This document shows positions 1 through 64,000 of a DNA stretch of 64,000 nt, in pieces. Source of the stretch: Trebouxia sp. TZW2008. Its lineage: Eukaryota; Chlorophyta; Trebouxiophyceae; Trebouxiales; Trebouxiaceae. The DNA is taken from contig BDIU01000062.1 in the NCBI GenBank assembly GCA_002118135.1, positions 310,001 to 374,000 of the forward strand, given 5' to 3'. The notes under the pieces are model-generated. The model ran no database searches, was not told where the DNA came from, and saw only the letters and a program-made list of their open reading frames with translations. How positions within the stretch are numbered: position 1 is the stretch's first letter; each line of letters opens with the position of its first letter. A program made the translations under genes and the position numbers.

Positions 1-349
1 TTCATATTCATAAAACCTAACCTGCCAGATTCCAGTGTTGTGCACACATTCCCCCTGCTTAGTCATGCACACCCACTGACTAAACCATGACAAAACACTG
101 GAAATGCTTAGAAATAGCAAATGGTCAGTTGTCAGTGTTGTAAATATATATATATATCAGTGTATTGTATACTATACTAACAAATATATCACAGAAGTTG
201 CCAGACTACACAAACCCTGAGTACCTCCATAATTCACACTGAATAGATCTGAGCAGACTCTGACAAGCGTATGCACGCTCATAATCAATCACATTGCATG
301 CCGCTAGTTGTAGAGAACAGTGCCATAGCATTGGACCCTGCATGTCTTG
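1..349. other. AT-rich left edge, no gene seen
   Basis: This stretch lies downstream of the poly-Q ORF on its strand. It holds a short (TA)n run near 146-157 and no open frame worth calling. It may carry the 3' UTR and terminator of the poly-Q gene, but no clear signal was identified. Confidence 0.4.
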
Positions 350-826
350 TCACTTGTGCAGCTGCTGCTGCATTCCAAGACACACTGCTCTGATGCTTTC
401 AACAGCAGTGAGCAATTCCTGAAGCTGCGAGCCAATGTCACTTTGTGGCATTGACACCGGTGCCTGATCAGATGCAACATTAGCATCAGACACATTGCTG
501 ACATTGCTGCTGTGTTCCCATGCCACAGGCAGTTGAAGATTGGCTGATGCAGATCTCACAGTGGTACACCCAACAGGGGCTGACTTATGTCCAAGGCGAT
601 GCATTGATGGTTTACGCTGTACAAAACTCTGATGAGCACTCACTACACCAGCACTGTCTTTATGACTGGGCCGTTTCTGAAGGTGGCGGCCAGGAATTGT
701 GTTGTATGACCTTCGCTTCCAAACTTGCTTCAGCTGCTGTGACTGCTGCCTTTGTGGCTGCTGCTGCTGCTGCTGCTGTGGTGACTGCTGTGTTTGCAGC
801 AGCAACTGCTGTTGTGGCTGCTGTGT

Positions 827-880
<54 letters not shown>

Positions 881-1147
881 ACGGTGATGATGCTGCTGCT
901 GATGGTCTCGGAGCTGCTCAGCACCCTGTAGCTGCACGGTATCATTGTGCACAGCAGCACTTTGGCTCGCATTAGGCGCCATACTTTGCACATCTTGATG
1001 CACCGCCTGCTGCTGCCTGCCTTCATGCCGCGCTGTATTTGTTGAAGTCAGGCTAGCGCTGTGATCTGCCTGTGGCAAATCACCAAAAGAATGAGATTGG
1101 TGCTCCAGGGTCTGTCTCTGCTCATCATGCAAGCCGCCTGGTACTGC

Positions 1148-1184
<37 letters not shown>

Positions 1185-1238
1185 ACAGATGGTTGCTGAT
1201 GCAAATTTGGAATCCTGCTATCATGCAGGCTGTCCACA

Positions 1239-1272
<34 letters not shown>

Positions 1273-1807
1273 CATGACGATGGTGGTGATCCTCATCTGG
1301 GGATGCCTGTTGATGCGAGTAGGGTTGTACCACCCCAGTCATGGCTGCGTCTCCATGAGGCACCACCTCATGTGCATGATGCCGCTGCTGCCAACCCTGC
1401 AGCTTCTGTGGCGGCTGCAAACCTCCTAATGCTGGGTTAAGGACAAAGCCGTCACTGTACACTGGCAAAACCTGCTGCTGTTGCGGTGCCTGCAAACCTG
1501 CTGTTGCTGTGTCACAGACAGCGCCGTCACTGTACACTGGCAAGTGACCCCTCCTGTAGCTTTTGGTGCTGTACGCACTGTCGTGTGGCTCTGCAGCATC
1601 TTCAGTGTCATTGCTGCTGGGGCCACTCCCTGAAGGCTGGTTACTGTCCCCTGAGGGCATGTTGATCAGCACATGGCCCTGCTGATGTTGCACTGCTGAT
1701 GCATCTTCGTCTGCCCCTTCTGATGAGCTTGTACCTGAGGCTGCCTGCTGATCAGCGCTATCACCTGTAGCACAACTATTCAATTTCTTTTCTATCATTG
1801 TAGACAT
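350..1807 (-). CDS. Poly-glutamine low-complexity protein (485 aa)
   Basis: This is a single long open frame from ATG at 1807 to a stop near 350. The protein is rich in Gln, His and Ser, with several uninterrupted Gln runs encoded mostly by CAG; CTG runs lie on the plus strand near 755-880, 1150-1183 and 1241-1270. An internal repeat is visible in the N-terminal third: LPVYSDGxV followed by GLQxPQ occurs twice about 25 residues apart. No catalytic domain, signal peptide or membrane segment is seen. The C-terminus turns moderately basic and then ends in a short Leu-containing segment. Such proteins are often transcriptional or RNA-binding co-factors, but nothing here proves that. An in-frame stop lies just upstream of the ATG, so this start is reasonable; the ORF could also be a 3' exon of a larger gene entered through the TAG near 1796. 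Opposite-strand poly-Ala, poly-Cys and poly-Leu frames are shadows of the repeats. Confidence 0.6.
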
Positions 1808-1930
1808 GCGTTAGACAGGCTCAGCAGGCCCAGCTAGGTACGTACTGGAGCAATGAACTGTCTACAACCAATTTGGTCTTGTGCTATCCTAAAGCATCAA
1901 CTTCGACTTGTGCAAAGCAATGCGATCACT
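1803..1930 (-). repeat. Copy 1 of a dispersed repeat (partner at 37030-37125)
   Basis: Read on the minus strand, this segment matches plus-strand 37030-37125, including a conserved GTACGTACCTA box followed by GGGCCTGCTGAGCCTG. The likeness extends upstream over a TTTAGG-TAGCACA segment. It lies immediately upstream of the poly-Q ATG, so the element may provide its promoter or 5' UTR. The element class is unknown. Confidence 0.55.
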
Positions 1931-2614
1931 CCGCAGACTTTGACCTTTGTTGCAGGCTCATGCTGAGGCAAAGCAAGCAGCATCACAAAAATTGGTCAAC
2001 ACAAACCCAATCCTGATGAGGCGTCAGCTTGTTGACAGCAGGTGTTCAATCAACCAGACAATACATCGTATTATCCTTGCGACTCCACAGAAGGGGGTCA
2101 ACAGACAATGTCAAGGTGTTGTTGACCAGCGCTGTACATGTGCTTCAAGCCACTCTTTTGATATGCGCACACTCTAGCACAGGTGCTTGGTGTCTATGAC
2201 CCAAATCCTGTCTTGCCATGCGAATCAGTGCAAATACATTGTCAGGGGCAAGCAGCAGGCATGAGGTGTGTGAGGCAGACCTTGTGGAGATTTCAAGTCG
2301 TAGGGCTTGACTACATGCAGCTCAAGGACCTGCCATCACAGGTACGCTTTTTGTTAGGCAGGTGGTACAGCGACCAAACCTTATGGAGACTTCATGACAT
2401 AGGGCTTGACTTGCAGGCAGCTGAAGGAACTGTAAGCCCAGGGTATGCTATTCATTAGGCGGGTGTACTAGCTTGTGTGCTTTCATAACTTGAACGTTAG
2501 ACGTCCATTCTCTGATGCTCAGAACAAGCCAGCCTGGCAAGACAGAACTTGCGCCACACAAACCTAGCACTGTTGCTGGAAAGTGTAATATCACTATTAC
2601 CATTACAAAGATTA
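1931..2614. repeat. Intergenic region with decayed copies of the channel's last exon and a dispersed element
   Basis: On the minus strand, two degraded copies (about 2265-2330 and 2370-2425) of the KPYVMKSPQG-encoding part of the exon at 2615-2821 are visible. A reverse-oriented copy of the roughly 115-bp dispersed element lies at about 2500-2612. No intact gene is seen. Confidence 0.55.
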
Positions 2615-5090
2615 TTAGGCGGGTATACTAGCAGCCAGACCTTGTGGAGACTTCATGACATAGGGCTTCCCACTGCGGCGCGGATGCTTCAAGGTGGCAG
2701 AAGGGCGGTTTATCTCAAACTCGCTGTCTGATGAGAAGTGCCTGATGTCACTGTTGTCCTCATCAATGCCTTCTTCGTCTTCAGTGTCATAGTTGCCGTA
2801 CTGAAGCTCACTGTCCCGCTCCTATACAAGCACAAAAACCATTAATAACCATATTTACAATCCTGAAATGGTAATACGTAAGTTTCCCAAAACGGTAAAA
2901 TGCTCTCTTGCATTGACCTTTTGACAATCTTCATCTTCAGTGTCGTTGATGCCATACTGAGATTCAACTGTCTCTTCCCGTACAAGCACAACAGCCATCA
3001 TCGACTCTTCATGATCTTCATCTGTGGCGTTGTAGTTGCCGTACTGACCCTCACTGTCCCGCTCATGTACAAGCACAACAGCCATCAACTGCTTTGACAT
3101 CTGCATCTTCATTGTCATTGATGTCATACTAAAGATCACTGTCTCTCTCCCATACACGCACAACAGCCATTGACAAGACGGTGTGTACTGCATCTTTACG
3201 TGAGCTGGTACGACACACTTTGTGAGATTATGTCTTGTTGATGACACAACAGCTACTCAACAGCGCTCAACAAGATGATGCATGTGACATCCGTATTTGA
3301 GCTGGTGTGGGACATTGTGCTGTGTAAAAACTTGCTGCCACTGATGAGGGCCTTGCGCTGCACAGTCCTGGGGCTGTAGAAAAGCCCTGAGGAGGCCAGG
3401 ACAGAGTTGCACCATGGCACAGATGTACATCATACCAATGCGCACTCGTACTATATACATATGTACAATGGTGCAACTGGATTCTGTGCAAGAGCAGGCA
3501 TTGGCCTGGTTTGCAGCAATGAGCATATTCCAGGCAAAGATTTCTGTATGCATGCTCAGATTTGCTGCACATCCTCAAAATTGCAGCTGCTCAGAACAAG
3601 GCAGCATATGCACATAGCAACATGCAACAGTGTATGACAGGTTCACTGCTCACAACAGGACATCTGTCAGCTGTCACACTGTACAATTTGCATACTGACT
3701 GACTGGCTGAATGTTATCTGAAAGTACACACCTGGAAGTCAGAGCTCTTCATGCCCCACAGGTGCGGATGTTCAGACTGCCGACTCAACAGGTGCTGCTG
3801 TGCCCGTGACTCCTGCACTCACATGCATGTGTTAAATAGTGTAGATGATATGACTTGCATGCAAACCCACGAGGAGTGACTGCAGGCAATGGAGAGCAGC
3901 TGCATGTCGGTTGGTCTTTGACTCTTGCTCCTACGCTCACACACACAGGCTTGAGAAATGGATGCAGGGTACCATGATAGGACTAACCAGTAACCTGATC
4001 ACGGTGAATATGTCACAGTGAACTGACTGAAGTGAGCTGGTCACAGTGATTGGTCACAGAGAAGCTGCTATGCCTGGGTATTCTACATGCTCTTATGCAC
4101 AAACTGCAGGACATTTTCTGCATGTGCTGTCAACTTGCATTGTCATACGTGAAAAGCAAGATCACAGCTGTGGCCATGCAAAAGGCATGAGCTGTCATGC
4201 TGCCATGAGCTGCATGCATGAGACAGGTTTTTGCCAAGGTCACAGGCTGCGGACTTGCATATTCCACTGATTTGATCATTACAGACCAACTACAATTGGC
4301 ATGGACTGGAGGCATTGGGGACCAAACGCTTGCCAAGGTCACAGGTTTGAGACTTGGAGGCAGTGCATATTGGGATGATTTTCATGCAAAACAGCAGGAA
4401 AGCAAGACTGACCAGGATCTCTGCCACGTCTTCCTGCCAATCCACAATGGGCTGCAGATCTTGCATTGTGATCTCCCACAAAACACACGCTGTCAGAGCC
4501 CTGCAAAACGAGTTGCGTGTTACCGGCCATGCCTAAGCTGTGTCTTAAGATGTTGCCTTAGTTTGCCTTGATTGATGCTGCAATGCCTCATGACCTTGCA
4601 TCGTGATGTGACACTTCCCATATGCTGTCAGATCCCTGCAAGACAGGTGACACGTCAAAAGCAATTGTTAAATTGTCTTTCATGACTTTGTTTTGTTGTT
4701 GCCTCGAAGCTGCAATGTCTCATGTGTTGTAGCCCTGTTCCCGTCTTGTGAATACTGCAACATCTTGCCTAATGCTGCCTCGTGTTTGTTTGACCAATGC
4801 TACAGTGTCTCAGGTTGTGTTGCCTTGCTGGTGCCTGATCAATGCAACAATGTCCCATTTGAGTTTGCGGTACTGTGGCAACACCACATTCACACCACAT
4901 CCTAATTGTGTGTCAAATGCTACATTGTCTGATGCAATAGCCTGCCTGTGGCTTGCTCGGTACTGTACAGGAAGCTAATCTGCAAATCATGCCTGGCACA
5001 GCATGCATTACTGCTGGTGCAGCACTGCTTCAAAACAAGTCCTTGAACGCCTTGCATTGCATACAGCCTGATGACGCTGCCCATGGGGAT

Positions 5091-5140
<50 letters not shown>

Positions 5141-6451
5141 GAAGCAGCCACAGCAGCAGCAAAGCAAAGTACAGCAGTCATATCCTGCTGCAAAGATTGA
5201 CAATACATTAGAGTTAGCTGTAGCTACCAAAGTCATAGCTTGCTGCAAAGCTTTGCACTGCAGAAGAGGGACTACCTGTAGCCACATGGCCTGACACTGT
5301 ACTGCCCTTGTGATCCAGCCAACAAGGCTGTTTCCCCAACAATGGCAGGGGCCTTCTCTGTTTCCGCCTCCCTGTAGTGATATGTGGCAATGACATCACC
5401 TGCGTACCAGATGAGCTTGTCAAGCGACGCACAAGAAGCAATCAATCTACACTGGCAAACGTCAACAGGAGTCTCTGTCTCGCCCCTTCACCTCAACCTA
5501 TGGTGCCAACCTTGTGAGTAATCGCTGTTTGCATTTTATTTGAGCTGTGACAACACGCAGATAATGTACTGTTGATGACGACGACAAAGGCGCACCTACA
5601 TGCAACATAAGGCGGAGTCTACAGGGTGTCAGTGGGGCACAAGGTTCATGCCACTTTGTGGAAGCTTCTGTTATGCACTTGAAGCCTATATTTGTATGCA
5701 GCTTCAATTACAGGCAATGCAAATTGTCACAGGGGCGCAGCTTCATGCAAGAGCCATATGCAGTCAGCAGAGTCTCCCTGGGCACAGGATTCCTGTCCTG
5801 GCTCAACCCTTGGCAGGGTTGTTTTGTTTGTTGTGGTTCTGACACTGATTCTGAGCTGCAAGGAGCTCAAATGCAATGAGACAAACAAGAGGGGTTACAA
5901 TGATACTGCGCACCTTCATGCAAGAGCCATATGCAGTCGGCAGGGTCCCCCTGAGCACAGATCTCATGCCCTGGTGCCACCTTTGTGGGAGTTGCCCTCC
6001 CAGCTATCATAAACTGCGTCTCCTCAGGCAGGTCCTGCAGGAAACAAGCAAGCAACTCGACTGTCGACAGTTGATGGCAAATCACCAAATCAAGGTTCTT
6101 GCAGGAGGCATCACACGAATGCAGGGAGCGTTGATAGCAATTTGACAAATCAAAGTTGATAGCAACCTGACAGTTCAAAATTAATAGCAACTTGACTAAT
6201 CAAGCTTGTTGCAGAAGACATCACACAAATGCTGGGACAGCAACTTGACAAATCACACTTGTACCAGCTTGACAAAGCAAGCTTGCTGCAGAAGACACAA
6301 ACAAATGCAGCATGAACAGAACAAGCATGCCAAGTCAGCAGAACAACACGCACCACAGGACACAACACTCTCACAACAAGACGCAACACTCTCACAGCAG
6401 AACAGCTGGTTAGCGTAACGCAGAGACAATGCAGCAACAGCAACAGCAACG

Positions 6452-6499
<48 letters not shown>

Positions 6500-9400
6500 C
6501 ATGGCTTGAGCCACACACATCTTGCGCTTGTGCTGTCAATTGCAGTATATTGATACTGTACCCCGTTGACACCATGCGCAAGGCTGCAGCAGGCGGGCAC
6601 TGGTAAAGGTGGCGCTTATGTAACAAAATTTATGAAATGCATGATGCTGTACAATCCATTTTACTTTATTGCTTTGTGCTTACACTGAAGGTGTCCAGCT
6701 TGCTCATGACTGCTTGATTGGACCGCCATGCCACTTGAGCCCTGAGGTGGGTTGGCAGCTCCTTGAACAGGTTCAGATCATTCTCGACAACTGTCTGACG
6801 CACCCATACCTGCATCCACAATTGAACTTACAATATGCATATGTTTGCACCAGTCACCAACCACTAGAAGTCCCAATGTTTGGCAGGATGAGGGCATGCT
6901 TTTCCTGAGCAGCTAGTCCTGGCATTGGTCTAGACCTTTCTTCAACTCTTTCATCCTTGTTTTTTGTGTCAGCTAGTCCTGGCATTGGTCTAGACCATTT
7001 TTCAACTCTTGAATCCTTTCTTTCATTCTTTCTGTGTGAGCTTCTTGCATGAGCAGGTTGTGCATGCAGGCAGCTAGTGTTGGGGTTAGTACAACTGGGC
7101 ACCTGAGCAAATGCCTGTTCAATAGTGAGCTTCACACAAGCACTGAGAGCTGATTGGACCCATGAACGTTTGAGATGATTTTTGGTGACACTGCTAGCCA
7201 ACACAACGGCTGGACCATCTGAATCACAAGACATGTTCCAGGTTGTGTGGTCAACAAACCTCTGCATAGTAAGCTCTGATTTTGCCCTTCAAGTCTCTTG
7301 GCAGCTTCACCCGGCCCATCCACTCTGACACTGTTCCCATCTTCTCTCTGAACATCTGCGCCTCCTTCACCTCTTGACTTGCTCTCTGCAAACACGGCGT
7401 CATGTCAGCTCAAGCACACATGCCAGACAGTAGGTGACTGATGCAGCCTACTGCTTTTGATAGTATCACAGTGGTCATTGTCATCAGTGCAATGCTGATG
7501 ATGATGTTATAAGATTCTTATCAGAGTGGTGATGAAGATGATGAGACTTGGGATTGTTGTCATGATGAGCACAGAACGCTGCAGGGAAGCAACAAAGGGC
7601 AGCCTTACGCTGCTGGATGCCGCCTCTACATGTCAAGTCATAAACGTCCTGTCCTTTGGCATGGCGTATGCAGCACAGCACAGCACAGCACAGCACAGCA
7701 CAGCACAGCACAGCACAGCACAGCACAGCATGCACTTACCTGCAGCAAGCTTGTGATGGACCCCAACAGGATGCCAAAGAACAGCACGCCTGTGATCTGT
7801 GACATAAGCATCACAGCGCGCTCTGCATTGGTGATGGGCAAGATGTCTCCAAAACCAATGGTTGACACTGTCGTGAGTGACCAGTAGGCCGCTGCCAGGT
7901 ACACATCTGGTCCAGGAATGGACTTTGCCTGTATTGAAAACATTGCCATTTTCTATGGCAGCTGAGCATAGTGGCGTTGCCAAGAATGCCACTCAGTGCT
8001 TTTATTTCAGGTATATGCATTTGACTTGAGGTATATGCATTTGATTTGAGGTATGTGCATGAGCATGCAGAGCAGTGGTCACATTCAAATGACACAGCCT
8101 GAGTGACAGCTGACACAGCCTGCGTGACAGCTGAGAGTGGTGGCTTTGCCATGAAAAGTTTGTTTGAGGCATCCAAGAGCAACATACAAAACCCCAGTGG
8201 CTTTGGAAAAAGTGCTACAGATCAAAAGCTTTGTAATATCAGCGGCTGAACGCAGGGGGTACGCTGCACCATGCCCTGCTTGACAAAACAGGCACGGGTT
8301 TTGTTTGAAGTGCTCCTGAAGGTACAAAAATCGCTCCTAATTTTGGAGGAAGTAAGCTGGGATGTAATGCTTTGGGCCTCACGGTCGAGCACATTGTCAG
8401 TCACATTGCAGCCCTTCCATCTGTCTGATTCCAAAACTCATACACCACACTCTGGATTTTCACAACATGCAAGCAGGCAGGCAGGCAGGCAGTCAGCCAG
8501 TTCAACATTTTGCGCTCCAAACTTGAAGCTTCAGTAGCCTGTCACTTAGCAGCCTAAATGTTGGCATTGAGTATGGCATAAAAGCACTCAGAAATCACAG
8601 GCCAAACGCCAGCTAATGCCAGCAGGCTCACCTCTGTGTCTGTGAGTTCGCTTTCGCCATCGCTGCCAAAGCTGTTCACAAAGGGGGTGTAGTTGTTGAT
8701 CCAGGTACCTGTCATCTTTTCTCGGTATGCCACAAAAACCCTGCAGGAAGCCATGCATGTCACAACAATATGCCCTTGCTGGACGCTTCGTGACCAAATC
8801 GCATGTAGCATGGGCGCTTCATGCCGTCACCTCCTCTTGGTATGCCACAACACCCTGCACCAACCCATGCATCATAATGTAAATATATTGATCGACTGCA
8901 GTTTCCAGCATATATTGCAAAATGTGTGTGGTCCAAGTCCTGTCTCGCCAGGCGGGCTTGTTTTGAGAGTCACGACAAGGATGTCTGTCTGATGCATGTT
9001 GCAACAATGTTTCCCAGGCCACAGGTCATGACAATAGTGCCTGATTTGGCAAAATACTCAATCTGTTTGACAAAGAGCTTTGCGTCTGTGTCCAACAAGC
9101 AAATCTGCATTCCTGGCATGGCACTGCTGACATCAAGTTGTGATTGCAGCTGCACGAGTGTAATCAATAACTATCATTGGATCTGCAATTCTTGCATGAA
9201 TCTGATGACGACTGGGATAGACTAGGCCTGTAGACTTGACATTTCATGCGCAAGCAAGGCAAGCATCACTGCGGCAACATGAACATGCCTTACAGTAGAA
9301 AATCTGCACAACATGAAAGACATAGGCGGCATAACACAAATCAGGCTGGGGAGTTGATGGCCGCACCAGATGCAGGCAACGAAGTTGATGAAAAGGCCCA

Positions 9401-11499
9401 CAATGTACAACAGCTGTGCCAAATAGCACAGGCGCACAGGCAAGGCGCGGTTCACAAGTGGCACACGCTAAGGAGCAGTCAATGACATCACAAACTTCAA
9501 GAAAAGACCCAAGCAGCACAGAAGACATCAGGCTGGGGAGATGTTGACCATACCAGATGCAGGCAAGGAAGTTGATGAAGAGGCCCACAATGTACAGCAG
9601 CTGTGCCAGATAGGATAGCCACACTGGCAAGGCACGGTTGATGAGTGGCACACGCGTCTGGGGAGCAGTCAGAGACATCACAAACAGCTGCTGCAGTAGG
9701 CGCATCAATCTCAGCAACCTGCACTCCAGCACAAGGAGCTTTGTTGAAGTTTGTCTCACATGAATGCATACCAAATCAAAACATGCAAATCATCAACATA
9801 TACTATTGATACTCGACTTAGTCCTGCTGCAAAAGTCAAGTCAGTTCAAATAGAGAGTGATCACACAGCACAAGACACGGTACTGCAAGGTAGGTTGTCT
9901 TTGCCTGATACATCACAAGCCACAGATATGACACTCTCAGTGAACAATGAGCAGCTTTGCTACAATCACTGTACTTGCTGCAGAGAACTGATAAGACAGT
10001 TCTGTTTGCGCTAGAACCACAAGCTTCACAAGACCTATCAGCTGTCAGTACACAGAAGTAGGCTGGCTGCTAAGGCAACATGCTTGCCTGAGGGCTCTCA
10101 GGATCTGGATAACTTGAATGATGGTACCACTGCCTGTGCCGGCTGAACCCAGTCCATACCCAATACACTGCAACCAAGCAGTCTTTTGCTGAGTCCACGA
10201 CTATACCACACATGCTTTTTGGCAGGCAAGACATGGCCATGTCGCAGCACACTGCAGGCCAACTAGTCCTGTGCTGACTTCAACGCTATTCTATGCAACC
10301 TTTTGCACAAGCCGATTAGCAAAATAGCCGTGTCATGTATGTGCAGTGATGTGTGCTGGCTGAGCCCAATCTGTGCCAATACACTGCAAGCCATCCCACG
10401 TCCAACTGAGACCACTCACAAGGCATGCAGGCCTTTGTGCAGAATTGCCATGCTATGTGTATGCAGTCATATGTGCCAGCTGGCCTTAGGCCATACCCAA
10501 TACATTGCAAGACATCCAGTCTCCCATTAAGACCATCACTGCATGCCTGTCTCTTGTGCAAGCCAAACAGTAATATGGAATGCCTTCGCATGAAAAGCGT
10601 TAGCTTGAGTCTGCTGACGTCACCAAGGCATGCACACGTAGCTAATTGCACCGCTCATATGAAGGTTATTGTGACAGGCCACATGCAAGGGAGCAACATA
10701 GCATTGACGACTGGCGAGGATGTGCGTGGCTTACCTGCACTACGAAGACCATGCTGGAAATTAGATCAAAAATGAAGGTGCTATGCCACACATAGAACTC
10801 AGCAATCTTGCTTCGTTTCAGCACAATTCGCTTGCGCAGGTTGTGGGTGGCAACAAAAGCCACGTTCCAGCTGCTGAGCAATTCACACGCGAAAGTGATA
10901 CCTGCAGCAAGCAGTGAATTGCGTAGAAAGCATTCATGCTTTTGCCAAGATGGTGACACACATGGTGACGACACTGGAACATTTAGAGATTCGTAACAGC
11001 ATGAAGAAGAAGACTAGTTTACTACTGTAGTCATCTGTAAACCTATTTGCATGGCGCTGCATGATGTCTTTTGTCAAAGACGGTCAAGGCACACATAGAC
11101 AACAAAGTCTTACCAGCAATAAAGTCAAAGTACCCAACCCAATCCCACTGCACTGATGATGTATTGAAACCCACACCAATGGGCACAACAAATGCAGTGT
11201 ATGTTGCATCCATGAACAGGACATAGGCGCACCACCAACCGTACAGCTTGCTGTAAGGGTTCACAACTGGCATGCCTTTCCTCCAGAAGAAGGTTGTCCT
11301 GCAACAGCACCCCAGGGCTGAGCAGGCAGGTGGACAACTTAAGCCATGCTCGAAGTGTCGCGCAGTATGACCACCTTTCTGAGCCTTTCACGGCTTTCTG
11401 TACCCTCACAACCTCTGTCTCAGCCTTGGGCGTTGGCTGCGAATTTCTATGTAGCTGGTCCCACTGCTTGTCGTCGACCTCAATGGTGCGGTTGACCAT
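2615..11499 (-). CDS. Voltage-gated-type K+ channel with C-linker and cyclic-nucleotide-binding domain
   Basis: A six-TM cation channel is rebuilt from phase-consistent exons: 11375-11499, 11114-11298, 10735-10901, 10088-10167, 9554-9718, 8632-8740, 7740-7928, 7260-7385, 6684-6809, 5924-6034, 5276-5399 and 4413-4500, with a likely last exon at 2615-2821. In order it encodes S1 (after NPYSKLYGWW), S2, S3 (FDLISSMVFVVQ), an Arg-repeat S4 (ILRALRLLRLMRLL), S5, a turret, the pore with filter TIGFGD (K+-selective type), S6, a C-linker (FREKMG...WM...LP) and a CNBD with GETALL. In the phosphate-binding cassette the Arg is kept but the following residues (RPCGYRA) differ from the usual RTA(T/S)VRA, so ligand binding is uncertain. 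The last exon is acidic (DTEDEEGIDEDNSD) and ends in TAA. The first exon uses a weak GTGGTC donor and is the least certain. The S4 intron uses a GC donor at 10087. Introns are full of decayed exon copies and CAG-type microsatellites. It probably sits in the plasma membrane, cilium or an internal membrane. Confidence 0.85.
2920..3160 (-). repeat. Three decayed copies of the acidic terminal exon of the channel
   Basis: Upstream of the exon at 2615-2821 in the gene's direction, its first 20 or so codons recur three times (about 3157-3090, 3064-2990 and 2980-2920). Examples are ERDSEGQYGNYNATDED and ESQYGINDTEDED, compared with ERDSELQYGNYDTEDEE in the called exon. The copy at 3157 carries a stop. 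The flanking acceptor context (TTGTGCTTGTA) is duplicated too, so intron and exon were copied together. Confidence 0.75.
3161..4412. other. Long channel intron, no exon recognised
   Basis: This lies between the CNBD end exon and the acidic last exon. A GTGACCTTGGCAAG-like segment recurs at about 4235 and 4330 on the minus strand, hinting at further duplication. Open frames here have no convincing content. Confidence 0.35.
5090..5160. repeat. (CAG)n microsatellite in a channel intron
   Basis: A near-perfect CAG run of about 45 bases becomes CAG/AAG/CAA-mixed. It is located between the CNBD exons at 4413-4500 and 5276-5399. The open frames through it on both strands are repeat artefacts. Confidence 0.9.
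5737..5822 (-). repeat. Decayed copy of a CNBD exon
   Basis: On the minus strand this encodes CAQGDSADCIWLLHEAAP, a copy of CAQGDPADCIWLLHEG in the exon at 5924-6034. It lies about 185 bp further downstream in the gene. The donor GGTGCG is changed to GCTGCG, so it is probably not spliced as the original is. Confidence 0.85.
6427..6500. repeat. (CAACAG)n microsatellite in a channel intron
   Basis: A hexanucleotide array of about 70 bp, almost perfect at its right end. It lies in the intron between the two N-terminal CNBD exons. Confidence 0.9.
7672..7731. repeat. (CAGCA)n pentanucleotide array abutting the pore-exon donor
   Basis: About 11 perfect CAGCA units lie within ten bases of the 5' splice site of the K+ channel pore exon (exon ends at 7740 on the minus strand). 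In the transcript this is a TGCTG/CTGTG-type run directly after the GTAAGT donor, so array length could influence splicing. Confidence 0.9.
8819..8880 (-). pseudogene. Partial copy of the channel turret exon
   Basis: The minus strand carries a GTGCAG acceptor followed by codons for VVAYQEEVTA, matching FVAYREKMTG at the start of the exon at 8632-8740. A stop follows at once. It lies about 120 bp upstream of the true exon in the gene's direction. Confidence 0.7.
9367..9495 (-). pseudogene. Duplicated S4-S5 linker/S5 exon of the channel (pseudo-exon)
   Basis: This encodes PLVNRALPVRLCYLAQ and YIVGLFINFVACIW, a close copy of the active exon (PLINRALPVWLSYLAQ, YIVGLFINFLACIW) 187 bp upstream in the gene. 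The copy begins inside the exon, lacks the S4 arginine part and acceptor, and has an in-frame TAG before RVPLVNR. The donor region (GTGCGG) persists. It is a fossil rather than a mutually exclusive exon. Confidence 0.85.
10330..10530 (-). repeat. Two decayed copies of the S3-S4 exon region
   Basis: The 80-nt exon at 10088-10167 (CIGYGLGSAGTG... leading into S4) with its TTGCAG acceptor recurs twice upstream. At about 10360-10385 TGTATTGGCACAGATTGGGC is seen, and at about 10480-10510 TGTATTGGGTATGGCC. Both lose the frame. The flanking intron is copied as well. Confidence 0.7.
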
Positions 11500-12308
11500 C
11501 CTTGACAGTGCATTATTATCTGTATGTGCCAGGCAGACGTAAGCTCGAGCCGCTATTGCAGTGGCAGTTTTCGCGAAACCGTCCGCAAGCCCCGACCTTG
11601 AGGGGATATGAGTCCCGCGTGATTGTCCACATACGCGTCGCCTTCGGTCTGCATGCTGATCATCCGATCAAGCGACACTTTTGACGACTCCATAGCGAAA
11701 CTGCCGAGGCGCCAAAGAGCGCTCTACGCGTTCAGGTCCGGCTCAACGTCAGCAAGCTGGCGTTATTCGGGGTCACATCTCGGTGCGCGCGACGCTCTTA
11801 CAAGAGTGCAATGTTTGCGGAACCTGATCTGCTGACACTCGGCCGACCGCCGATGCTGTGACGCATGTCTGCAATCTACAGCGCACACAATAGTTCGACT
11901 GTTGAGCTGAGCTGAGAATGATGCTACCGGCTGACGACGCACATGGCTCCATGTGTAGTGTACGGAACCCATACGCAACGCGTAAGCCAACCGCGTGCAT
12001 AGCATGCACATTTCTAGGCAGACGTAACATAGCATGCAAAGCATACAGTACAAGCGCCCTCCCGCTAGACCTGGAGAACAAGAGGCAGCATATCCGCAGA
12101 TCCTGCACAAGTCCCCATATTGCGTCAACTTTCGCGTGCAAGCCGTTGCAGGGTACGTAGTTGGTTGCACGCTTGCAGAAGCTGCATGCAGTGTCGACTG
12201 CCTCATACAGCGTCTTGTGCGCATCTGCTGATATTGTGCATGACAGCAACATGCATACTGCTTGTTGTCGTATCGAACGTGCGCCTTTTGTCTGCAGAGA
12301 ACCGTAAG
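11500..12308. promoter_or_regulatory. Shared divergent promoter region (channel / conserved gene)
   Basis: The start codons of the minus-strand channel and the plus-strand gene at 12309 face away from each other across about 800 bp. The region is visibly more GC- and CpG-rich than the surrounding introns, as expected for an algal 5' region. Open frames on both strands here do not resemble proteins. No TATA box is evident. Confidence 0.5.
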
Positions 12309-15300
12309 ATGAGTGCGCAACGATCTTTGGAGGACGTCGGTGTGAAGCGTGCCAGATCAGACAAAGAGCCCGACACTAACGACAAATCAGCTGGTGCGCA
12401 GCCGCAGGCCAAGAAAAGTCACACAACCCCAAACGATAAAAAGCAAGGCAAAGCTCCGGATCAAAGCAAAGCGAAGGAGAACGAGAACTCCACTTCGAAC
12501 GTGACAGATGAAAAGCAGGCTGCAAAAGGCAAAGCTGTGCACACTTCAGAAACGAGCGCCCAAAAGGACGAAAGCTCCAAGCAAGCAAATGCGAAGCAAG
12601 ACGAGTCGAAGGCAGACAAGCCAGAGCAGAAGGATGTGAAGAAAGAGGAGCCAGCCCAGGGTTCGACAGGGGATGCAGATGCAAAGGCGCCATTGCCATC
12701 CAGTGTGCCTAAGCCAGAAGGTACTATCTATTCCGCTCAGCTCCTTTTCACCACTTGTGGCAGCTTATGTGCTCTGTTCTGCATTAGCATACGATTGCAT
12801 CAACCAATGCACGCCTTCCCTGATCTCCCAACTGTGTTTGCAAACACTGCTCAACAACTTGAACATTCTGTTGCAACTATTTGTGATTTGCATGGGCATT
12901 TGAACACCATACCCGCAAAAACCTGAAAGCAAAGCCTCAGACGGTCTGAGTCAGACCTCAACTGCCACTATGCAGGACTTGTTGAGGAAGGCAGGATCTA
13001 CTTTCTGTTCCGCCCACGTGTGAATGTGGATCACCCCACCAGCGTGAATGACATCCAGCGCTTCTTCATGATACTGGCACCCACCAGCAGGCCCAAAGCT
13101 CACTTCAGGCTGCTGATCATTGGCAAGAAGCGGCTGCCCATCCCTGACAAGCATGAGCGCTTTTTTGGATTTGTGGAGGCCACAGCAGGTGCCTGCTATT
13201 CACAGATGCTCTGTTCACCTCTCCAAGTGCAACATCTCAGTGCATGCTCCATGGCGCGCTCATGAGTTGCAATCAGCCTATTGTAGCAGTTCTATGACAG
13301 GCCTTGGGTGTGATGCAAACACTCATCCAGACAGCTTCAGATCTACTCAATTCGACTCGACACGTTTGCTGAGGCGTAGCTTGTTTGTGGTTTACGTTAC
13401 GGGACGTCAACAAACACTCATCCATGCTCATGCCTCAACGCCAGTGATGCTTGTAATTATGTATCCCCGCAATCAGCCATGGTGCTGGGTGTTGAAACAG
13501 CAACACTGTGGGATCACATATGTCCAAGATGCGATTGGCTGGTGATTGCAGAAAGTATGGAGGAGCTAACAGGTCAGCTGGGAGAGACTGGCAATCAGTC
13601 AGCCACACGCGGCTACAGAACAACAGAGCCTGCTCGTATTGCTGGCGAAGGTAAGCTTGCAAGCTTTCTCAGTTGCGTTTCCCACCAAAAAAATCATGCA
13701 TGAACCAAGTCTTTTTGGACAAACTGTCACTGCACCCAGGGTGCATGAGCAATCAAGCAGCAATGCCTTGAGTGTTTGATGTGATCAGCACCTTGTACAA
13801 GCTGTGATTGAGCGATGCGATGCGTTGCTGTCATGCTGCAATACACTGCATGGTTTGTTCAGCGATGGCAGAGCAACCACAATTGCCTGTAATGTCTGAC
13901 AAGAAAGTGCTTATGCCCCTGCAGTCATCAGTACTATGGCATGGCAGTTGCTCTGTGTGTGACACCCGTGTTCACCCGTGGTTGGCAGTCATTGCTTGTG
14001 CACATATGCAACTGCCCTGTGGTGCAATATGCAGCATGGTTGTGTGATGCAGGTGTATATGAGATTGTGTCCAGAGATCAGCGCAAAACATCTTTTGCAT
14101 ACCGGCTTGAGATTCCACAAGAGCCAGGGGAGGTGCAGCAAGAGCTGCAGATCAAGAAGGAAGCCAGCTACACTTTGTCTATGAAGGTGATCTGGTATTG
14201 CAAGACCGTGTCATGGATTTGTGAGTGATGACATGCAGCAAGCACAACCTGAGCCTATTCACCAGTGTTATCATTATTGTTGACAAGCTTCTTAGTGAAG
14301 GTGATCCTGCTGGGTGCATGAGGAAGCATTCAAGTGCCTGCAAACAGTTTGACTTCAGAATGCTGCTGTTTGCTCAAAGGACTTGGCACAGGTCCGCATG
14401 GTGCCGTGCTTGAAATTGTATTGTACAAGTCAGCAGTCTAGTCTTCAGCACGAGGCAGTGAGTACCACTGCACCTCAGAACACAGCCAGCAGTGTCCAAA
14501 GCAAACCCGTCAGCAATTTACTTTCATTACACTCAGGACTGCTGATGTTGTCAAGCTGTGTGCACACGTGTCAAAGGCGCAGATCGGTGACTAGTGTTGC
14601 TCACTTTAGCAATGCTCATGCAGAACCCTGACAACAAAGACAGTGAGCCACCCAATGCTGGTTTGTCAAACAAGGCAGACTACAAGAGTGGTCAGAAGAA
14701 GCAGTTTGGCAACTACCGCTGGATTGCTTGCCATGATGCCTCCCTCCTAGATGCAGAGCGCTGTGAGTTCATTTTCATTGGAGCCACAGAAGACTTGCAA
14801 GGTATGAACTGGCAAGTCACGATGACAATGACAACATGGTCAGGTGGTGTTTGTTAGCACAGGTGCTAGGTGTGTCCTGTCTTGAAAGTATAGCATGTGC
14901 AAAACACGGCACTGTTAGTAACAGTTGTGCTGACATAACACAGTCAGCTGTTTAAGTACAGTCCTAGCATGCTGACTTGTGATTCTCTGAATATAGGAGG
15001 TCAAGAGCCAAATTTATGATGTCTGCATGCTTGTGTGAGTGCAATTCAGCGGTTGCTGCACCTCTGCTTCAGTTCTGGTTTTGCACCTGTTGGGTGTTCA
15101 TTTTGATGATTCCATGAATTGCTGCATACTCGTGGAGCATTTGAGTCTCAACGGCAGCATCTGCTGATTACAGGTCAAATGGGTGAAGGAGGCAAGCATC
15201 TGCAGCAGGCAGCGAAAGAGGATGTGGACAACTACCTGAATGATGTTGCTCCTGATGGAGTTGATGAGCATGACGCCCTCATTGCAAAATTGAGGGATGA

Positions 15301-15361
15301 AACAAAGGCTGCTCAGGGTGACCTGCCTACTGAGGCAGCTGCGACAGGCAACTGGCAGTGA
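12309..15361 (+). CDS. Conserved family protein with charged N-terminal extension, function unknown
   Basis: Phase-consistent exons: 12309-12720, 12976-13188, 13552-13650, 14053-14186, 14624-14801 and 15174-15361 (TGA), about 407 aa. The first ~137 residues are Lys/Glu/Asp/Ser-rich and disordered. The rest forms a compact domain with GRIYFLFRPRV, DIQRFFMIL, FRLLIIGKKRLP, FFGFVE, FAYRLEIPQEPGEVQ, LQIKKEASYTLS and FIFIGA. From memory this motif order resembles an uncharacterised family in bacteria and algae (IYFFYRPRV ... LAYxLELPEEPGxVQ ... EASYxxSVKNP); no reaction is known to me. The start is set at 12309 because the charged region begins there, although the frame stays open upstream. There is no signal peptide or TM segment, so it is likely a soluble protein of the nucleus, cytosol or an organelle. 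All exon junctions keep frame, which supports the model. Confidence 0.75.
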
Positions 15362-16115
15362 GCAAAAGAGAAAGGAAACGTGTACGCTGTTGCGCATCAT
15401 GACAGTGTCCTCTCTCAATGGAGGCAGCCCAGGACAACATTAATGAGAGAAAGACACTCACAGGCCGTATGTTGCTGATATATATAGAGGTTTTGTGCTT
15501 CGCAGCAGCTTCGAGAGAGCCTTTGAGCTAGACGCGTTTGTGGCAATGTCAGCTCATGTTGCAAGGCGATTCGCAACTTTGGCCACAGAGTGGGCGCAGC
15601 AGCCTAGCAACCGCATTCTTTGGCACGCACAGAAAATGCTGCCACATATTTTTTGTGGGGTTGAGCAACGTTTTACTGTTGATTAGGAGACTGGGTAGGT
15701 CTCATGAATGTCATGACTGCAGCAATGGATATGATTATCTGATCGGATTGTGGCTGTCACACAGTTGCAGTTTGTAGTGGACTGGCATTGCTCAAATTTG
15801 GTCATTCGTCAATGTCTAGCGCCTGTAGACGTAATGCTCATGCAGCGTGAGCAACCTGAAAGCAAAATGCTCAGTGAGAGCTGACAATAGCCAGTTGTGC
15901 TTGATGCCACCAAGCAAGCCTGAATTTGGAGCCAAGCTCAACGAGAAGAAGAGGGCACAGGAGCACAGCATGCATGTGCTGCGTAGGAACAAATGCGCGA
16001 CGTACATGGCGGAAACGCCGGCCGTCAAGCTCTAGGGACGGTGTTACCTCTGTGTTGCGAGCCTGCATTGACAACGAAGCCGATGTGCTGACGACGGCAG
16101 GTCGCGACCGGTCGC
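15362..16115. other. Intergenic region, no gene seen
   Basis: It separates the 3' end of the conserved gene from the helicase start on the same strand. The last 200 bp are CpG-rich and probably hold the helicase promoter. The short open frames lack family likeness. Confidence 0.4.
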
Positions 16116-19100
16116 ATGGAGATAAACGTTTTGGACGATAGTGACGAAGGTGACGTTCCGCGCAAGCACAAGCTAGACACATCGTCTATTATTGGCGATG
16201 GCAGTTCGCGTCCTCGTCCTGCCAAACGCCGTCGGCCGGATGCGTCGTTGACGCACGTCAGTGACACTGCTGATCTTACCGAGGACGCAAGTCACGTTAG
16301 CGATACGGTCTTAGAACCAAGCGCGACCGAAGCGCCGACTGTGGCTGCTACTGCGCCTTCCAGCGATGCCGAAAGCCCAGCTTTGAGTTCACAGCAGGTC
16401 GTTCCCCTGCTTGTTGGCAAGCATAATTCGCACTTCAACCCCACGCGACAAAGTGGTAGACTACTGACGCTGCCTGCCATTGCTGCAGCAAGAGGTTGAA
16501 GACCTCGTGAAGGAGGGCAAGAATGTATTCTTTACAGGGAATGCAGGAACAGGCATGTACAGGCTGCTCCGCATCATGATTTAATTGCATTCACAATGAC
16601 TTTCAAAATGCTTACATGCAACAGCATCAATCATCAGGGTACCCGCAATACATCAGATCTATGCTCCTACAGGAAAGTCCTTTCTCCTGAACAGAATCAT
16701 ACAGCATTTTCGGGAGGAATACGGGGACGACTTCAACGCATCAGTTGCAGTCACAGCAGCCACTGGCATTGCTGCAACCCACATCAGTGGCACCACACTG
16801 CATTCACAGACTGGCTGCGGTGTGCCTCAAACAATAGATGACTTCGATCGCATGTGGAAGCCTCAAAGCAGAGAAAGGTGGCGCAAAATGAAGGTACACA
16901 CCGTCAGAAAAAGAAAAAGAAAAAGAACAAGAAGCACAAACTATCAAGAACAAAAGTCTATGCCAGGGATCGTCACACTTGGAGCCTGTAATACTAAATG
17001 CAGGCTGAACCCCCAGCAATCTGCATGTAAGACGCAGAGGCATATGGCACATGGCATGCAGCATTTGCAGCGCCACTTGTTGTAACCAGGACTCTTGGTT
17101 TCCCTGCAATGCTCAGGCTCTAGCGCGACATGCACACTCTTTGCTTTTGCTTCCGCTATATCTATGCACATATCGTGAACAAGAAAAATTTTGAATGTCA
17201 GGGGATCATGCTGAAACACGTGTCTGTGCGCGCACATGTCTGTGCCCACAACAGTCCAGCATTGCTGTTTAGAAGTGGCAGGCGGTGAGATGCACCTGGC
17301 TGTCTATTAGACAGCCTGCAAGCTTTGCTGCAGGGATGCTTCTGCCCTTAAGTTTGCAGCCAAGTTGGCTGTGACTGAAGGGCTGATGTTGCCAAGGCCT
17401 TCAGCAAGTTTTCATGACTTTTAGAGTAACTACAAAGACGCTCGGAAGAAACTTGCCTGGCGAGACAGGAGTTTGGGCCACACACACCTAGCACATATGC
17501 TGGAACGTGTAACAAATAGTATTACTATTTGGGTAACATGGCTGCAGGTGCTGATTGTGGATGAGATCAGTATGGTTTCAGCTGAAATGTTCCACCAGTT
17601 GGAGCATCATGCACGGCTGATCAGGGGAGTGGACAAGCCATTTGGTGGTGTGCAGTTGGTCTTGTCAGGAGACTACTTCCAGTGAGCTTCCTTCCCCACT
17701 AAATTGCATGACCAGTTTGCTGTTCACAGCGACAAACTATTAACCCATGTCATGCAGGCAGCGGCTCATCAATTTGTTGCACAGCCAACTGCAATGCTGC
17801 GATGCATATCAGAGGTCCAGAGCTATACACTCAACCTCAGCCCGCGTGAATGGTTATCGAGAAATTGCCTGCAGGCCTTGAGGCTTTTGCATGTTTTGTG
17901 GGTCAAATTGCTGCACCTTGTATCATGACACTGACCCAAATCTCAACTCTCCTAGGTCAGGGAAAGTTGCTTGATCAGTGTCCAATGCCAAGCTTACAGT
18001 AAGTGATGCTGCTGATACACATGCAGGCTGCCACCCATAGAGCGGCGGTGGACGTCAGGGATGGGCAAGGATGCCTTCATGAACCGCGGCTACACCTTCC
18101 AGTGCCCCGCCTGGCAGGCCTGCAACCTCCACCAAGTCCTGCTCACCAAGGTGATCTACGTGCTGCTCACTGAAAATGCATGACCATGCTAGGTGCATAC
18201 AGCAGCAATGAAATGCATCCATTGAATGTTGTACAACGCCTTTGTGTCCCCAAATCCTGCTGACTGAGGTCTGCCACTTGTCCAGCCATGTACCCATCCA
18301 TACGTCCATCTGTCCGCTTGTGCATCTGTCCGTCTCTCCATCTGTCCATCCTGCATGTCCCAAGAATCTAGCATTCCGCAATCAAACTCCGCTACTTCAC
18401 TGCCCGTGGATGCTTGCATATGGCATTTATTGTACGTTCCAGTCTCTTTGGCCTGTCTGGTAGTCTGCTGCTGGTCTGCTTGCATGCTTGCTTGCTTGCT
18501 GATGCGTTGATCTGATTGGTTTGCTGATCATCACGTGCATGTGCATTGGATGACATGCTACACATCAATTGCACCATGCAATCCACGGAACTACCAAAAT
18601 GCCCTACCTGCTGCAGGTCTTCAGGCAGCGCAACCCAGAGTTTGTCAGGATGCTGAACGACATCCGCATAGGCAATGGCAAGACAGCCATTCAGCAGCTG
18701 TTGAGCCTCTGCACACGGCCCCTGCCTGAGCAGAATGGGGTCAAGCCCACTCAGCTGTTCAGCAAGAATGCTGATGTGGACACTGTCAATGCTGCTGAGT
18801 TGAAAGCACTGCAGGGTGAAGAGGTAACGCATCTTGTAACCCTCACAGACCAGCACTGGCAAAAGCTGAGTGTGCGCACACAGCCCCTGCCTGAGCAGAA
18901 TGGTGTCAAGCCCACTCAGCTGTTCAGCAAGAACGCTGACGTGGACACTGTCAATGCTGCTGAGTTGAAGGCACTGCAGGGTGAAGAGGTATGGTTCACT
19001 GGCAAAAGCTAAATTTGTGCATTGTTGATGTGAACAATGTCAATGCTGTTGAACACTTTACAGCATGAAGAATTAGAGTGCATTGCAACCTTTACAAAGT

Positions 19101-22100
19101 GGCACTGGCACGAGCACAATTTGTGTATAGCAATGCTGATGTGGACACTGTCAATGCTGCTGAGTTGAAAGTACTGCAGGGCGAAGAGGTAGGCTGCCAC
19201 GCGCCCATTTCAAACAGGCACTAGCACAAGCTATGAGTGCTATTGTTGCATGCGTACGTGCATGTTGCATCAATGTGTTTCATTGACAGGTTGCATTGAC
19301 ACGTGACTGCTGTTGCGGAAGGTGGTCATTGCTGGGTTGTTGTTACACATACATGGTACCTCATTCAGTGAGTCACTGAATGCTCCCATTGGATTGACAA
19401 GTTGCTGTTGTGCAGGTGGTCATGGATGGGCTAGACACAGTGGAAGTGACCCCTGCTGAATCGACGGGGCAGACAGGCAGCAGCAACATGCTACCTTCAT
19501 TACTGCTACACTGGCTCTCATTGTATGAATTATTGCATCATTCACCAATGCACAGCATACAACCATGTCATTCTTGTGTTGTCCAGGTGGTCATGGATGG
19601 GTTGGACACAGTGGAGGTGGCCCCTGCTAAGCTAGACGGTGAAGGTGGCAGCAGCCTGGCAGCAGAGGAGCAGCTGTGGCGCCATGAGTTCTTCCGGGAC
19701 TGCCTTGCCCCTAAGAAGGCGGCCTTCAAGGCAAGCTGCAAAGCATCTGCATTGCTTGCCATCCAGACGAGAACTCTCAAGACAAGGCACATTGTGTTTG
19801 TACTGACTGCCATGCAAACAGAACAAGCGCAAGCACATGCATCAAAAACAATGATTGAAATGGTCATCTTCATGCTGTTGCTGCCTCCAAGACTGTCTTG
19901 CTCCCAAGAATACCAAGACAAGATGCAATGATGCTTCTGCTGCTCATGCTGCTGTTGCTGTTGGTCCTGACAATGGTAGGCACGGATAGAATGTCCTTGG
20001 AATGTTTTGGGTCAGATGTGAGGGTCAGCTGTTTGGTATAGGTTGGCGCGCAAGTGATGCTGCTGAGAAATCTGGAGCTGACAGGTGATGACCGCATGCT
20101 GGTGAACGGCAGCAGGGGTGTCATTACCAGGTTTTTGCCCAAACAGGTATTGCCCACAGCCTGTGCCCTCATGCCTCAAAACATCGTCATGCAGCCTAGA
20201 CGAAAGTTTGGTTTTCACAACCAGTGCAAGTGCCTGTCAGCATCTTGAACTGCACACAAGCAGTCATTGAGGAAAGGGTCCTCATAGGGTTTGATCACTG
20301 ATATTGTACCCATGGCCTGGCCATTTGCCTCAGGCAGCTTTCATTCCTGACAGCCAGCTGTCCCATTGCACCTGCTATTGCCTTTGTGTCCGCAATAGTG
20401 CATCACCATATATAACACTCTATATGCAATACATAACACGCAATGCGTAACATGCTATAAATGGAATTTGAGAGTATGAGTCACTCAGATGCACTGCAAA
20501 CCACAAAATACGCAATAAGATGGGGCCAATACGTGACATGCAACACGTAATTTTTTTGAAGTGTTAATTGTTGAAGAACATATTCTGGGATTCACTGGTT
20601 TGTAGCATCTCTTGCCTGTCTGAACAGCAGCTACCCTCAATCTTGTCGAATTCGGTGAGCCTCTGCACCCCAGTATTATGCTTAGCCATGTCATCATATG
20701 ATTGAACCAACTGTACATAGATCGTTCTGCAACCCAGCTGTACTCTGTCAATTGTTGCCACAAGCCCAGCAAAAACCAACATTAACATGACTTGCACATG
20801 CAATGTTGACCAATATGAAAACAGTTCAATCCTGCAGAGGCTTCTCAATGCTTGCAGGAGCGATTGAAGGAGCTGGGAGGGCTGAGAGGGCAGGCCCAGG
20901 CGCCTGGGGCCGCTGCCAGCAGCCCCTTGCCAGGCCCTGAGATTGGCAAGCTGGAGCAGTCAATGCAGAACCTGATGAAGTAAGTCAAACGCATCCACCG
21001 TGAGAAGTGCTCATGGTGTCTGCTACAAATATGGTTATGTCATATGCTAACCCTCGTCTGCGTGCTTTCCGCCTTGCAAACCAGCAGAAGTCGGTCTTTT
21101 GCAAAAGTTTTGTTGTATGTGCAGGTTGCCTTGCAACCAGCCATGTTGTGAATACCATGCATGCGATTCAGCACAGCCAAACGCTTCATATCTCGCATGA
21201 CACTCATGTAACTGGAGGGACATAACGCGGGGCACAGACCCCTAGGAACTTTGGTAAAGGATGTGATGTGTAGTGATACTGACATGACAATCAAAGTGGG
21301 CTGCAGGTAGCCCAGCGCTCACTTGCCTGTGGTGAAGTATGTTCAATGGACAGTAGGAGATGCTGCTGCATCAACACAAAATCTGTTCCTGCATGGTCAT
21401 CTTTTGACGAGACAGGACTTGGGCCACGGTCAGCCAGCCCCTTTGTTAGAATGTGTCACAATGTCTGTATCGCTGCAAACTTGGGCTGCTGGTGGCCTGA
21501 CACCCATTTGCCTGTAGTTATGGCAATACAACAAGCTGTGCTCACTGTTTTGCAAACAAACTGTGCTGCAGGTGGCCTGGTACTCACTTGCCTGTGGTCA
21601 AGTTTGTGAATTGGCGGGAGGCGGTGCTGCTGCTGCTGCTGCTGCACCTGCTGACGACCTGCATTCCTGCATGACCATCCTTTTGGCAAGACAGGACTTT
21701 GGACACAGACGCCAAAACTCCTGTGTTGAAAGACATCACAATATTTGTACTGCTAGCAAGCTGTGCTGCAGGTGGCCTGGGACTCACTTGCCTGTGGTGA
21801 AGTTTGTGAATGGGCGGGAGGAGGTGCTGCTGCCTGAGGTCTTCACAGCAGAAGTGGCTGCAGTAGGAGTCTGCAAGCGCCTCCAGGTCAGCTTCTTAAA
21901 CCTTCAATCTGGCTTCTGCTTGTGCCTCAACTTCTTGCTCATGAACGAGGCAGGAATTGGCAGGAAAACGAGGTGGGAAGGGGGGGGCAGGAATTTTGTC
22001 TGTCTAAAACACACTGGATGCAACTGGCTGATGCCATACTTGTCATCCTGTCCAAGCTCAGTGCTAGTGTTGCAATGTGGTGTTGATGTTGACTTGCCAG

Positions 22101-24902
22101 CCTGGCTACTCTGCTCATGTACACACATCTGTTGCTGAAGAGCTACAGGAATGCAACAAAATGCTAGCTAGCATTGATGTGCAGAGCGTCAAAGCTTTGC
22201 CTACGATTGAGAAAGGCTTCATGCTGGAACTGTCTAAAGGCAGCTGAAGGGGTTGCTTGCCTGATCACAAGTGCGTCTGAAGCTGGCGTAGGCATGGACA
22301 ATTCACAAGTGTCAACGCTCGACACTAGACTTGGCTAAAGTCAGCTTGAAGGGGGTGCTTGCTGAGGGTCAAGCCTATGCAGCCCTGAGCCGAGTGTGTT
22401 TTGATGAAAGGCCAACGAATGCTGCTCCCAATGCAAGCTGTGTGCATTCAGCTGCTTGATTGCTTGGTTTCAGGTGCCTCTCAAGTTGGCGTGGGCACTG
22501 ACTATTCACAAGTGCCAGGGCTTGACGCTAGACTTAGCCAAAGTCAGCCTGAAGGGAGTTTTTGCTGAGGGTCAAGCCTATGTGGCCCTCAGCCGAGTGC
22601 GCTCCCTTGAAGGATTGCAGATTTTGGATTGCTCTCCAAACTGTGTCAAGGTGTGGCAGCCATGCATACCTGGACAAAACGCTGAGACGCTTGCTGTGCG
22701 CTTACTGTAACACATGCATGACAGGCAGAGTAGGCGGCTGTTAATGCAGCCTAGCCGTTTCTGAGCAAGCTTCAGCATGATGTTGAGGGGGTTGCTTTTC
22801 ATGTGGTGCGTCAATGGGGGCTGCTTGAAGGGCTGCAGATCTTGGACTGCTCCCCAAGCTGTGTTAAGATAATGCGACCTTGCAGGTCAGGGTCAGTAAA
22901 AAATACAAGGCTAGAACCAGTTTTGCATAGGCTGCAGTGGTGACAGACATTGTAGGCAGTCACATGTGAAATGTTGGCGCTGTCACAGACTCATCTGTGA
23001 ATGTTTTGCAGGTCAGCGCAATTGTGCAGAGATTCTATGAGGGCCTGTTGCACGGCAAGGAGTACACAGACAGCTGCTGGGAGGAGTGGAAGAACAATCA
23101 CCCGGCTGAGCTGGCTGCCAAGGGGGGTCACCAGGGGAATGCTGCGGGGACTGGGAGGGGCAACTGCTTCAAGTGAGCAGCAAATTGCTTTCATGAACCA
23201 ATCGTTTTAAATAATGATGAAGTAGTATTGAACACCGTCTATGTCACACGTGCCCAAGGGGGGCACACTAGGGGTTTACTGGGGTGGGGAGGGGGGCGGA
23301 GCTGGCACAGGCAACTGAATCAAGTGAGCGACAACATATGTGCAATATTCCTGTCAGCCCTCTCACAAGATTTGGCAGTGATGTACACAATGCATACCTT
23401 GTATACAGACCTTGGTCCCCGAGGAAACAGCTGAAAGATTGCTCTATTTGCGTGCGTTCCCATTGTTTCCTGAAATTGCAGTTGTAGAAGGCAGAAATCC
23501 GTTTAAACTTGCTCACAAAAACCATTGAGTGTCACAGCCACAGTGAGCTACAGTGTCAGCTCTTCCTCATGCATGCTTGAGCAGCCATGCTGCCTAAGCC
23601 CAGGCAAGCAAAGCAGACGTCTTGACAAGGCGTGACTTTCCAAAACAACGCTACTTTGGATGTTGAGTCGGCTGTTCAGGCCAACAACGGCTTTGCCTCT
23701 TCACACTCTATCTTGTAGTGCTTGTTTGACTGTGATCAGCGTGTATATATATGGTAAACCACGTGATCATTCACCCAAATAAATATTAGTAGTCATGTCT
23801 AGACTTTCCAGCAAGAGTGCTAGTTGTGTGTCGCACAAGTCTTGTCTGGCCAGGCTGGCTTGTTCTGAGCGTCACGGAATGGATGTCTAATGGTCAAACT
23901 TACCAAGGTCAGACAAAACAATGTCGTTCCAGATCTTTCTAGGCCGATCTGGGTGATTGAAGCCTTTGACTTGACCAAACAACATGACCTTGGGTAGTCT
24001 ATTGTCTAACATCCTGCATTCACCCAAAACCCACTTGACATCTACAGATGTGGGCAGCCAGGGCACTGGGCCAATCAGTGTCCAGGGGCAACACCGTCTC
24101 AAGGTACCGGGCCGTCCCAGGAAGCGCCCTCCTCACAGCGCAGGTTTACTAACCCATACAGCAGCAGCAACAGGGGCAGGGGGAGGGCAGGTATGACAAC
24201 TGCCAGGGCTTCTGGCTCTGCATCATCTGGCAGATCAGGGGCTTCCGGCATTGGCTCCTTCTTCAACAGAGGACAGGGCAGGTGAGAGGAGCTGTGTCGA
24301 GTTACATACTTGCTGATTGAGTCTTGTTAACAGCTGAGTGCATCATACTAGCAACATGTCAATCTGCGCATGCTTTGGAGCAGCTCAATTTGTCATGTCA
24401 GATTGTGAAGTTGTCACTTTTGCTTGCTTGCACACGGTTCAGTCGTGCTCCAGATCCTATCATGATGTGCGCCAATTCAGGTTGCTTTGCAGAACACAGA
24501 AGGCATGCATTCTGCACATTTTCTGTATGCTGCAAGATTCTGCAACATTGCTGAGCATTATCTGCCTTTTTTGAGAATTGCAATCATCCAGCTAATGACA
24601 ACGCTGTTGTTGCCCAGATGCTGTGCCACAACTATGCTCTTGTGCTTATGCAAATGCCATTTGCTCAGCTTGTTGCTTCTGTCTGCGGATAATCGGTAGC
24701 AGCTCAAAACATGCCAGCGGCAGGCGCATCGTGCCACCATACATAGTGCATCAAAATTTCAATTGTGATTAAAGCTAGTTTGGCTTGCAGGGCAAGTCCT
24801 GGTGGTAGAGGCTCTGGTGGTCGTGTGGCTGCAGCAGGCACCTCTCTGTGCTTCAAGTGCAATCAGCCTGGCCACTGGGCTTCCAATTGTCCCAATCGAT
24901 GA
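16116..24902 (+). CDS. PIF1: PIF1-like DNA helicase with C-terminal CCHC zinc knuckle
   Basis: SF1B helicase. Exons: 16116-16397, 16489-16552, 16673-16893, 17548-17681, 18027-18150, 18617-18823, 19587-19730, 20042-20146, 20858-20979, 21772-21886, 22474-22650, 23012-23172, a Gly/Ser-rich linker including 24207-24281, and 24791-24902. Motifs in order: Q-like ([12 protein letters not shown]), Walker A ([11 protein letters not shown]), VTAATGIAA with TLHS, Walker B (LIVDEISM), [55 protein letters not shown], the 1B motif [14 protein letters not shown] ([13 protein letters not shown]) and YVALSRVRS. The N-terminus is acidic/Ser-rich with a KRRR basic patch. The last exon encodes [15 protein letters not shown], a complete CX2CX4HX4C knuckle. 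Two introns use GC donors (16553, 19731). Many exons have extra copies alongside. The family unwinds DNA, G-quadruplexes or mtDNA; the knuckle suggests added nucleic-acid binding. Linker splicing between 23172 and 24207 is unresolved. Confidence 0.88.
17430..17540 (-). repeat. Dispersed ~115-bp element (in helicase intron)
   Basis: On the minus strand it carries the core CCTGTCTCGCCAGGC plus an upstream GCTAGGTGTGTGTGG box, matching copies near 2500, 8900, 23790 and 58830. It ends only a few bases from the Walker B exon acceptor. An imperfect AAATAGTATTACTATTT palindrome lies at its AT-rich end. Confidence 0.65.
18287..18356. repeat. (CATC/TGTC) tetranucleotide-like array in helicase intron
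   Basis: Irregular CATCTGTC/CGTC units. The Asp/Arg/Gly-rich open frames on the minus strand come from this array. Confidence 0.7.
18824..19190 (+). repeat. Three extra copies of the helicase [12 protein letters not shown] exon
   Basis: Copy 2 is open: an acceptor ACACAG at 18883, then 105 nt (18884-18988) encoding [20 protein letters not shown] and on through LKALQGEE, then a GTATGG donor. It is phase 0 at both ends, 165 bp after the original. Copy 3 (about 19018-19075) is degenerate with stops. Copy 4 (about 19130-19188, [19 protein letters not shown]) is open with a GTAGGC donor. Confidence 0.88.
19416..19485 (+). repeat. Upstream copy of the helicase [11 protein letters not shown] exon
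   Basis: With a TGTGCAG acceptor it encodes [16 protein letters not shown], matching [16 protein letters not shown] at 19587. It diverges after about 23 codons and reads on to GSSNML. It could serve as an alternative exon start but lacks the rest of the domain. Confidence 0.85.
21300..21660 (+). repeat. Three upstream copies of the helicase [11 protein letters not shown] exon
   Basis: Copies start near 21307, 21495 and 21572. The last encodes [18 protein letters not shown] and then runs into a CTG expansion (about 21625-21645). The functional copy is 21772-21886. The intervening intron, including a fragment of the dispersed element (GACAGGACTT at about 21410 and 21690), is duplicated with it, giving a repeat unit of about 200-270 bp. 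Confidence 0.85.
22200..22400 (+). repeat. Upstream decayed copies of the helicase motif V/VI exon
   Basis: From 22267 the frame reads VRLKLA, a TAG, then [20 protein letters not shown] and AYAALSRVC, a copy of the exon at 22474-22650 broken by one stop and lacking its 3' third. An even older fragment (CTAAAGGCAGCTGAAGGGG) lies near 22235. A third copy of the exon's end lies downstream at about 22765-22880 ([17 protein letters not shown]). Confidence 0.85.
23225..23335 (+). repeat. Decayed copy of the helicase Gly-rich exon end
   Basis: GCCCAAGGGGGGCACAC and GGGGTGGGGAGG resemble the 3' end of the exon at 23012-23172 ([19 protein letters not shown]), followed by the duplicated donor context AAGTGAGC. 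The frame is lost. Confidence 0.6.
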
Positions 24903-25577
24903 AAGCAAGGGAAAACAAGGAGGAATATCTATGCCGTTGTTTGCCATAATGGGAGCCTCTGTGAGCGAGGCAGCTTGGGATATGGGACAATTGATGATCG
25001 CACCATGAGTCTCTGGGTCACAGCAGCTTTAGAAAGTCCAGTCTCTAGCTCTGCAACTGCCTGTCACAGCGCTTGTTGGTGCATTCTTGACAGCTTGATC
25101 AGTTGAAAGCAGCTGAGATTGTATGGTCAGCAAGATCTTAGTCTGCAGTAAGCGACCAAAGTAGCAGCTGACGTTTAAGATGGTAGCTGTATGCTTCCAG
25201 CAAGCTGTTTGTTTTGCAGGGTCTAACAATTGTTTGATTTTCTGGTGCTGTACAGTGAGGCTTTGTTGCTAAGCCTAATGAGTGCACTGACTATTTGATT
25301 AACTTTGCTACGATATGTTCGCAATGCATCAGAGCACAAGGGTAGTAATGTTGACGCCTCCTCTGCATGCCTGTGATAAGCCTCGACTTCGACATTGCCC
25401 AGACTGACCAGCACACGGCAAGAAGAGCCTTGCATGCCTGAGGTGCATTTGAGCGTGGATTTCGTCATGTTCCAAACAGCTGCACTCGGTATCCTTACAA
25501 CCCTCTCAGACAACATCACAAGACAGCAACAGACACCTGGTCCAAAGATCAGCCGACAGACACCAAACTAGGCCGCT
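24903..25577. other. Convergent intergenic region
   Basis: Helicase (+) and transporter (-) 3' ends face each other here. No gene or convincing repeat was recognised; it should hold both polyadenylation regions. Confidence 0.4.
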
Positions 25578-28500
25578 CTAGTCTTCCAGAGGTTGCTTGA
25601 AAGAGGCACTTTGCTGCAAGGCCTGCTTGAAGGATGTTTGGCCTATGAGAACTTGCAGGCGGGTTGTGTCCTTCCTCACTAGCCTGCGCCCCTTCTGCAC
25701 AGCCGCACAATGCACGTCAGCCACGAAATGCACGTCAGACACAAGACGCATGCCAGTCATTGCGATGCGCAGCAGCCACTGACCAAGACATATGAGCTTG
25801 CCCCAGGCAGCCTGTGACAGCGCGCATTTGTGCCCAAAACTCACAGCTGCTGACAGCATGCTTTGAATCTGAAGGGGTACAACATGAACAAAACCTGATG
25901 CAGCACAAAGGGCTTGCTGCAAAGATGTTGCTCACGCACAGATAGCAACAAAGCAAGGGAATGAACATATGTTCAAGAGCAGCACCGGCACACCTTATGT
26001 GTGGCAGTGAGCCATGTGATGCCACCAGCTGTGCCCACAGCTGCACTGCAAGCTGTCCAGCCATTAAGGCAGCTGTGGGGTGAAGCTGAGCGACAGAAAA
26101 GTGCTCCTGTCAGCAACGACACTGTGCCGCCTCTGATGGCATTCACCAGGGCTACCCCAACTGCCCCCTCATAGCGGTACACCAGCCCTTGCACCCAGCT
26201 GCACAACACATGGTCTCATGCTCTGAAAGACTGTTGATAATTCTGATCTACAATCGCATTGCCATGTTATTTACTGTCTGGTCTTCATGAGATACCATTT
26301 ATCAATTGATGGGTTGGCCTTGGGTCTTGACAAACTGCAGATTCTCCAGGAAGCCAGGCAATGCAGTGCAGCAACTTGTATGTGCTGCAAGACGCATAGA
26401 AAAGCATACAAAAGTCAGCCAAGGCAACCAAATGCAGCTTTTTCTGACCTGACACTGGGTTACTTATTGTGCGTCAAATTATGGTTTGGCAGTGAGAGTG
26501 TCTTGATCAGCAGAGTTAGGCACATGGAAGATGCGCATTGTGAAAGTGTTTGCTGGTGGTTGGCATGCTGAATGTAGCTGCACACTCCCCTGCGCTGCTT
26601 CTACTTGCAGGGGCTGCCATGAGGCTTGAATGTAATGCCTCAGACTTTTTTTTCTACAGTTCCCAACTGTATATAGACTACCAGGTTCAGCGTTTGAGCA
26701 TTGCAATGGCAAACAAAGGCGTCAGGCAGGAAGAGTATGCACCTGTGGACATGGAACAGGGCTCCAAACGCCAGCAGCAGGGAGATTGCAAACACTGGAG
26801 AGGTGTTGTGCTTGGCCATGTGCGATGCCACCAAGGTGTTCCACTGAGGCAAGGTCCACATGAGCTGATACAAGGTGTTTAACGCAAGACCTGTAGACAT
26901 CAGACAGGTAAGCTTAGCTCGCTGCTCGGTCAATGTTGGCAATGTCCTGGCAACTTGACAGGCAGAACAGCACAATGTGTGCAGTATGAGACAAAACGGA
27001 GGTCGAGGCTTCCAATCAAGCTTGCAAATACTGCCTCAATCACAGAGCAGCAACGATGCAAGAATTGCCTTCTATGACAAACATGGTTGGTGCCTTGCAG
27101 ATCTAGCGCCCATGCTGCTCGGAGAAGTGATGCTTGTCATCATAGGCGTCCAACTGAAGGCATTGGTGAGCTCTGCATAATGGACATGATAGCAGAAAAG
27201 GTGGCGCACTTTGTGACTTTGACCTCACCAATCTTAGCTGTGTAGAACATGACTTCGCTGTGCGTTGGTGTGGGCCCTTCTGAGCGCACCAGCAAGTCAT
27301 AGGACACACCCAGAAAGCTGTAGGATAGGGATGACAGCAGCATGAAAGCTGCACCCAGCAGCTTAAGTGACAAGCTTGATGGGGCGAGCGCTGGGGCTGT
27401 GGTCAAGCCTGCAGCTAGAGCTGGTTCCGGAGCAAAGCCTTGCAGAGTGAGACCCAGACAAACTGTTGCGACCTGTATCGACATAGTTTGTCAGACGCAG
27501 ACTTCCAAGGCCAAACTGTTGCAAAATCACAAGCTTAGTGATGTAGGTGCTGAGGCAGTGATCAGCCTGCAGCTGGAGCTGGTTCCGGAGCAAAGCCTTG
27601 CAGGGCAAGACCCAGGCACACTGTTGCAACCTGCAACACAGGTGACGCCTTGCATGAAGAGGATTTGATGTCGTACGGTGATTGTATGCTTCACAAAGTC
27701 TCAGGCTCCTTCTGCTGACAGAAGCTTGCGTTATGACGCCAATAGGGGAGACTTGTTCCTGTTTATTTTAAACGCTTCACACAAGTCCAGGCTGCTGCTG
27801 CTGCTCACAGAGGCTGCTGTGACGCTTGGTGGTATTGTTTTGCTTCCCTGTCTCACTCCTGTGCCAGTTGTTGAGTCACAATGACTGCTGAGGATGCTGT
27901 GGCATGTGTGATACTTTGCTGAGAATCCTGTGCGTCCAATGTCACCAGCAGTATGTGTATATATTGGAAAGACTGCTGCATCACAGCTGTATCCTTTACA
28001 GAGCACAAGCAAAATAATGAAAGCACTGGCCACCTCAGGCCAAAGTGGCAGGCCAAATATGCATCAGCATACAGGAGCAGATGGCGGCATGACAGCAGCA
28101 TGACAGAGCGTGACTAAGCAGACTGATGGTGGCTACATTTCACCTTGAGCTGTACTGAAGCAAGATGAGACATGTTGCATTGCTGAATACGATCATGAAA
28201 GTGGCAAGCCGTTCAATCAGCAGCAAGCACAGGGAAAAAGCTTACCCCAGACATGTGCCTCACTGTCAAGCGCCGACCAAGCAGAACATAGCTCATTGCA
28301 GCAGTGAAGACCTGCTGAGTGCCTGCTAAGATCAAGGCAGCCTTTGTTGCACCACAGAAGGCGACTCCAAGGCAGTTGGCTGCATATGCAAAGACATCTG
28401 CCAGGCCGATGATGGCCATCAGAACATACTGCTCTCTGGTGTGATTTGTCTTGGCTGGATCAGATCTTGCAGCAAGGCAAGCTCCAAAGTAGATGGCGCC

Positions 28501-28888
28501 ATACTTGATCCAGGCTAAAATCTGCACCGAGCTGTCAGCAACGTCCTGGGAATACAGACCCAACAAAAAGGTCAGCCAGCTAGTGTAGATCACACGGCAA
28601 GCCTGAAATGTACCTCACCTGATCAGCAATGAACTGGTTCAGCACAACCATAGCTGTCCCTGTTGCCAGCAAGCCGACCAAAGGTGCCTCTCTGCGGAGT
28701 ATTCTGCCATACCGAGACTGCTGTTTGGACTTGGTTTTGGAATAGGTCGCGAACGGTGACTCGCTTGCACTTGCAGTCGCTGTCACAGCAACAGCATCGT
28801 CGGCAAATTTTCCCTCCTGGCTGCCTTGGAAGGATCGACGTTTGGCTTTCTGCTGATCAGTCGGGGGAAGCGGGGGTTTGCCCGACAT
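25578..28888 (-). CDS. SLC35/DMT-type nucleotide-sugar-like transporter
   Basis: Six phase-consistent exons on the minus strand: 28619-28888, 28246-28545, 27229-27472, 26743-26890, 25994-26198 and 25578-25868, giving about 485 aa. A basic cytosolic N-terminus (KAKRRSF, KTKSKQQSRYGRILRR) precedes about ten hydrophobic segments, such as PLVGLLATGTAMVVLNQF, VLMAIIGLADVFAYAANCLG and LKLLGAAFMLLSSLSYSFLG. SYSFLGVSYDLL, TLYQLMWTLPQW and YEGAVGVALVNAIRG fit the SLC35/UAA-like branch of the drug/metabolite transporter superfamily, which exchanges nucleotide sugars across Golgi or ER membranes. Substrate cannot be told from the sequence. The C-terminal 97-codon exon is hydrophilic, Lys/Arg-rich and less certain. 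The intron at 27473-28245 contains a duplicate of the start of exon 3. The gene is divergent from CSN4 across about 340 bp. Confidence 0.8.
27570..27640 (-). pseudogene. Decayed duplicate of transporter exon 3 start
   Basis: On the minus strand a TTGCAG acceptor is followed by VATVCLGLALQGFAPEPAPAAG and a stop. The true exon (ending at 27472) begins VATVCLGLTLQGFAPEPAL. It lies about 155 bp upstream in the gene, with the same phase and an intact acceptor. Confidence 0.85.
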
Positions 28889-29231
28889 TCAAGCTGAACG
28901 AATGCAGCAAAGCCACCGCCTCCTGCTCCGGGTTTTCAATTGATGGATCTGCATAACACGAATGCAAGCAGGAAGTCTATGTAGAAGCTGAACAAGATCC
29001 CTCAGGCAGCGAGCAGGCAGTTGAAGAAGATGAATGCTTACAGCGTCTCTTGAGCAGTCGGAGCAGAGACAGCTTCTGCAGCGAGATTTATTGCACGTCG
29101 GAACCGCAGCGTCACCTTTGTTTGCCCCGATGTAGCCTGAACTCCAGTGACCGTACCAGCAGCGTCCCAGTGCCTGTTCAGCTTCAGCTACAACTGATCA
29201 GTCCTGCACTCACACTGTTGATCTGAACAGT
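28889..29231. promoter_or_regulatory. Divergent promoter, transporter / CSN4
   Basis: About 340 bp separate the two start codons. Local CpG content is raised compared with the introns. No TATA-like box was identified. Confidence 0.5.
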
Positions 29232-31910
29232 ATGTCTGGCTTGAATGCCATTGCTGCTCAGCCAGACCAGAAACATAAAATTGAACAGTACAAGATCGCT
29301 TTGCAGCAAGCAATCAGCAGCGGGAACGTCAAAGACTGTCATGACTTTGCTTCCCACAGTAAGACCTCAGTGTATGTGCGCGTGTCAGATATTCTCAAGG
29401 TCATTCGCAGCCATGCAGATTCCTTTGCTGCTGCAGTCTTATCAGATAATGTGCCCTTGGTCGTCAGCAGGCAGTTGCTCACTGTCTTTGCTCAGGAGCT
29501 CTCAAAGCTACCGCCAGCAAGCCATAAAGAAGTTGCAGAAGGGTAGGTATCAAGCTGTGTGAAAATTTGTGCCAAATCAGACTGGTCAAGTGGACCAACA
29601 ACTGACTTCGTGCAGCTTGCTTGAGAAAATCCAACCCAGAGTTGTAAGCTATGAAGAGCAAGTCACAACTGTCAGGGAACAGCTGGCTGGTCTGCTTGAA
29701 CAAGAGGAAGAGTGGTCCAAGGCAGCGCAGACACTTGCTGGCATTGATTTGGACTCTGGTGAGCGTCCTGTTTGTTGCAAGCTCATTCTTGTGTGCACAC
29801 TTTGTGACACCAGCTCGCACAAGTCCCATCACAGTCGTGCAGTTGGTTATACAGGCTTGTTCATTTGCTGGGAGGTGGTGCATTCAGCTGACTGAAGTTC
29901 ACTCGCAGCATGCTGCAATTGCTGCCTGCTGTCGATGCCGTTTGACTGCCGCTTTTACAAAGTCTGTGGCTTAATGCATGCTGCAGGCATGCGCATGGTG
30001 GATGCCGAGTATAGGCTCAAGAAGCACATCAAGATTGCCATGCTGTATCTTGAGGATGACGACGCAGGCAATGCCGAAACATTCATTAAGAAAGCTGCGT
30101 CCTTGATCACTGGCACCAAGGTGAGCACAACAAGTGAAAAAGATTTGCAGCAGGCCAAGACAATTTGGACGATTGCCAGCAACAGTTTACATAGATAGAA
30201 AAGGGGTTTGACGTCCCATGAATCTGCAACGCTCTGATTTTCCGTCCATGCCACAGGCAATCAGCTTGCCAAATGTATGATGGCTCCTGACCTGGCAGCT
30301 GAGCTAATAACCTATGACAGGGCATCATGCCTTCACATAAATGCAATCAAGTTTGCCGCTGGAAACACGTCATATTGCCAATAGGGGTGTTATGTAAGTT
30401 GTGCTCCACTGCAGAACTTTGGGCTGGAGCTGCAGTACAAGACTTGCTATGCCAGAGTGCTGGACAACAAACGCAAGTTCCTTCAGGCTGCCACCCAATT
30501 CTATGAACTTAGCCAGATTGAGAATGTGCGCGGTGGTCAACAGCATGTAAGCACCCTGCGCCCTCTCTGCTACGGCGTCAACTCCAGCATCTAGCATCAT
30601 ATGCATGCGTCCTGGGAAAAGGGATTCAAACGAACCCATGATTTCTGCAGAGAGGCAACCGTCTGCAGCATGGCTAACATACCTTCCGTCTGCGTCGCCC
30701 AGCCTCAACTCAATCAGAGCTTTACAAATGAGCAGATTCCATCAAAGTGGCTCTATACACAACTGTAACAGAGCTCAAGCCCAGTGAATGCGTCTTCATA
30801 GGTGTCAGAGCAAGACTTGCTGCAAGCTCTGGCGTCTGCCGTAACCTGCTGCATCTTGGCATCTGCTGGTCCACAGAGGTCGCGAGTCTTGGCAAATCTG
30901 TACAAGGATGCGCGCAGCAGAAGCCTGCCAGTCTTTCCATTTCTGGAGAAAGTATACCTGGAGCGAATTCTCCAACATGCAGAGGTAACTTACATGCCAT
31001 GCGTTTGCAATCAAACAGCTCGTCATGTTGTATGCATTGCTGCAAATGCTCAACATGCATCCAAGTGCATTTGCTTGTGACTGAGCATTGACCATGCAGC
31101 AAAGTGCTTTGCTGCTAATCTTGAGCGGCGTTTGATGCAGCATCACTTCCCGACCTATGAATGAAGTCACTGTACGTCCCACAGAGTCACTGCTAATCTT
31201 GAGCTGGCATCGCATGATCTGTCAAACTGCAACATTTCTCGTACACTCAGCACGTCATGGCCTGTTGAGCCAAGCATGTTTTGCAGGTGGACACCTTCTC
31301 AAAGCAGCTGAAGCCTCACCAATGTGCCATCACTTCTGACGGTACAACTGTCCTAGTGCGTGCTGTCATTGAGCACAACCTAGCAGCAGCTAGCAAGCTG
31401 TACAACAATATATACTTCACTGAGCTGGGGCAGCTTCTGGATTGTTCGCCTGACAAGGCAGAAAGCATCGCCTCCAAGATGGTCATGGAAGATCGGCTCA
31501 AGGTACAGCATTGATATGGCTTATACAATTCACATGCATGCTGCCAACGTATTTCTATCACATCGGTGATGCATATGCTGCTGCTGGCATGTGTTCAGAG
31601 TGCTTTTGTCAAGTGCTGCGTCAGCCCAGACCTGGCTTGTGTCCTTGTGCCTGATCAACAAACATGTTGTTGCTGTGATGCAGCATGCACAAGCAGTGCT
31701 AGATCTGAATATACACAGAGGGACAGGTTGGTCAATCATGCGTTGTGCTCTGTGCTGCAGGCAACAATTGATCAAGTGGATGGATTGATGTTCTTTGATG
31801 GTAGATCAGAGCAGCTGCTGCAATGGGATTCTCAGATCCAAGGTGTCTGCAATCAGCTCAACACCATTGTTGACAACATCATCAGCAGGGATGTTGCCAT
31901 GCAAGCCTGA
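29232..31910 (+). CDS. CSN4: COP9 signalosome complex subunit 4
   Basis: Exons 29232-29358, 29437-29542, 29616-29758, 29987-30120, 30415-30525, 30802-30984, 31287-31502 and 31761-31910 (TGA) join in frame to about 389 aa, the usual CSN4 size. Recognisable blocks: [70 protein letters not shown] with [13 protein letters not shown], and the PCI/winged-helix part [14 protein letters not shown]...[15 protein letters not shown], then [14 protein letters not shown]. The CSN complex removes NEDD8 from cullins and so controls cullin-RING ubiquitin ligases; CSN4 is a PCI scaffold subunit in nucleus and cytosol. The start is the first ATG of the conserved N-terminus. Unlike its neighbours this gene shows no obvious exon copies. 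The donor after exon 5 (GTGCGC) is the weakest junction. Confidence 0.95.
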
Positions 31911-32599
31911 GGCACAAGCAATGACAATGCAATGGTCAGAGCAGGATGCATGCCCAGAAAATCAGAGCTCAACCTCGCTTGCGTTGGGCCCCTCACATTC
32001 CATGAACACTTGCTGATCTGCTAGGAATTTGTGCAAGACTAGCAATGGTTCTGTGAAATGGTTCATGTCTTGCTCCAATGCTTTCTGTGAACAACCTTCA
32101 GTGACAGGAATCAGATGTCTGGCTTCTTGCGTAGAGCTCTGCCGCGGCACAGATCACCAACGCTGACCTTGGCAGTGACAGCAAAAAGCGTGTTGTGTGC
32201 ACAAGCTTGAGGTGACGCCTTACAGGGCTCAGTGACGCAGACTCTTGCAGAGTGATGCTGTAAAAGCACTGAGCGTCATCAGCAGACTTGGAGTTGATGG
32301 GGCCAGTTTTGCGCAGTACGACTCTGTTGTCAATCCTTGCTTGCAAATCCAGCAAAAGGCTGCAAGCAGAGCTGCAACGGTGGCTTTTGGCAATTCCTGT
32401 ATGGAGCATGGCTCCATAACAGAAGATGAAACGTTGCATGCTGTATTACTGAGCAACCCTAGCCGCTTGATCACAGGCTGTGCCAATGCAGTGCGGACTC
32501 GCATGTCAGATTAGCGTACGATGGGGTTGTCGTTGATATTGACTGAGCTGAAGCACTGCCGCTAATTCACCGGGTCGTTGACACCCCGAAAGTAACGGC
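31911..32599. other. Intergenic region CSN4-NAA15, no gene seen
   Basis: It contains only short open frames without family likeness. The last about 80 bp before 32600 are CpG-rich and probably carry the NAA15 promoter and 5' UTR. Confidence 0.45.
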
Positions 32600-35500
32600 A
32601 TGTCTGCTAAACGCGATCCGCAAATACTCCCTAGCAAGGAAGCGGGCTTGTTTCGACAATTGGTGCGACACTATGAAACCAAGCAATGGAAGAAAGGCAT
32701 CAAAGCTGCTGACCAGATCCTCAAGAAAAATCCCGAGCACGGCGAGACTTTGGCGATGAAGGGATTGATTCTGAACTGTCAGGACCACAAGGAGGAAGCT
32801 TTCGAGCTCAGTCGCAAGGCATTGAAACTGGACATGAAGAGTCACGTGTGCTGGCATGTTTATGGGTAAGTCAAACTTGCCTGGCATGCCTTCAGAACAG
32901 TGTTCCTCAGTCACTCAGCGTATACTGCAACTGGTGATGGCAGTCGGACAACCTGATTACCGTTCTTCTGCAGTTTATTGTATCGAGCGGACAGAAACTA
33001 CACAGAAGCCATCAAGTGTTACAAAAACGCTTTGCGGCTTGACAAGGAGAACTACCAGATCATGCGAGACTTGGCATTTCTTCAGGTGCACATGTGACGC
33101 AATTCCATCACCATTTACAGTCACTGATCCTTACAGCTCAGCTGCCTTGCATTCAGCAAGCACTCACCATACCTAGCACCTCTTATGAACAACACAAGCA
33201 CATGTAATCTTCGCCACCTAAGCAGCTATGCGCGTTTTGCAGATTCAAATGCGGGATTTCCCGGGCTTTGTGGACACCAGGCATCAGCTGCTGCAACTCA
33301 AAGCCAGCGTCAAGGGTCACTGGCTGGGCCTGGCAGTCGCTCATCATCTGAATGGGAACCACACACTAGCAGTCCAAATCCTGAAGTCCTTCCAGGACAC
33401 TCAGGAGGAGGTCCCTGACAACGAGCAGTACGAGCAGAGCGAAGTGCTGATGTACAAGGCCATGGTGTTGAGGGAAGGCTGCGCTCTGCTGACAGCGCTT
33501 CAAGTGCTGCAGGAATGCAAGGTATGGCACATTGGCATCAGCTTGTTCAAGCACCAGACGCCGCATGCTATTGCGTCGCGTAGAATGTAAGGCATGTGAA
33601 CAGAGATTGCCACATCTTCCTCGAGAGGAAAGCACCCTGATGCAGCCTTGCACGTACAGTGCATTGAACTTGCATGTACCACCTCAGCTGCATTCAAGTC
33701 AGCAGTCTTGAACACAATAACATTGCATGCAGCTCTTTTGGCTCCGTGACAGCTCAGCCCAAACATCAGTGCCCAGTTTGTAATTTAAGCTTGTATGCTA
33801 AAATTGATGTAATCTGACAGGATGACATCAAGGACCAGTTGGGCAATGAGGAGATGCAAGCCAGCATCTTGTTGGAGCTTGGCAAATTTGCACAAGCTGA
33901 AGAGCTATACAGGCAAGAGCCCTGTCATCTTTTACCCTTCTGCCATACATTGCTGATGACCCCCTGCTTTGACGATGGGTGCCCCTATGCTCATCTGAGC
34001 GCCTGCAAAAAGTCTTTCGATGGCACAGATGCAGAGACTTTCACACAACTGCATTGCAATTTTCTGCTCAATCATTGACTTTCTCTGCAGCAGTGCTCTA
34101 CTGGCATTGCCACAGCATAGATAGAGCACGTCCTGGCCTCAGCATCAGTCAGCGGATGGCCAGCAAGCTAGAATCATGCACTTAAGCCTGTGTTGTGCAT
34201 CAACATTCCAAGCATCACATGGCGCACTGAACTATCAACATGCCAGCATTGCTGCCGCTGCTGCCGTTGCTGCTATGACACCCTGAATTTGCTCCTGGTA
34301 TTGAGCGTAAATGATTTGAGCATCGCATTGCATACGAATTTTGGAACATGCCAGCATTGCTGGCACTCTGAACTTGCTTTGCGTGCTGAGGAAGCAAGAC
34401 CTGTGTTGCAGGCACATGCTGCAGTTCAATCCAGACAACTACCAGTATCACCTGGGACTCAGGCGTGCTGTGGGTCTCCTGCCAAATGAATCTGGAAAGC
34501 TAAGTGATGCCCAAAGGGAACAGCTGACCGACCTGTACGACAGTCTGCAAGAGCAATATCCCCGCAGTAGCGCTGCACAACGAATACCTCTAGACTTCAA
34601 GGTGCGTGGACTGTGATCACACATGATGCTGCAGTCCAGATTGCAACTTATGCAATGAGCAGGGCTGAGATGTAGGATTATGGCAAGAGCAACACCCCCG
34701 CAGCACCGCTACACAACAATTGCCTTTCGAATTCAAAGTAGGTCATTCTGTGACACATGGCAAATTGCTGTAGCTGAAGTTGCAGCTCTTGTCATGGGCC
34801 CAGTAGACGAGCTGTTGATCAGCACCAGAAGCAGACAGTATGGCTTGATTGTTCTCTGCATTGAACGTCCTTTCACAGACCCAACATGGAAGCACAGGAT
34901 ACCATTCAACCTGTAGTAGAAACCCAATGCAGAGGCATACAGACTGTCTGTACTGTAGCTGATGAGCACAAAGTCAAGTCAAAATTTATGGCACCCTCAT
35001 CTTTTTGGTCAAATTGCCAAGTGAGACCCTTGCCTATTGAGACAAAGGATGTGTGGCTTGATACATGCTGGGCCGCAGTACATGCTGCACATGGACAACT
35101 TTTGTTTAGGACACATTGATTCCAACTTTCATTTGTACACTGTGTTTTGCTCAAGCACAATGCATATGCTTTCATCTTCATTTTGGCTGGCTGCCCATTA
35201 CCTTCAGTATCATCCTCAGTCCTCATTTCATTGTATCAATGCACACATTAGAATGAATGACATCCAGTATTGAATGACATGACCCATCCATCACAGCCTT
35301 GTTGGCTGGCTAAGGTTGTAACACCCGATTCCTTGTCCTGCAGCATTGTGTCTGCACAGAGGGGTCACTTCAGCCAAGGGATGTGACTTGCTTCAAGACC
35401 TGCCAAGACTAACTGATGTTCAGGAGAGGCTGATTATTCATGAGCGCAAAGGGGCTCAATCGAATCTCTCGGGTGTGCAAGTGGGTTTTGATCCCGTCTG

Positions 35501-38500
35501 GTGTTGCTGTGTAGGTTGGACAGGCTTTCGCAGATGCAGCAGATCGGTATGTGCGCAAGTTCCTGAACAAGGGTGTACCATCCCTCTTCTCAGATCTCAA
35601 GCCCTTGTACAGGTGCAGCACTCCTTACTAGCATGCTGTTTCCTGACAGTTATGAACCTTGTCTGAGCGCTGAGCTGTTGCGCTTGAGCATTGGTTTGCT
35701 TCAACACAGCAAGCCAGCCTCTGGGGGACCATGTGTTGAGCATTCTGCAGGAATTGGTATGCACACATTGGTCTGCATGGTGTAAGCTGTGGACAAGTCT
35801 GCCCAGCATTGATTGTCTTTGGTCTGTGAATGTCCACAAAGCGCCTCCTGTCACATCATTCTTCATACTTTTGACATGCAATCACAGTGCAATGGAGTTG
35901 CACATGCCATAGCCTTGCACCCTCACTGTGATGCATTGCAAGCGCATGCTGCAGTCTGCAGCTCAGCAGACGGCTGCTGTTGTTGCTCAACATTGGTTTG
36001 TGGTCATAGGGACAAACAGAAGGGAGAGGCTCTTGGGCAGCTCTTTGAATGCTTGAATGAATCTTTAGAGTCCACAGGCTCCTTCCCAGCGCTAGACAGT
36101 GAGGATGCCCCACCTGCAAAGCCCCAGGCTCAAGTGTGGACCATGTATCAGCTAGCCCAGCACTATGACATGCAGGGGAGAACTGGTAAGCTTGCTGTTG
36201 CCCATGTCAAGTCATCAGAACTGATAGCCCCAGACAGTGCAAACACTTGCCCTGCAAAGCACCAGGCTCAAGTGTAAACCATGTATCAGCTACCCCAGCA
36301 CTACGACATGCAGGATTAAACTGCTAAGCTTGCTGTTGCGCATGTTAAGTCGTCAGAATTCATAGGCCTCGACAGTGAGGACACTTGCCCAACCAAGCTC
36401 CACGCACAACTGTGGACCATGTATCAGCTAGCCCAGCACTATGACATGCAGGGTAGGACTGGTAAGCTTGCCGTTGCCATCTTAAGTCATCAGCATTTAT
36501 AGCCCTAAACAGTGGCAACGCTTACTCTGGAAAGCCCTTGGCACAAGTGTAAACTATGCAACAGCACTATGACATGCAGGGTAGCACTGGTGAGCCTGAT
36601 GCTGCCATTATGAGGTTATGCGGCCCGATATAACCTGCAGCTGTGCATGTACTGGGTGCAGTGCTGTATACTTTATTTGCGCAAATGCAGGCTAGAGAAC
36701 ATGTCTGCCTCATCCTGCCTGTGATGTTCTCATCACAGTGCTGTGCATGATGCACTGCTCAGGTTATCACATGTCGCAAAGAAATGGAATCAGGAAGGTC
36801 AAACAGCTGCGTGCAATGTACATGGTCAGCAACGATGCAACAATGGCTGCATTACTCTTGCGACTTTGCATCAGTCAAGATGTCATCGAGCTTCTAGCCG
36901 GGCTGCAACCATCACGCCATTTGGTCTGGATTTCAGCGCTGCATGGTGTCAAGAGTGCTGCCGATGTACAACTTAAAACAGAACAGCTGCTGCACCTTAT
37001 CTTGCAAGGACCTCTCCGCCCTTCATGTTCAATATAATTGGTTTAGGTTAGCACATGATCGAACTGGTTGGGGACATTTGGTTGCTTCTGTACGTACCTA
37101 GTTGGGCCTGCTGAGCCTGCCTAGCCCACGTTTATGATGAATGAATGAAGTGACCTTATCTGAACTGTCTTGACGCATCAGTGGCCAAGATGCTGCTTTG
37201 GGTTGCAGGCGATGCACTGAGAATGCTGGACAGGTGTATACAGCAGGAACCCGACTTGCTGGAGCTGTACAGCATGCAGTGCAAGATCTTCAAGCATGCG
37301 GGGGACCCTGAAGCCGCTGCTGCAGCTGCTGACAAAGCGCGCACCATGGATCTGGCCGACAGGTACGGTGCGGCTGCCTCGGCTATGAACATTATTGCCC
37401 ATTTTGCCACGTGTTGTCTTTGTGGCGTGCTGTGATACACGTGCAGACTATATTGCATTTGTTGCACTTTACCATCTGGTACATCATTTCTGCTGCAATC
37501 TTTGTTGATCTCGCATTAAACATTGTGTGACAGCCCTGCATACACAAGATCGACAATGCATGCAGGTACTTGAACTGTCAGGCCGCCAAGTGGCAGTTCC
37601 GGGCTGGCCAGATTGAGCAAGCTGAGAAAACGGCAGCCATGTTCACTAAGGACGGCGACCAGGCCAATAACCTGCATGACATGCAGTGCATGTGGTATGA
37701 GCTGGAGTGTGGCCGAGCACACCTTCAACGGCAGCATTATGGCAAGGCAAGCTGAACATAAATATGACGCTGTCTATCATTGGTGTTTGTGCACTTTACA
37801 AGCTGTGTGGCTTCTGTGCAATTTGCATGACAGTGTGGCCAAGCACAGCTGCAATGGCAACCCAATAGCAAATTAAGCTGATAACAAAGACAAAGTTGTC
37901 TGTCATTGCGACGCGTGCATAACCTGCATGACATGCATGTGGTATGAGCTGGAGTGTGGCTGAGCACACCTACAGCGGCATCACTATGGCAAGGTAAGCT
38001 TGTCATGTATGCAATGCTGTCTACCAATGGCTCTATGAGTATTGCTCAAGAGCTGTGGCTGTTGCACAACCTGCATAACATGCGGTGCATGCGGTATGAG
38101 CTGGACTGTGGCAGAGCGCACTTACAGCGGCAACATTATAGCAAGGTCAGCACATTTCTTGCCCCTTTGCGTACGAGCTGTGTGATATGCAGTACATGTG
38201 GTATGAGCTGGAGTGTGACGGAGCACACTTACAGCGGCAACACTATGGCAAGGTAAGCTGGCCATGTATACAACGCTGTCTACCACCGGCTCTGTGAGTC
38301 TTGCCCAAGATGAGCGGCTACTGCACAACCTGCATGACATGCGGTGCATGTAGTATGAGCTGGAGTGTGGCAGAGAACGTTTACAGCAGCAACATTATGG
38401 CAAGGTCAGCACATTTCTGCCCCCTTGGCATGCAACCTGTGTAATATGCAGTACATGTGATGTCAGCTGGTGTGCGGCCGAGCACACCTTCAGCGGCAAC

Positions 38501-41500
38501 ACTATGGCAAGGTAAGCTTGTCATGTATGCAATGCTGTCTATTCATGGCTCTATGAGTATTGCCCAAGATCTGTGGCTGCTGCACAACCTGCATGACATG
38601 CAGTGCATTGGGTATGAGCTGGAGTGTGGCAGAGAACATTTACAGCGGCAACACTATGGCAAGGTCAGCACACTTCTTGCCCCTTGGCATACGAGCTGTG
38701 TGATATGCAGTGCATGTGCTATCAGCTGGTGTGCGGCCGAGCACACTTGCAACGGCAGCACTATGGCAAGGTAAGCTAGTCATGTATACGACGCTGTCTA
38801 CCACCGGCTCTGTGAGTATTGCCCAAGATGTGCGGCTACTGCACAACCTGCATGATATGCAGTGCATGTGGTATGAGCTGGAGTGTGGCCAAACACACCT
38901 TCAGCGGCAATGCTATGGCAAGGTAAGCTGGTCATGCGTTCAACGTTGCCTACTGTTGGCTGTGTCACTTTGCCACGAGCTGTCTGCAATCTGGTGGACA
39001 GTACGTGTGGTACATGCAGGAGTGTAGCCGAGCACACTTATGGCAGCAATACTATGGCAAGGTAACATGGTCATGAACAGCAACTTGTTCATGAACGCGT
39101 TGTCACAAATGCTTGACCTGCGTGACATGCATTGCATGTGGTATGAGCTGGAGGGTGGCCGAGCACACCTGCAGCGGCAACACTATGGCAAGGTAAGCTG
39201 ATCATGAAAACAAAGTTGGCTGTCATTGTGATGCGTGCATAACCTGCATGACATGCAATGCGTGTGGTACAAGCTGAAGTGGCCAAACACACCTTCGACG
39301 GCGATACCGCGGCACGGTCAGCACAACTTGTCCAGCACTGGCTATGTGATTTGTGGCCAAGTTCTCATGGGTAGTGCATGTTGAGCATGAAAGTTATCAT
39401 GGCAAACTCGTGTCCACACTGGAAATATTATGTCAATCTGAAACAAGAATGATACCATGCTGCTGAGGCAGGTCTACCATCCATGACTGCATTTCAAGTG
39501 CATGCCTACACACAATCTTTGGCCGGCACTTGCACGTGCTGAAGTTGTTCACGCATGTATGCTGTACCTCCACATCTAATACAGCAAAGCTGCAAATGCT
39601 GCTGATGATTGCAGGCACTGAAGATGTTCACGTATGTCTTCAAGCACTTTGAGGACTTCCGTGAGGATGAGTTTGACTTCCACTCATACTGCCTACGTAA
39701 GCAGACACTACGCGCGTATGTGGAGATGCTACGCATGGAAGACCAGCTGTACCACCACATCTACTACAGTAAAGCCGCCTGGGGAGCGATAGAAACCTAT
39801 CTGCTGCTAGCAGACCAGCCTGATCTGAATGCTAAGGTGATCAACGCATCTCACATCCCCTGATGTTGTCTGTTGGTGCCATGTACTTTATTCACAAAAT
39901 AGAGGGGGACATTACGAGCCTATCTGTTGCTGGCAGACCAGCCTGATCTGAAAATCAAGGTGCCCGTATCAATCTCACTTTCTTATGTTGGCTTTTGGTG
40001 CCGCATGTGCCAGACTAATAGCAAGACCCATAATCACCTATCTGCTGCCAGCAGAACTGTCTGATCTGACTGTCAAGGTGAACCACTAAGTCTCAAAACC
40101 TGGCTTCAGCTGTTGTAACTGTGTTTGGGTTCAACATTCGTGCCCAAAATAGCACATTTGCTTGGCAGCATCTGGCCATGTTTGGGTTGGTGGCGTTTTC
40201 TGATAGCTTGCACAGTCGGCGTGCAATCACGCCGGCCAATGACAGAGTTCACACTTAAGGGTAAGCAGATGCTGACATGCAGAACTTGATCATACTGCCT
40301 TTCATGGGATTGCAGAGTCACTGCCCAAGTGTGCTAGGCCTAACTGGAACACAAAACGCCTAAATCTCTTAGCCACAAAGTCCTGATCTTGTGACAGGGT
40401 GCAGCAGACAATATTGTTCAGTGCAAGAGACACCTTGAGCAGCCTGATGCAGCACACAAGCCATTTATTGCTCAGGACAGCAGACGTTCCATTGTGTATT
40501 CCCTGAGGAGGATTCGTTGTCCTTTTCTGCTTTCAGCTGACAGTGGGTCATCTGAGCTTTGACTGAAAAAGTGGCTTGCCAAGCTGAAGTGATCACAGCA
40601 CAAGCCACATGTAGTGCATAGCAAGTAGAACTTGTTGACGCAGATCACGCTCAGGCTCACAAGCGCATTTGTGTGGAGTGGCCAATGCCTTCAATGTTAA
40701 ATGTGACATTGAAGATGTGGAGCAAATTGTGCTTATGCTTTGAGTGCTCACGTTTTGAGTGCTGTTACTCATTGCTCATGCTTTGCTCATGCTTTGCTCA
40801 TGCTTTGAGTCTTGCTCATGCTGTGCTCATGCTGTGTGTGGTGACAGGCTGAGGCTGAGGAGCAGGCCAAGCTGGCAGCCATGAGCGCAGAAGAGCGCAA
40901 GAAGTACAAACAGAAGCAGAAGAAGGTAATGCTCCTCTATGTGTCTAGAGAAAAGACCAAAAAGTCTGCGCCTTGAGGCTTTGCCAAGAGAGAAGATTGG
41001 TAATGCATCAGGCTTCCTCACAAATTCAACACACGGAGGGCATCAAGCATGTACATCTGTCTTGTGACATCCATTTGCTTGCTGTACTGCATGTGCAGCA
41101 GTTACATGTCTTTGCTGCTCATGTGTCCAATGTGCATCTGATCAACAGGTCAAGCAGCTATTTCTTTCTTTGTTACCTTTGTTGTTCATACGCATTTCTG
41201 TCATGTCTAATGCAAATGTGTCTGGTTTTACCACCTTCTAGTCGAGCAATGCATTGTGGCTGGCAATTTGTTGCCGCCTCAGCTGGAGTAAGTTGTGTTG
41301 CAGATGTGCTCATGTCCAAGTAGCGTTTGATGTCCAATTTGTCATTGCCTAATCAGACACGCGATGCCTAGCACCTCTGTTAGACCCTGTGGTATGTGAC
41401 CATTACTACGTGTGATGCAGGAGGAGACGAGGAGACAGAAGGAGGAAGAGGCAAGGGAGGCCAAGTTGCAGCAGGAAGCTAAAGAGAAAGAGAGCAAAGA

Positions 41501-44223
41501 CAAGGGCAGCAAGGGCCCCAACAAGAAGTAAGCAGCTACGTTAACCTCACCATTACATGCAGGCTATGCACTTTTCACACCATAAGCGTCTTTGAGTTTG
41601 AGAGCAAAGAAAAGGATGGAAAATGGCCCGACAAAAAGCGTGCAGCTTACCTTTATCACAACAGTGTATGCTATGTGTGCAGCATACGCACTTGCACAGG
41701 TGAGCAGCTCTATTGTGACCCCACTAGTGAAGTGATTTGTGTGCAGCTTATGCACTTGTAGAAGTGAGCAGCTCTGCTGCAGCCACCATCTTCTTGTGCA
41801 ACTTTGCGTAGGCTGCACCCATTTGACCATTGCACCTATCTGTTGTGAGAACAAAGATGTGGGGAGGAAAGATCCCTACAAGAAGCAAAACCCTCAACCC
41901 TGAGTAACATGCATATCCATCGTTACTTGCAGTCAAACATCTCATCATGGCTTGCACTAGCAACAACCAAATCAATTGTTACGGCTTGCAGTCAATGGTT
42001 GGCGACGTCAGTTCATGACTGGAAGAAAAAAAGATTTGTTCATCTTGACTTGAGTTGTCATTGTTTACACAGGGAGAAGGATCTCGATCCTGAGGGCAAG
42101 CAGCTAGCAGCCACCCCAGACCCCCTAGCAGAGGCCACCAAGCTCGTGCAGCAGCTCAGGCAGTCAGCTGGGGACCGCCTCAAGACCCACCTTCTAGCAT
42201 TTGAGGTTGGTCATGCCAATGACCTTGCTCATGTCCGATGAAATGCAATCATGCACTCAGTCAAAGTTTGACCATCAAATTTGCTTGCGTTGTTCGTAGT
42301 CCTGCATGAATACCCCAACAAGTTCACGCCCGCGTTCCAGTCTTTACACTTGGCACAACAGTATCCTCTCTCATGTCCAGGGGGACTGCAGTGCACTCAG
42401 TCACGCTGCTTGCATTGTGCATGGCGCCGCATGAATGCACCAATGAATCATGAATTACCTTCTAGCCTTTGAGATCTGTCATGCCAATGACCTTGCTCAT
42501 GTCCACTGAGTTGCAGCAATGCGTTCAGTCCAAGTGTGACGGCCAAGTGCCTGCACTGCACATAGCCCTGCATGATTGCCCCGCCAAATCCTGGAATAGG
42601 AACAGTGCCTTATAACCACTCTTTCAGTGCTTCAACACGAACAGAGTTGTTCATGTGTTTACCTTCTGTTGTGATTGTTCTGCGGATGGTTTTGCAGGTG
42701 TACATGCGTAAGGGGCGCATCCTGCTGAGCTTGCAAGCAGTGAACCAGGCAGTGAAGCTAGTGAGTGCCTCACACCCAGACGTGCACCGCCTCATTGTGC
42801 GGCTATGCAGAGCTGTGCAGCAACAGCAGCAGCAGCATCAAATGCAGCAGTCCCAGGAACCTACTGCTGACCAGGTGGGCATGCGAGTCACGATTTACAT
42901 TGAACATCCTTTTTGAGACCCAACAGGGGGGGCACAGGACACCATTCATAACTCAAATAAACAGTCACTGGTGTTTGTCAACAGAACATGCATGCAAGCA
43001 CTTGTCTTGCATTCACAGGAACTCATTGCTGATGAGCGTCCAAGCACATGAAAGCATGTACTGCTGTGTTTGTCATTTTCATTGGTGGATGCACTGTCTC
43101 ACGGCAGATGCATGTAGCTACATCAATTGGTTCTGTCGTTGTGTGGTGCGTGACAGAAAGCACGGTCAGCTGTGCAGGAACGTCACTTGGTGTAGCTCAT
43201 ATCCTTGACAGGCAGACAGCATCAACACTCTGGAAAGTGTCAAGCATGATGCTCATGATGCACTGTGTAAGTTGCCGTACCTAGAGCAACATATTCAGTT
43301 GCTGCATTTGCCAAAGCCACTCAAGCCAATGCAATGCAGCCACTAACAATGCCATTCTGTGCTTTGCAGACTGCAAATGGCAGTGGCTCCACTCAAGTGG
43401 TACAGCAAGTCATTGACAGCCAGGTGGAGCAGCTGCTGAGCTCCCAAACCATACAGCAGTACAATGACAGCTACACTGACAAGCATGGCAGCACATCCCT
43501 CAGGCATACAGCTGCAGCAGCAGAGATGCTGTTGCTGCTACAGCCACAGGACAAACACCGTGCTGTTAAGCTGCTGCTGGACAGCCAAAGCATTTCTGAG
43601 CAGCCTGGTAGGTTTTCCCAAAGCCTGGTACTCAATTTTGCATGGATTAGGTTATGGTGAAGCAGTGCCGTGGTGGAGGTTTTGTCACTTGATGCAAAGA
43701 GATATGCAGGTTTTGCTCAGTGTGCGCTGGCTGCCACATATCATGCTGCTATCTGTTTGCAGTTGCGCTTCTTGCAGTGACATGTTGAGTGCTGCGTTGA
43801 ATGCTGCACAGCCATCAGCAATCTGCAATGCACAAGTGCAAGCTGAAGATCTTGCAGTAGAGCTCATGTGAGCGCAGGCTCTCCAGATAGGTCAGAGCTT
43901 TGCATCAGCTAGTCACTGTTTCATCGCCTAGCTCACATGTACATGTGGCTTTTGTTCACGTCAGCAGTTCAATACTGTCATGTAAATCTGCAGGAACCAG
44001 TGGTAGAGCTAGTCACCAAGATGCTCAGGACGTTCATACCTTACTCAAAATCAAGTTTGACGACGATCAAGCAGCAGCCCAGTGGTATGACAGGTGTCAA
44101 TCTGTTTTCTGCTGGTCACAGTATTTTTCTGGCTCCAAGCGCTGGCATCTTCATTCGCATTGCGAAAGCAATGGCACAGTAGCAGACAAAGTTGCTGCGC
44201 TGACCCTCAATGGTCACCGATAA
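32600..44223 (+). CDS. NAA15: NatA N-terminal acetyltransferase auxiliary subunit (NAA15/16 type)
   Basis: A TPR scaffold that binds the catalytic NAA10 and the ribosome for co-translational N-terminal acetylation. Exons: 32600-32865, 32974-33085, 33243-33521, 33821-33912, 34412-34601, 35515-35612, 36010-36185, 37209-37362, 37566-37746, 39615-39836, 40848-40925, 41421-41527, 42073-42205, 42698-42874, 43370-43607 and 43994-44223 (TAA); all phases join. Hallmarks: [105 protein letters not shown], a charged [20 protein letters not shown] helix, [13 protein letters not shown] and a C-terminal [18 protein letters not shown] segment. A Gln run (42820-42845) is inserted before the C-terminus. The donors at 33913 and 37747 are GC. 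Introns after exons 7, 9 and 10 contain exon-copy arrays. The gene is large (11.6 kb for about 910 aa). Confidence 0.93.
34670..34745 (+). pseudogene. Decayed copy of NAA15 exon 5 end
   Basis: GGCAAGAGCAACACCCCCGC and the following 45 bases match the end of exon 5 ([19 protein letters not shown]) about 140 bp earlier, including the AAG|GT donor area. Frame changes show it is no longer coding as such. Confidence 0.75.
36010..36592 (+). repeat. Four tandem copies of the NAA15 exon 7 end
   Basis: Exon 7 ends at 36185 with [18 protein letters not shown]. Its 3' part recurs at about 36232-36317 (stops, donor lost), about 36382-36461 (open: [20 protein letters not shown], with a GTAAGC donor and a GACAG that could be an acceptor) and about 36508-36589 (stops). 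Unit spacing is 128-144 bp. Confidence 0.9.
36640..37208. other. Intron segment with inserted dispersed repeat
   Basis: This part of the NAA15 intron is unlike the exon-copy array beside it. It ends with the 37030-37125 copy of the repeat also found at 1803-1930. An 88-codon open frame (36777-37037) has no recognised family. Confidence 0.45.
37566..39318 (+). repeat. Thirteen-copy mini-exon array with 259-bp higher-order period (NAA15)
   Basis: The last 60 nt of NAA15 exon 9 (37687-37746, [20 protein letters not shown]) recurs with cores starting at 37934, 38086, 38193, 38345, 38452, 38604, 38711, 38863, 39002, 39133 and 39259, plus a decayed copy near 37815. All but the 37815 and 39259 copies are exactly 60 nt. 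Spacings alternate 152 and 107 bp, so the 38086/38345/38604/38863 and 38193/38452/38711 series are each spaced by exactly 259 bp. Open copies: 38086, 38193, 38604, 38711, 38863, 39002 and 39133. Stops occur in 37934, 38345 and 38452; the 39259 copy has a 2-nt deletion. Copies at 38193, 38604, 38711, 38863 and 39002 also have an AG just before the core and a GT donor after GGCAAG, phase 0 at both ends. The original exon has a GC donor; most copies have GTAAGC or GTCAGC. Confidence 0.95.
39895..40080 (+). repeat. Two decayed copies of NAA15 exon 10 end
   Basis: The [23 protein letters not shown] end of exon 10 (39836) recurs at about 39911-39960 ([14 protein letters not shown], open, donor GTGCCC) and about 40025-40077 ([14 protein letters not shown], donor GTGAAC). 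The spacing is about 120 bp. Confidence 0.9.
40735..40842. repeat. CATGCTTTG-type short tandem repeat in NAA15 intron
   Basis: GCTCATGCTTT units repeat about six times, ending just before the acceptor of exon 11 (40848). Confidence 0.8.
41590..41900 (+). repeat. Two decayed copies of the NAA15 charged-helix exon
   Basis: GAGAGCAAAGAAAAGGATGG (about 41600) and AACAAAGATGTGGGGAGGAA (about 41850) resemble the end of exon 12 ([14 protein letters not shown], 41421-41527) with its flanking intron. Frames are disrupted. Confidence 0.7.
42455..42540 (+). repeat. Decayed copy of NAA15 exon 13 end plus intron
   Basis: CCTTCTAGCCTTTGAGATCT and the following TGCCAATGACCTTGCTCATG repeat the exon 13 end (HLLAFE, 42205) and its intron start at about 42190-42240. 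The GT donor is changed to AT. Confidence 0.8.
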
Positions 44224-46840
44224 CATACACCTGTCAGCACCCTTGATCTGCCAAGTATTGTCTCCTAGTCAATGCAGGTCTGCTGTGTCAGGTTCCCACT
44301 GTCATGCCAGTGTACAAAATCAAATCAGTTTGTAACTGATGTCTTGTGGAACCAGCAGTAAATTTTCATTTGAGCCTGTTCATACATTGTGTAACAGGCA
44401 GCAATGATGCTGTGCTGCGTGAGGCTGTATTACCATGCTACATGAGCCATTATGCTTGCACCTTCGCAGTAGCCAATCATTATGCTGAGAATCAAGCACA
44501 TTGACACGCAAAAGTCCATTCAGCTAGCATGTTCGTTCAGCTGAATGTGCAAAAGCGCCTGCTGCATTGCACCAAATCGTTACGTTGCTGAGCTTACGCG
44601 CCGTGCTGCAGCCCAGGAAACTTGATGGGCTGGCTGCATGTGTCACTGTATCATACATATTCCTAGCCGGCTTAGTTTCTGAATTCCACTGAACTCTGCT
44701 ATGTGGTATGTACTCATGTCAGCCAGCTAGCTTGAACGCATCTGCAATGAGTGCTGCAATGACCCCAAGCTTGAAGCAGTTCAAGAACAGTAAACCCAGG
44801 CCGGGTGTTTCGGCAGACCAGTATAATATGGAAACCACCTCGCAAAAGCCCACTGTGACTGCAGCTGCCACCACATCATTGATCGCCAAGGCACCAAAGG
44901 ACAGTGATACTGTGTTTGCAGCATAATAGCCAGCAGAGAATGCTGACCCTGACCACAGCGCTTTGCGCCAAAAACTATACTGAAAATAGTTGTCTATGCG
45001 ATATGGTACACTCGTGAGATTTACTGCCAGCCTAGTTCTGAAAGGGTCATCCCTTTGCTGCGCTTGACAGGGTACGCTCCTGAAAAGCAGCAGCGAACAG
45101 GCTTGATCATGAATATGTGTGGCAGCACTGAGCTTAAGAGCTAAGCCTCACACTGGATGCTGCTAGAACTGTAGGGAACAGGTGTGCCTGGTTATGCATA
45201 AGTCTTGCCTGATTTTGCGGCCCAATGCCGATTTCGGAGAGAGTAGTAAGGCGCAATGGTTGCATTGTACAAGTTGCATGCTTGGTTGTAAGACTTTCAG
45301 TGGCATAAGTGATCAGCTGTGGAGGTCAACATTTGGGGTGGCCATCATTCTGAAGGCTGTCAGGCTTTCAACGCTTCCGGCAGAAGCAGACCCCGCAACA
45401 CTCATGTCCGTCTTGATTAGGTCACTATGCCTGCGCGCCGCGCATTTGCAGCACCCAGCTGATCTGTATTCAAGTGACGTACACACTACAGCGACGGCTT
45501 TCACTTTACACTCTGATATGGAGCGAGGACCTGGAAACGACGATCGTACTGAGGGGATTGCACTATGAATTGCCCTTGTCCCCCACTGGCTTTTGCAAAG
45601 GCTTGCAGTTGACCTTGTGCGTTCTGCAAAGGCCTGCAGGCGTTATGGAATTCACACATTTCAGTTACTTGCATTAGATTTTGCCGCTTGTGGCACATGC
45701 CATTAGACTTGTTGTCTAGCTCAAGCGTGTAACATGACTCTGTCTCTCTCTCTCAGGAGAATTTTACACGCCATTTATGTTTCTGTGGGTAGCCCTCTGC
45801 AGCTGCAATGTGTCATAAGGGCAGAGCCAAACTTTGCATCGACATGTGTACGTTTTGTGGCAGCATCAAGGCAAAGCGCATGGGTGGCCCACATCTGGCC
45901 GATGCTGGAGCCTGCTCAGCGTGGGGTTTGCAGGAGGTGTAGCACCCTTTTCAAGCAGCAACACCATGTACCTGACTATGCAGGCATGAAGCGACAACAT
46001 CCATTCAGCTTTTGGAACAAGCGTCAATTTACAAGAGAGATCGATTGTCAGCAACTACTGAAACCTGTTTTGCACGGCGTATTCAGCATACACAAACTTG
46101 TAATGCTGAATAAGTTGGTAGCTGTGTGCTCACAAAATGTGCCCAACTGCCATGCACCTGTAAGGCCTTACATACATGAGGTCGATGTACATGGGGTTTG
46201 CATCTGCAAGGCCAAACAGGGCAAGAAAAAAAAGAAAGTGCACAGCCCTGCTAATCATGAACATTCCTGAAACAGCACTAGCAAATAAATTGCTTGCATA
46301 AACCTGGATGTATTATGCTATACCCGCATTCTCTCAAAGATTCATTTGACTGAATGACGTGCCATCCTGCAGATCTGGAATGGCAAAATTGCCTTGTATG
46401 CCCCACAACGAAATTGCTTGAAGCCAGCAGGGTGCTCAAACATTTGTGGGTGTGTCACTTGATGGCTTCACCTCCTTCTCCTTCCTGCATGTCAATGAGT
46501 GCATTTCAGCAACTGTCAAGCTGCGTAGTAATCACATGATAACATGAGTCTGTCAGAGACCATGGATACAACAAAATGACAAATACGCCTCAAATGGGAC
46601 AATCTGCTACCAGGCTTCGTGCAGGACATCAGTGGATACGCTAGCGGTTACATGATACCTGACCAACAGCTGAAGCATATGAGCAGAGGCACCACTGCAC
46701 AGCTGGGCCACATTCCTACTCACAGGCGTCTAATGCAACACACGCAAATGCAAGACTCACACGCCTAGTCCAACACATCTGTATGCGAGTGCAAAAGTAA
46801 AAAGAGGCTGCTGCAATGCATCTGCATGCAAATGCAAGAC
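44224..46840. other. Poorly resolved region, possible small gene fragments
   Basis: Between NAA15 and the reductase I find no secure gene. TGTAA at 44333-44337 could be the NAA15 polyadenylation signal (TGTAA is typical of green algae). A CpG-richer patch at 45340-45560 and a TCTCTCTCAG acceptor at about 45756 followed by REFYTPFMFLW-like codons and GTAGCC could be parts of a gene, and a 178-codon open frame (45734-46270) ends in a KKKKK tract. None matches a family I recognise. Confidence 0.3.
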
Positions 46841-49253
46841 TTACAGGAGTCTGAGGTTCTCCTCTGGCACCTCCCCATCCCACAGCTCGACCACGTTCTT
46901 GTAAGGGCCAGCTGGGTTTGTCCACTCAGCACCCACAAGCATGCGCATCTGGGTCTTCAGGTTGCTGATGGTCTGCAGCATCGCACATGTCGCAATCAGT
47001 GACATCCCATCATGTCAGGCGAGTTCCATGCAGCGATTTAAACTAATCACAGTGTACCAAACTGAATCACAGGGTAACAAAGAGCAACAAACTTGAGGAT
47101 GAAGACGGGTCAGCACAATACAGCCAGCACAGCAAATACGCCAGCACAACAACAAAGACACAGACAAGCAATACACAGTGAACATTACAACAAAGAGGTT
47201 GTAACGATCGTACCTGGAACTCCTCCTTGGTGAGCTCAAAGTCAAGGGCGTCTAGGTTGCCCTTGATGTGGGACACTCCAGTGGCCTTGGGTATGACACT
47301 TGTGCCGTTTTGGATTGCCCATCTGATCAACACCTGCACCACAAACTTGCGAGACTCAGCACCACAAAATCGCAATGCTCACTACAATCCACGCACATGC
47401 AAAGATTATGTGCAAGCACCGCAGCATCACAGCAAATGCATGCAGCGACAATTGCACAAAACGACACAAATGTGTTGGCCTGCAAGGAATGAACAAAAAC
47501 AAGCTTTGCACTGTTGGACAACATCGTGAAGCAGGATTGCAGCTGTGACCTTAGGATCACAGCAATGCACTATTGCAGCATGATTGGCGAACTTCAGACA
47601 GCACTACAAATGTTGTCAAACAGCATCATCTGCCAGGGGACTACAGGGGCGTTGACCAAAGAAAATCAGACTCACCGGTGCAGTGTGCTTGCCGTGGTTG
47701 TCTGCAATCTTCTTGACCTCAGGGTCGCTCATGAGGTGGGGGGTCTGGTCACCCCTGTTCTGCAGGGCTGCGCTGTCTGGGGTTCCAAGAGGGGAGTATG
47801 CTGTCAAGTGGATGTCCTGCACATCAAAGATCATTGCTGTCAGACACGCACAGGGCTGACAAGGGTTTGTGCTGTGTGGACTACGGACAGATCGACAGAA
47901 TGCCACCACAACTATTCCTGAAGCAAGGACATGTTTGCATGACTTGTGACACTGCGACACAAGCATGTGCAAGAGTTGCAAACAACTTGACACTGCAAAA
48001 AGAATCGACCTGCTGTGCAGCAGACCAATGTATGCTAAGGGAATTCAGTCATACAAAGAGTACGATGCATGCAGCAATACACAATTTCTGCTGCGAGCTA
48101 CAATGTGCATGCGTATGAATTGCAAAATATGGGCAAAGTATCAGGGGTACACAAAACTGCTGACAGCGACAAGATGCATACCTTTGAGTTGCAGTACTTG
48201 TGCAGCTTCTCATTCCTGAAGTAAGGGTGCAGCTCCACTTGGTTGACTGCAGGCTTGATCCTGGCGTACTGCAGCAGGTCCTCAATCTTCTTCACACTGA
48301 AGTTGGAGATACCAATGCTCTTTACCAGACCCTCGTCGACCAGCTTCTCCATCTGCTGCCATGTGTCCTGTAAACAAAAGGAAGATTAGTAAAACTGATT
48401 ACCAACGCCTGCAAGACTAAACGCTTGCTACATGGGCGAGGTAGAAAGGAAACGTCTCTCACCACATACAGCATGCAGGTTAGCAGACAGCACTAACACA
48501 AATAAGCAGAGCGCACTTCAGCAAAGATTGATCATGATATTTTGGCCTCACGGTGCATGGTACAGTTGAAAGCAACCCTAGTTCACTGCATGCAGGCAAC
48601 CCTGGTTTGCTGCATGCAATTACAGACAAGACTCAAGACACGATGACAAGCAGATGCTACCTGTCATGACAAGCTGCATGCTCAGTAGTGTCAAGTTACA
48701 GGTAGTGACAAAACAGCAGATCAGAAGTGCCCTACCTTCATGGAGGGGGTCAGGGATGGGCCAGTCTGGGGGGTGACGGGCCAATGCACCAGGTACAGGT
48801 CAAGGTAGTCGGTCTGCAGCTCCTTCATGCTTTCCAGGCAGTTCTTGCGGACCTCGGCGTGGTCGGTGTTCCACAGTTTGGTGGTCAACCAGAAATCTTT
48901 GCGGCTGACCTTGCCCTCCTTGTACAACTCTTGCAGAGCCTGACCGAGGCCGGTCTGGTTCTGGTATGCCTTGGCGCAGTCGATGTGCCTGCATTGCAGT
49001 GAGTGTCAGCATGCGAAGTCCCGAATGGCGACGGTGTGCAGTCGGCAAAACGTACTTTCGGATGTACAGGCAGTAACAACAGGTAGGAGTGCGCGGCTCA
49101 CCTGTAGCCAACGCGAAGTGCAATCTGCACTGAGCTCTCAACCTCGCCGGGCTTGCCCTTCCAGGTTCCAAGACCCAGCACCGGCATCTTCTCGCCATTG
49201 TTCAAGGTGACAGTGGGGTTGTGTACAGTGGAGTAGTCGCTGGAAGAGGCCAT
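46841..49253 (-). CDS. Aldo/keto reductase (NADPH-dependent)
   Basis: Exons on the minus strand: 49102-49253, 48736-48988, 48182-48368, 47676-47816, 47214-47333 and 46841-46972 (TAA), about 327 aa, normal for the AKR superfamily. The (alpha/beta)8 barrel markers are present: [11 protein letters not shown] at the start, the catalytic tetrad in [11 protein letters not shown] (Asp, Tyr), TTKLW (Lys) and LYLVHWP (His), then [39 protein letters not shown] and the cofactor-binding [13 protein letters not shown]. It reduces aldehydes or ketones, possibly for detoxification; the exact substrate is not readable. There is no targeting peptide, so it is likely cytosolic. Start is the only ATG before the conserved strand. 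It is transcribed away from the small ORF at 49561 across about 300 bp. Introns look ordinary, without exon copies. Confidence 0.95.
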
Positions 49254-49560
49254 GATCGCAAAAGAAGTCTTGAGATCACAAAGTCGAAATCAAGTCTTTT
49301 GCAAAGCGGGTGAAAGCAAGCGCGATTGTGCCGCTGTCAGGCTGCGGGGCTTGTCTTTGTGCAGCTGAAGATATTCTTACTACTCGTATAGTCACTGTTT
49401 AGTCAAATCATGTCACAATCTGATCTGCCCAATACTTTGCGGGCTGCCAGGCCCATGAGTCAGCCCTTACTACACAGAATTGTGGTCATAAGTTGAAACG
49501 TGTGCATCACATGGCGCCTTCGTAAGCCGTTTAGTACAGCTTCGACCCGCGTGCTGTGAC
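49254..49560. promoter_or_regulatory. Divergent promoter, reductase / small ORF
   Basis: About 300 bp between two divergent start codons. No specific motif could be assigned. Confidence 0.4.
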
Positions 49561-50050
49561 ATGTCCATGGCAGGAGGCGGAGAAGGAGAGGAAGGCAGCA
49601 GGGAAGGCAGTGTCTTCACCTCTTTTCTTCTTCAAGCACGTAACCGCTACGTAAGATTATCATGTAAAAGCCTTATCTGGTCTGAGCGTTCCAATTGCTC
49701 AAGGCCCTTAAAAGATGTGCACTAGCTGCCGCAATGCTGGCTTTAGCACAAACAAGTACGTGTCGTAGGTGAAATGGAGAAACGCTGACGGTGACCAAGC
49801 TCGTGTGCAGAGAGTGGTCTTACAGGTGCGCTCAGCTTGTCTCTTCCAGCAGTGCGTTGCTGATGCTCCAGGCACTACGGCAAGGTGTACGAGGTGCGAT
49901 GCAAGTTGTATCAAGCAGGCTCGAAGTGTGTTTCGCGGTGAGACAGACTTCAAAGGCAGCCAGAGCACACACATTTTTGTACCCCCTGACTTTCCACCTC
50001 AATCTGCGTGTGCAGTCTGTGCACAGCTAACAGGTCTGGCTGTGAACTGA
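49561..50050 (+). CDS. Small two-exon ORF with CxxC motifs, function unknown
   Basis: Exons 49561-49650 and 49769-50050 join in phase 0 (donor GTAAGA, acceptor CGTAG) to about 123 aa. The N-terminus is Gly/Glu-rich (MSMAGGGEGEEGSREGS); the second exon carries CTRCDASC and CAVC, a possible zinc-binding arrangement or a decayed BED-like finger. No family recognised. It shares a promoter region with the reductase. It could be a diverged gene fragment. Confidence 0.35.
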
Positions 50051-51480
50051 GCCACTACCTGTCTCTAAGGGCGTGCTGTCCATTTCGATGGCCTCTTTCA
50101 ACAATTACATGCTTCCTGTTGCTCCTGCACAATCTGACTGTCACCTAGGCCAGTGGTTTTCTTGTCTGGCAGCCTCGTCAATAGTGAAGCAGCTATTCTG
50201 TAGTGCTCAAGCAGCTGACCACATGCGTATATAAGGTGCAGATACAGCTTCAGACAGTGTAAGTGCTGCCATAATAAAGACCCAGCATGAAGTGAGCTGA
50301 CTTGAGAAACATAGGCACTTACATGTGCACTCTTGAAGCAAGCTTTGTCGCTCTGAAAACCTGTGAGAGACAGGTCAGCAGCTCCATGTTTCAAATTACT
50401 CAAGCTACATCTGCTAGCTGTCACTGTGAGGATCAGTGAGGGTTACAGCAGCGGACTTTCAAAGTTTGCATGCGTTCAGGAAGATCCAGCCTATGTAGGC
50501 AACACCTGCTTTCCCTTTTCTTCTTCCTGTGCTTCTACTGACCCTAGTTGCCTGCTGTTGCCATTGTTTGACGCAACTGGATGCTGTTAGGTGAGCGAAC
50601 ATGACAGTCACAGCTAACAGATGGCATCGTCTGGCAATCATAATTATCTATTTATAGAGTAGATATGGTAACCCTGTCACCTGTGTACTGCAGCTGCAGC
50701 ATTACTATATATATATATATCCAGTCCTGACAGCCAGTGCAGACAATTCAGTCAGGTCAGCCTTGCAAAGCATCTTGCAATAAGCAGCAGTCACTGGAGC
50801 AATCATTGCTTCAAAAACTTCTTCAACACAAGTTGAGCAGCCAACAGGCATGCCACTTGTGGCAGCTATGTTCACCTTAGCTTCTGTAATAAACTTTGCT
50901 CACATGCCAAACATTGGTTCTTGCAGAAAGTACCTGATGGCTTTTTTACCGTGACTCAGTCAACACAGAGCCCTGCTACTTTGTTGTGACACCCTCATTT
51001 TGCAGACACTTTTGCATCCACTGCACTATTGCTAGCAGGGTGTCAAGGGACCCAAACAAGCCAACACAAACTTTTTCTAGGTGCCTGTCTTTGAGGCACG
51101 CAAATCCTCTAGCACATTGCTGACTGTGATATTACTTAGGTGCAATGCACATCATTCTGTCATAGCGCTGAGATGAGAGTCTCATTCAATGTACCGTGCC
51201 CACCTCCACTCAGCCTTCCAACTGCACTATGTGTCAAAGTCTATGTGCAAGTGCTACACAGCGTCTGGCTGCTGTGTTGCATGTCACACTAGTACTGCCA
51301 TAATGATTCAATCAGTTTGCATGAGACCAAACATGAACCAACTGGAAAGCCACAGGTTTGAGAGCAGGTCATTGAAGTTGAACAATGCAATTGCTAGATC
51401 AAAACGATACAATGACGCCTGAACTCGGCTCTGAAGCTGTTCCTTAGTAAGGACCCCTTAGCAAGGCTGCAAGCTTATCA
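50051..51480. other. Intergenic region, no gene seen
   Basis: Low coding content on both strands, with a short (AT)n run at about 50707-50721. The open frames have no family likeness. It may hold an old transposon, but no terminal repeats were found. Confidence 0.35.
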
Positions 51481-51491
51481 GATGAAGCTAC

Positions 51492-51495
<4 letters not shown>

Positions 51496-51555
<60 letters not shown>
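51496..51555. repeat. (GA)n microsatellite at LINE 3' end
   Basis: About 30 perfect GA units. On the LINE strand it is a (TC)n tail lying about 50 bp after the last ORF stop (51606). Confidence 0.9.
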
Positions 51556-51558
<3 letters not shown>

Positions 51559-52470
51559 CACGCTTTGGCCAGCCAACAAGTCTGATCGCCTGTGTCAAAA
51601 CCTGATCAAATATTGAGACAATCAAGGCAATCAAGAATGAATTTAAACACCTGCACATGATCCCTTTGACCAAAAAATGATCTCATAGTGTCAGTCTGAG
51701 ATTTGAAAAGAGAAGCATACTGCTGCCTAAGCGGCTGCAAAAGATTGCATTCAAACACAAGATGAAACTCATCAGCAATTGACCCAGAGCCACAGTGAGC
51801 ACAAATCCTGTCTGCCCTATTGACCCGTGGCCCGCCTGCTAGGCGATGAATGGCAACAGGCAATTTATGTGAAGCAAGCCTGAACTGCAAAAACGCTGCA
51901 TGCGCCTGGCAGAAACAGGCAACTGACAATACCGCTGTCGCTTGCCATATGGCAGTGATGATAAGTGCAACTCAACACCCCAACAGAAGGGGCAGACCTA
52001 GGACTGTACAAGTCAAAATGGTGAACGCCCTGCAAGCTGCCATGCAACAGCTGTATGATACTAGGAGCATCCAAAATCAAGACCTCAGTGACACTAGGAG
52101 ACACATGATAGCCGATGGAGCGCAGGCTGTGAAAAACAGATCCACAAAAGTTCCTAGCCCCTCGCGCAGCATCTGCCTGATTGTCCGACAGTATCGTGTG
52201 GGGAAAAGACCCACGAGGGGTAGCAGCAAACCTATTGTGAAACTGTAAAGTCTGTTGCCACCAAAACACCTTGAGAGCTGTCAAGCCAAGCTCTGTAAGT
52301 AAGCAACATTGAACTGGGGATGTTGAAACGCACCCCACAAACATGCCGTAAAACCCTAGCATAAGTCTGCTCTAAGTCAGAGCGCGCCCCGTTTGCAGCA
52401 GCAGATCGAGGGCTGTGCATGCCCCAAAGCTCACAACCATAATGAATAGTGGGCACCAAAATACTCTGTG
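51556..52470 (-). mobile_element. 5'-truncated non-LTR retrotransposon (LINE) fragment, frameshifted
   Basis: On the minus strand, broken frames read through the end of a reverse transcriptase ORF: VPTIHYGCELWGMH, then FNIPSSMLLTYRAWLDSSQG, RFAATPRGSFPHTILSDNQA, then a zinc-finger tail RICAHCGSGSIADEFHLVFE followed by LLQPLRQQYASLF and VFKFILDCLD. This order (YGCELWG, LP..HRLAGG.RV, CxxC...H...C, LQPxRxxY) matches the C-terminal half of plant and algal LINE polymerases. At least two frame changes show it is dead. The 5' end is cut near 52470, as usual for target-primed insertion. Confidence 0.85.
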
Positions 52471-52739
52471 TAACTTAGGCTTGTTACTTGAAGAGTTGCC
52501 CTCCGGATCAGTAAAATTTGACTAAGGCCCAGCGCATAACCTCATGAATGAGGCACGAAAAAGGACCTTTGCAGCGCTGCTGCGCTCGTCAGCGTACATG
52601 ATGGACCTTCCTCAGGCTTGACAATGTCGCGCAACTGACCGTCGTCCACATAGCTGCACTGCAGCGTGAGGCGAGTCCGCAGATCGCGGTAAACTACGCG
52701 CAGCCGTGCGGAAACGCTGCCACAGGTGCACGCTTCAGC

Positions 52740-53834
52740 ATGACCGAGCCTAAAAGAGTACCGCAGGTGCAGTACTCATTGTTGTTCTGCAGAACTTGCC
52801 GGCAGCGACAGTTTGACGTCAAGTGATCTGTTGCGGCTGTCCGTTTACCTTGTTAGATCACTACTCTTCTCTGCAAGTTCCCTTCACAGCTTATCTGACA
52901 TAGCTGCGTGATTGACAGGACTCTGTCACCAAGCAGCAGTTCATGGCCATGGCTCCAAGCATGGCTGCCACCCTGGGTGTCACAGAAAAGCAGGTCACAG
53001 CAGCTCTGGCAGCAGCGCTTGACAACCTTGCAAGCCCTGCAACAACCGAGCATACAGCGGATGAGCAGGCACAGTCCAGCAGCATTGCCCCGCTGCTCAC
53101 TGACAAACATGTGGTGAGTTGAAGCAGAACAAAAATGCAAGTCTGCATGCCACAGGCTGCTATGGCATCGCATGCATCTTTAAATGGTCATGTGGCCGCA
53201 GCATTACAATGACGATAGACATGCCATTGTCCAATACAACAGACGCCTTGCTGTGAGGCCTATTGCGCCATGCTTAAAAGTGCAGAAACACAAGGTTTGC
53301 TTGGCTCACTGTAGTACATCTTCAAGCATGCCCAGCCATATTATCAGCATTGTCAAGAAAGACACAGCATGCTTTGTGTTGTGAGCATTGCTATTTGTAT
53401 GCATATAGGTGACAATGCGGCAACGCCCTGCAAAAGTTTCTGGTCCGACAGCAGACTGTACAAACATCAAAGGCGTTCCCCCAAGCAAGGCAATAGCTGA
53501 GCATGCCACCACTGACAATAGCGGTAGGTCTTCAATAGCAAATTGTTGTTGGTCTCACATCATTGCATGGGTTCCTGTCAGCATAACACATCTGATCTGA
53601 ACATCTGGACACAGCATCATCAAAGTGTGCAGTCAGTTGCAACACAGCACAGGCTCAATTTCATTTTGAACACTTCCTGCAATGCTGAGGCAGTGTCCAT
53701 AATCACTCAACATTGCAGACGATTCTGAAGAAGATGTATGGATAGAGTGCAGCAGTAATTCGTGCATGGAGTGCTGCTCAAGGCGAAAGTTGCAGGACGC
53801 TCTTGCCGGTGATGCACATGATGCCGGATCATGA
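52740..53834 (+). CDS. Five-exon gene of unknown function (181 aa)
   Basis: Exons 52740-52766, 52919-53113, 53202-53294, 53409-53523 and 53719-53834 (TGA) all join in frame with good GT-AG sites. The protein starts MTEPKRVPQDSVTKQQF, has an Ala-rich helical part (VTEKQVTAALAAALDNLASP), a basic middle (YNRRLAVRP, VTMRQRPAKVSG) and an acidic/Cys end (DDSEEDVWIECSSNSCMECC). No domain recognised. A CpG-rich 200 bp upstream is a plausible promoter. It may be a small regulatory or nucleic-acid-associated protein, but that is a guess. Confidence 0.6.
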
Positions 53835-55297
53835 AGCAGGACATTGAGTTCCTTCAATGACTGCCTCACAGGTGAGCCACAATGTCACCAGTGGTGCTCT
53901 GCTCGCACAGTGCAAGGTTGGAGTGCTTGCTCCCAGCTTCATGCATGTCACATCAGCTTGGCATGTCAGCAGGGTTGCCACGCCTTCTCCTGTTGCTGCA
54001 TATGCTGTCATTGTGCAGTCAGCAGTGCGTTGCGCAAGCTAGAAATGATGACCTTCTCTTTGAGATGCGGGTCAGGACTGACAGTTGCTGTGTCGCTGTT
54101 GCACAGGCAGGGCAACATGCAATGTGAAAACTTTGTTGGTCATGAGAAACAGTCAAAGTCGGCTGTTTTGAAGCAAGCTGACAGCAGCCTGCCCGCTTCT
54201 TGCTTCTGGGTACAAGCATTTGAAGTATCTTGAAGACAAAAGGTGGCACGCGTCTGTATCATGAGGCACATGCAGTGACATCCATCTCAATCACCCTGAT
54301 TGGGTGCTGCACCCTAGTCATGGATGACACTCAGCGCTTGAAACTACAGACAGTCTTGCACATACAGTCCAAAATGCAACAGCTGACCTCACTGCAGCTG
54401 TTGCTGCCTGTGTTGGTTGGCTGGACAATTATAATGCCGTACAATGAGTCATACAATGAGCAAGCAATCAGCTGCTTGTTTGGCTGAAGTTGTGTGTTGT
54501 TCCTTTTCTGGCCCTGGGCCCCAAATCAAAGAAACCGATTGATTCAAGACATCAGGTGATCTTCGGTGCAGTCTCAGAACAATCAGGAGCATTCAAACGC
54601 TGTTCGCCGTTTCAGTAGGCAGACAATTTTTTATTCAGCACTCACCAGTATTCGTGGCATCTCTCGGGTCGGTTGTGTAGGTTACCGATGTGTTCAGAAG
54701 TCTGGCAAACGACAACTTTCTGCGCTGTCTGTAGGAAATGGTCATTTCGCACTCTCCAGTCAAGTTGCACTTATCAAGCAGCATGGGTAAATTGAGGACA
54801 CCAGCAACATCTAAGCGCATTGCATGCCTGTGTTAAAGCATGTCTATACTTGACATAGTCACTGCCTGTGTAAGCATAACGAACACCTGAACAATCTGCC
54901 CTTGCTTTCGTCTGCAACAGGATGCACGGCGCACAAGCATCTTTCCTGGATCTGCATGCATAGTGATCTGCATCTTGTGTGACAGTGCAACACATCGAAC
55001 CAGCGAGCTTTGACCAAAGTGTTGACCTGCGCACAGTCAGCGCGGAGCTCTGCTAGAGCTTGCGGGCGTGCCCGGATGCGTCTTGTGTTCTACAAATAAT
55101 TTGTGTCATCACAGCATAACTTTCATCAGGTGCATCGGTAAACAAGGCAAGGTCTCAAGCTTGAGATCACCCCCCTGCGACCCTAGTCTGCGTGTCGTCC
55201 ATCGGGCGAGGCATGATGCTTGGATTGCCACGCCTGGGTCTTTAACATTTCTCCGCAGCCAGGAGTATATTGCGCAACACGGCTGCTTTGCGGCAGC
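53835..55297. other. Intergenic region before the DUF5054 gene
   Basis: Short open frames only. The last about 250 bp become CpG-richer and likely contain the promoter of the gene starting at 55298. Nothing else was recognised. Confidence 0.4.
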
Positions 55298-58200
55298 ATG
55301 TCAGTTCCGTTTACGGCATGGCTGTTTGCTGCCTGCTCACTCATAGCGCTGATTTCGTGCACTCCGGACAAAATACATATTGTCTTCTCCAATCATCTGG
55401 TGAGCACCAACGCAATGCAACAGGCTAGTTCAAACGTGTTTGGTGGTCTTGCTGCTGTTGCATACCGGCATGGCTGATCACATATTGAAGCTCAGGATGT
55501 CGGCTTCGATGGCATCAATCCAACGCCCGGAACGGATTTCAATGTTATCAACAAATACTTTACGGAGTTCTTCCCTGCGGCGGTGGGTCGAAGATTCTTG
55601 AGCTTCACCCAAAGCTTATCTTGCGTGTGCTCTTGCATGCCCGCAAATTCTGCATGTCCCAATTGCTTGTCAGACCTACCAGCAGAAAGCATTTCATATA
55701 ACACGAAGCTGTTCATTTGGGATGGTTGGTGCAGATCAGCACATCCCAAGCCCTGGCTGAGAGGGGTGGCATAGAACGTCTGCGCTGGATGACTCAGGTA
55801 CGCTGTGATGCACTTCACCACAAAACACCTCATCATCGTACCCCAGGCTGCATCTTTCTCTTGCACAGCAGACAAAGCACTCAACATGACCAGCTGATCT
55901 CTGGTCCTAAGTAAGCCACTGCTAACTCAGCCAATTTGCCGTGTTTGGTATACAGTCATGGCTGGTTTCCCTCTTCCTAGACTGCCCTCCAGGCATGGAC
56001 TTGCAGTGTCCTGATCAAGCTCAGATAGAGGTGTGTCTCTTGAGCCTGCACTCAGCATCACTTGGGGCACTTGGATGTTGACCTGCATCAGTACAATTTT
56101 GCTTTGAACAGAATCGTCTGGATGCAATTCACTGCTTCTGTATGCACTTGACAGGACCATGGAGATTTGCTGGCAAGCACATGAAGGATGATGATGCTCA
56201 AGGCGCTTGCTGCATATGAGTTGAAGCCCGTGAGCATAGCCAGCCTAGTGAATGCTTGAATTGCAAGAAACAAAGCCTGACATTTGCAGCATTGTTACGC
56301 AGTAGATACAGCATGCTACAGCTACAAAGCTACACATCTTGTATGCTCTTGTCAGCAAAAACAGGCAAAGGAAAGGTCTATGCTGTCGTGCGTCATAATG
56401 GGAGCCTCTACCAAGATAAGAACCCAGGAGTCTTGACATGGCGATTGTTGTTGTGTGCGGCAGGATTTTGAAGCAGCTGTGCACAGAGGGGACATCTACT
56501 GGCATGCCTTGCCATTCAACGGCCAGCTGGAGTTCTTTGATGTCAGCTTACTGGAGTTTGCGGTGCAGCTGACTCACGAGCTGGATGTCAAATTTGGACT
56601 GCCTCCAAAGAGGACCATGAGTCAGGTAAGTTTCAGCATGCAATGACCAATATTCTGGGCAGCAGCAGCTTCAGCTTGTTTTCAGATGATCAAACATGAG
56701 CTTACCACACCTTCAGAGACACAAGCAGAAGCCTGGGCGCAAGCATTTGTGTACACAGATATGAAGCATGACTCTGTGTTATAGACATGTGCACACGCAG
56801 AAGCCTGCTTGGAAAGAGTCTTGAGCCTCAGCCTAGTACTCGAGGTTTCAGTCAGCTGCACTGGCTGTCTTCTGAGACTATTCATGTGATTTAAAGCTTG
56901 TGATCTTGCTGAGAAATGCCTGCTGTTTTTCCCCCAGTTCCTGGAAGTTTTGGAAAATCTGTGCTTGTGTTGCAGAGGGACGTGCCTGGTTTCACAAGAG
57001 CTGCTTTGCCCATCCTATATGGTCAGGGGGTGAGGGGGGTTACTGTTGGGGTGAACGGGGGTAGCGCACCACCTGGGGTCCCCCACAATGAAGCCTTCAT
57101 TTGGCGGGACGCTGAAAGCCAGACTGACATGCTGGCCATGTGGCATCCAGGTGAGTTTTTCTGACTATGTAAGCAGCAGAACAAGCTGATGTTGCTATCA
57201 AACGTGACAATGGAAAGCTGTCACATTGCAATGCCATCTGCAAGCCTCATTTTCAATCAATCAGTAGAATTTACAATCCCGGTCAGGGAGCCAGATGTGA
57301 CTCGTCGGATTTCTTGGCTTCCAAGCGCAGATGAATGTGTCTGGCAACCAAAGGCAGCTGGTCAGGATTTGCCTCATTTGGACCAGCCTTGCTGGCAGGT
57401 TGTCAGTCACAATACAATAGCTAATGTGGCAAAGGTTGAAAACCTGACTGACATGCTGGCCATGTGGCGTTGAGATAGGTCACAGGATCAAACCAGATGT
57501 GAGGCAGCACACAAGCTCATGCTGCTGCTCCTTGAGTTGTTGGCATGCCCTTTAAAACATGTCAACCCATCACTCAATCTGTTCCTCCTGCCAGGATCAC
57601 TCACTTTTTGGTAGCTCAACGATTGACAACAGCCCATGACTCACAACAAGGTGTATTTTCCTGTAGGTATGGGCATGCTATAGCGTTTTGTGAGCACACT
57701 TAACCTGCCACTGGACAGAACGCTGTTGACAGATGGCACAAACAGTTGGGTGATTCAGCCACTGACAGGGCCACAGGCTGTAACAATATACCAGCATGAG
57801 CCAGGACTGATATGCCACGTTATCACTAGACAATATCTGGCTTTGACAAAATGCGGCACAAAATGGACAGGCGCTGGTAATGTCAGCAAGCTTATGCGCG
57901 GGGTATTGCTCTCAACAACCACCTGAGAGGTTCATGCGACTGTCCTGTCCACAGCTATTCAAAGGGTCACTGTAGGCTACAAAACATCAGAAAAAAACCA
58001 GTCACAGGGCCCCAAAGCGTATCAGACGGTTGACATGACGTCGACTGTGACAGTACAGGTGACTACTCAGGGCAACTGGTAGACAGTAAAAACAGTGCGT
58101 TCCACCCCCAGGCGTTTGCCACAAGTAGTGCATGGCCTAGTGATAGAATAACGCAGAACCCTCTTGTTCATGACTGCAGGGGGCTGTTGAGGATCACCAG

Positions 58201-61200
58201 TCGATAGCAAGGAAGAATGTGTTTCAGCTGCAGGCTTTGGGCACAAGCTGTGCATGACCTGGCGACAGTGCAATGCAGGCCCTCTTGATCTTGGCTGTGA
58301 CAATGCAGGAGGCTACTCAGGGCAAGATAGTTCATCAGTAAGGAAGAGTGAGTCTCAGCCCCAGGCTTTGGCCACAAGCTGTGCATGGCGTACTGACAAG
58401 ACAATGCGTGGCACTGAAGCGCCCAAGAGGAGTTTGATGATCTTGACTGTGATCATGTAGGAGGCTACTCAGGGCAACCGGTAGACAGTAAGGAAGAGTG
58501 TGTTTCAGCCCCAGGGTTTGGCCACAAGCTGTGCATGGCCTGGCGACAGGACAACGCAGGACCCCACAGCGTACAAGAGGTAGGGGATCACATTTGATGG
58601 CACAATAAACTATCTGTGTAATGACTGCTTTGAGTACCAGGAAGTTTGTCCTTGTCATTGAATTGTCCTTGTCATTGAATTGTCCTTACTCAGAGGGACC
58701 ACTGCAGTCAGGATGCAATGATTGGTCACCAGTGGCGTGGTCCTCACATTGAGATTGGCATTACATGTAGTGTCCTTACAACGAGAGTTTACTGTAGGAA
58801 TCAATACACATTCTGGTGTAAGAGTGAGCTGTGTTTGACCTGAGTCCCGCCTCGCCAGGGCAGCTTGTGTTGGATGTCAAAATACAAGCATGTGATGTGC
58901 AAGAACTCACCTTTGTAGGCCATCATTATGCAAGGTTGCGTGGCAATGCATACAGGTGCAATGTCTGGTACAAGCTTTCCCAGTTTGCGAAGCCCAAATT
59001 GGAGGGGTTGAGCGTGAACACTACATTTGCAGTCCACAGCCACGTGCAACATAATGTATGTGATGCTCTTTGTAGGGCTGTGTCGCCAGCAAGTCAGGTG
59101 GTTGCACAGCATCCTGCTGTTAACATGGTTCTTATCATACAGCGTGATGCATGTGATGGTCCTTGTCAAACCGCAATCAGGACATCAGTGTCTGCTGTTG
59201 GCAGTCTTTCTCTGTCACTGTCAGGATAACTCATCCAAGTACACACAGTGTCAACAGCTGTTTTGGTCCATGTTCTGCAGGTTCTGGACATCTTCCAGCG
59301 AACTCAAGCTGCTTTCCCGGGGGCCAAGGTCTTTGTCTCAACCCTGGACGAATTCACCCTGGCCCTACAGGCAGCCCTACCCAACTTGGACCTGCCAGTT
59401 GTAACTGAGGAAATTGGTGACACTTGGGCTTATGGCATTGCCAGTGACGCTGATAAGGTGGCAGAATATAGAGCACTGTTGCGTATGAGGACTGCAACTG
59501 AGTGGAAGGTTCAAGAAGCTGCTTACAGAAACTTCAGCAGACTGTTGTTGAAGGTATGAGCTGTCTTGCTGCTAGTTGCACACAGTCCAGTTGATGATAC
59601 TGCGCAGTGAGTGCAAAGACAAGGTGACAGAATATACAGCACTGTTGTGTATAAGGATTGCCACTGCGTGGAAGGTTCAAGAAGCTGCCTATAGAAACTT
59701 CAGCAGGCTGCTGTTGACGGTATGAGCTGTTGCGCTGTTGCTTGCATGTGTTTGCACAGTCGTGCTGCAACACGCTGTTGGTTGTATGTGGCCAAACTGA
59801 CGAGCACGAGCAACAAGTGCAAAGTTCATACCAACAAAGCATGCCAAAGATGAGCGCAAGACTGCTGCTGACGCTGTCATGTTGCTGATAACACACAGCC
59901 AGATTGATGAGCCTGAGCAGTCATTGCAAAAAGTGGCAGTGTATAGAGCGCTTTTGTATTTGCATCTTGCCTTTGACTGGACAACATAACCGCTCATAAT
60001 TTCAGCAGAAGTGTGCTTAAGTTCTTGCAGTGCAAGAGGCTGCCTACAGGAACTTCAGCAGACTGCTGCTGAAGAAGTGAGCTGTCATGCTATTGCTTGC
60101 ATTCAATCACGTCATCATCGTCTTCAAAACGTATGCTAGTTAGGTTCAAAGAACTTGCTAGGTGCGTATAGTCACCAAGCAAATGTCTGCTTGCACATTG
60201 CCAAAGTGATGAGCCTGTGCGATGAGTGTAAGAGCAACAAAATTTAGGCACGCCAATGATCAGTGCAAGACTCGCTCTGGTGCAACATGCTGTTTGTTCA
60301 CGATGAAGTTGCTGAGGGTGAGCAATGAATACAATGTTTGCAACAACAAAACATGCCAAAGACGACCGCTGCTGCTGAAGGTATGATCTGTCACGTCGCT
60401 GATTGCGCCAGCAGTCATGATCGCTGAAGTGATGAGCCTGAGCAATGCATGTAAGATCTGTAGCATCAGAGCATGCCAAGGATGAGAGCAAAATCTCAGG
60501 CTGTACTTTGTGCTGCACAGTGTTTTTGGGAAGGTAGCAAGCGCATGTACTGACAGTGAAGCCTTGCAGGCAATGCTGTCACCTGCTTGTCTGCCAGAAA
60601 ATTGTTCTATCAAATTGGATACGTTGCGATGTTCATCTTTTGCATTGCAGATTCCAGAGCTCATTTGAGATTTGGCAACAACACCTTTCTACATGACATT
60701 GTCAACTACGCCATCAATGACTTCGATGCGCAGCTGCAGGCGCACGCACAGAATGACAAGGAGAACATTGCGTAGTGACATGACTATCAGATGCCTGCTG
60801 TCGAAAATCTGACAGCCGTCATCATCATTTGTATCATGTGTCTTGCAGATTTCAAAGTATACCTGGGGAGTTGACACTGAGACCTATTTACACGACAATG
60901 TCAACTATGCCAACAAGGATGTCCAAGAACCATTCCCTGCTTGGCATGGTTGAAAATGTCATCTAAATAGGTCTTGGTGCCAAATCCCAGGTATACGGCA
61001 CTCTGAAACCTACAAGACACATGAAACTTGTCAGCATCTTGGACAGCAGGCATCTGATTGTCATGTCACTGTGCAGTGCTGTCCTTGTCATTTTGTTCAT
61101 GTCCATGAAAGTCCTCGTTGGCATAGTTGACAATGTCATGTAGAAACGTGTTGGTGTCACACTCCCAGGTGTGTGCTGGCATCCACAGAACACATGAGAT

Positions 61201-63453
61201 TGGTCAGTGTTTTGACAGGGCATTAGACAGCAGACCCAATTTTGTTGTTCCTCATACTTCTGTGCACGGGCCTCCAGCTGTGCTTGAAAATCCCTGCTGG
61301 CACAGTTGATAACGTCATGGAGGATGGACCAAGTGTCAAAGCCACAGATGTGCAATCTGCAAGACACATGAGATTTGTCAATGTGTGAACAGACTCTCAG
61401 GCAGCAGTCAAAATTCTGATTGTCGTGTGCCTGTGCAATGTCATCCTGGTAGTCCTATGCATTATCACGCACCGCTTGAGTTTAATGCACAGGTGCACCA
61501 GGGTGACCTTGCTCAGTGGCATGACGAGCAGATTCCTGTCTGCTATAAGAAAGTCCGCTCACACATGGATAAAGCATATGTGTCTTGCAGATTCTTGAGC
61601 GCACCTGTGGCTTTGACACTTGGACCATCCTCCATGACGCTATCAGCTATGCCAGCAAGGATTTCCAAGCACAGCTGGAGGCCCATGCACAACATTGTGA
61701 GGAACAACAAACTTTGTGTCTGCTGTCTAATGCCCTGTCACAGCGCTGACAAACCTCATGTGTCTTGTAGATTCCGGAGCATACCTGGGATTTTGACACC
61801 AACACCTTCCTGCATGACATTGTCAATTTCTATGCACAGCTACAGGATCACGCACAGAACTAGTGAGACAATCAAGTTTATGTTGGCTGCCTGATGCCTC
61901 TGTCGACACTGTCAGAATTTCATGTGTATCGCAGATTCCGGAGTCAACCTGGGGGTTTGACACCAACATCTTCCTTCATGACACTGTCAGCCATGCCAAC
62001 AAGAACTTCCATGCACATGGAGTGATGCACAGACACACAAGGACAAACAAACTTGTGCCTGCTGACCAATGCTCCTGCATTGCATTGACAAATGTTATGT
62101 GTCTTGCAGATTCCAGAACATACCTGAGGCTTTGATACCTAGACCTTCCTGCATGACATTGTCAACTGCTCCCTCAAGGACTTCCACGCACAATTGGAGG
62201 CCCATGCACAGAACTATGAGGAAAACGTTGAACAGTGGCATGACAATCAGCTTCCTGTCTGACATTTGAGAGTCTCTGAACACGCCAACTTATGGCATGT
62301 GTACTTATGGCATTGCAGATTCCAGAGCATACCTGGGGCTTTGACACTAAAACATTCCTCCATGACATTGTCAACTACGCCAACAAGGACTTCCACGCAC
62401 AATTGGAGGCCCATGCACAGAACTACGAGGATAACATCGCACAGTGGCAAAGGCAGAAAGGCTACCTCACATGGGCGCTACAAGCTTTGGACCTGTCCCT
62501 TGCTCAAGACGCAGCTCGCACAGACTCCCTTCACAATGCCAGTCGTGTCAGGCTGCAGGTATACAGTTCATTGATATGATCCTGAGTTTCTGTTGGGCTC
62601 TCATGGGGTTAGAAGATTTGATTTTGCCCCCTGCTCAGAACTCAGCTCACAGTGCTGCTCATGACTCTACCCCCAGTGCAAATGTGTTCAACTCCAAGTA
62701 TGTATCTCGTCGATGTTGTCCTGACTTTGTCTTGGGCTGACATGAGCACCAGAAGCCTTGAATCTGACTCTTGGTCACAATTCAGCTGACAGTCTTGCTC
62801 AAGATTCCCTCAATAATGCAAGCCGTTTTAAGCTGCACAGCTTTTCATGCATTGTACGCAGCTCATTGTATGTTGTGTGCAGCTCATTGTACATTGTATA
62901 TTCCATGCAGCTATTGAAGTGGGTTTGAGTTTTTTCCTGCCTTCATGGGGTTGTATGTTGTACCGTGACTTAGTGGAGTCGCTCAGAAAAGCAATGCTTG
63001 AATCCTGTCTTGTAGCGCCGTAGAGACCTGTCTTGTACATCCTCATAGCCTTGCCCTTGTTGAGAGTAATTATCTTGATCCATTTGACAGCCTTGCACTG
63101 TTTACCTCTAGGTTTCTGCCCATTGTCCTAGTTGCCTCATCAACTGTGCTGGCTGGCAAAGCTTGAGATACTGGTTTTAAGTGATTGTCTGGTTGATTGG
63201 CTGGCTGGCTGGCTGACTGACTGACTCACTGACTGACTAAGCAACTGATTGATGCAGCTGCCAGGGCAGAGGGGTGCTGAGAGGATCGAGCAGCAGCCAA
63301 AGTTGAGTCTTGCTGAGAACCTCAAGCAGCTGAGAGCTGAGCTGAGGCGGCACCATGAGTTGACTGACACTGAAGGGTATGAGGAGCATCCTGTTGACGA
63401 GCCTCTGAAGCTGAAGTCGCCATTTTGGGACATTGAGATTGACACCACAACAG
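55298..63453 (+). CDS. DUF5054 / GH38-N-like secreted protein, 3' incomplete
   Basis: Exons recognised: 55298-55399, 55496-55582, 55735-55797, 55956-56030, 56464-56625, 56976-57150, 59281-59553, 62319-62558 (80 codons, the most complete of many copies) and 63257-63453. The protein opens with a signal-like hydrophobic stretch (MSVPFTAWLFAACSLIALIS) then KIHIVFSNHLDVGFDGI, like the catalytic-domain start of family-38-type alpha-mannosidase relatives (DUF5054). Further likeness: RGDIYWHALPFNGQLEFFDV, DVPGFTRAALPIL, HNEAFIWRD...DMLAMWHPG, FPGAKVFVSTLDEF, VVTEEIGDTWAYGIASD, IPEHTWGFDTKTFLHD and LKSPFWDIEID. It may act on glycans in the secretory path; catalysis is unproven. The segment expected between MWHPG and the 59281 exon, and one short exon near 56100, were not found. 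The gene continues past 63453, probably past the window edge. Confidence 0.75.
57435..57475 (+). pseudogene. Short copy of the MWHPG exon end
   Basis: LTDMLAMWR followed by a stop repeats the end of the exon at 56976-57150 (QTDMLAMWHPG). Confidence 0.75.
58075..58590. repeat. Four tandem degenerate repeats of about 120-155 bp
   Basis: Units share AGTAAGGAAGAGTG, CAGGCTTTGGCCACAAGCTG, TGCATGGCCTGGCGACAG and GGAGGCTACTCAGGGCAA; they start near 58080, 58200, 58330 and 58482. No open frame runs through all of them. Given the rest of this gene they may be worn exon-plus-intron units whose parent exon is no longer recognisable. Confidence 0.85.
58685..58800. repeat. Repeat pair, copy 1 (partner 63547-63645)
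   Basis: Both copies share ACCACTGCAGTCAG, then GTGGT, CTTACATTGAGA-like and a closing TTACTGT at the same spacing. Confidence 0.75.
59620..60080 (+). repeat. Decayed copies of the DUF5054 EIGDTWAYG exon end
   Basis: The end of the 59281-59553 exon (KVQEAAYRNFSRLLLK, donor GTATGAG) recurs at about 59624-59719 (KVQEAAYRNFSRLLLT, donor kept) and about 60025-60077 (VQEAAYRNFSRLLLKK). A tiny remnant lies near 60367. Confidence 0.9.
60640..62318. repeat. About nine extra copies of the HTWGFDTKTFLHD exon, three inverted
   Basis: Plus-strand copies with a GCAG/GTAG acceptor start near 60652, 60850, 61591, 61771, 61935 and 62111; the called exon is at 62319. Inverted copies lie at about 61362-61260, 61195-61090 and 61010-60960. 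Examples: FDTWTILHDAISYASKDFQA (61591), FDTNTFLHDIVNFYAQLQDH (61771), VDTETYLHDNVNYANKDVQE (60850). Several have stops; those at 60850 and 61935 are open for most of their length. Confidence 0.92.
63183..63236. repeat. (GGCT/GACT)n tetranucleotide run before a DUF5054 exon
   Basis: Tandem CTGG then CTGA units lie directly upstream of the exon acceptor at 63256. Confidence 0.85.
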
Positions 63454-64000
63454 GTGTGGTTATTCTCTTGGTGGATGTGTTACAATGTTCTCTCTTTGTA
63501 CCAACTGCATTGGGTACCAAAAAAGTCGTCCTTATACCAAAATGTTCTTACTCACAGGTACCACTGCAGTCAGATTGTGGTGATCGATTCCCAATTTCCT
63601 TGCCCTTACATTGAGAGTGGCCTTGTAACGACACATTACTGTTCCTGTCTTGCAGGCTATGACTTGGGATTCAATGCTTGCATTTGTATGTGGCTCTACT
63701 CGTCTGAGCTCAAATGGCGTGGCGCTGCATGATGTGTCATTTGACTACGTCACTTGACCATGACTTAGCATGTTAAGGCACAGCACACGGCTGTCATCAA
63801 TATTTGACCTGTCAAACAAGACCAATGTAGTTTTCTTGGTGCTTTGGCATTGAGCAGGCTGCTAGATTTCTGTGCATCACCTGAATAAGGTAGGGTCAAT
63901 GGTGATAACAGATCTCGTCCTGTGAGCCTCGCCAGTCCCTGTAAGCACTACAGCAGTGATTTGTACCCTCAGTATTTTATAGGCTTGCTGAGCGACTGCA
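63454..64000. other. Right edge: intron of the DUF5054 gene
   Basis: It contains copy 2 of the 58685 repeat pair (63547-63645). No further exon could be placed with confidence; the gene's C-terminal beta-rich part should lie to the right of the window. Confidence 0.5.

Follow-up and report, generated by a model that had tools for sequence, protein, structure and literature searches.

The NAA15 locus and its exon-derived array

All coordinates refer to positions in the window, i.e. the whole 64,000-nt stretch of DNA that was analysed. NAA15 (NatA auxiliary subunit) was modelled from tblastn and the spliced coding sequence. The identity given to the array-bearing gene in the first-pass annotation was supported by the tblastn match, for which the query was human NAA15, and by a 16-exon model without an internal stop. 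The top database match of the product was Trebouxia sp. C0005, at 81% over the first 631 amino acids, and on the evidence of this gene the genome lies nearest Trebouxia. NAA15 is a housekeeping gene, and the host is a lichen alga. The intron after exon 9 contains, from 37,832 to 39,322, twelve direct copies of the end of exon 9 together with its donor and some intron.

32600-44222, + strand: NAA15, 16 exons as modelled; last base of the stop codon at 44223
37566-37746, + strand: exon 9 (181 nt), from which the array derives; GC donor at 37747-37748
37687-37746, + strand: parent core, the 3'-terminal 60 nt of exon 9
37832-37908, + strand: degenerate copy, donor lost
37934-37993, + strand: copy core interrupted by a stop and not preceded by AG; GT donor; 259-bp series A
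38086-38145, + strand: copy core, open, no AG before, GT donor; series B
38193-38252, + strand: copy core, open, CAG before and GT after; series A
38345-38404, + strand: copy core interrupted by a stop and not preceded by AG; GT donor; series B
38452-38511, + strand: copy core, stop inside, CAG before and GT after; series A
38604-38663, + strand: copy core, open, CAG before and GT after; series B
38711-38770, + strand: copy core, open, CAG before and GT after; series A
38863-38922, + strand: copy core, open, CAG before and GT after; series B
39002-39061, + strand: copy core, open, CAG before and GT after; more diverged than any other clean copy
39133-39192, + strand: copy core, open, no AG before, GT donor
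39239-39322, + strand: last copy, degenerate, core disrupted, GT kept
37936-38928, + strand: 259-bp tandem array, 3.8 units, head-to-tail
39615-39836, + strand: exon 10, joined directly to exon 9 in the aligned predicted proteins of five relatives

With the parent counted, the 13 copies reported by the first-pass annotation were recovered (family D4). Eleven have gapless 60-nt cores, parent included, with ten clean cores in the intron; eight of the 11 are open, and five open extra copies (38193, 38604, 38711, 38863 and 39002) have CAG before the core and GT after it, all as originally described. A sixth copy, at 38452, also has CAG and GT and contains a stop. The GC donor of the parent and the GT donors of the copies (10 of 10 clean copies) were likewise confirmed.

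The array itself therefore stands as first noticed, while the nature of its parent, the series count and the TPR label do not. What had been described as a 60-nt mini-exon is the final stretch of the 181-nt exon 37566-37746, and the CAG that had been taken for its acceptor is a codon within that exon. A TPR repeat comprises 34 residues, and 20 residues are too short for a TPR module. The copied unit also exceeds the core, including roughly 18 nt of further exon upstream as well as donor and intron. The copies thus carry about 78 nt of exon 9 without the exon's own acceptor region, short of a cassette or mutually exclusive exon.

The reported 259-bp period of two interleaved series was reproduced, with eight copies (4 + 4) instead of seven. 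The 259-bp unit is a dimer of 152 and 107 bp, a nested order of units. First spacers paired 37934 with 38452 and 38193 with 38711 (8 and 7 differences of 92, versus 14-16 in other pairings), and because these pairings are the closest, they suggest a 518-bp block doubled from 259 bp, a pairing not matched by all cores. A repeated unit with splice sites inside an intron could also denote a mobile intron (introner) or transposon fragment. This origin is scarcely conceivable, as the source is the adjacent exon and a whole-genome search with the parent core and donor, a lower bound, gave at least nine matches, comprising the parent itself and eight copies, and none elsewhere.

Coding constraint and splice-like sites

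Across the cores, differences were equal at codon positions 1, 2 and 3 (0.184, 0.167 and 0.172), and changes from the consensus comprised 19 synonymous, 36 non-synonymous and 4 stop changes, with a neutral expectation of 16.0, 38.1 and 5.0. The number of open cores matched expectation, so that the open copies need no selection. The coding-bias check proposed by the first-pass annotation thus gave the neutral outcome that it had set against cassette use, and its suggestion of a length-variable cassette array is not sustained. Its alternative, a very recent intronic satellite of exon material, holds as to satellite and exon origin; "very recent" overstates the case, given a core-to-core divergence of about 17% per site, and first spacers are about equally diverged. 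The predicted proteins of five relatives read YGK/ALK or equivalent at the exon 9/exon 10 junction, and no insert was present there in their alignment. Furthermore, the Leu of this gene's WYELECG occurs in 9 of 10 copies and Ile in 5 of 5 aligned relatives, which indicates that the array is lineage-specific or was later homogenised.

Splice motif scores, built from only 21 introns, ranged from 5.4 to 7.8 for the donors of all ten clean copies. The acceptors of the five open CAG/GT copies scored 5.7, 3.1, 6.1, 4.7 and 1.2, compared with 3.7-11.0 for real acceptors. Trained on NAA15 and DIS3, a small gene finder predicted exons at 38193-38252, 38711-38770 and 38863-38922, all of them scoring low for coding potential (4.3, -0.5 and -0.8). 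Splice-like sites in the copies are good enough for exon calls, and on these predictions some copies may therefore occasionally be included as exons. These scores and calls, with the phase-0 CAG and GT of five open copies, favor a cassette array, in which splicing would include some copies as mini-exons of 20 residues and so vary the TPR scaffold. Such use is nevertheless highly improbable given that the cores lack coding constraint, two of the five acceptors score lower than any real one, the CAG is an inherited codon, the 20 residues are unlike a TPR repeat and the insert is absent from the relatives' predicted proteins.

The donors themselves merit separate consideration. AAG/GTAAGC is found in 6 of 10 copies, and its score of 7.8 exceeds that of every one of the 15 real NAA15 donors, which reach 7.2 at most (5.7 for the GC donor of the parent). 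Among 51 12-nt windows across the ten cores (the two degenerate copies being excluded), the donor block CTATGGCAAGGT varies least, with 3 changes and permutation p values of 0.004 (raw changes) and 0.002 (minimum changes); for the seven-copy subset without 38452, 38604 and 38711, p was 0.018 (minimum changes). This low variability is not predicted by plain neutrality. It could reflect an array of decoy donors, in which strong donors beyond the GC donor divert splicing to an early-stop product (in-frame TGA at 37753-37755) and so tune NAA15 output. However, the scores favoring such decoys derive from 21 introns, the degenerate copy at 37832 has no donor, and outside the array, among 14 donor copies belonging to homology-verified exons, 10 retain GT, near the approximately 77% calculated for 12% divergence per site. 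Taken together, a regulatory role of this kind is improbable. The 10/14 count omits one DIS3 row, whose exon end was unverified, and all predicted loci, while NAA15 exon 5 and DIS3 exon 7 yielded no row. Predicted exons of one such locus (L020) were left unused since they looked unreliable, most aligned ends being without GT or AG. Adaptive conservation of donors beyond the array was not seen in the verified exons.

Short-range duplication elsewhere in the genome

Similar structures occur elsewhere in NAA15.

34547-34739, + strand: exon 5 end and downstream copy
36113-36608, + strand: exon 7 end and donor, 3.7 copies of 138 bp
39784-40086, + strand: exon 10 end and donor, with two downstream copies
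42189-42582, + strand: exon 13 end (17 nt) and intron start, with a copy

Sixteen further 10-kb loci contained 61 islands of short-range direct duplication, amounting to about 16% of the DNA and affecting 14 of the 16 loci. All 121 pairs there were direct and none was inverted, and the same search on Markov-shuffled sequence (48 runs of 10 kb, 480 kb) returned 0 direct pairs. For 73 of 79 islands, the shortest distance between copies did not exceed 214 bp. The NAA15 array is an extreme case of this general process in the genome. Tandem DNA misassembles readily and the genome comprises 527 contigs; even so, with cores about 17% apart per site and local direct duplications at 14 of 16 other loci, an assembly artefact is extremely improbable.

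In NAA15 and the portion of DIS3 analysed, the adjoining intron holds degenerate copies of 11 of the 22 donors and of 3 of the 23 acceptors. Between exon and copy, codon positions 1/2/3 differed by 0.109/0.099/0.195 (NAA15) and 0.133/0.130/0.251 (DIS3), the pattern to be expected when constraint acts on the parent and not on its freely drifting copy. A whole-exon copy at one locus (L017, DEAD_2 helicase, minus strand) looked constrained, with 1, 3 and 16 differences at codon positions 1, 2 and 3 of the predicted frame. It was rejected as a functional duplicated exon; a frameshift in the upstream copy makes it at best a recently dead exon. No description of such exon-end copying was found in the literature searched. 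In three lichen-alga genome papers (PMC12712428, PMC11523091, PMC6652019) the word "tandem" appears 0 times in the main text, and passages of these papers do not mention exon copies in introns.

An exon-intron junction falls within most of the duplications in NAA15 and the analysed portion of DIS3. Leaving derived arrays aside, just three pairs lie entirely beyond modelled exons (34211/34319, 41674/41738 and, in L024, 4/121), and the copy at 39561 derives from the interior of exon 10. This exon-end bias was rejected as direct proof of mechanism, because a conserved exon partner keeps pairs detectable longer than intron-intron pairs. Under lenient alignment, many copies reach into the intron at lower identity.

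Anchoring at splice sites was examined in 55 non-tandem pairs with identities of 80% or more; one island can contribute several of them, so they are not independent. At a score of 6, 15 of the 55 pairs had an acceptor-like site among the segment's first 17 nt (null mean 4.2) and 8 had a donor-like site close to the segment's end (null mean 2.2), values reached by 0 of 300 shifts in either case. The excess was weaker at a score of 4 (acceptors, 22 versus 13.5, 6/300; donors, 19 versus 10.8, 1/300). Among the 46 pairs remaining without the two training genes, at score 6, 14 acceptors lay in the first 20 nt versus 4.2 expected, with 5 donors versus 2.0 and another donor bin at 7. Simulated random tandem duplication with decay placed a true acceptor in that bin in 9/239 and 10/231 detected pairs and a true donor in 18/239 and 11/231. 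Donors, given these simulated frequencies, exceed the random model little. Acceptor-like sites near segment starts are commoner than in that model, suggesting that random duplication plus selection may be an incomplete account. Copying throughout the genome might then be anchored at splice sites by its mechanism (e.g. coupled to transcription or splicing), continually seeding introns with stretches of exon end, each starting at an acceptor or stopping just beyond a donor, with the NAA15 array and its unusually strong donors as an extreme product. This is unlikely, though it deserves attention; a selection filter could also yield anchoring, as acceptor copies bringing a branch point would trap splicing.

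Origin of the array and comparison with known systems

The reading preferred here, with a probability of roughly 0.83 and resting on sequence comparison, is that the array is an inert intronic satellite, which arose by local duplication of the end of exon 9, was built up by later duplications and is decaying neutrally as part of a genome-wide process. A short-range duplication would have placed the exon 9 end, donor and some intron into the intron. The copy would have been tolerated, with splicing and protein unaffected, because the first donor remains contiguous with the exon. Subsequent local duplications presumably involved the 152- and 107-bp units, then 259 and probably 518 bp. At present the copies, probably unused in mRNA, would decay like other intron DNA. 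Widely across this Trebouxia-like genome, short segments give rise to direct copies, at distances of mostly 62-214 bp; selection would remove duplications that alter exons or working splice signals, and the remainder would lengthen introns. Copies of exon sequence would remain identifiable for the longest time, since the exon they came from is conserved.

Several known systems bear comparison. Potato RdRp is reportedly a case of intron gain by tandem genomic duplication. According to passages of PMC3443670, tandem genomic duplication is a known mechanism of intron gain, with the new intron arising between two AGGT copies. As in that account, the NAA15 array involves local copying of a short exonic stretch whose ends resemble splice sites, tolerated because it is hidden by splicing; unlike the duplications described there, the array lengthens an existing intron, and no exon-to-exon duplicate pair bounding an intron was found in NAA15 or part of DIS3. 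Like higher-order satellite arrays, the NAA15 array combines monomers into a larger unit, here a 259-bp dimer probably doubled to 518 bp, with largely neutral decay, and it shares with higher-order intronic satellites a regular head-to-tail period, nested units and absence of coding constraint, its donor block being less variable. It differs from higher-order satellites in its size (about 1.5 kb), its single genomic place (lower-bound search) and its composition of a coding exon end with donor. Tandemly duplicated mutually exclusive exons also lie as copies beside a parent exon, whereas the NAA15 copies represent the last part of the exon, without acceptor or coding constraint. Introners similarly change intron content in a lineage-specific way, but the NAA15 copies adjoin their source exon and the unit was not found dispersed (lower-bound search).

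The outcome is mostly a sobering one, as neutral decay would account for the modular-exon story of the array. Gene prediction in such genomes may yield phantom exons, several array copies having been called by the small finder, and the copies offer many natural tests of the spliceosome's disregard for strong decoy sites. Introns are usually thought to lengthen mainly via transposons and simple indels. Exon ends would mark another route, widespread short-range direct duplication, made visible because selection holds one partner of each pair constant, and their copies may thereby provide a means of measuring intron growth in this 68.5-Mb algal genome.

NAA15 and the array downstream of exon 9

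The genome assembly containing the window is a 68.5-Mb eukaryotic assembly in 527 contigs. A tblastn search with a human NAA15 sequence as query matched the exons of the gene in order, and the resulting NAA15 model has 16 exons and a reading frame without an internal stop. The best database match of its first 631 residues was Trebouxia sp. C0005 (81%), followed by C0010 (79%), which places the alga in Trebouxia or near it. GC donors occur in two of the 15 NAA15 introns (33912-33914, CAG/GCAAGA; 37746-37748, AAG/GCAAGC; slash, exon end).

32600-44222: NAA15 gene
37566-37746: NAA15 exon 9, 181 nt, with a GC donor at its 3' end
37747-39614: intron after exon 9, the longest of the NAA15 model from exon coordinates

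The array reported in the first-pass annotation was confirmed. The intron carries 12 further copies, from 37,832 to 39,322, of the last stretch of exon 9, its donor and the start of the intron. A gapless core, equivalent to the last 60 nt of exon 9, is kept in ten of the 12; the degenerate copies at 37832 and 39239 are excluded from all core counts and tests. GT lies directly 3' of the core in all ten gapless copies. Eight of the copies comprise a series of 259-bp units, in which alternating cores are separated by first and second spacers; cores differ at 5-13 of 60 positions and first spacers at 7-16 of 92. Judged by the first spacers, the units pair up at a 518-bp spacing (sister spacers differ at 8 and 7 of 92 positions, other pairings at 14-16), but the cores are mixed relative to this pairing, e.g. 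37934 and 38193 differ at only 5 of 60 positions. The second spacers of units one to three differ from each other at 3-8 of 47 positions and from the fourth at 34-35, the fourth unit running into other sequence at this point.

Coding and donor signals in the copies

Two readings of the copies had been proposed: mini-exons that could be spliced in to add 20 residues each, or an inert intronic satellite. Across the ten cores, the first, second and third codon positions showed pairwise differences per site of 0.184, 0.167 and 0.172, respectively. Changes from the core consensus were synonymous in 19 cases, non-synonymous in 36 and stops in 4, compared to 16.0, 38.1, and 5.0 expected from random placement under the same mutation spectrum. 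Seven of ten cores were open (neutral mean 6.4, P(7 or more) = 0.49). With codon positions alike, substitution classes near random, an open count near neutral and spacer-like divergence, the cores behave as an inert satellite with respect to coding, and these codon-position, substitution-class and open-frame results leave the mini-exon interpretation unsupported. The consensus of the copies still encodes the present exon 9 sequence. The Leu of WYELECG is retained in nine of ten copies where five aligned relatives have Ile, so the array postdates the Leu change or was later homogenised.

The 12 nt at the donor (CTATGGCAAGGT) were the least variable of 51 windows across the ten cores (3 changes, permutation p 0.004; p 0.002 on minimum changes; p 0.018 in a 7-copy subset with 38452, 38604 and 38711 dropped), a result favoured by the omission of the two degenerate copies, since one of these has no donor. 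With a score matrix derived from NAA15 and DIS3 introns (n = 21), six of the ten copy donors scored 7.8, exceeding all 15 real NAA15 donors. Together, the least-variable donor block and the high-scoring copy donors are evidence against pure inertness.

Exon copies and local duplication across the genome

One sampled 10-kb locus (L024, 1-6131) contains part of the DIS3/RRP44 exosome gene (RNB domain, E 7.4e-101), in which degenerate copies of many exon ends lie in adjoining introns, e.g. exon RGALTLASPEVKFEI with three partial copies upstream. Degenerate copies, one or more per site, lie in the adjoining intron for 11 of the 22 donors and 3 of the 23 acceptors of NAA15 and the DIS3 portion; two of the 11 copied donors include little exon (17 nt for NAA15 exon 13, 5-11 nt for DIS3 exon 7). 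Similar exon-copy pairs were observed on predicted exons at four other loci, whose predicted genes have Pfam matches to DEAD_2 helicase, PAP_assoc, AP2, and Nucleotid_trans; the predicted-gene query from L020 had no Pfam match. Differences between exon and copy at codon positions 1, 2, and 3 were 45/412, 41/416, and 81/416 for NAA15 and 49/368, 48/369, and 92/367 for DIS3, with rates of 0.069-0.180, 0.067-0.149, and 0.201-0.268 on the predicted frames. The doubled rate at position 3 is consistent with freely drifting copies of a constrained parent; coding constraint on the copies as well would have kept positions 1 and 2 much more alike.

At L017 (minus strand, 5665-6062), a predicted DEAD_2-type helicase exon is duplicated entire, acceptor and donor included, the two copies being separated by an 18-nt spacer. 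Differences fall mostly at third codon positions and the upstream copy carries a frameshift; it is perhaps a recently dead duplicated exon. At 18711-19191 of the window, where an exon is predicted, three copies 92-97% identical all end in GAAGAG/GTA followed by unrelated sequence; no other copies ending immediately 3' of a donor-like site were as similar to one another. Inspection by eye indicated a PIF1-like helicase P-loop in a frame at window 16600-16900 and a reverse-transcriptase-like stretch, probably of a retrotransposon (L012, 124-348).

Eighteen islands of local direct duplication were found in the window. The genome was sampled at 16 further 10-kb stretches, picked by coordinate irrespective of content (11 + 5); only 11 of 20 stretches requested in the first round were usable, nine contigs being too short, so the sample is biased toward larger contigs. 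Islands numbered 61 and were present in 14 of the 16 loci, occupying 25,270 of 160,000 bases (spacers counted); they comprised 121 direct pairs, and inverted pairs within 2 kb were absent. L009 and L022 showed no local duplication at the threshold applied. No direct pair arose in shuffled sequence (48 runs, 10 kb each). For 73 of the 79 islands, the shortest distance between copies was 62-214 bp. The window held seven inverted pairs within 2 kb; the six listed at a stricter cut-off all lie in one island, at ~60.9-62.4 kb. This island (60642-62449) combines inverted and direct local repeats and differs in kind from the others. No description of such a duplication habit was found in the portions of the literature searched, including lichen-alga genome papers, although absence from print is not thereby proven.

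Segment ends and a possible mechanism

Following a donor-spanning duplication, the original donor would remain attached to its exon and the copy would be removed by splicing, making the event cost-free. An acceptor-spanning duplication would leave the copy 5' of the functional acceptor, where it would be tolerated only if it did not attract splicing. This difference could account for two observations: donor events outnumber acceptor events across the two verified genes, and many acceptor-type copies include little intron 5' of AG.

In simulations of random tandem duplication and decay, acceptor-anchored starts made up ~4% of detected pairs, versus an observed excess of ~22% (17/55 pairs minus 5 expected), and donor-anchored ends 5-8%, versus an excess of ~12% (9/55 minus 2.5). 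Two of the loci had supplied the training data for the score matrices, and pairs were non-independent. Selection or a splice-coupled process may lie behind this excess. Among 34 pairs with ≥84% identity, 28 had an aligned stretch that fell short of the inter-copy distance by more than 20 nt, and flanks that were mostly unrelated. This pattern resembles templated insertion more than it does plain unequal crossing-over, although some of the pairs are non-adjacent members of one island. The NAA15 array is an extreme case of a genome-wide habit of short-range duplication, and that habit is the more interesting result.
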